Origin: Streptococcus oralis
GTDB lineage: Bacteria; Bacillota; Bacilli; Lactobacillales; Streptococcaceae
Reading direction: 5' to 3'
Length of the DNA stretch: 64,000 nt
Assembly: GCF_016028255.1 (NCBI RefSeq)
Contig: NZ_CP065707.1
Location: forward strand, 124,001 to 188,000
Position numbers and translations under genes: made by a program. Each line of letters opens with the position of its first letter. Position 1 is the stretch's first letter. Of the stretch, positions 1 through 64,000 are shown piece by piece. A model generated the notes under the pieces. It was not told the DNA's origin. It worked only from the letters and a program-made list of their open reading frames with translations, and searched no databases.

Positions 1-577
1 ACTCTTTACAGATTGCATTTTCACGCTCTTTCGGTGTCAAATCTGGATAGCGTTCCACCAACTCTTCTGTATGGATGAAGGTGATTTGTTTTGGCAAGAT
101 GGATTCGATATCGTAGCGGGCTTCTACGGCTAGCTCTGTCAGACGGATAGCCTTGTAAATCTTTTCAACAGTTTCTTTGAGATAGGCGATATTGCGTTGA
201 CCATTTGGAATCACCTTCTCCCAGTCCCACTGGTCCACATAAACAGAGTGGGTCGCATCCAACGAATCTTCGTCTGGACGAAGGGCCTTCATGTGAACAA
301 ATAGACCCTCACCCTCACCGAAACTAAAACGAGCCAAGGTATGGCGTTTCCATTTAGCAAGTGAATGAACGACCTCGTAGGTTTCATCTGGAATTTGCAA
401 GACCTTCACAGTTACTGCATTTTCAACACCTGAAAGGTTATCCTGCATCCCATCGCCGACCCTACTCAAGATAGGACCTTGAACTTCGACAACTTCTAAC
501 TTATCTTTCAAATACTGGGTAAAAGTGTTTTTGACAAAGGAAATTTCTTCTTGTTGCTGGATAAAACTTTTCTTCAT
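1..577 (-). CDS. asnA: Aspartate--ammonia ligase, N-terminal 192 residues (runs off window)
   Basis: AsnA makes asparagine from aspartate, ammonia and ATP in the cytosol. The visible part starts MKKSFIHQQ-like and contains the family segments [27 protein letters not shown] and [11 protein letters not shown], typical of the class II synthetase-like fold. About 192 of some 330 residues are inside the window; the C-terminus lies before base 1. The ATG at 577 follows a TGAGGAG ribosome site and a TATAAT at 608-613, so the start is well supported. An asparaginase gene occurs at 22.8 kb, so both directions of asparagine metabolism are encoded nearby. Identification rests on recognised sequence and is firm. 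Confidence 0.95.
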
Positions 578-645
578 AGGCTACTCCTCAAAAAATTAAT
601 TAAAAGCATTATACACCTATTTCCAAGAAAAGAAAAGGGTAAATA

Positions 646-676
646 AGAAAAAGTCAGTACTCTTTGGAACACTGAC
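646..676 (-). terminator. Rho-independent terminator of the BI-1 gene
   Basis: Arms GTCAGT (653-658) and ACTGAC (671-676) form a short stem, and the minus-strand transcript then runs into five U residues. It lies just after the stop of the BI-1 family gene and before asnA. Confidence 0.7.
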
Positions 677-687
677 TCTATAGACTT

Positions 688-1371
688 TTAATCGTTTCGA
701 CCAAAGATGCGTAAGATGCTAAGGAAGAGGTTGATAAAGTCTAGGTAAATACTGAGTGCCATTGAAATGACCCAACCTGTCGCTACTTGCCCTCGTGACT
801 GCTCATAAACATAGCGAATCTTTTGGTTGTCCCAAGCAATCAAACCAGAGAAAACCAAGACCATGGCTACGCTAATCATGTAGTCAAAGAAGCCACTAGC
901 CAAGAAAATATTCACGACCATAGCAATAATTAACCCGACAAGCGCAGCCATCAAAGCTCGGCCCATTCCACTCAAATCTTTCTTGGTGAAAATCCCGATT
1001 GCCGCCATGACAAAGAAGAGAAGGGCGCTGGATACAAAGGCTGACAAGACGGTTCCCGGTGTATAGAAGGCTACGACAAAACTCAGCGTAAAGCCATTTA
1101 AAACAGAATAAATTAAAAATACTGGGAGAGCTGCTGGACTATTTTTTGCAGCCATACTACTTGCAACAAAGACCAGACCAAGTTCTGCAAAAGTTGCAAT
1201 CATCAACCAGAGACGGCCATGCATTAAAAAGTAGACTAATTGGGACTGAAAGACTGTCAACATCAAAGCTGACACGAGAGCTGATAGGCCAATCCCAAGT
1301 CCCACAAAGGCATAAACCTTAGCGTAAAATTGATTGAGACCTGAACGTTCTTGAATAATTGTTTGATTCAT
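688..1371 (-). CDS. Bax inhibitor-1 / YccA family membrane protein
   Basis: A 227-residue integral membrane protein with seven predicted hydrophobic helices, the expected size and layout of the BI-1 (TMBIM/YetJ) family. B. subtilis YetJ is a pH-sensitive calcium leak channel; whether this protein conducts calcium is inference from the family. The aspartate pair region near the C-terminus (YLDFINLFLSILRIFGRND) matches the conserved ending of bacterial members. The ATG at 1371 follows AAAGGAGA. An extended -10 TGTTATAAT lies about 35 nt upstream, so it is probably its own transcription unit, closed by the terminator at 646-676. Confidence 0.9.
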   Translation of the reverse strand: MNQTIIQERSGLNQFYAKVYAFVGLGIGLSALVSALMLTVFQSQLVYFLMHGRLWLMIATFAELGLVFVASSMAAKNSPAALPVFLIYSVLNGFTLSFVVAFYTPGTVLSAFVSSALLFFVMAAIGIFTKKDLSGMGRALMAALVGLIIAMVVNIFLASGFFDYMISVAMVLVFSGLIAWDNQKIRYVYEQSRGQVATGWVISMALSIYLDFINLFLSILRIFGRND

Positions 1372-1425
1372 TCTGATTCTCCTTTTTCTATAAATATGTC
1401 TTGATTATAACAAAGTTTTTATAAA

Positions 1426-2166
1426 TTAGCTGAAATAAAACATCAAAACACCTGCCGCAATGGCAACATTGAGACTCTCTGCTCGGCCTTTCATTCCAAT
1501 ATGAACCAGCTGATCAGCACTCTCAGCCATGACAGAACTAATCCCTTGCCCTTCATTTCCCATGACTAAAACAAAGTCTTCTAGGGGAGAAAGCTCACGA
1601 TAATCCTTTGAATCTCTCGATAAGGTCGTTGCCAGAATGGGCAAATTGCTCCTCTTTGCCTCTTCTACAAAGGTGGCAACAGGCATACGATAGATGGGCA
1701 AGTGAAAATGACTTCCTTGCATGGAACGCAGGGTCTTAAGACTGTATATATCCGCTGACTTGTCTGAAACAATGACCCCTGTAAAACCTGCAGCATCCGC
1801 CGTCCGAATCATGGTGCCCACATTACCAGGATCTTGAACATCTTCTAAAAATAGAAACTTTCCCTGACGAAGATCAGGCTGTCCCACTTCTTCTTTTTGA
1901 ATCACTGCAACAATCCCTTGAGGGGTTTGCGTATCTGCTAAGTCCCGCAAAATCTCCTCTGAAACCCAGATAGTTTGAGGAAAAGCAGCTAACTGATCTC
2001 GGTGACTTTCCAGAGCAAAGATTTTCTCAAACCTCACCCCAGCTTGAACAGCTTCTTCAAACAAGTGCCAACCTTCAATCAAATAGGCAAACTTTCGATA
2101 TTTTTTTTGATGCAATTTCTTGGCATTTTTCACCACAGAATTGGCTTTTGAGGTTATAATAGTCAT
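1426..2166 (-). CDS. TrmH/SpoU family RNA 2'-O-methyltransferase
   Basis: A 246-residue SPOUT-class enzyme that transfers methyl from S-adenosylmethionine to a ribose 2'-OH of rRNA or tRNA. The three SpoU motifs are present: NVGTMIRTADAAGF, VMGNEGQGIS and LNVAIAAGVLMF. The basic N-terminal RNA-binding part (VKNAKKLHQKKYRK) resembles the 23S rRNA subfamily (RlmB/TsnR-like); the target nucleotide cannot be read from the sequence. I chose ATG 2166 because the upstream in-frame codons lie inside the promoter: an extended -10 TGTTATAAT ends seven bases before this ATG. The mRNA therefore looks leaderless. The gene is divergent from acylphosphatase. Confidence 0.88.
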   Translation of the reverse strand: MTIITSKANSVVKNAKKLHQKKYRKFAYLIEGWHLFEEAVQAGVRFEKIFALESHRDQLAAFPQTIWVSEEILRDLADTQTPQGIVAVIQKEEVGQPDLRQGKFLFLEDVQDPGNVGTMIRTADAAGFTGVIVSDKSADIYSLKTLRSMQGSHFHLPIYRMPVATFVEEAKRSNLPILATTLSRDSKDYRELSPLEDFVLVMGNEGQGISSVMAESADQLVHIGMKGRAESLNVAIAAGVLMFYFS

Positions 2167-2172
2167 AGAAAC

Positions 2173-2181
2173 ATTATAACA
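2173..2181 (-). promoter_or_regulatory. Extended -10 promoter giving a probable leaderless mRNA
   Basis: On the minus strand TGTTATAAT (TG-n-TATAAT) is followed by six bases and then the ATG at 2166, so initiation would fall on or next to the start codon. No purine-rich ribosome site precedes the ATG. Confidence 0.65.
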
Positions 2182-2199
2182 CAATTAAAGGGGGTTAGT

Positions 2200-2478
2200 A
2201 TGCAAAAGGTTAGAATGATTGCCCAAGGTAGAGTGCAGGGTGTTGGTTTTCGCTGGGGCGTTTATACTCTAGCGCTTGAAATTGGTGGCATCACTGGTCG
2301 TGTCTGGAATAACGACGATGGTACAGTGGAAATTCTCGCTCAGACAGACTCCTCTGCCACTATGGCAAAATTTATCCAAGAAATCCGAAAAGGCCCTACA
2401 CCTTTCTCAAAAGTCACCTATCTAGATGTGCAAATGAGTAATTTTTCATCCTATTCAGACTTCAAAGTCGCAAATTAG
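2200..2478 (+). CDS. Acylphosphatase
   Basis: A 92-residue acylphosphatase that hydrolyses carboxyl-phosphate bonds such as acetyl phosphate. The signature GRVQGVGFRWG places the phosphate-binding arginine at residue 18, and GRVWNNDDGTVEI supplies the catalytic asparagine near residue 37. The length is normal for the single-domain family. ATG 2200 follows AAGGGGG. It lies between the divergent methyltransferase and yidC; a promoter for yidC appears in the 68-base gap, so it may be monocistronic. Confidence 0.93.
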   Translation: MQKVRMIAQGRVQGVGFRWGVYTLALEIGGITGRVWNNDDGTVEILAQTDSSATMAKFIQEIRKGPTPFSKVTYLDVQMSNFSSYSDFKVAN

Positions 2479-2546
2479 GTCTCCAGAACTATTGTATATT
2501 TTACAAAAAAACAGTAGAATAGAAAGGTATAATTTTTAAAGAAGGA

Positions 2547-3476
2547 ATGAAAACATTGAAATCTATTAAACGTTTTGCCCTCTCTGCTATGGGAGTTGCT
2601 ATGCTACTTATCTTGACAGGCTGTGTTTCTGTTGATAAAACGACTGGAGAACCGACTGGATTTATCTGGAACACCATCGGAGCGCCTATGGCAGAGGCCA
2701 TCAAATACTTTGCTAATGATATGGGACTTGGTTTTGGGATGGGGATTATCATCGTCACCATTATCGTGCGTTTGATTATCTTGCCACTCGGTATCTACCA
2801 ATCGTGGAAAGCGACGCTTCACTCTGAAAAGATGAACGCCCTCAAACACGTGCTTGAACCACATCAAACACGTCTCAAAGAAGCAACAACTCAAGAAGAA
2901 AAACTTGAGGCTCAACAAGCTCTCTTTGCCGCCCAAAAAGAACATGGTATCAGCATGCTAGGAGGCGTCGGATGTTTCCCTATCTTGCTCCAAATGCCTT
3001 TCTTCTCTGCTATCTTCTTTGCTGCCCAACACACTGAAGGAGTTGCTGGTTCTAACTTCTTGGGAATTGATCTTGGCTCACCAAGCATGCTCCTCGTAGC
3101 CTTTGCAGGTATTCTTTACTACATCCAATCTCTCCTCTCGCTTCATGGAGTAGAAGACGAGATGCAAAGAGAACAACTTAAGAAAATGATCTATATGAGC
3201 CCACTCATGATTGTTATCTTCTCCCTCTTCTCACCAGCCAGTGTGACACTATACTGGGTTGTCGGTGGTTTCATGATGATTCTCCAACAGTTTATCGTCA
3301 ACTATGTCGTTCGTCCAAAACTTCGTCAAAAAGTACGTGAAGAATACGAAAAGAACCCTCCGAAAGTCAGCCCTTCTGCAGGTGCAAGAAAAGACGTGAC
3401 TCCTAAGCAGACTCAAGCGATCACGACCAATAAGAAAAAGAAAAACCGCAACTCTGGCAAACAACGATCTAGATAA
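2547..3476 (+). CDS. yidC: Membrane protein insertase YidC (Oxa1/SpoIIIJ family lipoprotein)
   Basis: Inserts and folds membrane proteins with or without the Sec translocon. The 309-residue product begins with a lipoprotein signal ending LILTGC (lipidated cysteine near residue 26) and carries the five-helix 60KD_IMP core, including the LIILPLGIYQSWKA helix with the conserved hydrophilic-groove arginine just before it. The tail is very basic (KKKKNRNSGKQRSR), which in this family contacts the ribosome. Streptococci have two paralogues. This one is not beside rnpA, so it corresponds to the copy usually called YidC1. ATG 2547 follows GAAGGA, and a TATAAT is at 2528-2533. Confidence 0.93.
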   Translation: MKTLKSIKRFALSAMGVAMLLILTGCVSVDKTTGEPTGFIWNTIGAPMAEAIKYFANDMGLGFGMGIIIVTIIVRLIILPLGIYQSWKATLHSEKMNALKHVLEPHQTRLKEATTQEEKLEAQQALFAAQKEHGISMLGGVGCFPILLQMPFFSAIFFAAQHTEGVAGSNFLGIDLGSPSMLLVAFAGILYYIQSLLSLHGVEDEMQREQLKKMIYMSPLMIVIFSLFSPASVTLYWVVGGFMMILQQFIVNYVVRPKLRQKVREEYEKNPPKVSPSAGARKDVTPKQTQAITTNKKKKNRNSGKQRSR

Positions 3477-3487
3477 GACTCAAAAGG

Positions 3488-3512
3488 CTTAGCTGAAAGG
3501 CTAAGTCTTTTT
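3488..3512 (+). terminator. Terminator of yidC
   Basis: CTTAGC (3488-3493), a TGAAAG loop and GCTAAG (3500-3505) are followed by a T-run on the plus strand, 11 bases after the yidC stop. Confidence 0.8.
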
Positions 3513-3516
3513 GCAT

Positions 3517-3543
3517 CACAAAAGCCCGATGTCTCCATCAGGC
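3517..3543 (-). terminator. Terminator of pflA
   Basis: GCCCGATG (3524-3531) and CATCAGGC (3536-3543) form a stem with one mismatch and a four-base loop. The minus-strand transcript continues TTTTG. It faces the yidC terminator between convergent genes. Confidence 0.75.
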
Positions 3544-3549
3544 ACCTTT

Positions 3550-4344
3550 TTATCCATGAACACGTTTCATGTAGTCTTGGTAACTTTCTGTATCCATCAA
3601 TTCCTTGGCATTCTTAACGCGATCTGCTGTTGGAGGTTTTACCCCTTCGAGCGAATAAGGAATTCCCAATTCACGCCATTTGAACTCACCCATAGTATGA
3701 TAAGGAAGAATTTCAAACTTATCAACATTTTTGAGGGTCTTGACAAACTTACCGAGTTCGATCAAGTCCTCATCTCTATCTGTCAAGCCTGGAACCAATA
3801 CGTGGCGAATCCAAACAGGTTTTCCAATATCTGATAGGTATCGGGCACAGGCCAAAATGTTCTTATTGGTTTGACTGGTTACAATCTTGTGCTGTTCTTC
3901 GTTGATTTCCTTGATATCCAAGAGAACCAAATCTGTCACAGCCATGAGTTTATTAAACTTTTCGAGATAACGTGGTTTATTACGGAATGGAAGGGCACAG
4001 GTGTCCAAGGTGCAGTGGATTCCTTTTTCCTTGGCCTTGGTAAAGAGGGCAATTAGGAAATCAATCTGTAAGAGAGCTTCTCCACCACTGACAGTGATAC
4101 CACCCTTGTCTCCCCAGAAACCACGATAACGAAGGGCTTCTGTCAAGACATCGTCTACTGTCCGTTCGCGTGATTTATTGGTCTCCATAGCCCATGTGTC
4201 CGGGTTATGGCAGTACTGGCAACGCATGTGACAACCTTGCAAAAAGACAATAAAACGAATCCCAGGACCATCTACCGCCCCAAAACTCTCTGTCGAATGC
4301 ACCATTCCTGTCACTTGTCCATAGTCAATTGTTTCTTCAGACAT
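3550..4344 (-). CDS. pflA: Pyruvate formate-lyase activating enzyme (radical SAM)
   Basis: Generates the glycyl radical that activates pyruvate formate-lyase for mixed-acid fermentation. The 264-residue protein has the radical-SAM cluster motif C-HMR-C-QY-C at residues 38, 42 and 45, the GGE motif (TVSGGEALLQ) and the substrate-side text GPGIRF. ATG 4344 follows CAAGGAAGG. The gene has its own promoter (4379-4406) with a cre-like site at 4358-4372, which fits known sugar control of this pathway. Pyruvate formate-lyase itself is not in the window. Confidence 0.96.
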   Translation of the reverse strand: MSEETIDYGQVTGMVHSTESFGAVDGPGIRFIVFLQGCHMRCQYCHNPDTWAMETNKSRERTVDDVLTEALRYRGFWGDKGGITVSGGEALLQIDFLIALFTKAKEKGIHCTLDTCALPFRNKPRYLEKFNKLMAVTDLVLLDIKEINEEQHKIVTSQTNKNILACARYLSDIGKPVWIRHVLVPGLTDRDEDLIELGKFVKTLKNVDKFEILPYHTMGEFKWRELGIPYSLEGVKPPTADRVKNAKELMDTESYQDYMKRVHG

Positions 4345-4357
4345 ATCGTCACCTTCC

Positions 4358-4372
4358 TTGAAACCGTTTTAT
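4358..4372 (+). promoter_or_regulatory. cre-like CcpA site in the pflA leader
   Basis: TTGAAACCGTTTTAT fits the cre consensus WTGNAANCGNWNNCW at 14 of 15 positions. It lies between the predicted pflA start point and the ribosome site. CcpA is encoded at 23.8 kb. Binding is inferred. Confidence 0.6.
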
Positions 4373-4378
4373 AGTTTT

Positions 4379-4406
4379 ATTATATCACGACTTGAGGGAA
4401 AAACAA
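4379..4406 (-). promoter_or_regulatory. pflA promoter
   Basis: Minus-strand TTGTTT (4401-4406), a 16-base spacer and TATAAT (4379-4384) preceded by TG one base upstream (extended -10). The predicted start falls near 4372. Confidence 0.65.
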
Positions 4407-4461
4407 GATTTTTGTCTATTTTTTAGAAAGCAATCTGTTTTTCACTTTCATTTTCATTTTT

Positions 4462-5718
4462 TTAATGATCGGGTTCAAAATCAAAACCATACAAGGTTGC
4501 GAAATAGTCCTCAGGGCGCTCTGCACGGCGGATTTGGCGGGCTTTTCCTTCTTCGGTATAGAGGATTTCTGCCGAGCGTAGTTTGGCATTGTACTGGTAA
4601 CCCATGGAGAATCCATGTGCACCTGTATCATGAATCACCAGCAAATCACCGATTTCTGTATGAGGCAGTTCGCGATTCACTGCAAATTTATCATTGTTTT
4701 CGCAGAGTGAACCGACCACATCTACCACCTCAACTGGTCCGTCTGGATGGGTCAGATTGGTGATATGGTGGTAGGCTCCATACATGGCTGGGCGCATGAG
4801 GTTGACTGCTGATGCATCCACACCCAGATAGGTGCGGTAGGTTTTCTTTTTATGAGTGATTTTTGTGACAAGAACTCCGTGAGGCGCCAACATAAAACGG
4901 CCCAATTCAGTGAAAATCTTGACCTGTCCAAGCCCTGCAGGTGTAAGGACTTCCTCATACACCTTACGCACCTCTTCACCAATCACAGCAATGTCATTTG
5001 GCTCCTGATCTGGACGGTAGTTGACACCGATTCCGCCAGAAAGGTTAATAAAGTCCAGTGAAATCCCCAATTTTTCTTTGATTTCCACAGCTAATTCAAA
5101 GAGCTGGCGGGCTAACTCTGGGTAGTAGAGATGGGTCACGGTATTGGATGCTAGGAAAGAGTGAATCCCAAAAGTCTTGGCTCCTTTTTCCTTCAAAACA
5201 GCAAAGGATTCAAAGAGTTGATCCTTGGTCATACCAAACTTGGCCTCCCCAGGATTGTCCATGATGTCTGTTCCTAACTCAAAGACTCCGCCTGGATTGT
5301 AACGACAGGAAATGATTTCTGGGATACCTGCAGCTCGCTCTAGATGCTCAACATCTTCAAGAGCATCCAAGTTAATGGTTGCGCCCAATTCACGCGCATA
5401 AGCGTACTCTTGGTCTGGAGTATTGTTTGATGAGAACATGATCTCAGAACCGGGAAAATCCAGTTTATGACTCATCAGGAGCTCCACATAACTGGAACAG
5501 TCCACACCACAACCTTCCTCTTTGAGGATTTTCAAGATGGCTGGGGTTGGAGTGGCCTTGACTGCAAAATATTCCTTAAAGCCCTCGTTCCAGGAAAAAG
5601 CTTGGTTGACCGCTCTTGCTTTTTCGCGAATCCCCTTCTCGTCATACAAGTGAAAGGGAGTTGGGAACTCTGCAACAATCGTTTCTAAATCTTCTCGGCT
5701 AATAAATGGTGTTTTCAT
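4462..5718 (-). CDS. lysA: Diaminopimelate decarboxylase
   Basis: PLP enzyme of the fold-III (alanine racemase-like) family; it decarboxylates meso-diaminopimelate to lysine, the last step of lysine synthesis. The 418-residue protein has the PLP lysine in EYFAVKATPTP (K54), the glycine-rich phosphate loop NLSGGIGVNY, and the cross-subunit cysteine region GSLCENNDKF. ATG 5718 is preferred over the in-frame ATG 5724 because AGAAGG is at proper spacing only for 5718. The AVKATPTP motif differs slightly from the usual AVKAN, so activity on a related substrate cannot be excluded. No clear terminator follows. Confidence 0.85.
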   Translation of the reverse strand: MKTPFISREDLETIVAEFPTPFHLYDEKGIREKARAVNQAFSWNEGFKEYFAVKATPTPAILKILKEEGCGVDCSSYVELLMSHKLDFPGSEIMFSSNNTPDQEYAYARELGATINLDALEDVEHLERAAGIPEIISCRYNPGGVFELGTDIMDNPGEAKFGMTKDQLFESFAVLKEKGAKTFGIHSFLASNTVTHLYYPELARQLFELAVEIKEKLGISLDFINLSGGIGVNYRPDQEPNDIAVIGEEVRKVYEEVLTPAGLGQVKIFTELGRFMLAPHGVLVTKITHKKKTYRTYLGVDASAVNLMRPAMYGAYHHITNLTHPDGPVEVVDVVGSLCENNDKFAVNRELPHTEIGDLLVIHDTGAHGFSMGYQYNAKLRSAEILYTEEGKARQIRRAERPEDYFATLYGFDFEPDH

Positions 5719-5739
5719 AAGCATCCTTCTATTCTGTTT

Positions 5740-5773
5740 GCAAAGAAAGGCTGGGACAATCGTTCCAACCTTT
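5740..5773 (-). terminator. Weak terminator after purR
   Basis: Arms 5746-5754 and 5765-5773 (AAAGGTTGG against CCAGCCTTT) pair with one G-U; the minus-strand downstream tract TTTCTTTG is imperfect. Some read-through into lysA is possible. Confidence 0.5.
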
Positions 5774-5784
5774 AGTTCTATCTC

Positions 5785-6612
5785 TTATTTGTCTTCGTCA
5801 AAGATATTTCCAATCTCAACATCGATGGATTGGTTCTTGACATCAATATTGGTTACTTTCAAGAGTGACTTGTAATCGAACTGCTTTTCACGTTCTTCTT
5901 GGGCATTGTCTGCAAAGACTGCGACGCCAGCTAGTTCAGAGTCGAACTCACGCAAGAGACTAATCATCCCATTGACAGTTCCACCACCTTTTAGGAAGTC
6001 ATCCACAATCAAGACACGACTGCCTGCCTTGAGGCTGCGTTTTGAAAGGAACATTTTCTCAATACGGTCACCGCTTGAACCTGATACATAGTTGACGCTG
6101 ACCGTTGAACCTTCAGTGATTTTCAAGTCACGTCGCACAATGACAAATGGAACGTTGAGGACATTGGCAACTGCATTTGCAAGCGGAACCCCTTTAGTCG
6201 CTACTGTCATAACGGCATCGATTTTTTGGTCCATAAAGCTCTTGGCAATGATACGCCCAATATTTTTCAAAATGGCAGGCGTACTGAGCAAATCAGATAG
6301 GTAGATGTAGCCACCTGGCAAGATACGGTCGCTTTCTGAAAGTTTATCACGCAAGTCTGCGATCATTTCTTTGGCTTCATGACTCGAGATTGATGGTGTA
6401 AAGATAACACCTCCACCTGCTCCAGTCACAGTCTGAATATGACCGATTTCGATTTCCTCAAAGGCACGCTTGATAATCACGATGTCCTCTGAAATCGATG
6501 ATTTAGCAGATTCGTACTTTTCTGCAAAGGTGTTGAGACTGGTTAGTTTGTATGGATTATTAATCAAATAGTTGGAAATGACAACCATCCGATCACTTCT
6601 TCTTAATTTCAT
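5785..6612 (-). CDS. purR: Pur operon transcriptional regulator PurR
   Basis: A 275-residue purine regulator with an N-terminal winged helix (about 1-75) and a phosphoribosyltransferase-like effector domain that senses PRPP through RVLIVDDFLKGGGTVNG. It controls purine biosynthesis and transport genes by binding PurBoxes. A TATAAT at 6651-6656 lies 38 bases upstream, and PurBox-like text occurs in the preceding terminator (6671-6683). A possible target within the window is the purine permease at 29.9 kb. Length and motifs are standard. Confidence 0.95.
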   Translation of the reverse strand: MKLRRSDRMVVISNYLINNPYKLTSLNTFAEKYESAKSSISEDIVIIKRAFEEIEIGHIQTVTGAGGGVIFTPSISSHEAKEMIADLRDKLSESDRILPGGYIYLSDLLSTPAILKNIGRIIAKSFMDQKIDAVMTVATKGVPLANAVANVLNVPFVIVRRDLKITEGSTVSVNYVSGSSGDRIEKMFLSKRSLKAGSRVLIVDDFLKGGGTVNGMISLLREFDSELAGVAVFADNAQEEREKQFDYKSLLKVTNIDVKNQSIDVEIGNIFDEDK

Positions 6613-6667
6613 TTTTATTTACCATTCCATTTAATTTTGATATTTTATCCATTATACCACATTCACA

Positions 6668-6707
6668 TAAAAAAACGAACATTATTGCGTAAAAAATGCT
6701 CGTTTTT
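6668..6707 (-). terminator. Terminator of yhaM
   Basis: A 13-bp stem with one G-U pair (6671-6683 and 6695-6707), followed on the minus strand by seven T residues, directly after the yhaM stop. Confidence 0.85.
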
Positions 6708-6716
6708 CTTAAATTA

Positions 6717-7658
6717 TTAATCTAAATCTGGTTTATAGAAGGAACGATTGTCCATAGCGAAGATTTTATTGGTCATCTCTCCTTTATCCACCAAAGCCAG
6801 AGCTGTTGACATCATCATCATGCTGGCATCTAGATTGTCAATCATATGGATAATCTCTGCCTCCATAATGCGTGGACGGACTGGACTTCCATACTCCAGC
6901 AAGCCATGGTGACTGAGGATGACATGGCGCAGTAGCACCACTTCTTCTCTAGTATCATCGATACCTAGTTCCATGACTGTCTTAGTAATTTCGCTATCGA
7001 TGAGGGCGATATGGCCGATGAGATTGCCTCGCACTGTGTACTCCGTCTGATCTGGTCCCGTCAACTCAATGACTTTGGCCAAGTCATGTAGCATAATTCC
7101 TGCATAGAGGAGGCTCTTGTTGAGCTGAGGATAGATCTCACTAATAGCATCTGCCAAGCGCACCATGGTCGCTGTATGATAGGCCAAACCCGTCTCAAAG
7201 GCATGGTGGTTGGTCTTGGCAGCTGGATAGGAATAGAATTCCTTATCGTACTTGGTGTAAAGACTGCGAACGATACGTTGCCAGACAGGATTTTCAATCT
7301 TGAAAATCATTTGCGACATGTAGTCACGGATTTCCTTGACATCAACTGGTGACTTGACCTTGAAGTCAGCTGGATCATTGGGTTCCCCAGGCTGAGGCAA
7401 GCGGAGAGTAATTTGATTAACTTGTGGAGTGTTGTTATAAACTTCTCTGCGCCCCTGCATGTGGACAACTTTCCCTGCGGTAAAGGTCTCAACGTTATGA
7501 GGTTGGGCATCCCAGAGTTTCCCTTCAATCTCGCCACTATCGTCTTGAAAGGTAAAGGCTAGGTAGTTTTTCCCAGCACGCGTCTGTCTCAGGTCAGCTG
7601 ACTTGATCAGGTAAAAACCTTCAAACAGCTCATCTTTTTTCATGTGACTAATCTTCAT
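6717..7658 (-). CDS. yhaM: 3'-5' exoribonuclease YhaM family (Cbf1)
   Basis: A 313-residue nuclease trimming RNA (and possibly DNA) 3' ends. It has an N-terminal OB fold (about 10-90, with LAFTFQDDSGEIEGKLWD) and an HD hydrolase domain with metal ligands at H161 and H191-D192 (GIMLHDLAKV). Its pneumococcal relative trims many transcripts by a few nucleotides after termination. ATG 7658 follows AGGAAG and overlaps the end of rmuC by 11 bases, so translation is probably coupled. It is the last gene of the rmuC run and is closed by a strong terminator. Confidence 0.92.
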   Translation of the reverse strand: MKISHMKKDELFEGFYLIKSADLRQTRAGKNYLAFTFQDDSGEIEGKLWDAQPHNVETFTAGKVVHMQGRREVYNNTPQVNQITLRLPQPGEPNDPADFKVKSPVDVKEIRDYMSQMIFKIENPVWQRIVRSLYTKYDKEFYSYPAAKTNHHAFETGLAYHTATMVRLADAISEIYPQLNKSLLYAGIMLHDLAKVIELTGPDQTEYTVRGNLIGHIALIDSEITKTVMELGIDDTREEVVLLRHVILSHHGLLEYGSPVRPRIMEAEIIHMIDNLDASMMMMSTALALVDKGEMTNKIFAMDNRSFYKPDLD

Positions 7659-8904
7659 ATTCTTCCTCATCTTCTTGGAAATGGAGTAGATCAAGCGCAG
7701 GCTCACCTTCTGATAACTCAATGTGACGGAGCGTCCGCTCGATAGCTGTAGTACGACGGTTTAATAATTCATCAATATTGCCAGAGGCATGTTGGAGATG
7801 TTTTTGTGCCTTAACCAAAATTCCCCCGAACTTGCCAAACTCGGTCTTAACACTGGCAAGGGTCTTGCTGATATGATCAGCACTCTTTTGGATATTGAGA
7901 GTTTTGAAGCCAACTGATAGAGAGTTAAGCAGGGCTGATAGGGTACTTGGACCAGCAACAATAATCTGCTCCTCCCGTCTCAAATCATCAAAGAAGACCG
8001 GATTGCGAACAATCTCTGAATAAAGGCCTTCTGTCGGAACAAACAAAACACCAAAATTGGTTGTCCGAGGTGGCGCCAGGTACTTGCTCTTGATATCCTT
8101 GGCAAAGCGCTTGACGCTTGCTAGGAGTGACTTGCGACAACGTTCGATTTCGTCCTTATCTCCTGCTTCATAAGCTTCTTCTAAGCGGTAATAATCCGCC
8201 AGTGGAAACTTGGAGTCAATCGGCAAATAGACATATTCCTGGTCACCTTGTCCAGGCAACTTGATAGCGTACTCTACTCGCTCGCTAGAGTTTTCAACCG
8301 TTGCAAATTCTCGTTCGTACTGGGCTGGTGTCATGATGTCTTCGATGATTTGCCCCAGTTGCAATTCTCCTAGAATTCCTCGTGTCTTGGTTCCAGAGAG
8401 AACCTTATTGAGAGCTCCGACATCACGGGCAACTGTCTGCATTTCTCCCAGACCACGATTGACAGACTCCAGTTGCTTGGAAACTGTCTCGAAGGAAGCC
8501 TGCAAGCGTGTCTGCAAGGTCTTTTCCAACTTTTCCTCGACCGTTTGGCGCATTTGTTCTAGACGTTGCTCATTTGATTCCTGCAAGGCTTGGAGACGTT
8601 GGTCGGTCTTGTCTCTGGTTTGGAGGAGATTATCTGTCATTTCTTGACGGACTTGAGTCAAGCCTTGATGCAACTCCATTCGCACTTCCTGCAAACGGTC
8701 ACTGACAGCCACTTCCAAATCTTTTTGATCTAGCTGACTGGCTTGTCTAGCTTGCTCAAAGCGATAATCCAGTTGATCTGAAAGATTGTCTGCCTGATCC
8801 TCCAAACTCTTGCTTAGGTGTTTCTCCTGCTTATCCTGCCTTTGCCAAATGAGAAAGAGTCCAGCTAGATTGGCAATTAATAATAGTAATAATACAGTCT
8901 CCAT
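7648..8904 (-). CDS. rmuC: DNA recombination protein RmuC
   Basis: A 418-residue member of the RmuC family, implicated in limiting recombination at inverted repeats. Residues 1-20 form a membrane anchor (METVLLLLLIANLAG). A long coiled coil follows (about 25-165, rich in Gln, Glu and Leu), and the nuclease-like RmuC domain is marked by GTKTRGILGELQLGQIIEDI, IDSKFPLADYYRL and TEGLYSEIVRN. The true start is ATG 8904 after GGAGGTAGG; the longer open frame to 8946 overlaps thiN and is not used. Two bases separate it from the thiN stop, indicating one operon. Confidence 0.93.
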   Translation of the reverse strand: METVLLLLLIANLAGLFLIWQRQDKQEKHLSKSLEDQADNLSDQLDYRFEQARQASQLDQKDLEVAVSDRLQEVRMELHQGLTQVRQEMTDNLLQTRDKTDQRLQALQESNEQRLEQMRQTVEEKLEKTLQTRLQASFETVSKQLESVNRGLGEMQTVARDVGALNKVLSGTKTRGILGELQLGQIIEDIMTPAQYEREFATVENSSERVEYAIKLPGQGDQEYVYLPIDSKFPLADYYRLEEAYEAGDKDEIERCRKSLLASVKRFAKDIKSKYLAPPRTTNFGVLFVPTEGLYSEIVRNPVFFDDLRREEQIIVAGPSTLSALLNSLSVGFKTLNIQKSADHISKTLASVKTEFGKFGGILVKAQKHLQHASGNIDELLNRRTTAIERTLRHIELSEGEPALDLLHFQEDEEEYED

Positions 8905-8905
8905 C

Positions 8906-9568
8906 CTACCTCCTGTCCTTGCTGTGCAGCACGACGACATAGCCATCTGGGCAAGTTACCGAAACTTCCCTATCTATATATTCGTTAGAAGCGTACACTT
9001 TTTTAAAGAAAAAATTCTCCTCAGTCAGCTCATACTTGGCACCGAGAATGGTCAACTGGCTATCCCGAACCGGCATAAAGGCTAGATAGTCATAGTCCGA
9101 ACGGGGTTCTAGCTGACTGGTCCCTTCTGGGCAATAGGCAAGCAAGTTTTGCCCATCTTCAATTTCTATCTGGCGCATATAGGGTGCTAACTTGGGATTG
9201 CTAGGTAGAAAAACATTGGCCAGCATGTGGTCAATGCGACCACCTAGGGCACCGAAAATAGTGACCTGAGCCTGAGGATTTTGCTCAAAGATGGTCAAGA
9301 GAGCCAGTTCCAGATCTGTATCATCCTTTTCTGGCTGGGCTTGGATAAAGCGCTGGGCACGTTTTTGAATCAACTGACGTTCGTCTGCAGTGACAGAATC
9401 AAAATCCCCAACTGCTAGAGTCAGAGGAAGGTCTTCTTCCAAGACCCAGAGCGAACCTCGATCCACACCGACAAAGCAGTCAAAATTTGTCCGATAATGA
9501 CCGCGATCTCCGCCTGCAAAAACGGCAACCCTAGTCCAATTGTTTTCTGAGATTTTGCACTCGTTCAT
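8906..9568 (-). CDS. thiN: Thiamine diphosphokinase
   Basis: Converts thiamine to thiamine diphosphate. The 220-residue protein shows FVGVDRGSL, VGDFDSVT, EKDDTDLELAL and GALGGRIDHMLAN, the standard signature of the family. ATG 9568 lies inside the end of rpe and has AAGGGAG six bases upstream; the ATG seven codons earlier has no spacing. The overlap with rpe (38 bases) implies translational coupling. It is part of the conserved rsmA-rsgA-rpe-thiN-rmuC arrangement. Confidence 0.93.
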   Translation of the reverse strand: MNECKISENNWTRVAVFAGGDRGHYRTNFDCFVGVDRGSLWVLEEDLPLTLAVGDFDSVTADERQLIQKRAQRFIQAQPEKDDTDLELALLTIFEQNPQAQVTIFGALGGRIDHMLANVFLPSNPKLAPYMRQIEIEDGQNLLAYCPEGTSQLEPRSDYDYLAFMPVRDSQLTILGAKYELTEENFFFKKVYASNEYIDREVSVTCPDGYVVVLHSKDRR

Positions 9569-10187
9569 TGACATCTCCCTTAAAGACATAAGACCCTGCT
9601 ACAAAAATTGTAGCACCAGCTTCTTTAGCCTGAGAAATGGTTTGATCATCAATCCCACCATCCACTTCGATCTCAAAGTTCAAACCTTTTTCCTCACGAA
9701 GGACAACCAACTCATGAATCTTATCCATGGTTTCAGGTAGAAAGGCTTGCCCGCCGAAGCCAGGGTTAACCGTCATCACCAAAACTTGGTCAACTAGGTG
9801 AAGTACGTGTTTGATAGTTTCAACCGGCGTACCAGGGTTAATGACAACAGAAGGTTTGACACCTAGAGAACGAATCTTTTGAAGAGCACCATGGATATGA
9901 GGTGTTGCTTCTACATGGATACTGATAATGTCTGCACCTGCACGCGCAAAATCTTCTAAGTGGTGTTCAGGATTTGCTACCATCAAGTGGCAGTCAAAGA
10001 CCATCTTGCTATGGGGGCGAAGAGCTTCAACCACACCTGCACCAAAACTGATTTGTGGCACAAAGTGACCATCCATGATATCGATATGGGCATATTCTGC
10101 CCCAGTTGCTTCTAAGCGTTTGATTTCACGTTCAAAGTTGGCATAATCTGCTGCCAGAATTGACGGAGCAATCTTGTATTGAGACAT
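9531..10187 (-). CDS. rpe: Ribulose-phosphate 3-epimerase
   Basis: Interconverts ribulose 5-phosphate and xylulose 5-phosphate in the pentose phosphate pathway. The 218-residue TIM barrel carries APSILAADYAN, the metal ligands in IDIMDGHFVP and DCHLMV, VNPGFGGQAF and the EVDGGI aspartate. ATG 10187 follows AAGGAG; the much longer open frame upstream overlaps rsgA and is a shadow. It lies ten bases after rsgA. Confidence 0.96.
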   Translation of the reverse strand: MSQYKIAPSILAADYANFEREIKRLEATGAEYAHIDIMDGHFVPQISFGAGVVEALRPHSKMVFDCHLMVANPEHHLEDFARAGADIISIHVEATPHIHGALQKIRSLGVKPSVVINPGTPVETIKHVLHLVDQVLVMTVNPGFGGQAFLPETMDKIHELVVLREEKGLNFEIEVDGGIDDQTISQAKEAGATIFVAGSYVFKGDVNERVQNLRKQLD

Positions 10188-10197
10188 AGGTTTCTCC

Positions 10198-11076
10198 TTA
10201 TTTTGGAATTTTTTTGCTGACTTTTTTATAAGTTTCTCTGCGATTTTCAATTTCACTGAGGAATTGCAGGTAGTTGTCAAAACGGAAGGTTGCAACAACT
10301 CCCTCTTCGACAGCTGGCTTGACTGCACAAGACGGCTCATGGGTATGGGTACAAGTACGGAACTTACAATCTCGACTGACACTGGCAATCTCTGGAAAGG
10401 CCTGATTGAGGGCTTCAGCCGTTGACACTTCATAATCCAGTGATGAAAATCCCGGCGTGTCCGCGATTTTACCTCCATTGAGATTGTAAAAACTAACGGC
10501 TCGAGTAGTATGGCGACCACGACCTAAACTATCAGAAATTTCTCCCGTCTCTAGATTGAGGTCCGGTGCGATTTTATTAAGAAGGGTTGACTTCCCAACA
10601 CCTGTCTGCCCCATAAAGACCGTAACCTTGGCTGTCAAAAGAGGCAAAAGCTCTTCCTTACTAGTCACAAAGTCATAGCCAATGTCACCATAAGTCTGTT
10701 CATAAAAATCCAGTTCTTTCCTATCTTCCAACAAATCCATTTTAGAAATATAGACAATGGGATGGATGCCCTTATGTTCCAAGAGAACCAGGAACCGATC
10801 CAGCAAATTGCTATTAAAGTCAGGTTCTTTAACTGACATAATGACAACGGCTTGGTCAATATTGACAATAGGCGGACGGACCAGACTGTTTTTCCTTTCG
10901 TGTATCTTGAGAATGTAACCTTCTGAGTTTTCCTCCGCAGAAAAGTCTACCCAGTCCCCAACATAGGGTGTGTGGCCTTTTTTACGGAAATTCCCGCGCG
11001 CACGCGTCTGGTAAACTTCCCCCTCACTCTCTACATAGTAGAAGCCCGCCAAGGCTTTAATGATTTGTCCCTGCAT
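10198..11076 (-). CDS. rsgA: Ribosome small subunit-dependent GTPase RsgA
   Basis: Circularly permuted GTPase that tests late 30S subunits during assembly. The 292 residues comprise an N-terminal OB fold (about 1-70), G motifs in permuted order (ISKMDLL, then [13 protein letters not shown], then DTPGFSS) and a C-terminal zinc knuckle [14 protein letters not shown]. Its stop is followed after ten bases by rpe, and its start lies one base after the rsmA stop. The coupling with rsmA makes sense because both act on 30S maturation. Confidence 0.96.
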
Positions 11077-11077
11077 C

Positions 11078-11950
11078 CTAGAGTCCTTGTCCTTTAAGTG
11101 CGTCTGCTAGGCTGGCAAATTCTGCCAAGCTGAGAGCTTCACCACGTACACTTGGTGACAAACCTGCTTGATCCAAAGCCTTGGTCAGCTTGTCCTTGAC
11201 TTCCTCAGTCTTACCAAAGTAACCTGTCAGGTTATTCCACAAGGTCTTACGGCGGTGAGTGAAACTAGCCTTAGAAACCTTAAAGAAGAAGCTCTCGTCT
11301 TCCACTGCAACAGCTGGTTCTGGACGACGTACCATTTTCAGGATAGCCGAATCCACATTTGGCGCTGGCACAAAAACCGTCCGAGGCACGATAAAGGCCA
11401 CCTTGGCTGTCATGTAATACTGCACAGCAATAGACAAACTACCGTAGGCCTTGGTATTTGGCTGTGCTGAGATACGATCCGCCACCTCTTTTTGCATCAT
11501 GACCACAAACTCGCTAAAAGGAATGCCACTTTCAATCAGGTGCATGAGAATAGGCGTCGTAATGTAGTAAGGCAAGTTGGCTACTACCTTGATTGGCAGT
11601 TCAGGATTTTTGAAATTCTGGATATGTTTTGCCAAGTCAACCTTGAGAATGTCCTCGTTGACTACGGTCACATTGTCAAAATCACGCAAGGTATCTGCCA
11701 AAATCGGTACCAAACGGTGGTCAATCTCAAAGGCCATAACTTGAGCTGCACGCTCAGCCAAAAACTCCGTCAAGGCACCAATCCCTGGCCCGATCTCAAT
11801 GACATTGACCTGGTCATCAATCTCAGCCGTATCCACGATCTTTTGAAGGATATTGGTATCCGTCAGGAAATTCTGCCCAAAGGACTTTTTAAAAGTAAAA
11901 CCGTGACGCTCCAGCACTGCCTTGGTCACGCTATAATCTGCAATTCTCAT
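11078..11950 (-). CDS. rsmA: 16S rRNA dimethyladenosine transferase
   Basis: Dimethylates the two adjacent adenosines of the 16S rRNA 3' hairpin; loss gives kasugamycin resistance (KsgA). The 290-residue protein has the SAM motif [13 protein letters not shown], the catalytic NLPYY and the QKEVADR segment. In relatives it follows rnmV closely; here two unknown genes are inserted between them. Start ATG 11950 gives the usual [10 protein letters not shown]-terminus. Confidence 0.96.
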
Positions 11951-11969
11951 CTATTCTCTTTTCTATTTA

Positions 11970-12677
11970 TTAGCTAAAAACAATATATAGAACCCACATA
12001 ATTCCTAGTACCAATACAATCCAAAACACAAAATGAATACGATGCTTGTTTGAATCGGATCCAGTCATATCAAGCGCTTTCTTATCTTCTTGGGGGTTCA
12101 TTTTCTTCAATTCATCCTGATAGGCAACCGAATCTAGAATATTGTCTTCTGGCAATAATTCTGAAGCATAATAATCAGGAAAACCCATAGCAAGGCCAAT
12201 TAAGTTCTTATCCGTTAGAGAAAAATCCAAATCTTTTGGTTGATTTTCCTGAATAGCTCGGATATTTTTTAACAGTTTATCAGAAACTACAGACACTTGA
12301 TCCATAAAAACTACATCCAAAACATCAAATCCAAGCACATCACCATCTTTGACGTTTGCAAGAATATAACGAACAAAGGCATCATATAGTTGCAAGGCTT
12401 GCGGGGTATTTTCTTCTAAAAAAGACCGATTTTGGAGGGCATTTTGCTGGAATTTTTCAATAGAAAGTAAGATATCTACATTCTGCTCTTGGTAAAACTT
12501 TTCTGCTTCCTCTTCATCTTCTTCGAGTTTTTCTGCTGTTTCCCAGAGAGCAATAGGAGCTTTTAAATCTTCTTCATCCCAAAACAATTGCCAAAAATAA
12601 GGTATTGTGTAAATTCCCTCTGTTAGAATACGGGCTTCATCTCCGTTTTTTAAGTAAATATAACTTCTATTTGCCAT
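11970..12677 (-). CDS. Unknown acidic protein with C-terminal membrane anchor
   Basis: I do not recognise a named function. The 235-residue product begins MANRSYIYLKNGDEAR, has a very acidic middle (LEEDEEEAEKFYQEQ, about residues 48-70) and ends in one hydrophobic helix (HFVFWIVLVLGIMWVLYIVF, last 22 residues) preceded by basic residues, a tail-anchored topology with the bulk in the cytoplasm. ATG 12677 has AAAGGA upstream. The frame is open to 12743, and that extra stretch reads like a degraded copy of the RnmV C-terminus. It sits with the next gene as an accessory pair inserted between rnmV and rsmA. An immunity-type role is conceivable but not shown. Confidence 0.7.
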   Translation of the reverse strand: MANRSYIYLKNGDEARILTEGIYTIPYFWQLFWDEEDLKAPIALWETAEKLEEDEEEAEKFYQEQNVDILLSIEKFQQNALQNRSFLEENTPQALQLYDAFVRYILANVKDGDVLGFDVLDVVFMDQVSVVSDKLLKNIRAIQENQPKDLDFSLTDKNLIGLAMGFPDYYASELLPEDNILDSVAYQDELKKMNPQEDKKALDMTGSDSNKHRIHFVFWIVLVLGIMWVLYIVFS

Positions 12678-12837
12678 ATCGTTTCCTTTCACCATTTTTA
12701 TGAAGGCTTTACCTTCCGTCAAAGTCACTCCAAACAGGGCCAACTGTTTAGATCACCTCTTGTTGTCAAAAAGTCAATGCATATTTTTCTAATTTTCATT
12801 CATTATCTTTTAAGAAAATCATTTATTCTCTTTTCTA

Positions 12838-13131
12838 TTAGGAACGGCGATATATCCAAACAAATTCATTTCCTCTAGAACTCTGATGAATCAGGTCTTT
12901 TAAATAGATACTGGGATTCGTCAGTTCTTTTGTTTCTGTATAATAGCTTGTTATTGTCTGCCCACCATGTCGGAGAAGCCACTCTGTATCCAATCTAGGC
13001 AAATATCTGTCCTTTTGAAGAAAACTACAAAGCTCCTCAACTGTCATATCCTCCGGGATATCAAGATCCATCTGATGAGAAAAAACATCATCCCCCATAC
13101 ACACAGAATCTCTATCAATTCGGATTTTCAT
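12838..13131 (-). CDS. Unknown 97-residue protein
   Basis: A small soluble protein with no signal or membrane segment; it contains VCMGDDVFSHQMDL, an acidic LDIPEDMTVEEL segment and an aromatic end FVWIYRRS. The start ATG 13131 follows GAAAG. It is separated by about 160 bases from the tail-anchored gene downstream and by 57 bases from rnmV. I assign no function. With the neighbouring gene it forms the accessory insert of this otherwise conserved cluster. Confidence 0.6.
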   Translation of the reverse strand: MKIRIDRDSVCMGDDVFSHQMDLDIPEDMTVEELCSFLQKDRYLPRLDTEWLLRHGGQTITSYYTETKELTNPSIYLKDLIHQSSRGNEFVWIYRRS

Positions 13132-13188
13132 TTCGCTCTTTCCTTATAAGTTTCTATTTGAACGCTATCAAAATAAATCTAAGTACCT

Positions 13189-13791
13189 CTATTGTAACAC
13201 ATTCCCTTTATATTTTTGGGCTATCTGGCCATTATCATAACTTTTCATAACCTCTTCCACTTCTGCCAAGGTCACTCCAAACAACTCTAAGCGCTTGAGT
13301 AACTGCTTGCCGTTGGAATAGCCGATACGGAGCTGTTCGCCCAAATACTCTCGGCGCTTACGACTGTCTGCTCCCGCTAGGAAACCAAGACGAATCAAGT
13401 CACTACGAGATATATCAAACTCGTTCTCTGTTTCAAACTGCTCTGTCACTTGAGCCAGCGCTGTTTTTAGGTCTTCATAGCTGGCGTGTTCGATTCCCAG
13501 AGAACGTCCCTTGGACTTAGATTTGGGAACAGCCTCATCTCGCTTGAGAAAGGCATGCTGAACTGTCGGAATGGCCGTCATAATCATGCGCCGAATGCGC
13601 TCACCGTTAAAGTCAGGATCTGTAAAGACAATGACTCCATGCAGTTCATGCAGGCGTTGGATCCGCTCTATATCTTGATCATTGATAGCCGATCCTCGTG
13701 TCTCATAGGTCTCTACGTCAAAGTAACGTTTGAGATTGGCCGTATCATCCCGTCCTTCGACTACGATGACTTGGGAAATTTTTTCTTTCAT
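13189..13791 (-). CDS. rnmV: Ribonuclease M5
   Basis: Toprim-domain nuclease that matures 5S rRNA. The 200-residue protein has the Toprim glutamate in VIVVEGRDDTANL and the DxD motif in VIVFTDPDFNGERIRR. The start overlaps the tatD stop by four bases (ATGA arrangement). The C-terminus (MKSYDNGQIAQKYKGNVLQ) looks extended compared with the shorter ending I expect for streptococcal RnmV, and a degraded repeat of its LFGVTLAE segment lies beyond the inserted genes at 12690-12743. This suggests the 3' end was rebuilt when the insert arrived. Confidence 0.92.
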   Translation of the reverse strand: MKEKISQVIVVEGRDDTANLKRYFDVETYETRGSAINDQDIERIQRLHELHGVIVFTDPDFNGERIRRMIMTAIPTVQHAFLKRDEAVPKSKSKGRSLGIEHASYEDLKTALAQVTEQFETENEFDISRSDLIRLGFLAGADSRKRREYLGEQLRIGYSNGKQLLKRLELFGVTLAEVEEVMKSYDNGQIAQKYKGNVLQ

Positions 13792-14564
13792 GATCGCTTT
13801 TCCAATCCAAAAATACGCTCTGCATTAGCACTTGTCACAGCAGCTAATTCTTCTGTCGTCATCCCACGCAAGTCGGCGATAAAGTCCACTACATAGCGGG
13901 TGTAGGCTGTTTTGTTTTCACGACCACGTTTAGGAACAGGTGCCAAGTAGGGCGCATCTGTCTCAACAAGTATTTTATCCAAAGGAAGTTCTCTAGCAGC
14001 TTCTTGGATATCCGTCGCTTTCTTAAAAGTAACGACTCCAGAAAAGGAAATCATCATCCCTAGCTCGATAAAGCGCTCTGCCATTTCCAAAGAACCCGAA
14101 TAAGAATGCATGATACCGCCTCGAGGGCCTACACCCTCACTCTTTATAATCTCATAGGTATCTTCTAACGCATCACGGGTATGGACCACAAAAGGCAAAT
14201 TCAAATCCTTAGACAGCTGAATCTGACGACGGAAAACCTGCTCCTGCACTTCCTTAGGTGCTGTCATCCAATGGTAGTCCAGACCAATCTCCCCCAAGGC
14301 AACAACCTTGGGATGTTTTAGTTTTTCAAGCAAGTAAGCTTCGACCTCATCTGTGTAAGTCCCTGCTTCCGTCGGATGCCAGCCAATAGTTGCGTAGAGC
14401 TGCTCATACTCATCTGCCAACTCTAGGGCACGTTCAATGGTCGGCTTGTCAAAACCAACAATATTCATCTGTGTCACACCCATCTCAGCAGCCAAGGCGA
14501 TTTCTTCTGCCTCACGTCCTGCAAATTCTTCTACATTTAAATGTGTGTGCGTATCAAAAATCAT
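13788..14564 (-). CDS. TatD family metal-dependent deoxyribonuclease
   Basis: A 258-residue TIM-barrel hydrolase; TatD proteins have 3'-5' DNase activity and appear in DNA repair or turnover. Metal ligands are visible in FDTHTHLN, GEIGLDYHW, PFVVHTRDA, GIMHSYSGS and ETDAPYLAP. ATG 14564 (MIFDTHTHL) is the conserved start; an alternative ATG 14579 adds five residues and has GGAAG upstream. An extended -10 TGGTATAAT lies about 30 bases further. It leads the transcription unit tatD-rnmV. Confidence 0.92.
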   Translation of the reverse strand: MIFDTHTHLNVEEFAGREAEEIALAAEMGVTQMNIVGFDKPTIERALELADEYEQLYATIGWHPTEAGTYTDEVEAYLLEKLKHPKVVALGEIGLDYHWMTAPKEVQEQVFRRQIQLSKDLNLPFVVHTRDALEDTYEIIKSEGVGPRGGIMHSYSGSLEMAERFIELGMMISFSGVVTFKKATDIQEAARELPLDKILVETDAPYLAPVPKRGRENKTAYTRYVVDFIADLRGMTTEELAAVTSANAERIFGLEKRS

Positions 14565-14651
14565 CTCTTCTAACCTCATTTTCTTCCATCTATTATACCA
14601 AAAATAGCATCCCTCGGCTTGTAAAAATATTCTAATACCAATCATTCTCCC

Positions 14652-14680
14652 TTGACTGCCCTTTTTCAAAGCAGTATAAT
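14652..14680 (+). promoter_or_regulatory. Promoter of the kimA-like gene
   Basis: TTGACT (14652-14657), 17-base spacer, TATAAT (14675-14680). Initiation near 14687 leaves a leader of only about 30 bases, too short for a riboswitch. Confidence 0.85.
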
Positions 14681-14715
14681 AACACTTATTGAAATTTTCA
14701 GCAAAGGAAAAGAAA

Positions 14716-16560
14716 ATGTTTAGAAAATTAAAATATACCTTTATCGGTCGACCACTCAAGTCTCTCACAGACGGCGAAGGGGGATTGTTGGGAAAAATGC
14801 AGGCACTTGCAATGTTATCCAGTGATGCCCTGTCTTCTATTGCCTATGGACCTGAACAAGTCATTCTCGTTTTAGTCAGTCTCTCTCCTCTCGCTATTTG
14901 GTGGAGCCTCCCTATCGGTATTTTTGTCCTCTTACTCCTCGCTAGTTTGACCATTTCCTATCGTCAAATTATTCACGCCTATCCTCAAGGTGGTGGGGCT
15001 TATATGGTCACTCGGGAAAATCTCTCTCCTGAACTAGGCTTGATTGCTGGTGGTAGCCTCCTTGTTGACTATATGCTGACAGTAGCCGTATCCGTTGCGT
15101 CTGGAGCTGATGCTATTACTGCAGCCATACCTGCCCTCCATCCCTACAATCTTCATATCTCTATTTTCCTAGTCTGCCTGCTCATGCTCTTGAATTTAAG
15201 AGGATTAAAAGAATCTGCCAGCTCTCTGATGATTCCCGTCTACCTCTTTATCTTCAGTACCGTCTTTCTCTTGCTTTATGGGTTCTTTCAACTGTTTACA
15301 GGTTCCCTAAACTATCAGGCGACTTCAACCATTGGACAAACTGTTCCGAGCCTTTCCATCGTTCTCCTATTGAGAGCCTTTACCAGTGGCTCTGCCTCTC
15401 TGACAGGGGTTGAGGCTATTTCAAATGCGGTACCATTTTTCAAAACTCCGAAAGAAAAGAATGCTGCTCAGACCTTGACCATCATGTCCTTGATTTTAGG
15501 TTTTCTTTTTGCAGGCATTACCTTCCTAAACTACTGGATGGGGATTATGCCTCAACACGGAGAAACCATCCTTTCACAAATGGCCAAGGGCATTCTTGGT
15601 GATTCATTCTTTGGTCATGCTAGCTACTATCTCTTCCAGTTCTCAACAGCCTTAATTTTAGCCGTAGCAGCAAATACCGGCTTTTCAGCCTTCCCTATGC
15701 TGTCCTACAATATGGCAAAAAACAAGTACATGCCCCATCTCTTTATGGAAAAAGGGGATCGCCTTGGCTACTCCAACGGTATCTTAACTCTGGCCTTTGG
15801 GGCTATGATCCTTCTTCTCATTTTTAATGGGAATACTGAACGCTTGATTCCTCTTTATACTATCGGGGTCTTCGTTCCCTTTGCCCTTTCTCAGACTGGG
15901 ATGATTCGCCATTGGAAAAAGGAAAAAGGAGTAAACTTCTTAAAATCTGCCTTCGCTAATATCCTTGGGGCCATCATTTGTTATGCCATTGTCCTCATTT
16001 TACTCCTCTTCAGACTGGGTGATATCTGGCCATTCTTCCCAATTATCCTAGTTCTAACTTTCCTCTTTTTGTCCATTCACAACCATTACCAAAAAGTGGC
16101 AAAACAGCTACGACTCTACGAAGGAATTGAAAAGCGCACTTATGACGGCAACCTTGTCCTTGTTCTAGTAGGGAATGTTACTCGAGTAAGTGTCGGAGCA
16201 ATTAACTACGCTCAAAGTATCGGTGACGAAGTGTTAGCCATGCACATTTCTACTAAAGAAACGGCCGAAAAAGACCAAGAAATTCTCCAAGAATTTGCCG
16301 ACTACTTCCCAAATATCACTCTGAAGAATATCAATACCAGCTACCGTGACATCATTACCCCTAGTGTTAAGTATGTCAAACGAATCGCCCAAGAAGCTAA
16401 GCAAAAAAACTACACCGTTACAGTCCTTGTCCCACAGTTTATCCCTAATAAACCTTGGCAAAATATCCTGCACAATCAAATGAGCCTCAAACTAAAATAC
16501 GCTCTCAGATGGCATGAAGACGTCGTTGTCGCTAGCTACTCCTATCACTTAAAAGAATAA
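14716..16560 (+). CDS. kimA: KimA-type high-affinity potassium importer (APC superfamily)
   Basis: A 614-residue transporter with twelve predicted helices and a C-terminal cytosolic universal-stress-like domain (about 455-614). It matches B. subtilis KimA/YdaO along its length by memory: GRPLKSLTDGEG, LAMLSSDALSSIAYGPEQ, YPQGGGAYMVT, LIPLYTIGVFVPFALSQTGM and, in the tail, VPQFIPNKPWQNILHNQ. KimA is a proton-coupled K+ importer inhibited by c-di-AMP bound to its cytosolic domain. General databases call such proteins amino-acid permeases. ATG 14716 follows AAAGGA; the in-frame start at 14689 lies within the transcription start region. It is monocistronic, with a strong terminator. Confidence 0.83.
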   Translation: MFRKLKYTFIGRPLKSLTDGEGGLLGKMQALAMLSSDALSSIAYGPEQVILVLVSLSPLAIWWSLPIGIFVLLLLASLTISYRQIIHAYPQGGGAYMVTRENLSPELGLIAGGSLLVDYMLTVAVSVASGADAITAAIPALHPYNLHISIFLVCLLMLLNLRGLKESASSLMIPVYLFIFSTVFLLLYGFFQLFTGSLNYQATSTIGQTVPSLSIVLLLRAFTSGSASLTGVEAISNAVPFFKTPKEKNAAQTLTIMSLILGFLFAGITFLNYWMGIMPQHGETILSQMAKGILGDSFFGHASYYLFQFSTALILAVAANTGFSAFPMLSYNMAKNKYMPHLFMEKGDRLGYSNGILTLAFGAMILLLIFNGNTERLIPLYTIGVFVPFALSQTGMIRHWKKEKGVNFLKSAFANILGAIICYAIVLILLLFRLGDIWPFFPIILVLTFLFLSIHNHYQKVAKQLRLYEGIEKRTYDGNLVLVLVGNVTRVSVGAINYAQSIGDEVLAMHISTKETAEKDQEILQEFADYFPNITLKNINTSYRDIITPSVKYVKRIAQEAKQKNYTVTVLVPQFIPNKPWQNILHNQMSLKLKYALRWHEDVVVASYSYHLKE

Positions 16561-16562
16561 AG

Positions 16563-16606
16563 AAAAGGCCCTACCAGAACCAAAAAGCGTCTGGTGGGGC
16601 CTTTTT
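16563..16606 (+). terminator. Terminator of the kimA-like gene (probably bidirectional)
   Basis: Long stem AAAAGGCCC-TACCAGA against TCTGGTGGGGCCTTTTT around a CAAAAAGCG-containing loop; poly-T on both strands. It also faces the converging peptide-binding lipoprotein gene. Confidence 0.85.
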
Positions 16607-16651
16607 CTGAATCCAGCCACTATGCTTAACTAAAAAGCATGACTAGGAATA

Positions 16652-18613
16652 TTATTGAATGTGGTTAGCTAGATCTTCTTGAGCTTTTTTATTGGACTCA
16701 GTTTTTTCTTTTTGCCATTTTTCATAAAGTTCTTGGTACTGTTTCGCAGTCACGGGATCTTTTTGCAACTCAAGGTATTTGTAGTTGTCCGCATCCCCTT
16801 TGTGTCCAACAAATGAGAAGGCTCCTGTGAACGGTACAGTCTTACGGAAGATTGGATTAGCTCCTCCGCTTTGAACTGGCAGAAAGAGAGCACTATCTGT
16901 TAGCCAAGCTTGAACTTCGGCAAATTTCTCATAGCGAACCTGAGTGTTTTCAACTTCTTTATCTGCCTCATCCAACAACTTCTTGTAGGTAGAGAGACCG
17001 ATTTTTTCCTTGACATCATTGTCTTTTCCTGGAGTCAAGCCAAGATTTTTTAACTGAGAACCAGAGTCTGGATCCAAGAGGTCAAGATAGGTCTTGGGAT
17101 CAGAGTAATCTCCACTCCAACCTGAGATATCGATGTCGTAGTCCTTTTGTTCGGCTGTATTGGCAAAGAAGGTTGCATTGTCTTTCTCGTCTGGAGAAAG
17201 TTGAATCACATCGATAACAATATTGTCTGATCCAAGTGTCTCTTCAACTGTCTGTTTGAAAGAACTGGCTTGCTGTACGTCCAACTTAGCAGTCTGATCC
17301 ACCGGCATGTCTAAATGGATAGGGAAGGTCACACCTTCTGCCTGCAAACTTTCTTTGGCTTTGGCAAATTCTGCCTTGGCTTTATCAGCATTCAAGAAGG
17401 CAGGCTGAGCATCGTTTAGATTGACATTAGCCCACTCTGAACCGTAGTTGACTATCTTTTCATTGACAGCATCTCCGAAGTTTTTCCCACCGATTTGAAC
17501 AAAGTTACTTGGTGTGACTGTGTTTCGAAGGATACGATCAGCTCCATCTTCTCCATTTGTCTGTGCGGCATAGGCATGACGGTCAAAGGCAAAGTTAATC
17601 GCCTGACGGAAGTCCTTATTTTGCATAGCTGCACGAGAATCCGCCTTTTCTTTATCCGTCTGTTTCATGGTTTGATTGTAACTTTGACGGTTGACATTGA
17701 AAAGATAGTAGAAAGTCACAGCATTTTGAGGAGTATAAGTAATTTTATCCTCATTCCCTTTTTTCAACTGGTCAAACACAGAACTTGTCGGGAAGATACG
17801 TCCGTCTGTGTAGTTGCCCTCTAAGAATCCTCGAGCCAAACTATCTTGGTCTGAACCATCATAGAAGGAAAGTTTTACTTTCTCAATCTTCACATTGTCC
17901 TTATCCCAGTAATTAGGGTTCTTTTCAAACTCAATTAAAGATTTTGATGTGAAAGACTTGAACAAGTATGGCCCATTTGACAGAATACTAGATGGGGTAA
18001 CACTTCCAAAGTCATCTCCCTTAGATTTCAAAAAGGCTTCATTGACAGGGCTCAAAATCCCCCCTGTTGTCTTTGAATTCCAATAAGACTCTGGTTTGTT
18101 CAAGGTGTATTGGAGAGTATAGTCGTCCACTGCCTTGACTCCAACAGTCTCAAAGTCAGATGTTTTCCCCTCAACATAGTCTGCCAAACCTTTGATGGAG
18201 TCTTGTACCAAATACAAGTTTTCAGCCTTTTTATCCGCCGCATACTTGAGACCCGTCACAAAGTCATGAGCTGTCACTTCAGCGTATTCTTCTCCTTCAG
18301 AGGTATACCACTTAACTCCCTTTCGGATTTTATAGGTATAGGTCAAGCCATCCTTTGATACTTTCCATGACTCCGCCATAGAAGGGACGAGGTTCCCATA
18401 CTTATCATTTTCAAACAAACCATCGATCAAGTTTGTCGTAATGCTAGAAGTCGAACCACGTGTCGAAGTGATATAGTCTAATGTATCTGGATTGCTAGCA
18501 AATACATATGAGTAGGTTTTATCTGTATTTGATTGTGCCGAACTACAAGCCACCATCAAGAAGCTTGCACTCAAAATTCCAGCCCCTAGTAGGAGGGCTT
18601 TTGATTTCTTCAT
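16652..18613 (-). CDS. Oligopeptide ABC transporter substrate-binding lipoprotein (AmiA/AliA/AliB family)
   Basis: A 653-residue surface lipoprotein that captures peptides for the Ami oligopeptide importer. The signal peptide ends FLMVACSS (lipobox cysteine at residue 23). Family text such as NPDTLDYITSTRGSTSSI, VPSMAESWKVSKDGLTYTYKIRKGVKWYTSEG and NKDFRQAINFAFDRHAYA places it with the AliA/AliB paralogues; AliB is my best guess. No permease or ATPase genes are adjacent, so like other Ali proteins it would share the AmiCDEF machinery. ATG 18613 follows GGAGA; TATAAT and a 17-base-spaced TTTATA precede it, with CodY-box-like text in the spacer. Confidence 0.9.
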   Translation of the reverse strand: MKKSKALLLGAGILSASFLMVACSSAQSNTDKTYSYVFASNPDTLDYITSTRGSTSSITTNLIDGLFENDKYGNLVPSMAESWKVSKDGLTYTYKIRKGVKWYTSEGEEYAEVTAHDFVTGLKYAADKKAENLYLVQDSIKGLADYVEGKTSDFETVGVKAVDDYTLQYTLNKPESYWNSKTTGGILSPVNEAFLKSKGDDFGSVTPSSILSNGPYLFKSFTSKSLIEFEKNPNYWDKDNVKIEKVKLSFYDGSDQDSLARGFLEGNYTDGRIFPTSSVFDQLKKGNEDKITYTPQNAVTFYYLFNVNRQSYNQTMKQTDKEKADSRAAMQNKDFRQAINFAFDRHAYAAQTNGEDGADRILRNTVTPSNFVQIGGKNFGDAVNEKIVNYGSEWANVNLNDAQPAFLNADKAKAEFAKAKESLQAEGVTFPIHLDMPVDQTAKLDVQQASSFKQTVEETLGSDNIVIDVIQLSPDEKDNATFFANTAEQKDYDIDISGWSGDYSDPKTYLDLLDPDSGSQLKNLGLTPGKDNDVKEKIGLSTYKKLLDEADKEVENTQVRYEKFAEVQAWLTDSALFLPVQSGGANPIFRKTVPFTGAFSFVGHKGDADNYKYLELQKDPVTAKQYQELYEKWQKEKTESNKKAQEDLANHIQ

Positions 18614-18652
18614 AACTGTTCTCCATTTTTATAGTATATGAAACATTATACA

Positions 18653-18667
18653 TTATTTCAGAAAAAA
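18653..18667 (-). promoter_or_regulatory. CodY-box-like sequence in the lipoprotein promoter
   Basis: Minus-strand TTTTTTCTGAAATAA shares the palindromic core TTTTCTGAAA with the CodY consensus AATTTTCWGAAAATT, with five mismatches at the flanks. It overlaps the -35/-10 spacer. CodY control of peptide uptake is known in Gram-positives; binding here is a guess. Confidence 0.3.
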
Positions 18668-18699
18668 TATAAAGTATTTACAGACTGATATTATAGGAA

Positions 18700-18733
18700 A
18701 AAGAAAAGCCAGTAGACTCGAGTTCCTACTGAC
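18700..18733 (-). terminator. Terminator of rpmH
   Basis: Stem GTCAGTAG/CTACTGGC (18726-18733 with 18708-18715, one G-U) followed on the minus strand by TTTTCTTTTT. Confidence 0.75.
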
Positions 18734-18755
18734 TTCTTTGTTGAATTCGTTTGGA

Positions 18756-18890
18756 TTATGCAGCCAAAACTTTGCGTCCTTTACGACGACGAGCTGCCAA
18801 TACGCGACGACCGTTTTTAGTTGACATACGGTTACGGAATCCGTGTTTGCGCGCACGACGAAGTTTACTTGGTTGATAAGTACGTTTCAC
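18756..18890 (-). CDS. rpmH: 50S ribosomal protein L34
   Basis: A 44-residue very basic protein reading (M)[19 protein letters not shown] and ending KGRKVLAA, the full length of bacterial L34. The start codon is GTG (18888-18890), with GGAGG eight bases upstream and no in-frame ATG. It is transcribed from a consensus promoter (18965-18993) with a leader of about 70 bases and closed by its own terminator, so it is not joined to rnpA as in many bacteria. Confidence 0.96.
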
Positions 18891-18964
18891 GATGAATACC
18901 TCCTCATAGATTTTGTATTCGTTTAGCCGGCTATAAAGTGATCAGTTACTAAACATACTTTACT

Positions 18965-18993
18965 ATTCTATCTGATTCTGCCACTTTTGTCAA
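18965..18993 (-). promoter_or_regulatory. rpmH promoter
   Basis: Minus-strand TTGACA (18988-18993), exact 17-base spacer, TAGAAT (18965-18970): a near-consensus vegetative promoter, as expected for a ribosomal protein gene. Confidence 0.85.
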
Positions 18994-19035
18994 TAGTTCC
19001 AAGCAAATGTTTTCGAGCTTTTCCTATGAAAGCCC

Positions 19036-20250
19036 TTATCTACGATACTGTTTTAAGAAACGAGTCATCTTTTCTTGGATTTGCGCCAATTCGTCCACAC
19101 GTGGGAGGTAAACGATACGGAAATGGTCTGGCTCCCTCCAGTTAAAACCGCGACCATGAACCAAGAGAATCTTTTCCTGCTTCAAGAAATCAAGAACGAA
19201 CTGTTCATCATCATCGATACGGTACATATTGCGATCGATTTTAGGGAAAATATAAAGACCTGCCTTTGGTTTGACCGCAGACAAACCGGGAATATCTTGA
19301 ATGGCATTGTAAATGAAGTTTCTTTGCTCGTAGATACGTCCACCTGGAAGAAGCAATTCGTCCACTGACTGGTGCCCACCTAGTGATGTTTGTACGACTT
19401 GCTGGGCCAAAACGTTAGAGCAAAGGCGCATATTGGACAGCATATTGAGACCTTCGATATAGCCCTTAACATGGTGCTTAGGACCAGACAAGACCATCCA
19501 ACCTACACGAAAACCAGCGATACGATGCGATTTTGACAGACCATTCATGCTGACACAGAAAACATCTGGTGCCAAGCTCGCCACAGGCGTATGCACATGC
19601 CCATCCATCACCATGCGGTCATAAATCTCATCCGCAAAGATGATCAAATCGTTTTGACGGGCAATCTCAATAATCTCCAACAAGAGTTCCTTAGGATAAA
19701 GGGCTCCAGTTGGGTTGTTCGGATTGATAAGGACGATTGCCTTTGTATTGGAAGTAATTTTTGACTTGATATCATCAATATCTGGGTACCATTCTGCAGC
19801 TTCATCACAGATATAGTGAACCGCATTTCCCCCAGCTAGACTGACAGCAGCCGTCCAGAGAGGATAGTCTGGCATAGGCACCAAGACCTCATCGCCATTA
19901 TCCAAAAGCCCCTGCATGGACATAACAATCAGCTCACTGACACCATTTCCAAGGTAGATATCATCAATGTCCACATTGGGGAAGTTCTTCAGTTGGCAAT
20001 ACTGCATGATGGCCTTACGTGCTGAGAAAATCCCTTTGGAGTCAGAATATCCTTCGCTATCACGCGCATTCATAATCAAGTCATGAATGACCTCATCTGG
20101 CGCTGTAAAGCCAAATTCTGCTGGATTTCCTGTATTCAGGCGTAAAATCTTTTCTCCGTTTGCTCGCATCCGCATAGCTTCTTCCAAAACAGGGCCACGG
20201 ATATCATAGGCAACATGCTCTAACTTACTAGACTTGTTATATTCTTTCAT
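19036..20250 (-). CDS. alaT: Alanine-type aminotransferase (fold-type I PLP)
   Basis: A 404-residue class I/II aminotransferase, most like AlaT (alanine-pyruvate/glutamate transamination). The PLP lysine is in NGLSKSHRIAGFR; substrate and cofactor motifs include NPNNPTGALYP, ADEIYDRM and the C-terminal arginine region PDHFRIVYLPR. ATG 20250 gives MKEYNKSSKLEHVAYDIRGP, the usual N-terminus. No clear partner genes are next to it. Exact amino donor is inferred from family resemblance. Confidence 0.88.
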   Translation of the reverse strand: MKEYNKSSKLEHVAYDIRGPVLEEAMRMRANGEKILRLNTGNPAEFGFTAPDEVIHDLIMNARDSEGYSDSKGIFSARKAIMQYCQLKNFPNVDIDDIYLGNGVSELIVMSMQGLLDNGDEVLVPMPDYPLWTAAVSLAGGNAVHYICDEAAEWYPDIDDIKSKITSNTKAIVLINPNNPTGALYPKELLLEIIEIARQNDLIIFADEIYDRMVMDGHVHTPVASLAPDVFCVSMNGLSKSHRIAGFRVGWMVLSGPKHHVKGYIEGLNMLSNMRLCSNVLAQQVVQTSLGGHQSVDELLLPGGRIYEQRNFIYNAIQDIPGLSAVKPKAGLYIFPKIDRNMYRIDDDEQFVLDFLKQEKILLVHGRGFNWREPDHFRIVYLPRVDELAQIQEKMTRFLKQYRR

Positions 20251-20393
20251 CTTGTTTCCTCAATTCATCGAGATAGTAACATTATACCACTAGAAAGGGA
20301 TTGCGACAAGTTTCCTGAAATGAGCAAACAAAGAAAAAACTCACAACGACTAGGTTCTCACCGTCTAAACAACTAGAATACAGAAGCATTTTC

Positions 20394-20693
20394 TCACATA
20401 CCAAAAGACAAACCTAGAAAGACTAATGCTAAAAAGGAATCATACAAAAGATTAAACATGAGAAAGAGCCCCCACGTGACCAAATAGTCCAAGCGACCAC
20501 TTCTCTTTGCAATCACAAATAAAATGATGTGGTAGACTAAGTGAAAGAGAAGAAAACCAACAAAACCTGGATAGAGAACAGGCACGACTCTTTCCAGCTG
20601 CCAAAGCATCACTACTTCTCCTACAAGTGACGCAAGGATAATTCCATGATAAAGAAGGCTTATTTTTTTAGAAGCTTGAACAGACTCTTTCAT
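20394..20693 (-). CDS. Small three-helix membrane protein of unknown function
   Basis: A 99-residue protein with about three hydrophobic helices (residues 12-35, 40-62 and 70-98) and a basic loop AKRSGRLDY. No motif points to an activity. ATG 20693 follows GAAAG weakly. It lies between alaT and the universal stress gene, convergent with neither; a similar-sized hypothetical occurs at this place in relatives as far as I recall. Confidence 0.7.
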   Translation of the reverse strand: MKESVQASKKISLLYHGIILASLVGEVVMLWQLERVVPVLYPGFVGFLLFHLVYHIILFVIAKRSGRLDYLVTWGLFLMFNLLYDSFLALVFLGLSFGM

Positions 20694-20800
20694 ACTTTCT
20701 CATCCCCTCGCTGTGTTTTCTACTATCCCGTTTTCTTTTATTTTAACATATCTCCACCAAATTGAATCTCCGATAATATTTATTTAAATATGATTTTTAC

Positions 20801-20829
20801 TTTACTTCTTTAGTGAAAAGGATTACAAT
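20801..20829 (+). promoter_or_regulatory. Probable promoter of the universal stress gene
   Basis: TTTACT (20801-20806), 17 bases, TACAAT (20824-20829), 30 bases before the ATG. Confidence 0.5.
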
Positions 20830-20859
20830 AAAAGTAAGAAAATTTCAGGAGGTTTCATT

Positions 20860-21312
20860 ATGGCACAACGTTACCAAAATGTTATGGTTGCAATTGATGG
20901 TTCTAAAGAGGCAGACTTGGCTTTTGTTAAAGGTGTTTACACTGCTCTACGCAATGATTCCAAGCTCACCATTGCCCATGTTATTGACACACGCGCTCTT
21001 CAAAGCGTGTCCACCTTTGATGCTGAAGTTTACGAAGAACTCCAAGTCGACGCTGAAAGTTTGATGAAAGAGTACGAAAAACGTGCAAAAGATGCGGGTG
21101 TAACCGATATTCATACCGTCATCGAAATGGGAAATCCAAAAACTCTCCTTGCTCGTACTATTCCAGACGCAGAAAATGTTGACTTGATTCTCGTCGGTGC
21201 AACAGGTCTTAATGCCTTTGAACGCCTCTTGGTTGGCTCTTCATCTGAATACATCCTCCGCCACGCAAAAGTTGATTTGCTGGTCGTGAGAGAACAAGAA
21301 AAAACATTATAG
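20860..21312 (+). CDS. Universal stress protein, UspA family
   Basis: A 150-residue single-domain Usp. The ATP-binding-type motif is present as LILVGATGLNAFERLLVGSSSEYILRHA cut into its parts GATGLN, LLVGSSSEYI and the beta-strand VDLLVVR. Start MAQRYQNVMVAIDGSKEAD after CAGGAGG. Role is survival under stress, by family only. It is monocistronic, with a terminator shared with the convergent HAD gene. Confidence 0.92.
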   Translation: MAQRYQNVMVAIDGSKEADLAFVKGVYTALRNDSKLTIAHVIDTRALQSVSTFDAEVYEELQVDAESLMKEYEKRAKDAGVTDIHTVIEMGNPKTLLARTIPDAENVDLILVGATGLNAFERLLVGSSSEYILRHAKVDLLVVREQEKTL

Positions 21313-21319
21313 GAACACA

Positions 21320-21347
21320 AAAGGAGCCTGCTAGGCTCCCTTTTTTC
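21320..21347 (+). terminator. Terminator between usp and the HAD fusion gene
   Basis: AAAAGGAGCC (21320-21329), loop TGCTA, GGCTCC with a C bulge and six T residues. The opposite strand also ends in T after the stem, so it may serve both converging genes. Confidence 0.75.
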
Positions 21348-22733
21348 TTACTTATTTCTCTCTTTATGTCGCTCATAAGCCTTGAGCTGACGCTGCAGTT
21401 CCTTTCTGATAGCAGGTTCTGGAGCATATTTTTCTTCCCAGTCATCCGGTTTTAAGATTTTATGTGTAACTGGATCAAAATGGGCTTTTCCATCAGGAAA
21501 AACCTTCCCCATGTTTGCCTCATGCACAATATCAAAGATGCGTTCTGGATCCACTCCCATAAGGGCAAAACTGCCGTAAGTAAAATACAGTGTATCGATT
21601 AAGGCATCAACCTGCCCGGTTAGATCTTTTTGGGCAGGCGTTTTTTGCCTCACCTTTTCGGCCGCCTTATCAAGTGCCGCATGCATGCTTGCAAGTGACT
21701 GCTGGAATTCTTCCTCCGAAGAACTTGCCGCGCGGACAAACTCTACTAATTCTTCAATTTTAAAGTCTGCGCGGTGGGTTGCACCTTCAATATCCCATGC
21801 CTGTGGCTCTTCTTGAGTTCGTTCATCCATCATGTGGTGGAAGGTTTTGACCTTATTAAAGTGGTAGTCCCGACTGACAAAAACTTTTTCTGAAGCCAAG
21901 ACCCCAAAATGTTCAAGCGCCTTGTGGATGCCATCTTGTTGGTTACTTGCTGTGATGTGCTTAGCAACTTCTTTGACGCTGCTACTGCCATTTCCCATAG
22001 CGACCGACATACCAACACCCGCCAACATTTCCAGGTCGTTATCTGAATCTCCGAAGGCCATGACTTGGTTGAGATCAAAGCCATATTCTTTCCCGACTCG
22101 GCGAATGCCTTCTAGTTTGGAATTTCCTTGGTTGATGATATCTGCTGCAAAAGGATTGCTTCGAGTCAATTTTAAATCTTCAAAATCACTTGCAGTTTTC
22201 TCAGATTCCTCAGGCGTCATCAGCATCAAAACTTGGTAAATTGGTTGATTAATCAAGTTAAGCAAGTCGTTTTCCTTTTGAGGAACTGCCTTGCTAACCA
22301 TTCGATTAAAAGAGTGGCTAACAGTTCTTGTCAACACAGTCGGGATAAAGCGACTAACCAGTTGTGAAAAGGAGCCAAGACCAAATGACATAATTTTCGA
22401 ACCAACAACGGCATGCTCGGTTCCAAGAGCGATTTCTTTACGCTCCTTTTTAGCATAAGCAATCAGTTGACGCAGACTTGACTTGGCAATCGGGCTAGCA
22501 AATAAGACTTTTTCTTTATTAAAGATATATTGTCCGTTATAAGTTATTGCAAAATCCAGATCTAAATCCTCCATCAATTCCTTGACAAAGAAAGGCCCCC
22601 GTCCTGTCGCCACTCCAACAAGCACCCCTTGTTCTTTCACAATCCTAATCGCGTCCTTAGTGGATTTCAAAACACTCTTACGATCGTTGACTAGCGTTCC
22701 ATCGATATCAAAAAAAACAGCTTTGACTTCCAT
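21348..22733 (-). CDS. Cof-type HAD phosphatase fused to an all-alpha NTP pyrophosphatase-like domain
   Basis: 461 residues. The N-terminal about 270 residues are a Cof/HAD-IIB phosphatase with FFDIDGTLVND (nucleophile D9), the TGR motif VATGRGP and the DD motif MAFGDSDNDLEML. The C-terminal about 150 residues are a PRA-PH/MazG-like helical domain with the metal-site pattern (EELVEF then DALIDTLYFTYGSFALMGVD) and ending GKAHFDPVTHKILKPDDWEEKY. The two activities together suggest removal of unwanted nucleotides or sugar phosphates, but the substrate is unknown. Start ATG 22733 is divergent from ansA. Confidence 0.85.
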   Translation of the reverse strand: MEVKAVFFDIDGTLVNDRKSVLKSTKDAIRIVKEQGVLVGVATGRGPFFVKELMEDLDLDFAITYNGQYIFNKEKVLFASPIAKSSLRQLIAYAKKERKEIALGTEHAVVGSKIMSFGLGSFSQLVSRFIPTVLTRTVSHSFNRMVSKAVPQKENDLLNLINQPIYQVLMLMTPEESEKTASDFEDLKLTRSNPFAADIINQGNSKLEGIRRVGKEYGFDLNQVMAFGDSDNDLEMLAGVGMSVAMGNGSSSVKEVAKHITASNQQDGIHKALEHFGVLASEKVFVSRDYHFNKVKTFHHMMDERTQEEPQAWDIEGATHRADFKIEELVEFVRAASSSEEEFQQSLASMHAALDKAAEKVRQKTPAQKDLTGQVDALIDTLYFTYGSFALMGVDPERIFDIVHEANMGKVFPDGKAHFDPVTHKILKPDDWEEKYAPEPAIRKELQRQLKAYERHKERNK

Positions 22734-22798
22734 CCTATCCCATTCTCCCCTTTTGTGTTACAATGATTATACCACATTTCAGAGAGAGTGAGTAAATC

Positions 22799-23761
22799 AT
22801 GCCTAAGAAAATCCTTGTTTTACATACAGGTGGGACTATTTCCATGCAAGCTGACGCCACTGGAGCCGTTGTAACTAGCCAGGAAAATCCCATGAACCAT
22901 GTTTCCAATCCGCTTGAAGGGATTGAGGTTCATGCCCTAGACTTTTTTAACCTACCGAGTCCCCATATCAAACCCAAGCATATGCTTGCACTCTATCATA
23001 AAATCAAAGAGGAAGCAGACCACTACGATGGGGTTGTCATCACACATGGGACAGATACGCTAGAGGAAACTGCCTACTTCCTTGATACCATGGAAATCCC
23101 ACACATGCCCATCGTTCTAACTGGAGCTATGCGTAGTTCCAACGAACTCGGTAGCGACGGTGTATACAACTATCTGAGTGCTTTACGAGTTGCCAGCGAT
23201 GACAAAGCAGCCGACAAGGGTGTCCTGGTCGTCATGAATGATGAAATCCACGCGGCCAAGTATGTTACCAAAACCCATACGACCAACGTCGGTACCTTTC
23301 AAACCCCAACACATGGACCACTTGGCCTCATCATGAAGCAAGAAATCCTCTACTTCAAAACGGCTGAACCTCGTGTCCGATTTAATCTCGAGCATATTCA
23401 AGGTCTGGTTCCCATCATCTCAGCCTATGCAGGTATGACAGACGAGCTGATCGATATGTTAGACTTGGAACAACTGGATGGCTTAGTCATTCAGGCCTTT
23501 GGAGCAGGTAATATTCCCAAAGAAACAGCTCAAAAATTAGAAAATCTCCTCCGAAAAGGCATCCCAGTCGCCTTGGTCTCACGTTGTTTTAACGGTATTG
23601 CTGAACCTGTCTACGCCTACCAAGGTGGAGGGGTGCAGTTGCAACAAGCTGGTGTTTTCTTTGTTAAAGAACTCAATGCTCAAAAAGCTCGACTGAAACT
23701 TCTCATTGCTCTCAATGCTGGACTAAAAGGGCAGGCACTGAAAGACTATATGGAAGGATAA
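22799..23761 (+). CDS. ansA: L-asparaginase, type I
   Basis: Hydrolyses asparagine to aspartate and ammonia. The 320-residue protein has both threonine nucleophile motifs: LHTGGTISMQ (first) and VITHGTDTLEETAYFL (second), and no signal peptide, so it is the cytosolic type. The ribosome site is weak (AGAGAGTGAG). It is monocistronic, and its terminator is shared with ccpA. Together with asnA in the same region it could balance asparagine pools. Confidence 0.94.
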   Translation: MPKKILVLHTGGTISMQADATGAVVTSQENPMNHVSNPLEGIEVHALDFFNLPSPHIKPKHMLALYHKIKEEADHYDGVVITHGTDTLEETAYFLDTMEIPHMPIVLTGAMRSSNELGSDGVYNYLSALRVASDDKAADKGVLVVMNDEIHAAKYVTKTHTTNVGTFQTPTHGPLGLIMKQEILYFKTAEPRVRFNLEHIQGLVPIISAYAGMTDELIDMLDLEQLDGLVIQAFGAGNIPKETAQKLENLLRKGIPVALVSRCFNGIAEPVYAYQGGGVQLQQAGVFFVKELNAQKARLKLLIALNAGLKGQALKDYMEG

Positions 23762-23779
23762 GCCTCTTCTCTAGAATGC

Positions 23780-23812
23780 AAAAACAGGAAATCTTCACGA
23801 TTTCCTGTTTTT
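23780..23812. terminator. Bidirectional terminator between ansA and ccpA
   Basis: Perfect 14-bp stem AAAAACAGGAAATC / GATTTCCTGTTTTT with a five-base loop; poly-T on both strands between convergent genes. Confidence 0.93.
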
Positions 23813-23813
23813 A

Positions 23814-24824
23814 CTATTTACGTTTGCGTGTTGAACGACGTTCTGTTAAACCGTGAGGCAAGAGAACTTCACGTTCTTCCAACTCTTCCTTGTGCATGAT
23901 TTTGGTCAACATACGCATGCTGATAGCACCTAGATCATAAAGAGGTTGGGCAATCGTTGTCAGATTTGGACGAGTGAATCGTGCAATCTGAGAATCATCT
24001 GTCGTGATGATTTCAAACTCTTCTGGTACAGAAATACCGTGATCTGCCAAGCCATTTAACACACCCGCAGCCAATTCATCACCTGTCACAACCGCGGCTG
24101 TAGCCTGTGAAGAAACCAAGCGCTCTGCCAAGGCATAGCCATCATTATAGCTGTATTTAGACTCAAATACCAAGCCCTCGCTATAAGGGATTCCTGCCTT
24201 TTTCAAAGCTTCCTTGTAACCAATCAATCGAATTTTACCATTGATATCATCAACAAGTGGCCCACTGACAAAGGCAATCTTTTCATTTTCCTGAAGCAAA
24301 TGAGTTACTGCATCAATCGTTGCTTGTTTGTAGTCAATATTAACACTTGGCAACTGGTGTTCGATATCCACCGTTCCTGCAAGGACAACTGGTGTCCGTG
24401 AACGAGAGAATTCTGAACGAATCTTTTCAGTCAAGTGATAGCCCATAAAAATGATCCCGTCAACCTGTTTTGAAAAGAGAGTATTAACTACTGAAACTTC
24501 TTTTTCATCGTCTTCATCACTATTGGCTAGGACGATATTGTACTTATACATCTCTGCAATATCATCAATCCCCTTGGCTAGGGTTGAAAAATAGCCATTA
24601 GTGATATTTGGAATCACAACACCAACTGTAGTGGTTTTCTTGCTGGCCAAACCACGCGCTACCGCATTTGGACGGTAGTCAAGACGATCAATCACCTCTA
24701 GAACTTTTTTACGAGTGTTCTCTTTGACGTTCTTATTGCCATTCACTACACGGCTAACAGTTGCCATTGAAACCCCAGCTTCACGGGCAACATCATAAAT
24801 CGTTACTGTATCATCTGTGTTCAT
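23814..24824 (-). CDS. ccpA: Catabolite control protein A
   Basis: LacI/GalR-family master regulator of carbon metabolism; with HPr-Ser46-P it binds cre sites. The 336-residue protein has the N-terminal helix-turn-helix VTIYDVAREAGVSMATVSRVVNG, hinge helix NAVARGLASKKT and a periplasmic-binding-like core. ATG 24824 follows AGAAAGGA. A promoter lies at 24876-24904 and a cre-like site at 24846-24860 just downstream of the start point, indicating autoregulation. Other cre-like sites in the window precede pflA and manL. Confidence 0.97.
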   Translation of the reverse strand: MNTDDTVTIYDVAREAGVSMATVSRVVNGNKNVKENTRKKVLEVIDRLDYRPNAVARGLASKKTTTVGVVIPNITNGYFSTLAKGIDDIAEMYKYNIVLANSDEDDEKEVSVVNTLFSKQVDGIIFMGYHLTEKIRSEFSRSRTPVVLAGTVDIEHQLPSVNIDYKQATIDAVTHLLQENEKIAFVSGPLVDDINGKIRLIGYKEALKKAGIPYSEGLVFESKYSYNDGYALAERLVSSQATAAVVTGDELAAGVLNGLADHGISVPEEFEIITTDDSQIARFTRPNLTTIAQPLYDLGAISMRMLTKIMHKEELEEREVLLPHGLTERRSTRKRK

Positions 24825-24845
24825 TCTGTTTCCTTTCTATATTGA

Positions 24846-24860
24846 AAATTTCGCTTTCAT
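24846..24860 (-). promoter_or_regulatory. cre-like site in the ccpA leader
   Basis: Minus-strand ATGAAAGCGAAATTT matches the cre consensus at 14 of 15 positions and would occupy roughly +9 to +23, a position suited to road-block autorepression. Confidence 0.6.
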
Positions 24861-24875
24861 ACATCTGCTTACTCC

Positions 24876-24904
24876 ATTTTATCACTTATTGTAAACACTT
24901 TCAA
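24876..24904 (-). promoter_or_regulatory. ccpA promoter
   Basis: Minus-strand TTGAAA (24899-24904), 17-base spacer, TAAAAT (24876-24881) with an upstream TG (extended -10). Confidence 0.75.
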
Positions 24905-24973
24905 GTATTTTTTAGAGAAACTTTGAAAAAATTTCACAACCTATTCCCATTTTGAAAAAGTGAGTACGATTTC

Positions 24974-25002
24974 TTGATTTTTGGGATGTTTTGCTGTATG
25001 AT
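24974..25002 (+). promoter_or_regulatory. Promoter of the DUF960 gene
   Basis: TTGATT (24974-24979), 17 bases, TATGAT (24997-25002), followed by AAAGGAGGGAGGG and the ATG. Confidence 0.65.
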
Positions 25003-25027
25003 AAGGAAAAATAAAAGGAGGGAGGGA

Positions 25028-25351
25028 ATGTTTATGGCTTTTACAAATACTCAGAGACGTTCGGCCAGTTTTGGCGTTGTGACCAGCTTGCCTGACGATG
25101 TTATCGACTCTTTATGGTTTATTATCGATCATTTTTTGAAAAACGTCTTTGAATTAGAAGAGGAACTTGAATTTCAACTACTAAACAACGAGGGGACCAT
25201 TACCTTCCATTTCTCTAGTCAGCACCTGCCGACTAGTATCGACTTTGATTTTAATCATCCCTTCGACCCTCTTTACCCTCCTCGGGTCCTTGTTTTAGAC
25301 ATGGACGGGAAAGAAACCATCCTCCTTCCTGAAGAAAATGACCTATTTTAA
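25028..25351 (+). CDS. DUF960 family protein
   Basis: A 107-residue acidic cytosolic protein. The opening MAFTNTQRRSASFGVVTSLP and the IDSLWFIIDHFL segment recall the DUF960 family of Firmicutes, whose function is unknown. ATG 25028 has AAGGAG seven bases upstream; ATG 25034 is also possible. It is alone between ccpA and the folate operon, exactly where this chromosome departs from the pneumococcal order, and it ends in a strong shared terminator. Confidence 0.75.
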   Translation: MFMAFTNTQRRSASFGVVTSLPDDVIDSLWFIIDHFLKNVFELEEELEFQLLNNEGTITFHFSSQHLPTSIDFDFNHPFDPLYPPRVLVLDMDGKETILLPEENDLF

Positions 25352-25396
25352 AAACTCTAGCTTCTCAGCGCAAACTGCTGAGGAACTAGAGTTTTT
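25350..25396. terminator. Bidirectional terminator between DUF960 gene and folate operon
   Basis: About 19-bp stem AAAAACTCTAG-TTCTCAGC / GCTGAGGAACTAGAGTTTTT with poly-T on both strands, between convergent genes. Confidence 0.93.
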
Positions 25397-25397
25397 T

Positions 25398-26210
25398 CTA
25401 TTTGTTCAATTCTTGATACAAGTAGCGTATCGGCTGTTTGAGTACTGGATGAATAAAATGGGGAGCTATTTCTTGCAGAGACTCAAGGACAAAGAGGCGT
25501 TCTGCTATATAGGGATGTGGTAAGATGAGGTCGTCTGTATAAATGACTTGGTCTTCTACAAAGAGTAGGTCCAAATCAATCAAACGAGGCCCCCAATGCA
25601 CCTCTCGAACCCGTCCCATTTCTGACTCAATGGCTAACAAAGTTTCTAACAAGACTGGTGCTGGAAGCCATGTTTCTACTTCAATCACCTGATTAGCAAA
25701 ACTAGCTTGTTCTACACCGCCCCAAGGCTCCGTCGTCAAGACACTGGACTCTTTGAGAATATGGATACCACGAACTCGCAGTTTGTCGATAGCTTGTTCC
25801 AAGTTTGCTTGCTTATCCCCCATATTGCTTCCTAGGGCGATAAAGGCTCGCTGCTTACGACGGTGAATGGTCACCGAGCAGGTATCCAATGGTAAATGCA
25901 CGGGAGCCCATGGTTTTTTTAGTTCCAACTCAATCTCTTGGACAAGAGGATAGGTCTCAAAGGTACGTTCAACTAGTTTGTAGGCTACCGTTTCAATCAA
26001 GTCCTCAGTGCTTTCCTGAAACCAAGTCGTCCACTGCTGACACAATTCTCCGTAATGGACAGAAGCTGTCAAATCCAATTCTGTAGCCGCCTTGGTCATA
26101 TCATAAGATAAGCTTGCGGAAATAACAAACTTCTGCCCCAATTCTTTCTCACTTGGAAAAAGACCATGATAGGCAAAAATTTCCAAATCTTTAATCTGCA
26201 GTTGATCCAT
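25398..26210 (-). CDS. sulD: Bifunctional dihydroneopterin aldolase / HPPK (SulD)
   Basis: A 270-residue fusion performing two successive folate steps. Residues 1-118 are dihydroneopterin aldolase ([21 protein letters not shown] with its active-site tyrosine and glutamate). Residues 120-270 are 6-hydroxymethyl-dihydropterin pyrophosphokinase ([38 protein letters not shown]). The fusion is the known pneumococcal SulD arrangement. It is the last gene of folP-folC-folE-sulD. Confidence 0.96.
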
Positions 26211-26252
26211 AACTAGTCCTTTCTAGAAAAATCCGCATGAAGCGGATTCTTT

Positions 26253-26807
26253 TTATAGTCCCATTAAACGATAAGCCTGGTCTCGGAGATCCTTATCGGC
26301 CTCAAACACACCTCGCGCTACAGTTGTCAAGGTTGCCGTGCCTGGCTTTCTGACACCACGCATGCTCATACACATATGCTCGGCCTCAATGACAACAAAG
26401 GCTCCTTTAGCCCCCAGATAGTTCATCAAGGCATCGGCCACTTCGATATTCAACCGTTCTTGAATCTGTGGTTTTTTAGAATAAACTTCAACCGTACGGG
26501 CTAGTTTAGACAAGCCTGCCACACGACCATCTGGAATATAGGCAATGTGCGCTCTCCCATAAAAGGGCAGAAAGTGGTGTTCACACATAGTGTGGAAAAA
26601 AATATCCTTTTCTACCACCATATTGTCATCAATAATCTCAAAGGATTTTGATAGATGTTCCTCCGCTGTCTGACCAAGACCTGAAAAAATCTCTTGGTAC
26701 ATACGGGCTACACGAGCAGGTGTTTCCTGCAATCCCTCGCGATTAGCATCCTCACCGACAGCCTCAATAATCATTTTTACAGCCGTTTCGATCTTTTGTA
26801 TATCCAT
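26253..26807 (-). CDS. folE: GTP cyclohydrolase I (SulC)
   Basis: Converts GTP to dihydroneopterin triphosphate, the first pterin step. 184 residues with the zinc ligands in [20 protein letters not shown] and [15 protein letters not shown]. The start at 26807 lies 44 bases inside the end of folC, so its translation is probably coupled to folC; this overlap is also known for pneumococcal sulB-sulC. Confidence 0.96.
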
Positions 26808-28110
26808 TCTCGTTCTTCCTCTCCATCAGGTAGGCTCTCACTTGGCTCAAGAAATACAAGGAACCTGTGACAATCCTAACTGTTTGTTTCTCTTCTTTTT
26901 TATCTGTCAATTTCTGATCTAAAAACTCCTGCCAACTTTGGTAATTGAGTTTTCTAGACTTAGCTGTCTCTTTCAGCACGCTTTCATCAGTCGCCCGACT
27001 ATCGTCAAAACAAGTCAGAGTCAGTTGACTATTTGGCACCGACTCTAGCAAATCCAACATATCCTCCAAGGCCTTGGTTTTGATACAAGTAAAGAGAATT
27101 TCTTTATGATAGTCAGCAAAGCGTTCTTGCAAAGTATTCAACAAAGCCTTGATAGCATGCGGATTGTGAGCCCCATCTAAAATCATCAGAGGTTCACTAG
27201 ACAGGACCTCCAAACGCCCTGGCCATCTGGTTTCCTCCATGGCTTGAGCAACCAAGTCATTGCTAGCTAATTCTCGCACATCCTCTTGACAAAAAGTATC
27301 AAGTAAAGCTATGGCCATCCCAGCATTCTCTATCTGGTGCAAACCAAGCAGACCTGTTTGAAAGCGACCTTGTCTGACAGGGCTTGTATAGTCAAAGACC
27401 TCGCCTGTCACCACACTTTCTTGATGATGAACCTGATAATCACTCCCATAGGCAAGTCTCGGCGCATTTTTAGCTTCTGCAATAGGGTCTATAACAGCCA
27501 AGGCTTCTGGAGCAATGCAACCTGTCACCAAAGGAATCCCTTGTTTGACAATACCAGCTTTCTGCTCTGCTATGGCTTCCAAGGTGTCACCAAGTAGGGC
27601 CACATGATCCAGTCCAATGGTCGTAATTCCTGTTAGAATCGGCTGACAGACATTAGTACTATCCAAGAGTCCACCCATGCCGACTTCCATGATAGCCACA
27701 TCAACTTTTTCAGTGGCAAAATAATCATAAGCTATGGCTGTGATAATCTCAAACTCGGTCGTTCCTTGTAAATCAGCGACCTTCTCCCCCTCAAGCAAAA
27801 ACTCATAGTCCGCCATTAGAGCTTCTAGTCTAGCTTCTGGGATGGATTTCCCGTTGATGCTAATCTGGTCTGTGTAATGAATGAGATAGGGCGAGCTAAA
27901 AACTCCAACTTTCAACCCCATCTTTTCCAACATATTTTTCAAAAAAGCGATGGTCGAACCTTTACCATTTGTTCCGCCGATATGGATAACCTTGAGTTTG
28001 AGATGGGGATTGCCTCGCAAAGCTAATAGTTCCACCATTCGTTCCAAACCAAAATGCGGTTGGTCCGTCCGGTAGTGAGCAATCCACTGATTGTTTTGAA
28101 TTTCTTTCAT
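26764..28110 (-). CDS. folC: Dihydrofolate synthase / folylpolyglutamate synthase (SulB)
   Basis: Mur-ligase-like enzyme that adds glutamate to dihydropteroate and folates. The 448-residue protein contains [11 protein letters not shown] (P-loop), the [14 protein letters not shown] segment and [10 protein letters not shown]. It starts one codon after the folP stop (ATG 28110, folP stop 28112) and overlaps folE. The tail ([20 protein letters not shown]) reads over the folE start and is probably an unstructured extension produced by the overlap. Confidence 0.95.
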
Positions 28111-28111
28111 C

Positions 28112-29077
<966 letters not shown>

Positions 29078-29094
29078 TCACCACATTATTTCTC

Positions 29095-29103
29095 TATTTT
29101 ACC
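29095..29103 (-). promoter_or_regulatory. Extended -10 promoter of the folate operon
   Basis: Minus-strand TGGTAAAAT about 40 bases before the folP ATG; no convincing -35. Confidence 0.5.
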
Positions 29104-29159
29104 ATAAAAAGAAAAAGATGGATACGCTAGCATTTATCTTTTCCAAGTAAGGAAATGGT

Positions 29160-29867
29160 TTAGAAAGGCAAGCCTACATTTCGACTAATCAAAACCAGTA
29201 AAGCCAGCAAACAAAAGGCGATACCATTGACAATCATATGAAGCAAGATTGACATCTCTAAACGTTCTGTTCTGTAGGCTGTCCAAGTTAAAACTGTCGA
29301 CATTCCTCCATAGATAAGGAGAGAAGGCAGATTGGTCGGTGTGTGGAGCAAGGCAAAGACGACTGCACCTACAAGATAACCCAACTTCTCCTTCCCACGG
29401 AAGATCTTTTTAGGGATAATTCCACGACACAATATTTCCTCACAAATGGGAGCAATCAGAACCAGTAAGAAAAAACTGGAAATCAGCGAGCTATTCTGAA
29501 CCAGATTATTAATAGTTGATTGATTGCTGGTCGTAGATTCATTCATCAGACGAAGCAAGGCAGAGCCGAATAAGTTACTTGTGAAAATAACCAAATAACT
29601 CAAAACCAAGCGGGCTAGATCTTTTGCCTTGAAAAAAGAAAGATTGAAGGTCGCAATCTCTGTTTTTCGCGCACTAAAGATAAAAACAGTTAGAATAACA
29701 ACCGACAGCAAAGCCACTAAGAGTCCTGACTGGAGGAGTGGGAATTGTCTAGCGAATAAAAGGGCAGATAAAATTAAAGGAAGTTGGGATAACACCAATC
29801 CTATTAAAAAAATCAACACCCATATTCCTCTATCCAGAATTTCTTGCCAGATACTTTTTTTCTTCAT
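29160..29867 (-). CDS. CPBP family intramembrane glutamic endopeptidase
   Basis: A 235-residue membrane protein of the CAAX protease/bacteriocin-processing family, with about seven hydrophobic helices. The catalytic motif is IAPICEEILCRGII (EExxxR), and the second and third motifs are FALLHTP and HMIVNGIAF. Members in streptococci are often tied to bacteriocin immunity, but no bacteriocin gene is near, so function is open. ATG 29867 follows AAGGAGG. Confidence 0.88.
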   Translation of the reverse strand: MKKKSIWQEILDRGIWVLIFLIGLVLSQLPLILSALLFARQFPLLQSGLLVALLSVVILTVFIFSARKTEIATFNLSFFKAKDLARLVLSYLVIFTSNLFGSALLRLMNESTTSNQSTINNLVQNSSLISSFFLLVLIAPICEEILCRGIIPKKIFRGKEKLGYLVGAVVFALLHTPTNLPSLLIYGGMSTVLTWTAYRTERLEMSILLHMIVNGIAFCLLALLVLISRNVGLPF

Positions 29868-29885
29868 GATATACCTCCTTATAAT

Positions 29886-29906
29886 AAAAAGGGGAGGACC
29901 CCCTTT
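29886..29906 (-). terminator. Terminator of the purine permease gene
   Basis: AAAGGGG (29888-29894) and CCCCTTT (29900-29906) around a five-base loop, with a minus-strand T-run. It is immediately followed by the ribosome site of the CPBP gene. Confidence 0.75.
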
Positions 29907-29920
29907 CTATATTATACCAT

Positions 29921-31339
29921 TTATAGCGCCATGCTGATATAGTTCAGGATAAACAAGGCATCCAAAATCCAAATCATCACGTGCACATCCTTGGCTTGAC
30001 CTTTGACAAGTTTTGTCAAGGTGTAAGTCAAGAAACCAACTGCAATCCCTTGAGTGATTGAGTAGCTGAATCCCATGAAGATCGATGTAAAGAAGGCAGG
30101 AACAGCCTCAGCCATATCATCCCAAGGAATGTTTTTCAAGTTAGAAAGCATCATGATTCCGACGATGATCAAAATTGGTGCTGTTGCAGCTGTCGGAACA
30201 ATCGCTAGAAGTGGGCTAAAGAAGCTAGAGAGAGCAAAACAGATCGCAACTACTAGGGCTGTCAAACCAGTACGTCCACCAGCGCCGATACCCGCCGCAG
30301 ACTCAACATAAGTCGTAACGTTTGAAGTACCTGCAATGGCACCTACTGAAGTCGCCACCAAGTCAGAGTAAAGAGCCTTGTCCAATTTAACTGACTCATG
30401 GTTTTCACCACTTGTCGCAACGATACCAACTTTTTCACCAGTACCGATAAGAGTACCAATTGTATCAAAAATATCCGTTAGTGAGAAGGCAAGAATAGCC
30501 ATCAAGGTTTCTGGTAAACGTGAAGTGTTTGAAATCAAAGATCCTAAACCTTCTGAGCCCAGAGCGGCACCAAACAAAGTCCCAAGGTCATTAACTGCTG
30601 ATGAAAGATTGTTGCTAGCGAAGTCAATCCCTGATAATTTCACAACACCAACAGCAATGGCAAGCACAGTCGTTGTTAAAATAGAAAGAATGATTCCACC
30701 TTTGATGCCTTTAACAACAAAGAAGATGGTAATAGCCAGACCAGCAAGAGCCACCAATACTGCTGGAGTATTGAAGTCTACCAATCCTGGAACGGCTGCT
30801 GAGTTTGCAGTAAGTGCAGCTTGAGCCTTGTCTGCTCCTTCACCTGCTACAGTATAAGTACCTGGGTCAATTGAGAATTTCAAGAGACCAGCATTCTTAA
30901 TCCCAACATAGGCAAGGAAAACACCAATACCAGCCGAAATAGCTGAACGAAGTGTTGTAGGAATGGATTCGATGATCATTTTACGAACATTTGTCAAAGT
31001 GATAATCAGTGAAATAATTCCACAAATGAAGACCATACCAAGAGCTTCTTTCCAAGTATAGCCCATCCCAAACACAACCGTAAATGTGAAGAAGGCATTG
31101 AGTCCCATACCTGGTGCTTGTGCGTATGGCAAATTAGCATAGAAGGCCATCATCAAAGTACCAACTACAGAACCGATAATTGTTGCCAAGAACACACCTT
31201 GAACAGGCATCCCTGTTTGTGAAAGCATTTGAGGGTTTACAAAGAGAATATAACTCATTGCAAAGAATGTTGTTAAACCAGCAAGCACCTCTGTACGGAC
31301 ATCTGTCCCGTGCTCTTTTAGTTTAAATAGTTTGTCCAT
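29921..31339 (-). CDS. NCS2 family guanine/hypoxanthine permease (AzgA/PbuG type)
   Basis: A 472-residue purine-proton symporter with about 12-14 helices. The family signatures are AGLTTFFAMSYILFVNPQML, QAPGMGLNAFFTFTVV, FSLTDIFDTIGTLIG and YVESAAGIGAGGRTGLTA. These place it in the AzgA branch (guanine, hypoxanthine, adenine) rather than the uracil or xanthine branches. ATG 31339 follows AAAAGGAG. A PurBox-like sequence lies between the -10 and the start codon, suggesting PurR control. Confidence 0.9.
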   Translation of the reverse strand: MDKLFKLKEHGTDVRTEVLAGLTTFFAMSYILFVNPQMLSQTGMPVQGVFLATIIGSVVGTLMMAFYANLPYAQAPGMGLNAFFTFTVVFGMGYTWKEALGMVFICGIISLIITLTNVRKMIIESIPTTLRSAISAGIGVFLAYVGIKNAGLLKFSIDPGTYTVAGEGADKAQAALTANSAAVPGLVDFNTPAVLVALAGLAITIFFVVKGIKGGIILSILTTTVLAIAVGVVKLSGIDFASNNLSSAVNDLGTLFGAALGSEGLGSLISNTSRLPETLMAILAFSLTDIFDTIGTLIGTGEKVGIVATSGENHESVKLDKALYSDLVATSVGAIAGTSNVTTYVESAAGIGAGGRTGLTALVVAICFALSSFFSPLLAIVPTAATAPILIIVGIMMLSNLKNIPWDDMAEAVPAFFTSIFMGFSYSITQGIAVGFLTYTLTKLVKGQAKDVHVMIWILDALFILNYISMAL

Positions 31340-31357
31340 GTTTAATCTCCTTTTGTT

Positions 31358-31370
31358 TTTTACGAACAAT
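31358..31370 (+). promoter_or_regulatory. PurBox-like sequence in the purine permease leader
   Basis: TTTTACGAACAAT matches 11 of 13 positions of the lactococcal PurBox AWWWCCGAACWWT as I remember it. It lies between the extended -10 (TGATATAAT, 31377-31385 minus strand) and the start codon. The regulator gene purR is at 5.8 kb. Confidence 0.4.
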
Positions 31371-31525
31371 GAGAGTATTATATCATTTATCATTCACCTT
31401 TTCAATATGTTTGTTTGATTTATTTAACAAAATGAAATGTTTATTTTTTGTTTTGAGTCTGTTTTTCTTCTTTCTTTTTGATATAATAGTAGACATCTTA
31501 TCTGGAATGTACTAGGAAGGTTTAT

Positions 31526-32338
31526 ATGACTAAAAAAATTATCGCAGTCGATTTGGACGGAACCCTGCTCAACTCAGAGAGTAAGATTTCAGATTTTACT
31601 CGAAACACAATTAAACGAATTGCTGAAAAAGGCCACCATGTCATCATCACTACTGGGCGCCCTTACCGTATGGCAAAAGAATTTTATCAGGAACTAGAGT
31701 TGCACACACCTATGATCAACTTCAACGGTTCCCTTACCCATCTACCTGGGCAGACTTGGGAACACGAAAAGTGCTTGACCTTGGACAAAAAATACCTCTT
31801 AGACATGGTCAAACGCAAAGAGGATATCCAAGCCGACTTTATTGCAGGAGAATACCGCAAGAAATTTTATATCACGGCTCCTAATGAAGAAATTGCCAAT
31901 CCCAAACTATTTGGTGTAGAAAATTTCCAACCAGAAAATCAATTCAAATCTGAATTGGTGACCAAGGACCCTAACTGTATCCTCTTGCAAACAAGAGTCG
32001 ATGATAAATACGCGCTAGCAGATGAGATGAATCGTTTTTACCAACACCAACTAGCAATTAATACCTGGGGAGGACCCCTCAACATTCTCGAATGTACACC
32101 AAAAGGGGTCAACAAAGCCTTTGCCTTAGAATACTTACTCAATGTTATGAACCGTGACAGACAAGATTTGATTGCCTTTGGTGATGAGCATAATGATACC
32201 GAAATGTTGGCATTTGCAGGCAAGGGATATGCCATGAAAAATGCCAATCCCGATTTGCTACCATATGCAGATGAACAACTCTCTCTGACAAACGATGAAG
32301 ATGGTGTTGCCCATACCCTACAAGATTTGTTCCTATGA
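31526..32338 (+). CDS. Cof-type HAD-IIB phosphatase
   Basis: A 270-residue cytosolic phosphatase with AVDLDGTLLNSES (nucleophile D8), IITTGRPYRMA, and the terminal DD motif IAFGDEHNDTEMLAFAGKG. Substrates in this family are sugar phosphates or nucleotide precursors; none can be assigned. ATG 31526 follows AGGAAGG, and TGATATAAT (31479-31487) gives an extended -10. It is divergent from the purine permease and upstream of manLMN. Confidence 0.92.
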   Translation: MTKKIIAVDLDGTLLNSESKISDFTRNTIKRIAEKGHHVIITTGRPYRMAKEFYQELELHTPMINFNGSLTHLPGQTWEHEKCLTLDKKYLLDMVKRKEDIQADFIAGEYRKKFYITAPNEEIANPKLFGVENFQPENQFKSELVTKDPNCILLQTRVDDKYALADEMNRFYQHQLAINTWGGPLNILECTPKGVNKAFALEYLLNVMNRDRQDLIAFGDEHNDTEMLAFAGKGYAMKNANPDLLPYADEQLSLTNDEDGVAHTLQDLFL

Positions 32339-32343
32339 CACTC

Positions 32344-32370
32344 AAAAAGTTAGCTTGTGCTAGCTTTTTT
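32344..32370 (+). terminator. Terminator of the Cof phosphatase gene
   Basis: AAAAAGTTAGC, loop TTGT, GCTAGCTTTTTT (one G-U pair), six bases after the stop. Confidence 0.85.
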
Positions 32371-32474
32371 GATTTTCACAATTTTTCAATTAATCGGCCT
32401 GTTTTCATTTTTTTATATTAAATTACTCCCTTATCTTTTTAAACATTTCTACAAAAGGTTTATATATTAACATT

Positions 32475-32489
32475 TTGTAAGCGAGTTTT
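32475..32489 (+). promoter_or_regulatory. Second, weaker cre-like site upstream of manL
   Basis: TTGTAAGCGAGTTTT matches the cre consensus except two positions and lies about 50 bases upstream of the -35. Confidence 0.4.
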
Positions 32490-32522
32490 CATTGAAAACC
32501 AATACATATTTATAAGAAATGG

Positions 32523-32551
32523 TTGATTTTTGTTTGAAAACGGTTTATACT
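32523..32551 (+). promoter_or_regulatory. manLMN promoter
   Basis: TTGATT (32523-32528), 17 bases, TATACT (32546-32551). The predicted leader is about 57 bases. It is overlapped by a cre-like site and followed directly by a CiaR direct repeat. Confidence 0.75.
32534..32548 (+). promoter_or_regulatory. cre-like CcpA site overlapping the manL promoter
   Basis: TTGAAAACGGTTTAT matches the cre consensus at 14 of 15 positions and covers the spacer and part of the -10; nearly the same 15-mer occurs at pflA. Confidence 0.65.
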
Positions 32552-32561
32552 TAAAGTTAGG

Positions 32562-32578
32562 CTTAAAGTTTTCTTAAA
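32562..32578 (-). promoter_or_regulatory. CiaR box over the manL transcription start region
   Basis: On the minus strand TTTAAG-AAAAC-TTTAAG matches the pneumococcal CiaR direct repeat TTTAAG-N5-TTTAAG at every defined base. A third CTTAAA lies at 32550-32555. It sits about 4-20 bases after the predicted start point, so binding would be expected to repress manLMN. Confidence 0.65.
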
Positions 32579-32614
32579 CAAATAGTCAAACATTTTAAAG
32601 GAGGAATGACAATA

Positions 32615-33604
32615 ATGAGTATCGGAATCATTATTGCGAGCCACGGCGAATTTGCTGCGGGTATTCATCAGTCTGGATCTATGATCTTTGGTGAACAAGA
32701 AAAGGTTCAAGTTGTAACCTTTATGCCAAATGAAGGTCCAGATGATCTTTACGCTAAATTCAACAACGCTGTGGCTGCATTTGACGCAGAAGATGAGGTT
32801 CTAGTATTGGCTGACCTTTGGAGTGGATCTCCATTCAACCAAGCTAGCCGCGTGATGGGAGAAAATCCAGAACGTAAGTTTGCCATCATCACTGGACTTA
32901 ACTTGCCGATGTTGATCCAAGCCTACACTGAGCGCCTTATGGACGCTAATGCAGGTGTGGAAAAAGTCGCTGCGAATATCATTAAAGAAGCCAAAGATGG
33001 CATCAAGGCTCTTCCAGAAGAGCTTAACCCAGTTGAGGAAGTTGCCACTGCTGCAGCTGCTCCTGCTGCCCAAGCTGCTATTCCAGAAGGAACTGTTATC
33101 GGTGACGGTAAACTGAAAATCAATCTTGCCCGTCTTGACACTCGTCTCCTTCACGGTCAGGTTGCGACTGCTTGGACTCCAGATTCAAAAGCAAATCGTA
33201 TCATCGTTGCTTCAGACAACGTCGCAAACGACGATCTTCGTAAAGAATTGATCAAACAAGCAGCTCCTAACGGAGTAAAAGCCAACGTTGTTCCAATCCA
33301 AAAATTGATTGACGTTGCAAAAGACCCACGTTTCGGTGACACTCATGCCCTTATCTTGTTTGAAACTCCGCAAGATGCACTTCGTGCTATCGAAGGTGGC
33401 GTGCCAATCAAGACCCTTAACGTTGGTTCTATGGCTCACTCAACAGGTAAAACAATGATTAACAACGTTTTGTCTATGGACAAAGAAGACGTTGCAACCT
33501 TTGAAAAAATGCGTGACCTCGGTGTTGAATTTGACGTACGTAAAGTACCAAACGACACGAAAAAAGATTTGTTTGACTTGATTAACAAAGCAAACGTTCA
33601 ATAA
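32615..33604 (+). CDS. manL: Mannose-family PTS IIAB component
   Basis: Phosphorylates incoming glucose, mannose and related sugars. 329 residues: IIA domain about 1-130 with the phospho-histidine in [11 protein letters not shown] (H10), an Ala/Pro-rich linker ([14 protein letters not shown], about 145-160), then the IIB domain with the second histidine in [18 protein letters not shown] 32615 has AAAGGAGG ten bases upstream and gives the conserved [11 protein letters not shown]; the ATG at 32606 is too close to the ribosome site. Product of the manLMN operon, under apparent CcpA and CiaR control. Confidence 0.96.
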
Positions 33605-33608
33605 TTAG

Positions 33609-33642
33609 AATCTTCTTCTTTCGAACTCTTGGAAGAAAGATT
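33609..33642 (+). other. Intercistronic hairpin between manL and manM
   Basis: AATCTTCTTC (33609-33618) pairs with GAAG-A-AAGATT (33632-33642) with one bulge. There is no proper U-tract, so it looks like an RNA stability or processing element rather than a terminator. Confidence 0.4.
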
Positions 33643-33681
33643 TTACACTTTATTAAAATTAAATAGAAAAGGAATAAAACC

Positions 33682-34494
33682 ATGTCAGATATTTCAATCA
33701 TTTCTGCTATCTTGGTTGTAGTTGTTGCCTTCCTTGCAGGTCTTGAAGGTATCCTCGACCAATTCCAATTCCATCAACCAATCGTCGCATGTACCCTTAT
33801 CGGACTTGCAACAGGTAACCTCGAAGCAGGTGTTATGCTTGGTGGATCTCTTCAAATGATCGCCCTTGGTTGGGCTAACATCGGAGCTGCCGTAGCTCCT
33901 GACGCTGCTCTTGCATCTGTTGCTGCAGCGATTATCTTGATCAAAGGTGGTAACTTTACTACTGAAGGTATCGCCGTTGCAACGGCAACAGCTATCCCTC
34001 TTGCCGTAGCTGGACTATTCTTGACAATGATTGTTCGTACAATCTCAGTTGCCTTGGTTCACTCTGCTGACGCTGCTGCTAAAGATGGAAACATTGCGGC
34101 TGTTGAACGCGCTCACTACTTTGCCCTTATTCTTCAGGGTCTTCGTATCGCGATCCCTGCAGCCTTCCTTATCGCTATCCCAGCTTCTGCTGTTAAAGAC
34201 GCTCTTGGCCTAATGCCAGAATGGTTGAATGGTGGTATGGCTGTCGGTGGTGCTATGGTCGTTGCCGTTGGTTACGCTATGGTTATCAACATGATGGCAA
34301 CTCGTGAAGTATGGCCATTCTTCGCTATCGGTTTCGCTCTTGCAGCTATTTCTCAATTGACTTTGATTGCCCTTGGTGTCATCGGTGTTGCCCTTGCCTT
34401 CATCTACCTTAACCTTTCAAAACAAGGTGGAAACGGTGGCGGCGGAGCTGCAACTTCTAACGACCCAATCGGTGATATCCTAGAAGACTACTAG
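33682..34494 (+). CDS. manM: Mannose-family PTS IIC component
   Basis: A 270-residue membrane channel subunit with about seven to nine helices; GLATGNLEAGVMLGGSLQMIALGWANIGAAVAPD carries, in pieces, the sugar-binding GGSLQ and GWANIGAA signatures. It ends in a Gly-rich tail. RBS AAAAGGA before ATG 33682. It forms the translocation unit with ManN; in streptococci this complex is also a receptor for class IIa-type bacteriocins. Confidence 0.96.
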   Translation: MSDISIISAILVVVVAFLAGLEGILDQFQFHQPIVACTLIGLATGNLEAGVMLGGSLQMIALGWANIGAAVAPDAALASVAAAIILIKGGNFTTEGIAVATATAIPLAVAGLFLTMIVRTISVALVHSADAAAKDGNIAAVERAHYFALILQGLRIAIPAAFLIAIPASAVKDALGLMPEWLNGGMAVGGAMVVAVGYAMVINMMATREVWPFFAIGFALAAISQLTLIALGVIGVALAFIYLNLSKQGGNGGGGAATSNDPIGDILEDY

Positions 34495-34508
34495 AAAGGG
34501 GAACAATC

Positions 34509-35420
34509 ATGGCTGAAAAAATTCAATTATCAAAATCAGATCGTCAAAAAGTTTGGTGGCGTTCACAATTCCTTCAAGGTTCTTGGAACTATGAACGTAT
34601 GCAAAACTTGGGTTGGGCTTACTCATTGATCCCAGCTATCAAAAAATTGTACACTAAAAAAGAAGACCAAGCGGCTGCTCTTGAGCGTCACCTTGAGTTC
34701 TTTAACACTCATCCATACGTAGCTGCTCCAATCATGGGGGTTACTCTTGCTCTTGAAGAAGAACGCGCTAACGGTGTTGAAATCGACGACGCGGCTATCC
34801 AAGGGGTTAAAATCGGTATGATGGGACCTCTTGCTGGTATCGGTGACCCAGTCTTCTGGTTTACAGTTCGTCCTATCCTTGGAGCCCTTGGTGCTTCACT
34901 TGCTGCATCTGGTAACCTTGTTGGTCCCCTTCTCTTCTTCTTCGGATGGAATGCTATCCGTATGGCCTTCCTATGGTACACACAAGAGTTCGGTTACAAA
35001 GCTGGATCTGAAATCACTAAAGACATGTCTGGTGGTATCTTGAAGGACATCACCAAAGGAGCTTCTATCCTCGGTATGTTCATCCTTGCCGTTCTTGTAC
35101 AACGTTGGGTATCTATCAACTTTACTGTTAACCTTCCAGGTAAACAATTGGCTGAAGGAGCTTACATCAACTTCCCAGAAGGACCTGTATCAGGTGCTGA
35201 ATTGAAAGGAATCCTTGGTCAAGCACTTGGTGGATTGAGCCTAGATAAGATTCAACCACAAACTCTCCAAGGCCAGTTGAACTCATTGATTCCAGGATTG
35301 ATGGGACTTCTCCTTACTTTCCTCTGCATGTGGTTGCTTAAGAAAAAAGTATCACCAATCACAATCATCCTTGCTCTCTTTGCAGTAGGTATCGCAGCTC
35401 GTTTCTTCGGTATCATGTAA
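34509..35420 (+). CDS. manN: Mannose-family PTS IID component
   Basis: A 303-residue partner of ManM. Motifs: RSQFLQGSWNYERMQNLG, YVAAPIMGVTLALEE, GMMGPLAGIGDPVFW. It starts 14 bases after manM with AAAGGGG upstream. C-terminal helices end LFAVGIAARFFGIM. Last gene of the operon, closed by a strong bidirectional terminator. Confidence 0.96.
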   Translation: MAEKIQLSKSDRQKVWWRSQFLQGSWNYERMQNLGWAYSLIPAIKKLYTKKEDQAAALERHLEFFNTHPYVAAPIMGVTLALEEERANGVEIDDAAIQGVKIGMMGPLAGIGDPVFWFTVRPILGALGASLAASGNLVGPLLFFFGWNAIRMAFLWYTQEFGYKAGSEITKDMSGGILKDITKGASILGMFILAVLVQRWVSINFTVNLPGKQLAEGAYINFPEGPVSGAELKGILGQALGGLSLDKIQPQTLQGQLNSLIPGLMGLLLTFLCMWLLKKKVSPITIILALFAVGIAARFFGIM

Positions 35421-35443
35421 TCCAAGCCATCGAGAATATAGAT

Positions 35444-35476
35444 AAAAAGAATCAGGATTAAACCCTGATTCTTTTT
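35444..35476. terminator. Bidirectional terminator between manN and the P-type ATPase
   Basis: Perfect 13-bp stem AAAAAGAATCAGG / CCTGATTCTTTTT (35444-35456, 35464-35476) between convergent genes. Confidence 0.93.
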
Positions 35477-35481
35477 GTGTG

Positions 35482-37710
35482 TCAACTTTTTCTCCTAGTC
35501 AGATAATGAAAACCTCCAATCGCCACTGCTAGAATGGCAACATAGAGCATCTGATTGGCTTCTAAAGGCACAAAAGCTCCTTGCAGGATAAAAGTATTGG
35601 CAAGTACGCCAACAAGGGCTGCAAGGCTCAAAAACGTGAGCAAGAGTAGCTTGTATCGATTAAAGGGAAGGCTGACCTTGGCAACCAGGCACAGACCATT
35701 GATCAAAGCAAGGAGGAAGCAAATAAATTTGACCTGACCTGGGACAGTGATAAAGAAGTTCGTCAAGAGAACACTAGCGACTAGAATGCCACCACCAATC
35801 GCCGCGTTGGTTAGAATATCTCTCATAAAATGTGTGCTAACCTTTTCTTTATTGGACTCAAAAGTCAGGAAGAAGGATGGAATCCCAATCGTAATGGCTG
35901 AAATGATTGTAAACTGAATGGGGATAAAGGCAAATTCCAAACCAAATATCACACTTAGAATCGCAAATACAATGGAAAAGAAAGTCTTTGTTAGAAAGAG
36001 GGAGGCGACTTTTTGGATGTTATTGATGACACGGCGGCCTTCCATCAAGATATCATAAAATACTGCAAAATCATCAGTGAGAAAGACGATATTGGAGACG
36101 CTTTTAGCTGCGCTAGTAGCACCATTCATGGCAAAACTAATATCTGCTTTCTTGAGAGCCAGAACATCATTGACCCCGTCGCCACTCATAGCAACTGTTT
36201 TACCAGCATTTTGCAAAACGGTCACCATCTTTTCTTTCTGTTCAGGTGTCACCCGACCAAAGATGTCATGTTCCAAGACCACTCTTTCAAAGTCCTCATC
36301 ACTCACCTTGGTCATATCAATTGCTCGCGCTGATTCTTTAAATCCTGCCTTACGAGCAACCCCATATACAGCCACATGATTATCCCCACTGATAATCTTC
36401 ACTTCAACACCTTGTGACTCGAAATAGTCAAAGGTTTCCTTGGTATTATCCTTGATCTCATCTGACAGAACGACATGCCCTAATAGTTCCATATCGTCTG
36501 GGCTTGTAATCTGGTCCTTGCTATGAGCAAGCGATAAGATTCGAAAACCTTGCTGTTTTAGATGTTCATAGTAAGGATCCATCGCTTGGGTAAAGCCGAG
36601 AAACTCATAAGCCCCGAAGAAATAGGTTCCACCGTCTTTTACTTGAACAAAGGAATACTTGTTTTTACTTGAAAAGGCACCAACTTCTTGAACGTCCCAC
36701 TTTTTCTCACAGGTTAAGTAAGTCTTCAGAGCCCGCGACGTCGCATTTTCATCCTCAAAATAAGCCAGATACGAAGACAGTTTCTCTGCTAAATTAGCAT
36801 CCATTTCTCGGACCTTCATATTACCAGTCGTGATGGTTCCTGTCTTATCAAAACAAAGAACATCTACACGCGCCAAGGTCTCCACACAGTATAGTTCCTG
36901 CACCAGAACCTTCTTTTTAGCCAGCTTCATGGCCGCTACCGCCAGAGACACACTGACCAGGAGAATCAATCCCTCTGGAATCATGCCGACCAAGGCTCCA
37001 GAACTTCCTAAGACAATCTCAACATAAGACCGCCCTAGACTAAAACCTCTGACATAGAGCAGAATGGCAACTGGCACCAGCAAGATAGAGACGATTTTTA
37101 GAATCTTATCCATGTAATCGCGTAGTTGAGAAGGATATTTTTTAAATTCCTTGCTGGATTTTGCGAGTTTATTGATGTAGCTATCGGGACCCACAGCCGT
37201 TGCCGTAACCAGACAAGTACCGCTGACGACATTGCTTCCGCTCATCAGCTTATCACCAACCGTTTTAAAGATCGAATCACTCTCACCAGTCAGCAAAGAC
37301 TCATCCACTTCAATATTCCCTTCAAGCACTTCTGCATCGACAGGCACCTGATCACCCAGATTGAGATGCAGATACTCCCCTAGAACTATGTCCTCCGGAT
37401 CAATCTCAATCGTTTGACCATCTCGGTTGACCCTATACTTACTTTTACCAAGCAAACTTAGCTTTTCCAGAGCATTTTTTGAACGCACTTCTTGGAAAAT
37501 ACCGATGGCTGTATTGATAGCAATCACACCTAAAAAGAGCATATTTTCAAATCGCAAGGTTGTGGCTACCAGAACTGCCAGAGCCAAGTTCATGGCATTA
37601 AAGAAGGTAAAGATATTTGAAACGACGATTTCCTTTGTTGTTTTATAAGGTTTAATGTCACTAATATTTCGTTGACGATCCTTGATGTCTTGACTGCTTA
37701 AATACTTCAT
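35482..37710 (-). CDS. Cation-transporting P-type ATPase (E1-E2, CtpE-like)
   Basis: A 742-residue pump, shorter than classic P2 ATPases. TGES at 141-144 (actuator), PEGL at 245-248 (membrane helix 4), the phosphorylated aspartate D288 in CFDKTGTITTG, and GDGVNDVLALKKADISFAM are all present; there is no N-terminal heavy-metal domain. The PEGL motif and size resemble the CtpE group, linked to calcium in mycobacteria; the ion here is unproven. ATG 37710 has GGAG upstream; a longer frame to 37767 has no better start. Ends RYLTRRKS-like after about eight to ten helices. Confidence 0.85.
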   Translation of the reverse strand: MKYLSSQDIKDRQRNISDIKPYKTTKEIVVSNIFTFFNAMNLALAVLVATTLRFENMLFLGVIAINTAIGIFQEVRSKNALEKLSLLGKSKYRVNRDGQTIEIDPEDIVLGEYLHLNLGDQVPVDAEVLEGNIEVDESLLTGESDSIFKTVGDKLMSGSNVVSGTCLVTATAVGPDSYINKLAKSSKEFKKYPSQLRDYMDKILKIVSILLVPVAILLYVRGFSLGRSYVEIVLGSSGALVGMIPEGLILLVSVSLAVAAMKLAKKKVLVQELYCVETLARVDVLCFDKTGTITTGNMKVREMDANLAEKLSSYLAYFEDENATSRALKTYLTCEKKWDVQEVGAFSSKNKYSFVQVKDGGTYFFGAYEFLGFTQAMDPYYEHLKQQGFRILSLAHSKDQITSPDDMELLGHVVLSDEIKDNTKETFDYFESQGVEVKIISGDNHVAVYGVARKAGFKESARAIDMTKVSDEDFERVVLEHDIFGRVTPEQKEKMVTVLQNAGKTVAMSGDGVNDVLALKKADISFAMNGATSAAKSVSNIVFLTDDFAVFYDILMEGRRVINNIQKVASLFLTKTFFSIVFAILSVIFGLEFAFIPIQFTIISAITIGIPSFFLTFESNKEKVSTHFMRDILTNAAIGGGILVASVLLTNFFITVPGQVKFICFLLALINGLCLVAKVSLPFNRYKLLLLTFLSLAALVGVLANTFILQGAFVPLEANQMLYVAILAVAIGGFHYLTRRKS

Positions 37711-37832
37711 TTCTACTCCGATATCCTTTTGTACTACTATAATAACACATATCCTTTCCTCTGTCACTTAAAGACTTAAAATAAGAAGAACTCCCTTGGT
37801 AAGCATCATCTATCGCCACTTTAAGAAGAACT

Positions 37833-37865
37833 TAAAAAGAGGCTAGGATTTCCCTAACCTCTTTT
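37833..37865 (-). terminator. Terminator of pepC
   Basis: AAAAGAGGTTAGG / CCTAGCCTCTTTT (37835-37847 and 37853-37865, one G-U), with a minus-strand T-run. Confidence 0.9.
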
Positions 37866-37874
37866 CTTTATGAT

Positions 37875-39209
37875 TTATTCTGCCAAGGCACCCATTGGAT
37901 CCCATGGTGCTAACACGATTGGTTCTGCTTCATAGGCAGCTCGTTCTTCTGCTGTCAACAATTCCTTACGAACAACGATTTGGTAAGTGTATTCGTCCAT
38001 CCAAGCGTCTGAGGCAACAAAGTAACCATCTGTACCGACCTTGTCTCCCCAAGAGTTCTCAACCTTCCACTTGGTTGACTTGCCGTTTTCATCCAAGTCC
38101 ACACCTGTCAAGACCATGGCGTGGGTCATCAAGCTTTCGCTGTAGTCCAAGCGTCCAGCCTTGTCTTGAGTGAGTTGAATGTCCATGCTTGATTCAAAGT
38201 CATAAACATCTGTCGCAAGGATTCCAGCTTTACGGTTGCTGAGTTGGCCGACATCTGAACCAAACCAAACAGTTTCTCCTGTCTGCATTTGGGCAATCGC
38301 CAATTCTTTCAAGCGCTCCATTGGAACGTTGATATAACGAACTGCACGGCTACCGACGACATTTCCCAACATCTCAACTGTATAAGATTTACCGTAAGGT
38401 TTGTCGGTAGTTGGAGCATTGATAACCGAAACATAATCTTCTAGAGGAAGATTGACATATTTCTTGTAAAACTCTTGTGGTGTGATGCCCTTTTCACTTT
38501 GGTAGTTATCATCCTTGTCACGATAAGCAAAGTCAAACTGACGTGGTGGAAGACCCAAGGACATGGCAAGGAAGTTAAAGATTTCTTGCAAGAGGTCTTC
38601 TTTCTTAGCTTGAACAGTCGCTTGGTCTGCACCAGAAGCCAACAAATCACGCAAGATTTGAGCATCTTGGCGAAGCAATTTGTTGAGAATAGCATTTAGC
38701 TCACGGCTGTTGCTAGATGAGATAGACTCGGGATAAACAGACTTAGGCACGACACCGTATTTCTCAAAGAGGGCAACGACCATATCCCACTGTCCACCGT
38801 CTTGTTGAGGTGTTTGGAGTAGGAAGCTAACCTTGCGGCTCGTCAATTCTTGGTCTGCAGTCGCAATGACTTGCTCCAAGAACCAGTTTGATTTCTCATA
38901 CTTGTCCCAGAAGAAGGTGTGGGCTTGTGACAGTTCAAAGTTTTCGAGCTTGTATTGAGAGATGAGTTTGTGACGGAAGGTATTAAGGGCTGCAAACATC
39001 CAGCAACGACCAGAGGCTTTCTGGTTGGTAACCTTGTCCTTGGTCAAATCAAGCGAGAAAACAGGTGTATTGTCTACATGGCTTTGACGGCGTTCTAGAG
39101 CTGCAAAAATTCCGTTGTGGCTAGCTGCGTTTTCGATCGCTTGGTATTTGACATTTGCTTCATAGTTGGCAAATAATTTATCAGTAAATGATTCTTGAAT
39201 CGCGTTCAT
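37875..39209 (-). CDS. pepC: Aminopeptidase C (bleomycin hydrolase family)
   Basis: Cytosolic C1B cysteine aminopeptidase of 444 residues, working on peptides taken up by Ami/Ali systems. The catalytic cysteine is C69 in ASGRCWMFAALN, histidine in MTHAMVLTGVD and asparagine in KVENSWGDKVG. The C-terminus ends APWDPMGALAE, the self-processing tail typical of the family. ATG 39209 follows AAGGAGG. Monocistronic. Confidence 0.97.
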   Translation of the reverse strand: MNAIQESFTDKLFANYEANVKYQAIENAASHNGIFAALERRQSHVDNTPVFSLDLTKDKVTNQKASGRCWMFAALNTFRHKLISQYKLENFELSQAHTFFWDKYEKSNWFLEQVIATADQELTSRKVSFLLQTPQQDGGQWDMVVALFEKYGVVPKSVYPESISSSNSRELNAILNKLLRQDAQILRDLLASGADQATVQAKKEDLLQEIFNFLAMSLGLPPRQFDFAYRDKDDNYQSEKGITPQEFYKKYVNLPLEDYVSVINAPTTDKPYGKSYTVEMLGNVVGSRAVRYINVPMERLKELAIAQMQTGETVWFGSDVGQLSNRKAGILATDVYDFESSMDIQLTQDKAGRLDYSESLMTHAMVLTGVDLDENGKSTKWKVENSWGDKVGTDGYFVASDAWMDEYTYQIVVRKELLTAEERAAYEAEPIVLAPWDPMGALAE

Positions 39210-39273
39210 AGATTCCTCCTTTTATTCTACTGTCTATTATAACTCTTTTCACAAATGAAGCAACTGAAAAACG

Positions 39274-39304
39274 AAAAAGGCAGGGACATTCTCCTCGCCT
39301 TTTT
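39274..39304 (-). terminator. Terminator of rsuA
   Basis: AAAAAGGC ... GCCTTTTT stem with a partly paired interior and minus-strand T-run, about 20 bases after the stop. Confidence 0.7.
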
Positions 39305-39320
39305 ACTAACATATATTGAA

Positions 39321-40043
39321 CTAGCCTACGCTTGCAAGTAGGTTTTCTACTTCCTCCTTGCTCAAACGACGCCATTCTCCCCGTTTCAAATTCTCATCCA
39401 AAACTAGAGTCCCCATCGTCAAACGTTGCAGGTCTATTACTTCCTTGCCACAGTAAGCTACCATGCGTTTGACTTGATGAAACTTCCCTTCAGCAATGGT
39501 CACACGAACCAGACTTTGATTCTTTTCTCTATCAATAGACACAAGCTCCAGCTTAGCCGGCTGGCAGGTAAAGTCCTTGAGCGGAATGCCCTTGGCAAAT
39601 GTCTCCACATCTTCTTGGGTCATAATACCTTTGACTTGAGCTAGATAAGTCTTATCCACATGACGTTTAGGCGAAAGAAGAGCATGGGCAAGCTGGCCGT
39701 CATTGGTCAAAAGCAGGAGGCCATGCGTGTCAATATCCAAGCGCCCTACTGGAAAAACTTCCTTGGTCCGAGCAATATCATCCAACAAGTCCAACACTGT
39801 TCTGTGTTTAGAATCCTCAGTCGCTGAAATGACTCCTTGGGGCTTGTTCATCATGTAGTAGACAAACTCTTCATACTCCAGCACTTGGCCATCAAAGCGA
39901 ATCTCATCTCTTTCTTCATTAATCTGCAATTTAGCTGACTTTTCTTTTTTACCATTTACTGTCACGCGTCCAGCCTTGAGCAAGTTTTTGACTTCTGTCC
40001 GACTCCCCACAGCACAGGCAACTAAAAATTTATCTAATCTCAT
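39321..40043 (-). CDS. rsuA: 16S rRNA pseudouridine synthase (RsuA/RluB family)
   Basis: A 240-residue pseudouridine synthase. N-terminal S4 RNA-binding domain (MRLDKFLVACAVGSRTEVKNLLKAGRV in its first 60 residues), catalytic aspartate in FPVGRLDIDTHGLLLLTNDG. Probable substrate is U516 of 16S rRNA by family. The ATG at 40043 begins only six bases after an extended -10 TGATATAAT, so the mRNA is probably leaderless, and no ribosome site is seen. Confidence 0.9.
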   Translation of the reverse strand: MRLDKFLVACAVGSRTEVKNLLKAGRVTVNGKKEKSAKLQINEERDEIRFDGQVLEYEEFVYYMMNKPQGVISATEDSKHRTVLDLLDDIARTKEVFPVGRLDIDTHGLLLLTNDGQLAHALLSPKRHVDKTYLAQVKGIMTQEDVETFAKGIPLKDFTCQPAKLELVSIDREKNQSLVRVTIAEGKFHQVKRMVAYCGKEVIDLQRLTMGTLVLDENLKRGEWRRLSKEEVENLLASVG

Positions 40044-40049
40044 AGAACT

Positions 40050-40058
40050 ATTATATCA
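40050..40058 (-). promoter_or_regulatory. Extended -10 promoter giving a probable leaderless rsuA mRNA
   Basis: Minus-strand TGATATAAT followed by AGTTCT and then the ATG. It directly follows the terminator of the pepS unit. Confidence 0.65.
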
Positions 40059-40063
40059 TACTC

Positions 40064-40099
40064 AAAAGGAGGCTGGTACAATGACCAACCTCCTTTTCT
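40064..40099 (-). terminator. Terminator of the pepS-GlsB unit
   Basis: 14-bp stem AAAAGGAGGTTGGT / ACCAGCCTCCTTTT with one G-U; poly-T also on the plus strand. Confidence 0.85.
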
Positions 40100-40115
40100 T
40101 TTCAGATTTAGGAAC

Positions 40116-40346
40116 TTAACTTCCTCGTCTCCAGAAGATAGCTAAGACAAGCATGGCTCCCAAAACGGCAGGAATAACAGCTGTTCCCGCTAAAATTGGT
40201 CCCCAAGTTCCAAAGAGCAGATGCCCCAGAAAGGCACCAATCCAGCCGAGAAACATCTTCCCAAAGCATCCCATACTTTCTCCGCGATTGGTCAAAGCAC
40301 CTGCCAAGAGTCCCACTAGGAGACCAACAAACATACTTCCTAGCAT
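40116..40346 (-). CDS. GlsB/YeaQ/YmgE family stress-response membrane protein
   Basis: A 76-residue protein with three hydrophobic segments and the family's glycine-rich GLLVGLLAGALTNRG, GWIGAFLGHLLFG and PAVLGAMLVLAIFW. GlsB-type proteins are membrane anchors or stress proteins; function here is unknown. ATG 40346 follows TAAGGAG, nine bases after the pepS stop, so it is co-transcribed with pepS. Confidence 0.88.
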   Translation of the reverse strand: MLGSMFVGLLVGLLAGALTNRGESMGCFGKMFLGWIGAFLGHLLFGTWGPILAGTAVIPAVLGAMLVLAIFWRRGS

Positions 40347-40355
40347 TGTAACTCC

Positions 40356-41597
40356 TTAAATTGCCCAATCTCCATTGCGGAAAAGGGGTACGCGTGTTCC
40401 ATCCTCACGGATACCATCGATATCCATCTGATTAGAACCAATCATAAAGTCCACGTGAACATCTGAACGGTTAAGTCCCGCAGCTTCAAGTTCTTCTTCG
40501 CTCATCTCTGCGCCACCAACGACGCTAGTCGCATAGGCTGCACCGATAGCCAAGTGGTTTGAAGCATTCTCATCGAAAAGGGTGTTGAAGAAGGTAATGC
40601 CTGATTGAGAAATTGGACTTGGATCTGGTACCAAGGCACATTCACCCAAGGCACGCGCGCCCGCATTTTCAAAGACAAGGTCTTTCATGACCTGATCACC
40701 CTTCTCAGCTGAAATATCCACGATTTGACCATCCTTGAAGGTTACTTTAATCCCTTCGATGATATTGCCGTTATAGCTAAGTGGTTTTGTAGAAGTTACA
40801 TAACCATCTGCACGACGGAAGTCAGGGGCCGTAAAGACTTCTTCTGTCGGCATATTTGGCAAGAATCCTTCGTCCTGTGCATTGACAGCACCAGCTGATT
40901 CCCAAACGTGGTTCTTTGGCAAGCCAAGAGTCAAATCTGTCCCTGGCGCTGTGTAGTGAAGGGCTGAGAATTGTTCTTTATTTAGCATTTCTGCCTTGCT
41001 CTTGAGGATAGCTGCATGCTCTTCCCAAGCCTTAACGGGATCTTCTTCGTAGACACGGCAAGTTTTGAAGATTTGGTCCCAGAGGAGGTCAACTGCTTCT
41101 TCGTCGCTTGTGGCATTTGGAAAGACTTTCTTAGCCCATTCAAGTCCAGCAGCGGCTGCTACAGTCCAGCTAACTTTGTTGGATTGCGTTGCGATACGCA
41201 TTGGCTTCATGGCAAGTCCCATAGCTTTGGCAGAAGCCGAAAGCTTGTCAGCGTCTACTCCGTTCAAGGCACCTGGATCAGAAGAACGGACACCAAGACG
41301 GCTAGCCTTGTTTTCCAAGAGGTAGTTCATCTCAGCAATCTTGTATTCTGGCACATTGTCTAGACGCTCCATCGGCGCGTGGAGGAATTTCTCACGGTTG
41401 ATGACATCATCTGTCCACTGAACGATGACCTCATGCGCACCCAAAGCATAAGCTTCTTTGACGATCAAGTGAGCCAACTCGCGTTGCTCCACATCGATAG
41501 AGAGAGCCAAGGTGTGACCAGGTTGTACGTTAATTCCGTTCGCAACCAACAATTTCGCATATTTTTCTAGATTTTCTTTAAAATTTGGTAAAACCAT
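40356..41597 (-). CDS. pepS: Aminopeptidase PepS (M29 family)
   Basis: A 413-residue metallo-aminopeptidase of the thermophilic M29 family. Visible metal-site segments include NIIEGIKVTFKDGQIV, ALGECALVPDPSPIS, FFNTLFDENASNHLAIGAAY and SDVHVDFMIGS. It works with PepC in cytosolic peptide use. ATG 41597 follows AAAGGAAG. The unit continues into the small GlsB-like gene. Confidence 0.95.
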   Translation of the reverse strand: MVLPNFKENLEKYAKLLVANGINVQPGHTLALSIDVEQRELAHLIVKEAYALGAHEVIVQWTDDVINREKFLHAPMERLDNVPEYKIAEMNYLLENKASRLGVRSSDPGALNGVDADKLSASAKAMGLAMKPMRIATQSNKVSWTVAAAAGLEWAKKVFPNATSDEEAVDLLWDQIFKTCRVYEEDPVKAWEEHAAILKSKAEMLNKEQFSALHYTAPGTDLTLGLPKNHVWESAGAVNAQDEGFLPNMPTEEVFTAPDFRRADGYVTSTKPLSYNGNIIEGIKVTFKDGQIVDISAEKGDQVMKDLVFENAGARALGECALVPDPSPISQSGITFFNTLFDENASNHLAIGAAYATSVVGGAEMSEEELEAAGLNRSDVHVDFMIGSNQMDIDGIREDGTRVPLFRNGDWAI

Positions 41598-41612
41598 TCT
41601 ATTCTTCCTTTT

Positions 41613-41765
41613 CTATTTTTCTTTCAAAGCAGAAAACAATCCTGCTAAAGCAATGGCACCAGACAAGAGTGCTGTCGATAGAATAATTGTTTCATCTGCC
41701 AGCTCTAACTGATAGTCAAAAACCTTTTCAGCTGGTTTATCTTCTGCAAAAATTCTTAGTTTCAT
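41613..41765 (-). CDS. Small hydrophobic protein of 50 residues, unknown
   Basis: A short frame reading MKLRIFAEDKPAEKVFDYQL, then LADETIILSTALLSG and a hydrophobic stretch ending LAGLFSALKEK. GAGGAA lies eight bases upstream of ATG 41765. It starts 20 bases after the polC stop and ends 15 bases before the pepS start, in the same direction, filling the gap completely. One membrane or amphipathic helix (about 27-46) is likely. No function is known to me. Confidence 0.65.
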   Translation of the reverse strand: MKLRIFAEDKPAEKVFDYQLELADETIILSTALLSGAIALAGLFSALKEK

Positions 41766-41785
41766 TTTACTATTCCTCATCTCCT

Positions 41786-44700
41786 TTAAAACAACTCATC
41801 AAACAAACTCAACTGGTTATCCTCTGGCATATTTCCGAGAATCCCCATTTCATCCATCTTTTCAACCAAGGTTGATGAGAGTCCACCGCGCTTGCGTAGT
41901 TCTGTCTTAGAGAGGAACTCACCCTCTTCACGCGCACGCACCAACTGCTTAGCAACGTTCTCTCCCAGACCATCCATTGCTACAAATGGTGGAATGAGGG
42001 TATCCCCATCAATGAGGAACTCTGTCGCCTGACTACGATAAAGATCGAGTTTGCCAAACTTAAAGCCACGTTCCCACATTTCATTGACAATCTCAAGAGT
42101 TGTATAGAGGTCAATTTCCACATTAGAGGCTTCATTGTTCTTCCGTTTTTCAGCGATTTCTTCCATTCTGCGCTTAATAGCATCCAAGCCGGCACCCATG
42201 GTCTTGATATCAAAGGCCTTGGCGCGGATAGAGAAGTAAGCACAGTAATAATAAATCGGATGGTGAACCTTGAAGTAGGCCACACGCAAGGCCATCATAA
42301 CGTAGGCTGCCGCATGGGCTTTGGGGAACATATACTTGATTTTCCCACAAGACTCGATATACCACTCGGGCACCTTATTGGCCTTCATAGCTTCGATATA
42401 GCCATTTCGCTCCTCTTCGGAAATCTTCAACCACAAACCCTTACGTACCCGTTCCATGATGGTAAAGGCCATCTTAGGTTCGAGACCAGCATGCATGAGG
42501 TAAACCATGATGTCATCCCGACAACCAATAACGGTTGATAGGTCTGCAATTCCTTGCTTGATCAAATCTTGTGCATTTCCTAACCACACATCGGTACCGT
42601 GAGACAACCCAGACAGCTGAAGCAACTCTGCAAAAGTTGTCGGATGCGTCTCATCTACCATCCCACGTACGAAGTTGGTTCCAAACTCTGGAATCCCCAG
42701 CATACCCGTCGGTGTTCCGATTTGTTCAGGAGTCACCCCTAGCACATCAGTCCCTGAAAAGAGGGCCATCACACCTTCATCATCCATAGGAATTTCATTA
42801 GGATCAATACCAGACAAGTCCTGCAATTTTCGAATCATGGTCGGATCATCATGCCCCAGCACATCGAGTTTGAGGACATTCTCATCGATATCGTGGAAGT
42901 TAAAGTGGGTGGTCTGCCATTCAGCCGTCACGTCATCCGCTGGATACTGGACTGGCGTAAAGTCGTAAACATCCATGTAGTTAGGGATAACAACGATTCC
43001 CCCTGGGTGTTGTCCCGTTGTCCGCTTGACACCAGCAGCACCTTGAGCTAGCCGCTCCACCTCTGCATCACGATAGAACTTGCCATAATCTCTCTCATAG
43101 CCCTTGACAAAGCCATAGGCAGTCTTAGCAGCTACCGTACCAACCGTTCCTGCACGGAAGGCATATTCCTCACCAAAGATATCACGCACATCCAAGTGGG
43201 CGCTAGGCTGGTCTTCTCCCGAGAAGTTCAAGTCAATATCGGGAACCTTGTCCCCATCAAAACCAAGGAAGGTCTCAAACGGAATATCCTGCCCATTTTT
43301 GCTGAGTTTATGACCACAGTTTGGACAGTCCTTATTGGGCATATCAAAACCTGAACCGTAAGAACCATCCGTGATAAACTCGCTGTACTGACACTGACCA
43401 CAAATATAATGAGGAGAGAGAGGATTAACCTCCGTAATCCCAATCATAGTCGCAACAAAACTGGACCCAACAGACCCACGAGAACCAACCAAGTAGCCTC
43501 GTTCATTGGAACGTTGCACCAGCATCTGCGATGCCAGATAAATCACGGCAAATCCATTCCCCAGAATAGAAGTCAATTCTTTTTCAATCCGCAAATCAAC
43601 GATATCTGGCAACGGATTTCCATAAATTTCAAAAGCTTTCTTATAGGTCAACTCAGCAACCGTTTCTTCAGCCTTATCGATGAAAGGTGTGTACAAGTCA
43701 CCTTTTACAACCTCAACGGGTTCAAAGATATCTGCCAAGGCATTGGTATTTTCAATAACCAGTTTACGAGCCAGTTCCTCGCCTAAGAAGGCAAATTCAT
43801 CCAACATCTCATTAGTCGTTCGAAAATGAGCTTTCGGAAGAGGAGCTGGTTGGGCATGTTCACCATGACCGATGGTTCGGTTAATCATAGCCCCTTGCCC
43901 CAAACTACGTACGATAATTTCACGGTAAATCTCTTCTTCCGGTTCGATATAATGGACATTTCCCGTAGCTAGAACAGGCTTACCAAGACGGTCTCCAACC
44001 TCTATCAAACTTTTGATAATAGTCTGGAGTTCCTCCATATCCTTGACCTGCTCCTTGGCAATCAAGGGAGCATAGATAGCTGGTGGCATGACCTCGATAA
44101 AGTCATAATACTTGGCCACTTCAACCGCCGCGTCCACACCTTGGGAAACGACTGCGTCAAAAACTTCACCCTCCGAGCAAGCCGACCCCAAAATCAAACC
44201 CTCCCGATGGGCATCTAGAACCGTTCTCGGAATCCGTGGCACCCCTTCAAAATACTTGGTGTTAGACAAAGAAACCAGCTTAAAAATATTTTTTAAACCA
44301 ACTTGATTCTTGACATAAATAGTCGCATGCTTGATTCGAGCTTTTTTATAAGAGTCTGGACTGATTAGATCAATATTTAACCTAGCCAGATCGGTCACAC
44401 CATGTTTTTCTGCTACCTCTTTGATAAAGATGAAAAGCAGACGACCTGTAGCTTCCGCATCGTAATTAGCCATGTGGTGGTGTTCAAGTGCTACACCAAA
44501 ACGCTTGGTCAAAGGCCCCAAACCATGGCGTTTATACTCAGGATAGAGATTTCTAGCAAACTCCAGCGTATCGATGACTGGCTGGCTAATCTTAGGCAGA
44601 CCATGACGCTCATAGTTAGCATTCATAAAGCCAACGTCAAAGGTCGCATTGTGAGCAACTAAGACTGTATCCTTGCAAAACTCTTGGAATTCTTGTAAAA

Positions 44701-46177
44701 CTTGTTCCAGTGGTTTGGCATTTTTGACATGATCATCTGTAATACCTGTTAACTCAGTAGTAAAGGCTGACAAGGGATGCCCAGGATTGATAAATTCATC
44801 AAATTCGGCAATAACATTCCCCTTGTACATCTTAGAGGCCGCAACCTGAATCAAGTCATTATAGATGGCTGAAAGTCCCGTCGTTTCCACGTCAAAAACT
44901 ACATAGGTCGCTTCTGACAAGTCCATCTCCACTTCGTTGTAAACGATAGGGACACGGTCCTCCACGATATTGGCTTCCATTCCATAGATAAGTTGAATTC
45001 CAGCTTTCTTAGCTGCCTTGTAGCCATGTGGGAAGGACTGGACATTCCCATGGTCCGTGATGGCAACCGCCTTGTGTCCCCACTTAGCAGCTGTCGCAAC
45101 GATTTCTTCAACCTCTGGTAAAGCATCCATGGTTGACATATTGGTATGAGCATGAAACTCAATCCGACGCTCACCTTCTGGCATCAAATCCTTCCGCTCA
45201 TAGTGAACAACTTCCTGCACATCCTGCACGTTCATGGTCAAATCGCGTGTGAAGTTATTCATCTCTACATTTCCACGAACTCGGAGCCAAGAATTCTTCT
45301 TAATGATGTCAAACTTCTGAGCCTCTTCTTCATTCTTAACCCATTTTTGCATTGAAAAACTTGAAGTGTAGTCCGTCATTTTAAAATTGATCAAAACGCG
45401 ACCAGTTCTGGTCACTTTATGTTCCACATCAAAAACGACCCCTTCAAAGACTAGACGATTTTCCTCAGTTGTCACGTCGATCATCTGGGTAACTTCTGCC
45501 TTATCTAGTTTTGGCTTAGCCGCAGCTTTTTTAGCCTGAAAATCGAAGGCTGGTTTCTCTTCTACTGGAGGAGGAGCCATTTGTTCTAGTTGTTCCATAG
45601 CCCGCAAAGCCTCTTCATTGGCAGCCTGTACAATTTGTTCATTCTCCGTATGGAAGGCTTTCTCCTGCTCTTGTGTAAGGGCATCATTCTTTTCTATTTG
45701 GCATACAAAAGCTGGAAAACCAAACTTTTCAAGTTGCTTTGCTAAATTAGGAAGATGATTTTTCTTAAAGTGTTCCTTATCAATCGCCTCTGAACCTTCA
45801 ATAAAGAGTTGATTTCCTTCCGCACGAACTTGCAAATTCTGATAAAGAGACTTAAATCCTTGGCTAGCACATGGACCTTCAGAAAAAGCCTCCCTATAGT
45901 AGGCCTGCAAGAGTTCATTTGAAAATTCCTGAGAGAGCACCTTGATTTCGAAAACAGCTTTATTCCCAGTCTTAGAAAATTCTTCACTAAGCCCTTTCTT
46001 TAACTCTAGAAATATTTCGATAGGTAAAATTTTAGAAAATACAAAATGAAATTCCCAAATCTTACTAATTTTATGAACCACAACACGCTCAATACTTGCA
46101 TCAACAAGAGCAGGATCCTGTCGCAGCTGATCAGAGATTCCCAGTTGATTCATTAAAATTTCAAACTTACTTGACAT
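41786..46177 (-). CDS. polC: DNA polymerase III alpha subunit, PolC type
   Basis: The essential replicative polymerase of Firmicutes, 1463 residues. Order: N-terminal domains (1-230), OB fold (about 235-320, [16 protein letters not shown]), PHP domain beginning [16 protein letters not shown] split by the 3'-5' exonuclease ([19 protein letters not shown]), the zinc knuckle CGQCQYSEF...CPNCGHKL, the palm aspartates in PDIDLNFSG and the fingers/HhH region. It has its own leader region with extended -10 motifs upstream. Length is normal. Confidence 0.98.
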
Positions 46178-46320
46178 TCAATTTCCTCACATTATTCTCT
46201 TACTATTTTACCATAATTAAAGAAAATATATAGCCAGTACCATCTCCCTCGCGACTTAGATGGAAAGATTTTATCATACTTGTAATAGATAAAACTATAC
46301 TGACTCGTAGTCACATATTA

Positions 46321-46349
46321 AAAAGTGAGATGATTTTCATCTCACTTTT
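46321..46349 (-). terminator. Terminator of bglA
   Basis: Perfect 13-bp stem AAAAGTGAGATGA / TCATCTCACTTTT with a three-base loop and minus-strand T-run. Confidence 0.9.
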
Positions 46350-46353
46350 ATTC

Positions 46354-47733
46354 TTAAAATCCATTATTGTCGCTGAGCTCTTTGAACCAGTGGCCTGATT
46401 TCTTCAGGTGGCGTTCCTGCGTTTCCAAGTCAAGCTCAACTAGACCATAGCGGTTTTTATAGCTATTGAGCCATGACCAACAATCAAGAAAGGTCCAAAT
46501 CAAGTAACCCTTACAGTTGGCCCCGTCTTCAATGGCACGGTGAAGTTCACGCAGATGCCCTTTGACAAAGTCGATACGATAGTCGTCTTGAATCATGCCA
46601 TTCTCACGGAACTTGTCTTCACCTTCAACACCCATGCCATTCTCTGTCAACATCCACTCAATATTACCATAATTTTCCTTGATATTTTGGGCAATATCAT
46701 AAATCCCTTGCTCATAGATTTCCCAACCGCGGTGGGGATTGATCTTACGACCAGGCATAACATAAGGCTCGTAAAAATGTTCTGGCAAGAGCGGACTGTC
46801 TGGATGCTTGGCAAAACGTGGCGCCATGACACGCAAAGGTTGGTAATAGTTGACTCCAAGAAAGTCCACTGTATGGTCACGAATAAGCTCTAACTCTTCA
46901 ACAGTGTACTCTGGTAGCAAATCATGCTCAGACAAAATTTCCACCAATTCCTCTGGATAAGTCCCCAAGACAGACGGATCTAGGAAAGATTGAGCTTGAA
47001 AGAGATCGGCAATGCGAGCGGCCTTGACATCTGCAGGATGCTGGCTACGTGGGTAAGCTGGTGTCAAGTTAAGAACAACCCCAATCTTCGAACCCGGCAA
47101 AATCTCATGACAGGCCTTCACCGCAAGACTACTAGCCAGTTGCGTATGATAGGCAACCTTAACCGCCGCATTGGCATCTACCTTGTGAGGATAGTGGGCA
47201 TCATAGAAATAACCAAACTCTACGGGTACAATGGGTTCATTGAAGGTAATCCATTGGTCTACCAAGTCACCGTAAGTCTCAAAACAAAAACGAGCATAGT
47301 CTTCATAAGCCTTGACAGTTTCCTTATTTTCCCAACCATCGCCGTCTTCTTGGAGGGCAAATGGCAGGTCGAAGTGATAGAGATTGACTAAGAGACGAAT
47401 CCCCTTGGCCTTAATAGCCTCAAAAACCTGACGGTAGAAAGCCACCCCTTGCGGATTGACCTCTCCACGACCTTGCGGGAAAATACGAGACCACTGAATA
47501 GAAGTTCGGAAGGCTGTATGCCCAGTCTCTACCAAAAGCTCAATATCCTTTTCCCAGTTTTCATAGAAGGTCGATGTTTTATCAGGTCCAATTCCATTGT
47601 AGTAGCGGTTTGGCTCTACTTGATACCAATAATCCCAGAGATTATCTCCCTTGCCGTCACCTGGCACTCGCCCTTCTGTCTGTGGTCCAGAAGTGGAGGA
47701 ACCCCAGACAAAATCCTTTGGAAATTTTAGCAT
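46354..47733 (-). CDS. bglA: 6-phospho-beta-glucosidase, GH1
   Basis: Splits phosphorylated beta-glucosides taken up by the PTS. 459 residues with the acid/base E166 in WITFNEPIVP and the nucleophile E364 in WMLTENGMG. The C-terminal phosphate-binding pattern SYKNRYG marks it as a phospho-glycosidase rather than a plain glucosidase. ATG 47733 follows AGAGG; the longer frame would start in the promoter region, where a TATAAT lies at 47765-47770. No adjacent PTS gene. Confidence 0.93.
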   Translation of the reverse strand: MLKFPKDFVWGSSTSGPQTEGRVPGDGKGDNLWDYWYQVEPNRYYNGIGPDKTSTFYENWEKDIELLVETGHTAFRTSIQWSRIFPQGRGEVNPQGVAFYRQVFEAIKAKGIRLLVNLYHFDLPFALQEDGDGWENKETVKAYEDYARFCFETYGDLVDQWITFNEPIVPVEFGYFYDAHYPHKVDANAAVKVAYHTQLASSLAVKACHEILPGSKIGVVLNLTPAYPRSQHPADVKAARIADLFQAQSFLDPSVLGTYPEELVEILSEHDLLPEYTVEELELIRDHTVDFLGVNYYQPLRVMAPRFAKHPDSPLLPEHFYEPYVMPGRKINPHRGWEIYEQGIYDIAQNIKENYGNIEWMLTENGMGVEGEDKFRENGMIQDDYRIDFVKGHLRELHRAIEDGANCKGYLIWTFLDCWSWLNSYKNRYGLVELDLETQERHLKKSGHWFKELSDNNGF

Positions 47734-47773
47734 AGCTTTACCTCTTCGTTTATTCATTTTTCCCATTATATAG

Positions 47774-47816
47774 AAAAAACAAGGTAAAAACTAGTTACAT
47801 TTTTGCCTTGTTTTTC
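47774..47816 (-). terminator. Terminator of proS
   Basis: AAAACAAGG-C-AAAAA / TTTTT-A-CCTTGTTTT stem (one mismatch) with minus-strand T-run; it abuts the bglA -10. Confidence 0.75.
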
Positions 47817-47831
47817 TTCTGATTATAGTTT

Positions 47832-49697
<1,866 letters not shown>

Positions 49698-49701
49698 TTA
49701 T

Positions 49702-50958
49702 CTAAAAGAAGAGTCGCATAATGTCATTCCAGGTCACAGCTAGCATCAAGACAACCATGATAACTACACCAGCCATGGTGACATAGGTTTCAATTTCTTG
49801 TTTAAGGGGTTTCCGGCGGATAGCCTCTAGGATATTGAGCACAATCTTTCCACCATCCAAAGCCGGAATCGGAATCAAATTAAAAATTCCGATATTGATG
49901 GAAATCATAGCTAGGAAATAGAGGATATTCTCAATTCCATTTTTAGCAGCATCGCTACTTGCCTTAAAAATGGCAACGGGACCACCGAGTTTGTTCAAAT
50001 CTGGATGGAAAATCAAGTTTTTCAGAGCCGAAAGGATACGGAGCCCTGAGTCAGCAGCGGTCGTAAATCCACCAACAAACATGGATAGAAAGTCTGACTT
50101 GACCCCCGGTTGAACCCCGAGAATGTAACGTCCTTGATTTTCTTCTGGCGTCACAGTGACTTGCTTTTCGCTACCATTTTCAGAAATGGTCACATCCAAG
50201 GTCGGGGCGGTCTTGTCCTTGGTATCTGCTTCCACAGACTGGGTCAAGTCTTGCCAATTCTTAATCTCATGTGAGCCGACCTTGGTAATTTGGGCGGTCT
50301 CAGCTACGCCTACCTTTGCCAAAGCTCCCTCTGGCATGACATGAAAGAGATTGGTCTGAGTATCTCTAACACCGCCCTGCAAAAAGATCAAGATCCAAAA
50401 AACAACAACACCTAAGATAAAGTTATTCATGGGACCTGCAAAGTTGGTGATGAGCTTGCCCCAGATAGAAGCATTTTGATACTGTACATCCAGAGGAGCG
50501 ATGCGTACTTCAGTACCATCTTCTTCAACAACCGTTGCATCATGATCCACAGCAAAGGTCTTTTCTTCTTCCAAGACCAAGCCTTTAATGAAGAGCTTGT
50601 CTTCAAAGTCAAACTGGGTTACCTGCATAGGAAGAGCCGTTTGATCCAACTTCTTCCCTGAGAGGTTAATCCGTTTGACCTTACCATCATCAGCAAGTGT
50701 TAAACTGACTGGGGTTCCTGTCTTGATTTCCGTCGCATCATCGCCCCAACCAGCCATACGAACATATCCTCCTAAAGGAAGGATCCGAATGGTATAAGCA
50801 GTGCCATCCTTACCGATATGGGCAAAAATCTTGGGGCCCATACCAATAGCAAATTCACGAACTAGAATGCCTGATTTCTTGGCAAAATAAAAATGTCCAA
50901 ACTCATGCACCACCACGATAATCCCAAAAACCAGGATAAAGGTTAGCAATCCAATCAT
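49702..50958 (-). CDS. rseP: Site-2 protease RseP/Eep
   Basis: A 418-residue intramembrane zinc metalloprotease that cleaves signal-peptide remnants and regulators, including peptide pheromone precursors in streptococci. HExxH is in [16 protein letters not shown] (residues about 17-22), the PDZ region spans about 180-290, and the third ligand is in [11 protein letters not shown]. It is co-transcribed with cdsA and proS. Confidence 0.96.
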
Positions 50959-50973
50959 TCAATATTCCTTTCT

Positions 50974-51777
50974 TTAAAACAGGCCAAACAAGTGCATGAT
51001 AGGAAAGACAACTAGCATACTGTCAAAACGATCCAACACACCGCCATGTCCAGGGATAAATTTGCCAGAATCCTTGACACCGAAATGGCGTTTCATGGCA
51101 CTCTCAATCAAGTCACCAAACTGACCCGCCACACTGAAGAAGACGGCAAAGAGGCTCATTCTATAAATCCCATAAGGGAGAGCAACTGTGCTGTCTACTA
51201 GCATGAAGATTGCTGTTACCAGTACCGCACCTAGAATCCCACCGATAAAGCCCTCAATACTCTTATTAGGAGAAACTCTTGGTGCCAACTTATGCTTGCC
51301 AAAATTCATCCCTATCAGGTAAGCCGCACTATCTGTCGCCCAAACGATAAAGAGGGCCAGAAGCACCTTGTCAAAACCTGCCACCCGAGCATCTAGTAAG
51401 GCATTAAAACCAAAACCAACATAAAAGCTCACAGCAATTGGAAAGGCAGCATCTTCAATCGTATAGTTTTTACTGAAAACGGTCGTCCCTAGCATAATTG
51501 TAATCAAAACACTGTAGGCAACCACATTCCCGTCAACTGGCAGGAATGTCAGATAGTTTTCTAAAGGAATTGTGAGGGCAAAGGTCGCAAAGAGGGTCAA
51601 AGCCCCCTCAATGGTCATGGTCTTTAGCCCCTTCATCTGCAAGAGTTCATGGACAGCCAGCATGGCTAACAAACCAATCCCTACCTGCAACAAGAGTCCT
51701 CCCACAAACAAAATGGGAAGGAAAATAGCCAGGGCCAATCCAGCAAACAATGTTCTCTTTTGTAAATCTTGGGTCAT
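50974..51777 (-). CDS. cdsA: Phosphatidate cytidylyltransferase
   Basis: Makes CDP-diacylglycerol for phospholipid synthesis. 267 residues, about seven helices, and the signature SPNKSIEGFIGGILGA plus FGDLIESAMKRHFGVKDSGKFIPGHGGVLDRFDS (seen as KRHFGVKDSG and GHGGVLDRFDS). It begins eight bases after the uppS stop. Confidence 0.96.
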   Translation of the reverse strand: MTQDLQKRTLFAGLALAIFLPILFVGGLLLQVGIGLLAMLAVHELLQMKGLKTMTIEGALTLFATFALTIPLENYLTFLPVDGNVVAYSVLITIMLGTTVFSKNYTIEDAAFPIAVSFYVGFGFNALLDARVAGFDKVLLALFIVWATDSAAYLIGMNFGKHKLAPRVSPNKSIEGFIGGILGAVLVTAIFMLVDSTVALPYGIYRMSLFAVFFSVAGQFGDLIESAMKRHFGVKDSGKFIPGHGGVLDRFDSMLVVFPIMHLFGLF

Positions 51778-51785
51778 ATCTTCTC

Positions 51786-52544
51786 CTAAACTCCTCCAAA
51801 ACGGCGATTGCGACGATTATAGGCCGTAATAGCCTCCTGCAAAGATGTCTCATCAAAATCAGGCCACAAGGTATCCGTAAAGTAAAGCTCACTATAGGCT
51901 GCTTGCCATGGCAAGAAATTACTCAAACGCAACTCGCCACTCGTGCGGATAATCAAATCAGGATCTCGCAAATCCTTTGGCAGGCGCTGTGTGAAAAGAT
52001 AATCCCCTATCATATCTTCTGTAATATCACCAGGATTGATTTTGGCATCTAGAACTTCCTGAGCCAAGCTCTTAAAAGCCTGCGTAATTTCAGCACGACC
52101 ACCATAGTTAAGCGCAAAATTGAGAATCAAGCCTGTATTGTTCTTGGTCAATTCCTCTGCTTTTTTCAAAGCTTCAAAAGTCGGCTTAGGCAGACGGTCT
52201 GTCTCCCCAATCATCTGAATCTTAACGTTATTTGCGTGCAATTCAGGGACGTAGTTATCATAAAATTCGACTGGCAAATTCATGATAAACTTGACCTCTT
52301 GATCTGGGCGTGTCCAATTTTCCGTTGAAAAGGCATAAACCGTGATGACCTTAACTCCCATCTTGTTAGCTGCCTTGGTTACCTTTTGGAGGGCTTCCAT
52401 TCCCGCCTTATGACCAAAAACCCGTGGTTGCATCCGTTTTTTAGCCCAACGACCATTCCCATCCATGATGATGCCAATATGAGCAGGAACCTGTGTTGGA
52501 ACCTCGACTTCTACAGCTTTATCTTTCTTAAAAAATCCAAACAT
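51786..52544 (-). CDS. uppS: Undecaprenyl diphosphate synthase (cis-prenyltransferase)
   Basis: Makes the C55 lipid carrier for peptidoglycan and capsule. 252 residues with HIGIIMDGNGRWAKKR (catalytic aspartate), YAFSTENWTRP, and DLIIRTSGELRLSNFLPWQAAYSEL (parts RTSGE and LPWQ). ATG 52544 (MFGFFKK) has AGGAAT upstream; the longer frame adds MNRNKN without a better site. First gene of uppS-cdsA-rseP-proS; an extended -10 lies at 52577-52585. Confidence 0.96.
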   Translation of the reverse strand: MFGFFKKDKAVEVEVPTQVPAHIGIIMDGNGRWAKKRMQPRVFGHKAGMEALQKVTKAANKMGVKVITVYAFSTENWTRPDQEVKFIMNLPVEFYDNYVPELHANNVKIQMIGETDRLPKPTFEALKKAEELTKNNTGLILNFALNYGGRAEITQAFKSLAQEVLDAKINPGDITEDMIGDYLFTQRLPKDLRDPDLIIRTSGELRLSNFLPWQAAYSELYFTDTLWPDFDETSLQEAITAYNRRNRRFGGV

Positions 52545-52576
52545 GTTCTTATTCCTATTCAAAAATCTATCGTTTC

Positions 52577-52585
52577 ATTATACCA
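52577..52585 (-). promoter_or_regulatory. Extended -10 promoter of uppS-cdsA-rseP-proS
   Basis: Minus-strand TGGTATAAT, 33 bases before the uppS ATG and about 50 bases after the end of the csRNA. Confidence 0.6.
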
Positions 52586-52633
52586 TATTTCCCTATTTTC
52601 TTCTATTGCTAAGTTATTAGCTCTCCGTAAAGA

Positions 52634-52727
52634 CAAAAATTAAGCCGCCTAATTGGGCGACTTAGTTTTATAGGGAGATTATTATGAAAAAGTTTTAGGA
52701 GTTTAAGTTAAGTTTCTCTTAACTTAT
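52634..52727 (-). ncRNA. CiaR-dependent small RNA (csRNA/ccn family)
   Basis: An intergenic transcript of about 94 nt is predicted. A CiaR direct repeat and a TATACT -10 at the standard spacing place the 5' end near 52727. The RNA opens with a 9-bp hairpin (52704-52726, UAAGUUAAG/CUUAACUUA, loop AGAAA), then an unpaired stretch (about 52669-52703) with ACTCCTAAAAC and TTTTTCATAATAATCTCCC, and ends in a 9-bp terminator stem (UAAGUCGCC/GGCGGCUUA) and five U. Two stems around an open region complementary to ribosome sites is the csRNA design of streptococci. Such RNAs block translation of targets such as competence and transporter genes. Which member (ccnA-E) it is cannot be told. Confidence 0.8.
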
Positions 52728-52733
52728 GAACTT

Positions 52734-52766
52734 AGTATACACCTCCTAGCTTAAATTTTTCTTAAG
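52734..52766 (-). promoter_or_regulatory. CiaR box and -10 of the csRNA
   Basis: Minus-strand CTTAAG-AAAAA-TTTAAG (52750-52766), then exactly ten bases, then TATACT (52734-52739). Both the N5 repeat and the ten-base gap match the published CiaR-activated promoter layout. Confidence 0.8.
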
Positions 52767-52794
52767 TTTTTTGAGAAATGAAAAATCTAAAATA

Positions 52795-52850
52795 AGATTG
52801 CCCACTTGAGTGTACGAAAAGTACCTCAAATCATCTCAAATAGCCAATCT
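52795..52850. repeat. Imperfect inverted repeat in the ABC operon 3' region
   Basis: AGATTG (52795-52800) and CAATCT (52845-52850) are the ends of a partly paired 56-base palindrome with ACTTGAG/CTCAAAT and GTAC-GAAAA-GTAC inside. On the minus strand it is followed by T-rich DNA, so it may end the ABC transporter transcript or be a small mobile-repeat relic. Confidence 0.4.
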
Positions 52851-52959
52851 AAGTCTAAAACCTAGCTTTTTCTGAAAGTCATTTCAAGCTGACACCTTTT
52901 TCCATAGTTTATAGATTGGAACTTTGCCTCATAAGTTACTTTCATAATGCACTTATCCA
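52851..52959. other. Gap between inverted repeat and ABC ATPase gene
   Basis: Together with the csRNA and repeat this completes the about 415-base gene-free stretch after uppS. I see only a 27-codon frame (52862-52945, minus strand) with a weak ribosome site and no other structure. Confidence 0.5.
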
Positions 52960-53724
52960 TCAAATCATATATTCTACACTATAGCTAGCATCTGATAAGA
53001 TACGAGCCAGAAACTGCTTGGTTCGTTCTTCCTGCGGACGACTAAAGAAGTCATGTGGATTATTCTCCTCTACGATACGGCCTCCGTCCATGAAAATAAC
53101 GTGGTTAGCGACATCCCTAGCAAATCCCATCTCATGCGTGACGACCACCATGGTCACACCTTCTCCCGCCAACTGTTTCAGAACATCCAAAACATCTCCA
53201 ACCAACTCAGGGTCTAGTGCAGATGTTGGTTCATCTAGCAAAATGACCTCGGGCTTGACGGCAATGGCACGCGCAATTCCTATTCGTTGTTGTTGTCCTC
53301 CAGATAGTTGTGAAGGGTAGTAGTCCTTATAAGCAAGTAAACCAACTTTTTCCAAGGCAGATTCTGCACGTTTAAGCGCTTCTTCCTTGGGAACTTTACG
53401 AGCCACGATTAGGCCTTCTAGAATATTTTCCAGAGCAGTTTTGTTTGCAAATAGATTGTAGTGTTGGAAAACAAAGGCTGTTTTTTGGCGAATTTCTAGA
53501 ATGTCTTTCTTGCTTAATTTAGCTAAGTCATAGGTCTTTCCTGCCAAGGTCAACGTGCCACTGTCAGCTTTTTCTAAGTGGTTGAGGCAACGGAGAAAGG
53601 TCGTTTTCCCCGAACCTGATGGTCCTAAAATAACGACGACATCCCCTTGGTTGACCTGAAGATTGACATCCTCCAGAACCTGCCTCTCACCAAATGTTTT
53701 TGCGATATGTTCTACTTGTAACAT
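52960..53724 (-). CDS. Polar amino-acid ABC transporter ATPase (cystine/sulfur-compound type)
   Basis: A 254-residue PAAT-family ATPase: Walker [13 protein letters not shown], signature [14 protein letters not shown], Walker [13 protein letters not shown] and the switch histidine in [14 protein letters not shown]. It resembles TcyC/TcyN/GlnQ ATPases. The product couples to the two permeases directly upstream in the operon (10-base gap). Last gene of the unit that starts at 58295. Substrate is judged from the neighbours: a sulfur compound is favoured. Confidence 0.93.
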
Positions 53725-53733
53725 CCTATCCTC

Positions 53734-54456
53734 CTATACAAAACGTGCGCTAGATGCTTTTGCTCTCTTTTCTTTTTTCACATAGCCTTTCTCCAGTAGG
53801 AAGAAGCCCCACTGAATCAAACCACAGATCAAAATATACTGCAAAAAGATCACAAAATAAGACTCAAAATACTGGTAACCGTAGGACGCTTCCACACGGG
53901 CAATAGCAGTGATATCCTTGATAGTCATAACAAAGACCAGGGAGGTCCCTTTGACGATATTGATCACCAGATTGGCCAAGTTAGGCAAGGCTGAGCGCAA
54001 GGCTTGAGGAAAAACAATCCTTAGATAGGCCTGGGTCGTAGTCAGTCCAATCGCATGCGCCGCCTCTAGTTGTCCCTTGTCCACCGTCAAAATAGCTGAA
54101 CGCAAAATCTCCGACAAACTCCCGACTGTCATCAAACTATAAATGATAAAGGCATAGTAGAGAGGATCAAGTTTGAAAATATCAAAGTCACTTCCTATGC
54201 TTTTGAAAAATTGATTCAGCAGACTTGGAAACAAACTATAAAAGAAGAGAATCAATAAAATCGGAGGAGTCGCTCGGATAAACGCCAGATAGACCAGAGA
54301 AAAACTCCTCACCCCTCGAATCTTGTAAATCTGCCCCAAGGCTAAAAATAGAGCAGGTAAAAAACTTAAGACCATGGCCACAATCATGATGACCAAGGTG
54401 ATTGGCACACCTTTCAAGGTCTCCAGAAAGGTCTTTACAATATAGTCTATGTCCAT
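53734..54456 (-). CDS. Polar amino-acid ABC transporter permease (second)
   Basis: A 240-residue inner-membrane permease with about five helices and the ATPase-contact EAA loop AHAIGLTTTQAYLRIVFPQA (residues about 132-152). Its closest shape is TcyL/TcyM. It starts three bases before the previous permease ends its ribosome site region and is tightly packed with it, so the pair forms a heterodimeric pore. Confidence 0.92.
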   Translation of the reverse strand: MDIDYIVKTFLETLKGVPITLVIMIVAMVLSFLPALFLALGQIYKIRGVRSFSLVYLAFIRATPPILLILFFYSLFPSLLNQFFKSIGSDFDIFKLDPLYYAFIIYSLMTVGSLSEILRSAILTVDKGQLEAAHAIGLTTTQAYLRIVFPQALRSALPNLANLVINIVKGTSLVFVMTIKDITAIARVEASYGYQYFESYFVIFLQYILICGLIQWGFFLLEKGYVKKEKRAKASSARFV

Positions 54457-54459
54457 TTC

Positions 54460-55152
54460 TTACCTCCCTTTTGTTTCCAAAGACTTCTCAAGCAAACGAC
54501 TCAAGCTAGAAATAACCAAAGCAATCCCCCAGTAAAGAAGCGCAACTGCCGTATAGGTTTCCAGTGAGTAGTTCCCTAAATTGCGACTGATCAAGAGATT
54601 GCCTGCCCCCATAACATCAACGAAACCAATCGTATAGGCCAAGGCAGCATCCCGCATGAGATTGAGAATAGCGGTTGTTATGTTGGGAAGAGCAACTTGA
54701 AAAGCTTGGGGAAAAATGATTCTCCAAAAAGTTTGACTTGGAGTCAGACCAATACTAAGCCCTGCCTCTGTCTGCCCCTTTGGAATAGCTTGATAGGCCG
54801 CCTTGAAAACCTCGGCAACGATAGCCGCAAACAAGAGAATCATCGTCAAGAGAACAAAAATAGTTTTAGACCAGTTGTTGATATCCAAACCAAGCCACCA
54901 TTTCAGAAATTCTGGCAAGCCATAAAAGACTAGAAAAAGCAAGACAATCGGCGGTGTACAACGAAGGGTAAAGATATAGCCTTTGGAAATCGCTGCAAAA
55001 CTCTTGTCTTCTCCTACTTGTGCCCAGGCCAAGAGACCTCCAAAAAGGGAACCAAGAAGAGTGGTAAAAAAGAGAATGGACAAGGTCATAGGAAGTGCCT
55101 GCCATAAGGTCGGTAAAAACTGAAAGACCTTGGAAAAATCATAAGAAACCAT
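54460..55152 (-). CDS. Polar amino-acid ABC transporter permease (first)
   Basis: A 230-residue permease with the EAA loop EAGLSIGLTPSQTFWRIIFPQ and about five helices. Paired with the following permease. It lies 32 bases after the binding-protein gene. Confidence 0.92.
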   Translation of the reverse strand: MVSYDFSKVFQFLPTLWQALPMTLSILFFTTLLGSLFGGLLAWAQVGEDKSFAAISKGYIFTLRCTPPIVLLFLVFYGLPEFLKWWLGLDINNWSKTIFVLLTMILLFAAIVAEVFKAAYQAIPKGQTEAGLSIGLTPSQTFWRIIFPQAFQVALPNITTAILNLMRDAALAYTIGFVDVMGAGNLLISRNLGNYSLETYTAVALLYWGIALVISSLSRLLEKSLETKGR

Positions 55153-55184
55153 GCAAAACCCTTTCTAGTCTTGGAATTTCTGGT

Positions 55185-56063
55185 CTAGTCTTTGTCTACG
55201 TAACTAAAGACATCTTCTTTAAAGTATTGCTGAGATAGCTTAGCAAGCGTGCCATCTTCTTTCAACTCTTTGATTGCTTTTTCGTATTCTTTAGCGAATT
55301 TCTCACCCTTTTCATCACGGTGAATCAAGGGATAAGTTGGAATACCCTTGTATGGGAACCAGCTGAGTTTATCCGCATATTGGTGGTAAGGGCCATCTTC
55401 TGCGGTAACTGCTTTTTCAAAGGACAGTTTGATATCAAAGAAGGCGTCATAACGTCCTTCTAAGACCCAGGCATAGGCATCTGCCACCTTAAAGGATTCT
55501 GCTGCTGTCAGCTCAATCGGTGCATCCTGATGTTTTTCATTGTAGCTGGTGATAACATTCCATTGAGCATTCTGTGGAGAGATAGGAACCAATTTCCCTT
55601 TATTCTTAGCAAAGTCATCAATGGTTTTGTATTTCTGTTCATCTTCTTTTCTGACAGTAAATCCGATGATGCTCGCTCCGACTGGTTCCGATGGAATGAC
55701 AAACTTTTTAGCTCGTTCGTCTGTGTACCAAGCTCCCTTGGTTCCGATGTCATACTTGCCTGATTCCAGACCAATCAAGAGGTCGTCATCACTGGTACCC
55801 GTATATTCAAATTTATAGTTTGCCAACTTCTCATCAACAGCCTTCAAAACAGCTACTTCATAACCATCTGATTCCCCTTTTTCATTGACAAAGTCATAAG
55901 GTATGTAGTTTTGTGTATGGGCAACCTTCAAGGTTATGACTTCAGCAGATGAAGCCGTTTCTCCCTCCTTGGCCGGAGCGCCAGCTAAACTTCTCCCGAT
56001 AATCGTTGCCCCAATTACTGCAACAACTGCTACACCACCGATAATCCATGCTTTTTTACTCAT
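55185..56063 (-). CDS. Polar amino-acid ABC transporter substrate-binding protein, uncleaved-anchor type
   Basis: A 292-residue extracytoplasmic solute-binding protein (family 3, SBP_bac_3). The N-terminal hydrophobic segment (residues about 6-28, WIIGGVAVVAVIGATIIGR) has no lipobox cysteine, unusual for a Gram-positive binding protein; it would be a membrane anchor or a Sec signal. The binding fold shows VAHTQNYIPYDFVNEKGESDGYEV and GKYDIGTKGAWYTDERAKK in its parts. TcyJ/TcyK-like proteins bind cystine and related sulfur compounds; specificity here is inferred. It follows the first methyltransferase by 11 bases. Confidence 0.88.
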   Translation of the reverse strand: MSKKAWIIGGVAVVAVIGATIIGRSLAGAPAKEGETASSAEVITLKVAHTQNYIPYDFVNEKGESDGYEVAVLKAVDEKLANYKFEYTGTSDDDLLIGLESGKYDIGTKGAWYTDERAKKFVIPSEPVGASIIGFTVRKEDEQKYKTIDDFAKNKGKLVPISPQNAQWNVITSYNEKHQDAPIELTAAESFKVADAYAWVLEGRYDAFFDIKLSFEKAVTAEDGPYHQYADKLSWFPYKGIPTYPLIHRDEKGEKFAKEYEKAIKELKEDGTLAKLSQQYFKEDVFSYVDKD

Positions 56064-56074
56064 CTTTTTCTCCT

Positions 56075-57073
56075 TTAGTTTTCAAGCGCTTCTCTCACCC
56101 ACTGGATACGTTCAACTGCGATATCACTTGGAATAGTACAATCTGCCCCAAGTACCAAGCCCTGTTCCCCAGCTTCTGCAACTAGTTTCTTTGCCTTAGC
56201 CTGAATGGCATCCTTGCTACCAGTATACAGTAAGCCTGTCTTGCCATTTTCGAATCCTCCAAGAACCGTACGTCCCTTGAAAATCTCACGACCTTCCTTG
56301 AGAGTGATTCCCTCTGGTCCTACAGCCCAGTTAAAGACTTGGGCTGGATAGTCTGCAAAAAGGTGAATATCATTTCGCGCTCCCTCGTAGCCACAGATAT
56401 GAAGAACTGTGACGCCACCAACAGCACTAGCTGCTTCCAGAACCGTTATCTCGCTAGGGGCAATGACGGCTTGATAATCTGCTGCCAACACTCGTTGATC
56501 TTGGATACTCTGCACGCTGAGGTAGATTCCGTCAGCACCAGCCTCTTCGATGACAGCTCGGCTGAGACTCGCAATATCTTCTGCAATCACATCCAACACC
56601 TTCTTCAGAGCTTCAGGATCTTCCACCAGAAAATCTGCAATGAGGTCATCGCCACCAGACACTTCCCCTAGTAGCCACTTGAGATAGGTCACAGGAGCAA
56701 AAATATTGTAAATCGCAACGATATCTTCTGTAAACTCTTGCTTAATTTTCTTAACCAAGTCCACCTGCTCTTTTATCCAAGCGTGCTCTGGTCCGAGTGG
56801 TTGAATGGTCGCCAATTCTTGAAGTGATTTTCCTTGAGCAATCGCTGGATTTGGATAAGCAAAGTAGCCATCACTCATGAGTTTGATAAAGTCTGGCTGA
56901 ACTTCTCGTATAAAGCGCTTATGCCCCTCGATATTCTTCTTGATAATGGCTGGATTTGAGAAACCGTGTAGCCATTCGTCTTCGGATGTGAAATGGTGCC
57001 AAAAGCCAACTGGCACACGATCAACCTTCTCACCTTTAAATGCTTTTAAAACCCATTCTCTTTTTTCTGACAT
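56075..57073 (-). CDS. UroD-superfamily protein, predicted zinc thiol methyltransferase (MtaA/CmuA-like), copy 1
   Basis: 332 residues in the uroporphyrinogen decarboxylase superfamily. It carries H225-x-C227 (TVLHICGYEG) and C312 (LGADCTIP), the zinc-binding triad of methylcobamide:thiol methyltransferases. At the place where true UroD has its arginine-rich RQAGRY motif it reads PVGFWHHF, so it is not a heme enzyme, and streptococci lack that pathway. Predicted to move a methyl or alkyl group to or from a thiol. The start overlaps nothing but sits three bases after the small gene; AATGGAGAA is the ribosome site. Co-transcribed with an amino-acid ABC transporter. Confidence 0.75.
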   Translation of the reverse strand: MSEKREWVLKAFKGEKVDRVPVGFWHHFTSEDEWLHGFSNPAIIKKNIEGHKRFIREVQPDFIKLMSDGYFAYPNPAIAQGKSLQELATIQPLGPEHAWIKEQVDLVKKIKQEFTEDIVAIYNIFAPVTYLKWLLGEVSGGDDLIADFLVEDPEALKKVLDVIAEDIASLSRAVIEEAGADGIYLSVQSIQDQRVLAADYQAVIAPSEITVLEAASAVGGVTVLHICGYEGARNDIHLFADYPAQVFNWAVGPEGITLKEGREIFKGRTVLGGFENGKTGLLYTGSKDAIQAKAKKLVAEAGEQGLVLGADCTIPSDIAVERIQWVREALEN

Positions 57074-57075
57074 TC

Positions 57076-57279
57076 TTATTCTCCATTTCTTACTTTTTCA
57101 ACTAATAAACTGCTTGCGATATCATTCGAGCGTAGAAAGGGGAGACTGGACTTGGAAAAATCCTGAACTCCACGACATCTTTCTCCATTTTTACAATGCT
57201 CATTTTTTACAACGCTTATGGCAACCAAGGCCAGCAAACTGATAACTGCAATGAAGATGCCCCATCTTTTACTTTTCAT
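57076..57279 (-). CDS. Small membrane-anchored protein with a Cys-X5-Cys pair, unknown
   Basis: 67 residues: a basic start MKSKR, one hydrophobic helix (about 7-24, WGIFIAVISLLALVAISVV), then a short outside domain with HCKNGERC (C29 and C35). It has an excellent AAAGGAGGAG ribosome site before ATG 57279 and is packed between the two methyltransferase genes (11 and 2 bases away), so it is a real gene. The cysteines could form a disulfide or bind a metal. I know no homologue. Confidence 0.7.
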   Translation of the reverse strand: MKSKRWGIFIAVISLLALVAISVVKNEHCKNGERCRGVQDFSKSSLPFLRSNDIASSLLVEKVRNGE

Positions 57280-57290
57280 AGCTCCTCCTT

Positions 57291-58295
57291 TTAGAGAACA
57301 GCTGCCTGCCGAATCCAGTCTAACCTCTCTAAGTCAAAGTCATCTGGAACAGTACAGTCAGCTCCCAGAAGAATGCCTTTACTACCCGCTTCAGCCAGCA
57401 ACCGCCTTGTTTCATTTTGCAATTCTGCCTTGGAACCTTGATAAAGCAAGCTTTTCTTGCCATTTTCAAATCCACCTAAAACGGCCTTACCTGGAAACAA
57501 CTCTTGACCCTGTGTCAAACTAACACCCTCATGGTGGGTCGCCCAGTTGACCACTTGAGCTGGATAGTCCTTAAATATCGTCACATCATTGCTCGCACCT
57601 TCAAAACCACAAATATGGAGGATATTGATCCCACCAACCTGATTGGCTGCTTCCAAAATCACTATATTGCTCGGTTCGATATAGGTTTGGTAGAGCGCTG
57701 GTGTGATGCGCTCATCTTGAATTTCCTGGGTGCTGAGGTAAATCCCGTCGACACCGCCTTGCTGGATGATTTTCTGAGTTAGGATAGCAATATCTCCTGC
57801 AATCACATCTAGAATCGCTCTGAATTGCTCAGGATTTTCTAGCAATAGATCAGCCACTTCCTTATCTCCTCGAGAAGTTTCTGTACGGAACCAGCGCTTG
57901 AGGTAGGAGATAGGCGAAAAGATATTGTAGAAAGAAGCAATCTCTTCGGTAAAGGTCTCTCGAATTGCTTGTACCACTTCCACCTGTTGCTGAATCCATG
58001 GGTGATCCTCACTAATCGACTCAATAGAAGTCAGCTCCTGAATGCTTGCAATCTTAGGATTATAGACATTACTTGGATAAAGGAAAAAACCGTCACTCAT
58101 AATTTTGACAAAATCAGGACGAATCCTTTCCACATAGTTGCGATGTCCATCAACACTTTTTTGAAAGATACGTGGATTATTTAATCCTTGCCCCTTTTCT
58201 TCGAGTGTTACAAAATGAAACCAAAATCCCACAGGAACTCTTTCCACTTCATCGCCTCGAATCGCTCTAAAGACTAAATCTCTTTTACTTGCCAT
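57291..58295 (-). CDS. UroD-superfamily protein, predicted zinc thiol methyltransferase, copy 2
   Basis: A 334-residue paralogue of the protein at 56075-57073: same opening (RVPVGFWFHFVT), H227-x-C229 (ILHICGFEG) and C313 (LGADCTVP). The shared NFxxGK text (LGGFENGKKSLLYQGSK) and colinear lengths show a gene duplication, with clear divergence between copies, which suggests different substrates or a two-step transfer. ATG 58295 follows GGAGAGAGG. It is the first gene of the ABC operon. Confidence 0.75.
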   Translation of the reverse strand: MASKRDLVFRAIRGDEVERVPVGFWFHFVTLEEKGQGLNNPRIFQKSVDGHRNYVERIRPDFVKIMSDGFFLYPSNVYNPKIASIQELTSIESISEDHPWIQQQVEVVQAIRETFTEEIASFYNIFSPISYLKRWFRTETSRGDKEVADLLLENPEQFRAILDVIAGDIAILTQKIIQQGGVDGIYLSTQEIQDERITPALYQTYIEPSNIVILEAANQVGGINILHICGFEGASNDVTIFKDYPAQVVNWATHHEGVSLTQGQELFPGKAVLGGFENGKKSLLYQGSKAELQNETRRLLAEAGSKGILLGADCTVPDDFDLERLDWIRQAAVL

Positions 58296-58349
58296 ACCTC
58301 TCTCCTTCCATTTGGATTGAAACCATCTTACCACTCCTTTTTTCCTTTT

Positions 58350-58381
58350 CCCAATATATATTGACTATAGACTTGATTGGG
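58350..58381. promoter_or_regulatory. Palindromic ends CCCAAT...ATTGGG upstream of the methyltransferase operon
   Basis: CCCAAT (58350-58355) and ATTGGG (58376-58381) form a 32-base dyad about 55 bases before the first ATG, in the expected promoter zone. It could be an operator for a sulfur-responsive regulator; no -10/-35 pair is clear. Confidence 0.35.
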
Positions 58382-58399
58382 AATTTTTATATCTATAAA

Positions 58400-58446
58400 G
58401 AAAAAAATCCCTGAAAAGCTTGATGTTACTAGCCTTTCAAAGATTC
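58400..58446 (-). terminator. Terminator after the monooxygenase pseudogene
   Basis: A 15-bp stem with three G-U pairs (58406-58420 and 58431-58445), then seven T on the minus strand. It separates the monooxygenase from the methyltransferase operon; as the operon lies downstream, it could also act as an attenuator. Confidence 0.7.
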
Positions 58447-58513
58447 ACTTTATTTTCATCTATTTTTCAAAAAGGAGTTGATATAGATTTTCTATCAAGC
58501 CGATTGGATTTTT

Positions 58514-59565
58514 TTATAATCCCTCTTTCATGGCAAAGTAAGCACGTATTTTGGGCGCCACTTGTGTGCCAAAGAGTTCAATAGCTCTCAAAACTTGATC
58601 ATGAGGCATGGAACCAAGCGGTAGATGGAGCATGAAACGGTCCAAGTCTAAATCCTCAATCATGCGAATCAATTTTTCTGCCACCTGGTCTGGATTTCCC
58701 ACAAACATGGCACCATTTGGACCAACTTGCTCCAAATATTGCTCATAGGTCAACTCCTGCCAGTGTGGACGTTCCTTGGAAATCGCATCCACCACTTGCT
58801 TGGTCGGATGGAAATAATCTTTTACAGCCTGTTCGCCATCCTCAGCAATCCAGCCCCAAGAATGAGCGCCCACTTTCAGGCCTTTATCCGCATAACCGGC
58901 TTCCCTACCAATCTCACGATAAGCTTGAATCAATTTCTTGAAGTAGCGCGGATTACCACCGATAATGGCATAGACAATCGGCAGCCCCGCCTGAGCAATC
59001 TTCACTGTTGACTCTACATGACCACCTGTCGCCACCCACAATGGCAATTTCCTCTGAACCGGACGGGGATAAACTTCTTTTCCAGCAATGCTTTGGGTCA
59101 ATTGCCCCTGCCAGTTCACTTGGGTGCTTTCATTTGCCAACTGAAGCAGATCTAACTTTTCATCAAAGAGAGCTTCGTAATCTTTCAAGTTATAGCCAAA
59201 CAGGGGGAAGGATTCGGTGAATGAACCACGCCCAGCCATAATCTCTGCACGGCCATTTGACAAGGCGTCGATGGTGGCATATTGTTGGAACAAGCGAATC
59301 GGATCCATACTCGAGAGAATGCTGACTGCACTGGTCAAACGAATTTTCTTGGTATTAACCGCACCAGCTGCAAGAACAAGCTCTGGCGCCGATACCGCAA
59401 AGTCCTCCCGATGATGCTCCCCAATCCCATACACATCCAAACCAACCTTGTCAGCCAGTTCAATCTCCGCCACCAACTGACGAATGCGTTCGCATGACTG
59501 TAAGTCTGTCCAGTCCCTTCCAAAGCTGTTGTTTCACCAAATGTTGAAATTCCTAATTCTACCAT
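58514..59565 (-). pseudogene. Luciferase-like flavin monooxygenase (LLM_2I7G-type), frameshifted
   Basis: The N-terminus is read from ATG 59565 after GAGGAA (MVELGISTFGETTALEGTGQ then TYSHA), and the rest continues in another frame as LVAEIELADKVGLDVYGIGEHHREDF. The switch is at about 59491-59493 in CATGCGAACGC: restoring one base gives Ala-Glu-Arg-Ile-Arg and a single 350-residue frame. Typical motifs remain (EHHREDFAVSAPE, GRAEIMAGRGSFTESFPLFG, YPRPVQRKLPLWVATGG). These are probable FMN-dependent oxidoreductases; some relatives open C-S bonds. Either a disrupted gene or a sequencing error. It has its own promoter. Confidence 0.85.
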
Positions 59566-59599
59566 CTTATTTCCTCGCTATCTCTTTTAGTTTCAGGAT

Positions 59600-59628
59600 A
59601 TTTTATCACTAATTAGTTTTATTTTCAA
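59600..59628 (-). promoter_or_regulatory. Promoter of the monooxygenase gene
   Basis: Minus-strand TTGAAA (59623-59628), 17 bases, TAAAAT (59600-59605) with extended TG. Confidence 0.65.
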
Positions 59629-59644
59629 TGAATTTGCTCATTAG

Positions 59645-59670
59645 AAAAAAGCCTAGTTCAACTAGACTTT
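59645..59670 (-). terminator. Terminator of glmS
   Basis: AAAGTCTAGT / ACTAGGCTTT stem (one G-U) with a three-base loop and minus-strand TTTTTT. Confidence 0.85.
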
Positions 59671-59676
59671 CTTAGC

Positions 59677-61485
59677 TTATTCCACAGTTACTGACTTAGC
59701 AAGATTACGTGGTTTGTCCACATCAAGGCCACGGTGAAGTGTTGCAAAGTAAGCGACCAATTGCGTTGGTACCACCATTGAGATTGGTGAGAGGTAAGGG
59801 TGTACGGTCGTAAGGACGATATCGTCTGTCTCTTTAGCAACATTTTCTTCTGCGATTGTAAGCACTTTGGCACCACGTGCTGCGACCTCTTGGATATTTC
59901 CACGAGTATGGTTGGCAAGGACTGGATCTGATAAGAGGGCCAAAACAGGCGTTCCTTCTTCAATCAAAGCAATGGTTCCATGCTTGAGTTCTCCTGCCGC
60001 AAAACCTTCACATTGAATGTAAGAAATCTCTTTGAGTTTGAGACTGGCTTCCATGGCAACATAGTAGTCCTGACCACGTCCGATGTAAAAGGCATTGCGA
60101 GTTGTTTCAAGAAGCTCACGAACCTTACTATCAATTAATTCTTTTTCTGAAAGAGTTGATTCGATAGACTGAGCTACGATTGACAACTCATGAACCAGGT
60201 CAAAGGCTTGGGCTTTGGCATTGCCATTTGCTTCTCCGACAGCTTTTGCAAGGAAGGCAAGAGCTGCGATTTGTGCTGTGTAGGCCTTGGTTGATGCCAC
60301 GGCAATTTCAGGACCCGCGTGAAGAAGCATAGTATGGTTGGCTTCACGAGAAAGAGTTGAACCTGGCACGTTTGTCACTGTCAAGCTTGGAATGCCCATT
60401 TCATTAGCTTTAACCAAAACTTGACGGCTGTCAGCTGTTTCACCAGACTGGCTGATAAAGATAAAGAGTGGTTTCTTGCTGAGAAGTGGCATCCCATAGC
60501 CCCACTCAGATGAGATACCAAGTTCAACTGGTGTATCTGTCAATTCTTCTAGCATCTTTTTAGAAGCAAATCCTGCGTGGTAAGATGTCCCAGCTGCAAG
60601 GATGTAGATACGGTCTGCCTCTTGAACAGCCTTGATGATAGACGGGTCTACGACTACTTGACCAGCCTCATCTGTGTAAGCTTGGATCAACTTACGCATA
60701 ACTGTCGGTTGCTCATCGATTTCCTTGAGCATGTAGTAAGGATAAGTTCCCTTACCGATATCAGACAAGTCAAGTTCCGCAGTGTAGCTAGCGCGCTCAC
60801 GACTGTTGCCATCATAATCTTGAACTTCAACGCTATCAGCTTTCACGATAACCAACTCTTGGTCATGGATTTCCATGTATTGGTTGGTTTCACGAATCAT
60901 AGCCATGGCATCTGAGCAGACCATGTTATAGCCTTCCCCAAGACCAATCAAAAGTGGTGATTTATTTTTCGCCACATAGATGACATCTGGATTTTCAGAG
61001 TCAATCAAGGCAAAAGCATAAGAACCACGGATGATGTGAAGAGCTTTTTTGAAGGCTTCAAGAACTGAAAGACCATCTTCTTCCGCAAATTTTCCAATCA
61101 AGTGCACTGCGATTTCCGTATCTGTTTGCCCCTTGAAGTGGTGACCTGCAAGGTATTCTTCCTTGATTTCAAGGTAGTTTTCAATCACCCCATTGTGCAC
61201 CAAGACAAAACGTCCTGTCTCAGAGCGGTGTGGGTGAGCATTGTCTTCCGTTGGTTTCCCATGAGTTGCCCAACGAGTATGCCCGATACCAGTTGTTCCC
61301 TCAACGCCAGTAGTTTTAGCAGACAATTCTGCAATTCGGCCAACAGCCTTGACTAGGTGATTTTCAGCACCACCTAGGACAAAAATCCCCGCAGAATCAT
61401 AGCCACGGTATTCGAGTTTCTCAAGTCCTTGAATCAAAATATCAGTTGCATTTGTGTTTCCAACAACACCGACAATTCCACACAT
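59677..61485 (-). CDS. glmS: Glucosamine-6-phosphate synthase (isomerizing)
   Basis: Makes glucosamine 6-phosphate from fructose 6-phosphate and glutamine for cell-wall synthesis. 602 residues: N-terminal glutaminase with Cys2 ([10 protein letters not shown]), then two SIS isomerase domains ([35 protein letters not shown]) and the conserved end [12 protein letters not shown]. No ribozyme is seen upstream. The promoter is bracketed by two copies of a 13-base GntR/NagR-like sequence, which fits the known NagR control of glmS in streptococci. Confidence 0.97.
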
Positions 61486-61521
61486 AGTATATACGACACA
61501 GACCAGCTGTGCTTTCCCCTT

Positions 61522-61534
61522 AAATTGGTATAGT
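61522..61534 (+). promoter_or_regulatory. NagR-like repeat, downstream copy, at glmS
   Basis: AAATTGGTATAGT, identical to 61602-61614. It falls about 25-40 bases after the predicted glmS start point. TGGTATAG-type text is like the GntR-family dre sequence; assignment to NagR is inference. Confidence 0.55.
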
Positions 61535-61566
61535 CTGATTTTCCTTTTACAGAACCAGCAAAGACA

Positions 61567-61595
61567 GTATATACTTGTTTTTCTTTCTTGTCAAG
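61567..61595 (-). promoter_or_regulatory. glmS promoter
   Basis: Minus-strand consensus TTGACA (61590-61595), exact 17-base spacer, TATACT (61567-61572). Confidence 0.9.
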
Positions 61596-61601
61596 CATAA
61601 A

Positions 61602-61614
61602 AATTGGTATAGTT
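61602..61614 (+). promoter_or_regulatory. NagR-like repeat, upstream copy, at glmS
   Basis: AAATTGGTATAGT just upstream of the -35. An inverted ATACCA follows at 61622-61627, adding a dyad TGGTAT...ATACCA. Confidence 0.55.
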
Positions 61615-61651
61615 TTTTAAAATACCATTAGAACACGATTTCACTTGAGAA

Positions 61652-61680
61652 CTGACAAGTAGGATTCGATTACTTATAAT
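61652..61680 (+). promoter_or_regulatory. Promoter of the EamA gene
   Basis: CTGACA (61652-61657), 17 bases, TATAAT (61675-61680), then AGAGGAGG and the ATG. Confidence 0.7.
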
Positions 61681-61700
61681 AGAGAGAGGAGGTAGTTACC

Positions 61701-62114
61701 ATGTGGATTTTCTTCGCACTTTTATCTGCTGTCTTTGCAGCCTTAACTTCTATTTTAGCCAAAATTGGGATTGAGGGAGTTCCGTCCAATCTAGCAACAG
61801 CTATTCGTACGGTCGTCGTCATCCTTATGGCTTGGGCTATGGTTTTCCTGACCAATAGTCAGACTGAAATTGTCAACATCAGTAGAAAAAGTTGGTTCTT
61901 TCTCATCCTATCTGGTTTGGCAACAGGTGCCTCCTGGCTCTGCTACTACAAGGCCTTGCAGATGGGTAATGCAACTGAGGTATCTGCTGTCGATAAGTTT
62001 AGTCTCGTCATTACACTCGTTTTAGCCTTTTTCTTGCTACAGGATGTCCTGACGTTTAAAACAATCATTGGCTGTATTCTGATTACGATTGGGACCTTGG
62101 TGATGATTTTGTAA
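61701..62114 (+). CDS. Half-size EamA/DMT family membrane transporter
   Basis: A 137-residue protein with four to five helices, one EamA repeat where usual members have two, like the small-multidrug-resistance size class. It opens MWIFFALLSAVFAALTSILA and includes GNATEVSAVDKFSLVITLVLA. Such half-size proteins act as dimers; the substrate is unknown. ATG 61701 follows GAGGAGG. Monocistronic, followed by a C5/G6 stem. Confidence 0.82.
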   Translation: MWIFFALLSAVFAALTSILAKIGIEGVPSNLATAIRTVVVILMAWAMVFLTNSQTEIVNISRKSWFFLILSGLATGASWLCYYKALQMGNATEVSAVDKFSLVITLVLAFFLLQDVLTFKTIIGCILITIGTLVMIL

Positions 62115-62134
62115 TCCTCTCCCCCTCCATATAT

Positions 62135-62175
62135 GACCTCCCCCAAAAAAGTTAGATAGTTTTGGGGGGTATTTT
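62135..62175 (+). terminator. Terminator-like stem after the EamA gene; possible insertion-sequence relic
   Basis: CCCCCAAAA (62140-62148) and TTTTGGGGG (62161-62169) around an AAGTTAGATAG-type loop, then T-rich DNA. The text TGACCTCCCCCAAAAAAG resembles the outer end of IS3-family elements, but no transposase or second end is visible. Confidence 0.5.
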
Positions 62176-62223
62176 GTTACGTCTAAATTTATAAGTACAG
62201 GGAATCAGCTTTAAGCGTCTATC

Positions 62224-62253
62224 AAAAAAGAGAGAACCAAATTGGTTCCCTCC
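62224..62253 (-). terminator. Terminator of the Gtf3-like gene
   Basis: GAGAGAACC (62230-62238) and GGTTCCCTC (62244-62252) pair with one G-U, followed on the minus strand by TTTTTT. About 125 bases after the stop; the stretch between holds no other feature I can see. Confidence 0.75.
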
Positions 62254-62377
62254 AAGATGAATTTTTTCATCAACCCATTACAGTTAATATAAAAACTAAT
62301 TATCTCAGCTGGCTAACTTCGACTTGAAATTTTTCCTTTCTAAATCTGAATGTGGTAAACCGATGACCTACTTTTGA

Positions 62378-63382
62378 CTAATCTAAGAGCATCATGGAAT
62401 CAATAAACAATTTCTTTGTGAAATAACCATTTTTTATTAAGTAAGCTGTATATTTTGCTCTTGTGACCATTTGATCATACTCTTCTGCCGTACATTCCTG
62501 AACCATGCGGCTAGCTTCTTCCAAACTGGACACAACAAAGCCCAAACCTTTCTCACGGATATAGTCCGCATTAGAAAGATAGTCTGGCACAACCACCGGA
62601 ATACCCGCGGCCAGATAAGTTGTCAACTTATAAGAAACATTTTCTTTGTAGTAGTCACGCTCTTCCGCAGGATTTTCGGAATTTCCCCATACTAGACCAA
62701 ATCCTCCTCCTTTAGACAACTCCAACAATAATTCCTGCTGAGTTCGCCAACCTTCAAGATGAACTTTGGAATAATCTACTCCCTCTGCTCTCGTAGCATA
62801 AACATGAAGGGGGGTACTGTGTTTCCAGTCAACAATATGTGGAAAACGAGATGGGTCTCCTGAGAAGATTAATTTTTTCTCAAATTTTGGAGTATAGAGT
62901 TCCAAACCATGAGGAAGATCCCAAAGTTTTTGAACAACGTAGTTCTTGACGGTTAATCCTTCTGAAACGAGTTTCTGGTACATTTGTTCGGATGGTACTA
63001 CCACCACATCACACTTGTTGTACATGTCAATGTGGGCCTTCATAAGATAATAATTGCTCTCAAACATTAGTGGCTGAACATCATGGATAAACATCACCAT
63101 TTTTACATGAGAAAGCTTTAACTTTTCTACCAAGTGATTGTCCCATTCAACACTATTCCATGAAGGAGATTGGAAAAAAACGACATCTCCATAAGATACC
63201 CCCGCGACAATTCCATCCATCCGCGAGTTCAGTTCTTCCCACGGTTCATGGCTTGCATCATAAAAATATATCCCCAGTTCGTTAACTCCAAAGTCTCGAA
63301 CAATTTTCATGACATTGTTCTGCGCCATCAAGGCAACACTCGTTGATGCTTGCCCAAATAAATTTGTGAAATGTACTTTCAT
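62378..63382 (-). CDS. Gtf3-like sugar transferase (GT-B, glucosyltransferase 3 / galactofuranosyltransferase family)
   Basis: A 334-residue GT-B glycosyltransferase. The text MKVHFTNLFGQASTSVALMAQ, SPSWNSVEW, VMFIHDVQPLMFESN, and the C-terminal nucleotide-site YKLTTYLAAGIPVVVP match streptococcal Gtf3/Nss proteins, which add the second sugar to serine-rich adhesins, and the related galactofuranosyl transferases of cell-wall polysaccharide. No adhesin or Gtf1/2 gene is in view, so acceptor is undecided. Its promoter has extended -10 TGATACAAT at 63420-63428. Confidence 0.8.
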   Translation of the reverse strand: MKVHFTNLFGQASTSVALMAQNNVMKIVRDFGVNELGIYFYDASHEPWEELNSRMDGIVAGVSYGDVVFFQSPSWNSVEWDNHLVEKLKLSHVKMVMFIHDVQPLMFESNYYLMKAHIDMYNKCDVVVVPSEQMYQKLVSEGLTVKNYVVQKLWDLPHGLELYTPKFEKKLIFSGDPSRFPHIVDWKHSTPLHVYATRAEGVDYSKVHLEGWRTQQELLLELSKGGGFGLVWGNSENPAEERDYYKENVSYKLTTYLAAGIPVVVPDYLSNADYIREKGLGFVVSSLEEASRMVQECTAEEYDQMVTRAKYTAYLIKNGYFTKKLFIDSMMLLD

Positions 63383-63419
63383 TGTTTTCTAAATCCTCGT
63401 CTCAGTAATTTCTCTAAAC

Positions 63420-63428
63420 ATTGTATCA
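63420..63428 (-). promoter_or_regulatory. Extended -10 promoter of the Gtf3-like gene
   Basis: Minus-strand TGATACAAT about 38 bases before the ATG, with TTGAAA 15 bases further upstream. Confidence 0.5.
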
Positions 63429-63813
63429 TAATTTACGGCTTTTCAAAAGCGTTTATATGCCAATTTTCAAGCTTGAGTTAGCTACTTCTAGGAATCTCAT
63501 CTTTTTAGAATAATGCTGATCCAGCATACTATTCGAGAAGACTAATTTTCTAGTTGTCAGTTTTAATCCTTTAAGTACAAATCTATATAAGATTTTCATT
63601 GATTCTTATCTTCCAAGAACGATAAGGATAGACCTAGTAAATATTTTTCTCACTTAATCTCACAAATTCGGTATCTTTGTTAGCTATGATAGATTGAATG
63701 AGTTGTTCCTGTTAAATATATAATTTTTTGCACCTTTAGTTTTCTCTGTTTATCTTGTGATGGCTACAAGCTCACATATAGAATTCTTATGTGATCAAGT
63801 CACTAACTTCTTT
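63429..63813. other. Gene-free AT-rich stretch
   Basis: No coding frame with a ribosome site is seen on either strand. One small dyad, CACATA...TATGTG (63772-63792), lies just after the following partial gene's stop and may help end its transcript. Nothing else is recognisable. Confidence 0.5.
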
Positions 63814-64000
63814 TCAAAGATTTGAGAAAGTGAGGTTTTTCCATTTTTCTTGCCAATTTTTCTTGGACAAGCGCTCTTGATAGAGCTTCATTCGGTCTTC
63901 ATTATCTAGGAAATGAGGAGTCGGGGAAACTTGAAAGTTCAAAATATCCTCGAGTCCATAGGGGGCAAAGAGGTCTAAAGTAGAATCTTCATTCAAGCGA
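63814..64000 (-). CDS. Nucleotidyltransferase family protein (NTP_transf_6-like), C-terminal end only
   Basis: The last about 62 residues of a protein whose start lies beyond the window. It reads LNEDSTLDLFAPYGLEDILN, then a gap and YQERLSKKNWQEKWKNLTF, which is the pattern I associate with the C-terminus of the NTP_transf_6 (former DUF925) nucleotidyltransferase-like family. A TTG codon at 63996 is not taken as start because the frame remains open to the edge. Function unknown. Confidence 0.65.
   Translation of the reverse strand, partial: RLNEDSTLDLFAPYGLEDILNFQVSPTPHFLDNEDRMKLYQERLSKKNWQEKWKNLTFSNL

Follow-up and report, generated by a model that had tools for sequence, protein, structure and literature searches.

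The coenzyme M methyltransferases MtaA and MtbA, and likewise type 1 mlp gene clusters, combine the UroD fold with H-x-C...C residues and operate with corrinoid proteins and an activase. A related barrel is found in the cobalamin-independent methionine synthase MetE, described in the accessible part of PMC539065 as a zinc thiol methyltransferase that works without a corrinoid. The homocysteine S-methyltransferases of PF02574 (MmuM) form a different family from the enzymes reported here, with an overall reaction that is possibly the same. Among importer-bearing operons, ytmI of Bacillus subtilis serves the salvage of S-alkylcysteine. In B. subtilis and Listeria the ytmI operon, with its Tcy(J)KLMN importer, sets a binding protein of the kind described below beside sulfur-compound genes and a divergent activator; it differs in carrying a monooxygenase (ytmO) and an FMN reductase, and the accessible part of the source mentions no UroD-fold enzyme (PMC9239247).

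Here we describe an operon in a 64,000-nucleotide stretch of Streptococcus oralis DNA (the window) in which two UroD-fold enzymes with these residues, MT1 and MT2, are joined to an amino-acid ABC importer. No described system of this kind was found in the literature reached, which was mostly non-subscription and included the accessible text of PMC10418091, and the accessible part of PMC7857596, on the three families of methionine synthase, does not mention this enzyme family. As far as our searches reach, three things are new: this enzyme branch occurs in genomes in which no B12-binding protein can be detected, it is firmly paired with an importer, and the two have been swapped together as a unit. 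The claim of a preliminary description, that a cobalamin-free use of this fold was not known to be described, was too broad, since MetE already provides one in the wider fold.

Operon layout, enzymes and importer

The operon consists of seven genes in one minus-strand run from 58295 to 52960 of the window, separated, in order from MT2 to the ATPase, by 11, 2, 11, 32, 3 and 9 bases (Table 1). The coordinates, shared direction and gaps of 2-32 bases given in the preliminary description stand; its count of six genes is corrected to the seven that it in fact listed. The small protein between the enzymes gave no match in a Pfam search. It had been presented as a Cys-pair protein, and the protein itself is upheld; the pair is lineage-specific, kept in L079, L080, L081, L106 and L107 and missing in five of the ten named loci (L082, L084, L105, L108 and L109).

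Table 1. Positions of the operon genes, adjoining elements and the exchanged block
Feature	Position	Strand	Basis
MT2, UroD-superfamily protein, H227/C229/C314, old paralogue of MT1	57291..58295	-	ORF, Pfam, alignment, tree
Small protein, 67 aa, hydrophobic stretch at N-terminus	57076..57279	-	ORF
MT1, UroD-superfamily protein, H225/C227/C312, predicted barrel	56075..57073	-	Pfam, alignment, model
Substrate-binding protein, SBP_bac_3	55185..56063	-	Pfam; nearest solved structures YtmK/TcyK and GshT
Permease 1, BPD_transp_1	54460..55152	-	Pfam/NCBIfam
Permease 2, BPD_transp_1	53734..54456	-	Pfam/NCBIfam
ATPase, best NCBIfam model TcyN	52960..53724	-	314.9 bits vs cut-off 406
Conserved upstream block, suspected promoter/operator	58351..58393	-	Upstream alignment of two-enzyme genomes
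csRNA1-family small RNA	52638-52728	-	RNA family search
LLM monooxygenase gene	58514-59565	-	NCBIfam
Exchanged block	L076 9047-12348 vs L089 6466-9827		

MT1 and MT2 are 51% identical, and PF01208 (URO-D) is the sole Pfam match for both, scoring 76.4 and 60.7 bits against a gathering threshold of 23.9, which places them in the UroD superfamily. In a tree, MT2 branches outside MT1 and the non-streptococcal rows, so that the duplication looks old, subject to a long-branch warning. The RQAGRY motif of UroD is missing, as had been noted, and VPVGFWHHF stands in its place at the N-terminus. The triad of MT1 was given correctly before; for MT2 the His and first Cys hold, and the distant cysteine is C314 rather than C313. 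In MtaA (4ay7), the stretches LHICG and PGC, which hold its zinc ligands, line up with H225, C227 and C312 of MT1. The residue positions therefore agree with the MtaA/CmuA-type site proposed earlier; the family score does not, with only 36.1 and 35.3 bits for TIGR01463 (MtaA/CmuA) against a cut-off of 235.4. In an alignment of 57 rows, comprising the two window enzymes and those from fetched loci longer than 300 aa, shorter fragments excluded, H225 and C312 are invariant (57/57 each) and C227 is present in 52, the remaining five being of an H-x-H type. All three residues are intact in each of the 52 H-x-C rows, and the triad is conserved across families of the phylum; zinc binding by MT1 and MT2 is a prediction. 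The MT1 structure prediction is a barrel (pLDDT 87.5, pTM 0.90) with a fold related to that of MetE, and the MetE models TIGR01371 and PF01717 match neither enzyme at E 0.001. By sequence, the closest solved zinc relative of MT1 is a methyltransferase.

All the domains of a polar amino-acid ABC importer were found by Pfam (SBP_bac_3, BPD_transp_1 and ABC_tran). The solved structures nearest to the binding protein bind sulfur compounds, and its own model is middling (pLDDT 74.3). This kinship, together with the best model for the ATPase, agrees with the TcyJKLMN-like importer of the preliminary description; assignment to the TcyKLMN-type cystine importers does not follow, the curated cystine-binding model giving 63.5 bits against a cut-off of 312 and the ATPase also falling below the TcyN cut-off (Table 1). 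By eye, a lipobox-like cysteine close to the N-terminus is seen in the L065 homologue but not in the window's binding protein. Two tandem binding-protein genes, 92% and 70% identical to that of the window, are present in L081 (6546-8335).

Linkage and exchange of enzyme and importer

MT1 matches occur in 80 of 197 Streptococcus genomes at E 0.001, one of them partial (G160) and one of the H-x-H type only (G172). Two matches were found in 48 of the 80, the second being a fragment in G137 and of the H-x-H type in G043. A scan of the class at E 1e-20 matched 15 of 398 genomes in three genera, and one of the phylum at E 1e-30 matched 9 of 398 in seven genera, three of them H-x-H. We fetched 41 H-x-C loci, 33 streptococcal (picked from the 80 for spread, not randomly) and 8 others, and determined gene order by tblastn. 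Enzyme, binding protein, two permeases and ATPase were together in all 41, in that order in 39 and as the same genes rearranged in the other two. Broken genes are included: the L088 binding protein is in two pieces, MT2 of L082 is a fragment and permease 1 of L099 is not one ORF. The linkage spans Streptococcus to Paenibacillus, Clostridiaceae and Sporomusaceae, the named carriers, from a scan limited to close relatives of the Paenibacillus enzyme, being Paenibacillus wynnii, a Clostridiaceae MAG and a Massilibacillus MAG. The pairing of importer and enzyme is old. In L078 the N-terminal part of MT2 adjoins the C-terminal part of the ATPase, as if the middle of the operon had been deleted.

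Genes for C-S lyases adjoin the binding protein in two non-streptococcal genera (2/41 H-x-C loci); at E 1e-15, C-S lyase queries matched none of the 33 loci from streptococci, each covering up to 20 kb. Four of the eight non-streptococcal H-x-C loci (L068, L069, L070 and L075, of which L069 and L070 are from one genus) have a short-chain dehydrogenase gene close to the operon, and at E 1e-15 none was found in the 33 streptococcal loci or in L065, L066, L067 and L071.

The comparison of L089 with L076 revealed a block exchange. On the two sides of the block, the regions share 97.2% identity over 6.5 kb and 97.1% over 7.7 kb. The 3.36 kb in between encodes enzyme, binding protein and two permeases in L089 and cannot be aligned to the 3.30 kb of L076, where an H-x-H enzyme is accompanied by two permeases and a different binding protein. 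Both regions retain the LysR gene (99% identical), the promoter region and the ATPase. This joint swap, seen as one event in one pair of streptococcal regions, argues that enzyme and import specificity belong together. At E 1e-30, an H-x-H enzyme is found in only two of the 197 Streptococcus genomes, in G172 as the product of the exchange and in G043 as part of a second cluster in which no ATPase was matched. The importer pairing also recurs in a distant enzyme subgroup. Elsewhere, H-x-H UroD homologues lie by methionine-gamma-lyase-like genes with three different transporter classes in L119, L120 and L121 (one family of the class), and, by eye, beside opine-dehydrogenase-like and C45-peptidase-like genes in L074 and a ThiW-like gene in L072.

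The C-termini of two Streptococcus mutans proteins are given in the accessible part of PMC10782952 as IAWVKEAVTL (SMU.932) and GEDVFNYVTK (SMU.933). The first is the exact end of the L088 enzyme and the second of the binding proteins in L090, L091 and L095. These shared ends make it very likely that SMU.932-936, which we take to be tcyDEFGH, is the same operon. Like the window's, it would have amino-acid ABC transporter genes after enzyme and binding protein; it differs in having five genes by locus numbering, hence one enzyme. The accessible parts of the literature describe it as a transporter, with SMU.932 labelled hypothetical: SMU_933-936 is a potential L-cystine ABC transporter (PMC5361627), and tcyDEFGH, activated with metBC by the LysR regulator HomR, is said to take part in cysteine transport (PMC5131005).

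Proposed function and alternatives

In contrast to MtaA, MtbA and the type 1 mlp clusters with their corrinoid proteins, none of the 39 Streptococcus genomes tested (of the 80 matching) has a B12-binding domain (PF02310) over cut-off, three weak matches lying below it, and a corrinoid partner in streptococci was rejected on this ground. Five of the six non-streptococcal carriers tested do have such a domain, the exception being G322; the nearest on the same contig as the enzyme is about 24 kb away in G768 and more than 100 kb away in G902, and in the rest it lies on other contigs. In the window's own genome the hemE model TIGR01464 has no match and, with RQAGRY missing, a HemE role of MT1 and MT2 was rejected; selD is unmatched there, so selenium salvage was rejected for this genome. 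Given these absences and the presence of MetE in the genome, the streptococcal enzymes very likely work without a corrinoid. Within the genus, cobalamin synthesis is known in Streptococcus sanguinis. MetE is found in 78 of the 80 MT1-matching genomes and in 84 of the 117 others, counts confounded by phylogeny; replacement of MetE by the enzyme was rejected, as both co-occur. PF02574 (MmuM) is unmatched in the own genome at E 1e-20. Genes of this family are commoner, not rarer, in matching genomes (44/80 vs 32/117) and occur in 14 of the 48 two-match and 30 of the 32 one-match genomes; this co-occurrence was set aside as an argument, being phylogeny-confounded and including matches to long fused proteins.

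We propose, as a reading with about an even chance of being right, that the operon serves to salvage a sulfur amino acid bearing an S-substituent, through a zinc thiol methyl- or alkyltransferase that needs no corrinoid. The TcyK/GshT-type importer would bring the S-substituted amino acid into the cell, the UroD-fold enzymes would hold a thiol, most likely that of homocysteine or else of cysteine, as thiolate on the His-Cys-Cys zinc site, and a methyl or alkyl group would move between this thiol and the imported compound. Without Co(I), plain thioethers give up a methyl group poorly; a corrinoid-free reaction should call for an activated donor group, and sulfonium compounds such as S-methylmethionine would be the first candidates. 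The ligand of the importer, like the substrate, metal, reaction, thiol acceptor and direction of transfer, is what we infer. The genes themselves, the aligned triad, the conserved linkage, the joint exchange, the lack of a B12-binding domain over cut-off in the streptococci tested, the sulfur-compound-binding structural neighbours and the C-S lyase in some relatives speak for this salvage; against it stand the TIGR01463 scores far below cut-off, the C-S lyase in 2/41 loci only, the published view of the transporter as a potential cystine importer, the middling binding-protein model and the exchange as a single case. Methyl-transfer salvage as suggested in the preliminary description is partly supported. 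A wider proposal, possible but on the doubtful side, is that a corrinoid-free UroD branch close to MtaA and its own importer form a cassette, exchangeable as such. It would take up one specific S-substituted amino acid and de-alkylate or trans-methylate it, the H-x-C and H-x-H metal sites would each mark a substrate class, and the 'cystine' operon of S. mutans would be one such cassette. If true, oral streptococci and other Firmicutes would have an overlooked route for methylated or alkylated sulfur amino acids, an MtaA-like enzyme would function without B12, and SMU.932-936, recurrent in S. mutans expression studies, would go from a bare transporter to a testable pathway.

The S. mutans descriptions, in the accessible parts of PMC5361627 and PMC5131005, would suit a plain cystine importer, with the enzyme a core methionine synthase or another homocysteine or cysteine methyltransferase that uses an internal donor such as methyl-folate and is co-located through sulfur co-regulation; so would the relationship to the MetE fold. 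We consider this unlikely: the swapped block took in binding protein, permeases and enzyme and left LysR gene, promoter and ATPase in place, the pairing recurs in the distant subgroup and MetE is already there in 78/80. It is quite unlikely that the enzyme joins a thiol to an electrophilic carbon compound or splits one off, by EaCoMT-like addition or adduct cleavage, with a cysteine adduct imported instead of a methyl donor. EaCoMT systems pair a zinc alkyltransferase with short-chain dehydrogenases, and the dehydrogenase genes near four of the operons are a hint in this direction; their absence from the streptococcal and the four other loci searched argues otherwise, as does a methyltransferase being the closest solved zinc relative.

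Superfamily and His-Cys-Cys site are those of type 1 mlp clusters (PMC10418091, accessible text), which would suit a corrinoid-dependent S- or Se-methyltransferase; both the B12-binding domains of the non-streptococcal carriers and the selD found in two of the ten carriers tested would accord with it. We regard it as very improbable given 0/39 streptococci and G322 with such a domain, its distance of about 24 kb or farther on the same contig in other carriers, and selD unmatched in the other eight, own genome included. That URO-D is the sole Pfam match might indicate a remnant heme enzyme or an inactive UroD-fold protein without catalytic role, a prospect close to negligible with hemE unmatched, RQAGRY missing and the triad intact across families of the phylum.

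Suspected control region and neighbouring genes

A motif ATAAAnA..AATCA..GATAG..ATATATT, suspected to be part of a promoter or operator, is conserved upstream of the operon in two-enzyme genomes (10 aligned upstream regions, the window's included). Upstream blocks are conserved within this form and also within most LysR-bearing loci. No operator fitting the published CmbR consensus was found in the window at up to 3 mismatches. Of the 23 single-enzyme streptococcal loci, 13 have a LysR gene close to the enzyme, usually in divergent orientation; it is 64-100% identical to the LysR gene of L089 and related (38% and 33%) to two in the own genome.

Upstream of the operon are the LLM-family gene (Atu2307/SP_0267 family) and a gene that reads by eye as glmS. 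Compared with the intact copy in L081 (350 aa), the LLM gene is frameshifted near 59477, which is either real or a sequencing error. The gene was dropped as an operon partner because SP_0267, which gives its NCBIfam family the name, adjoins glmS in Streptococcus pneumoniae. Directly downstream of the operon lies the csRNA1-family small RNA (Cia-dependent), the sole match of an RNA family search of 45000-64000 at gathering threshold, followed by genes whose translations read by eye as uppS, cdsA and eep.
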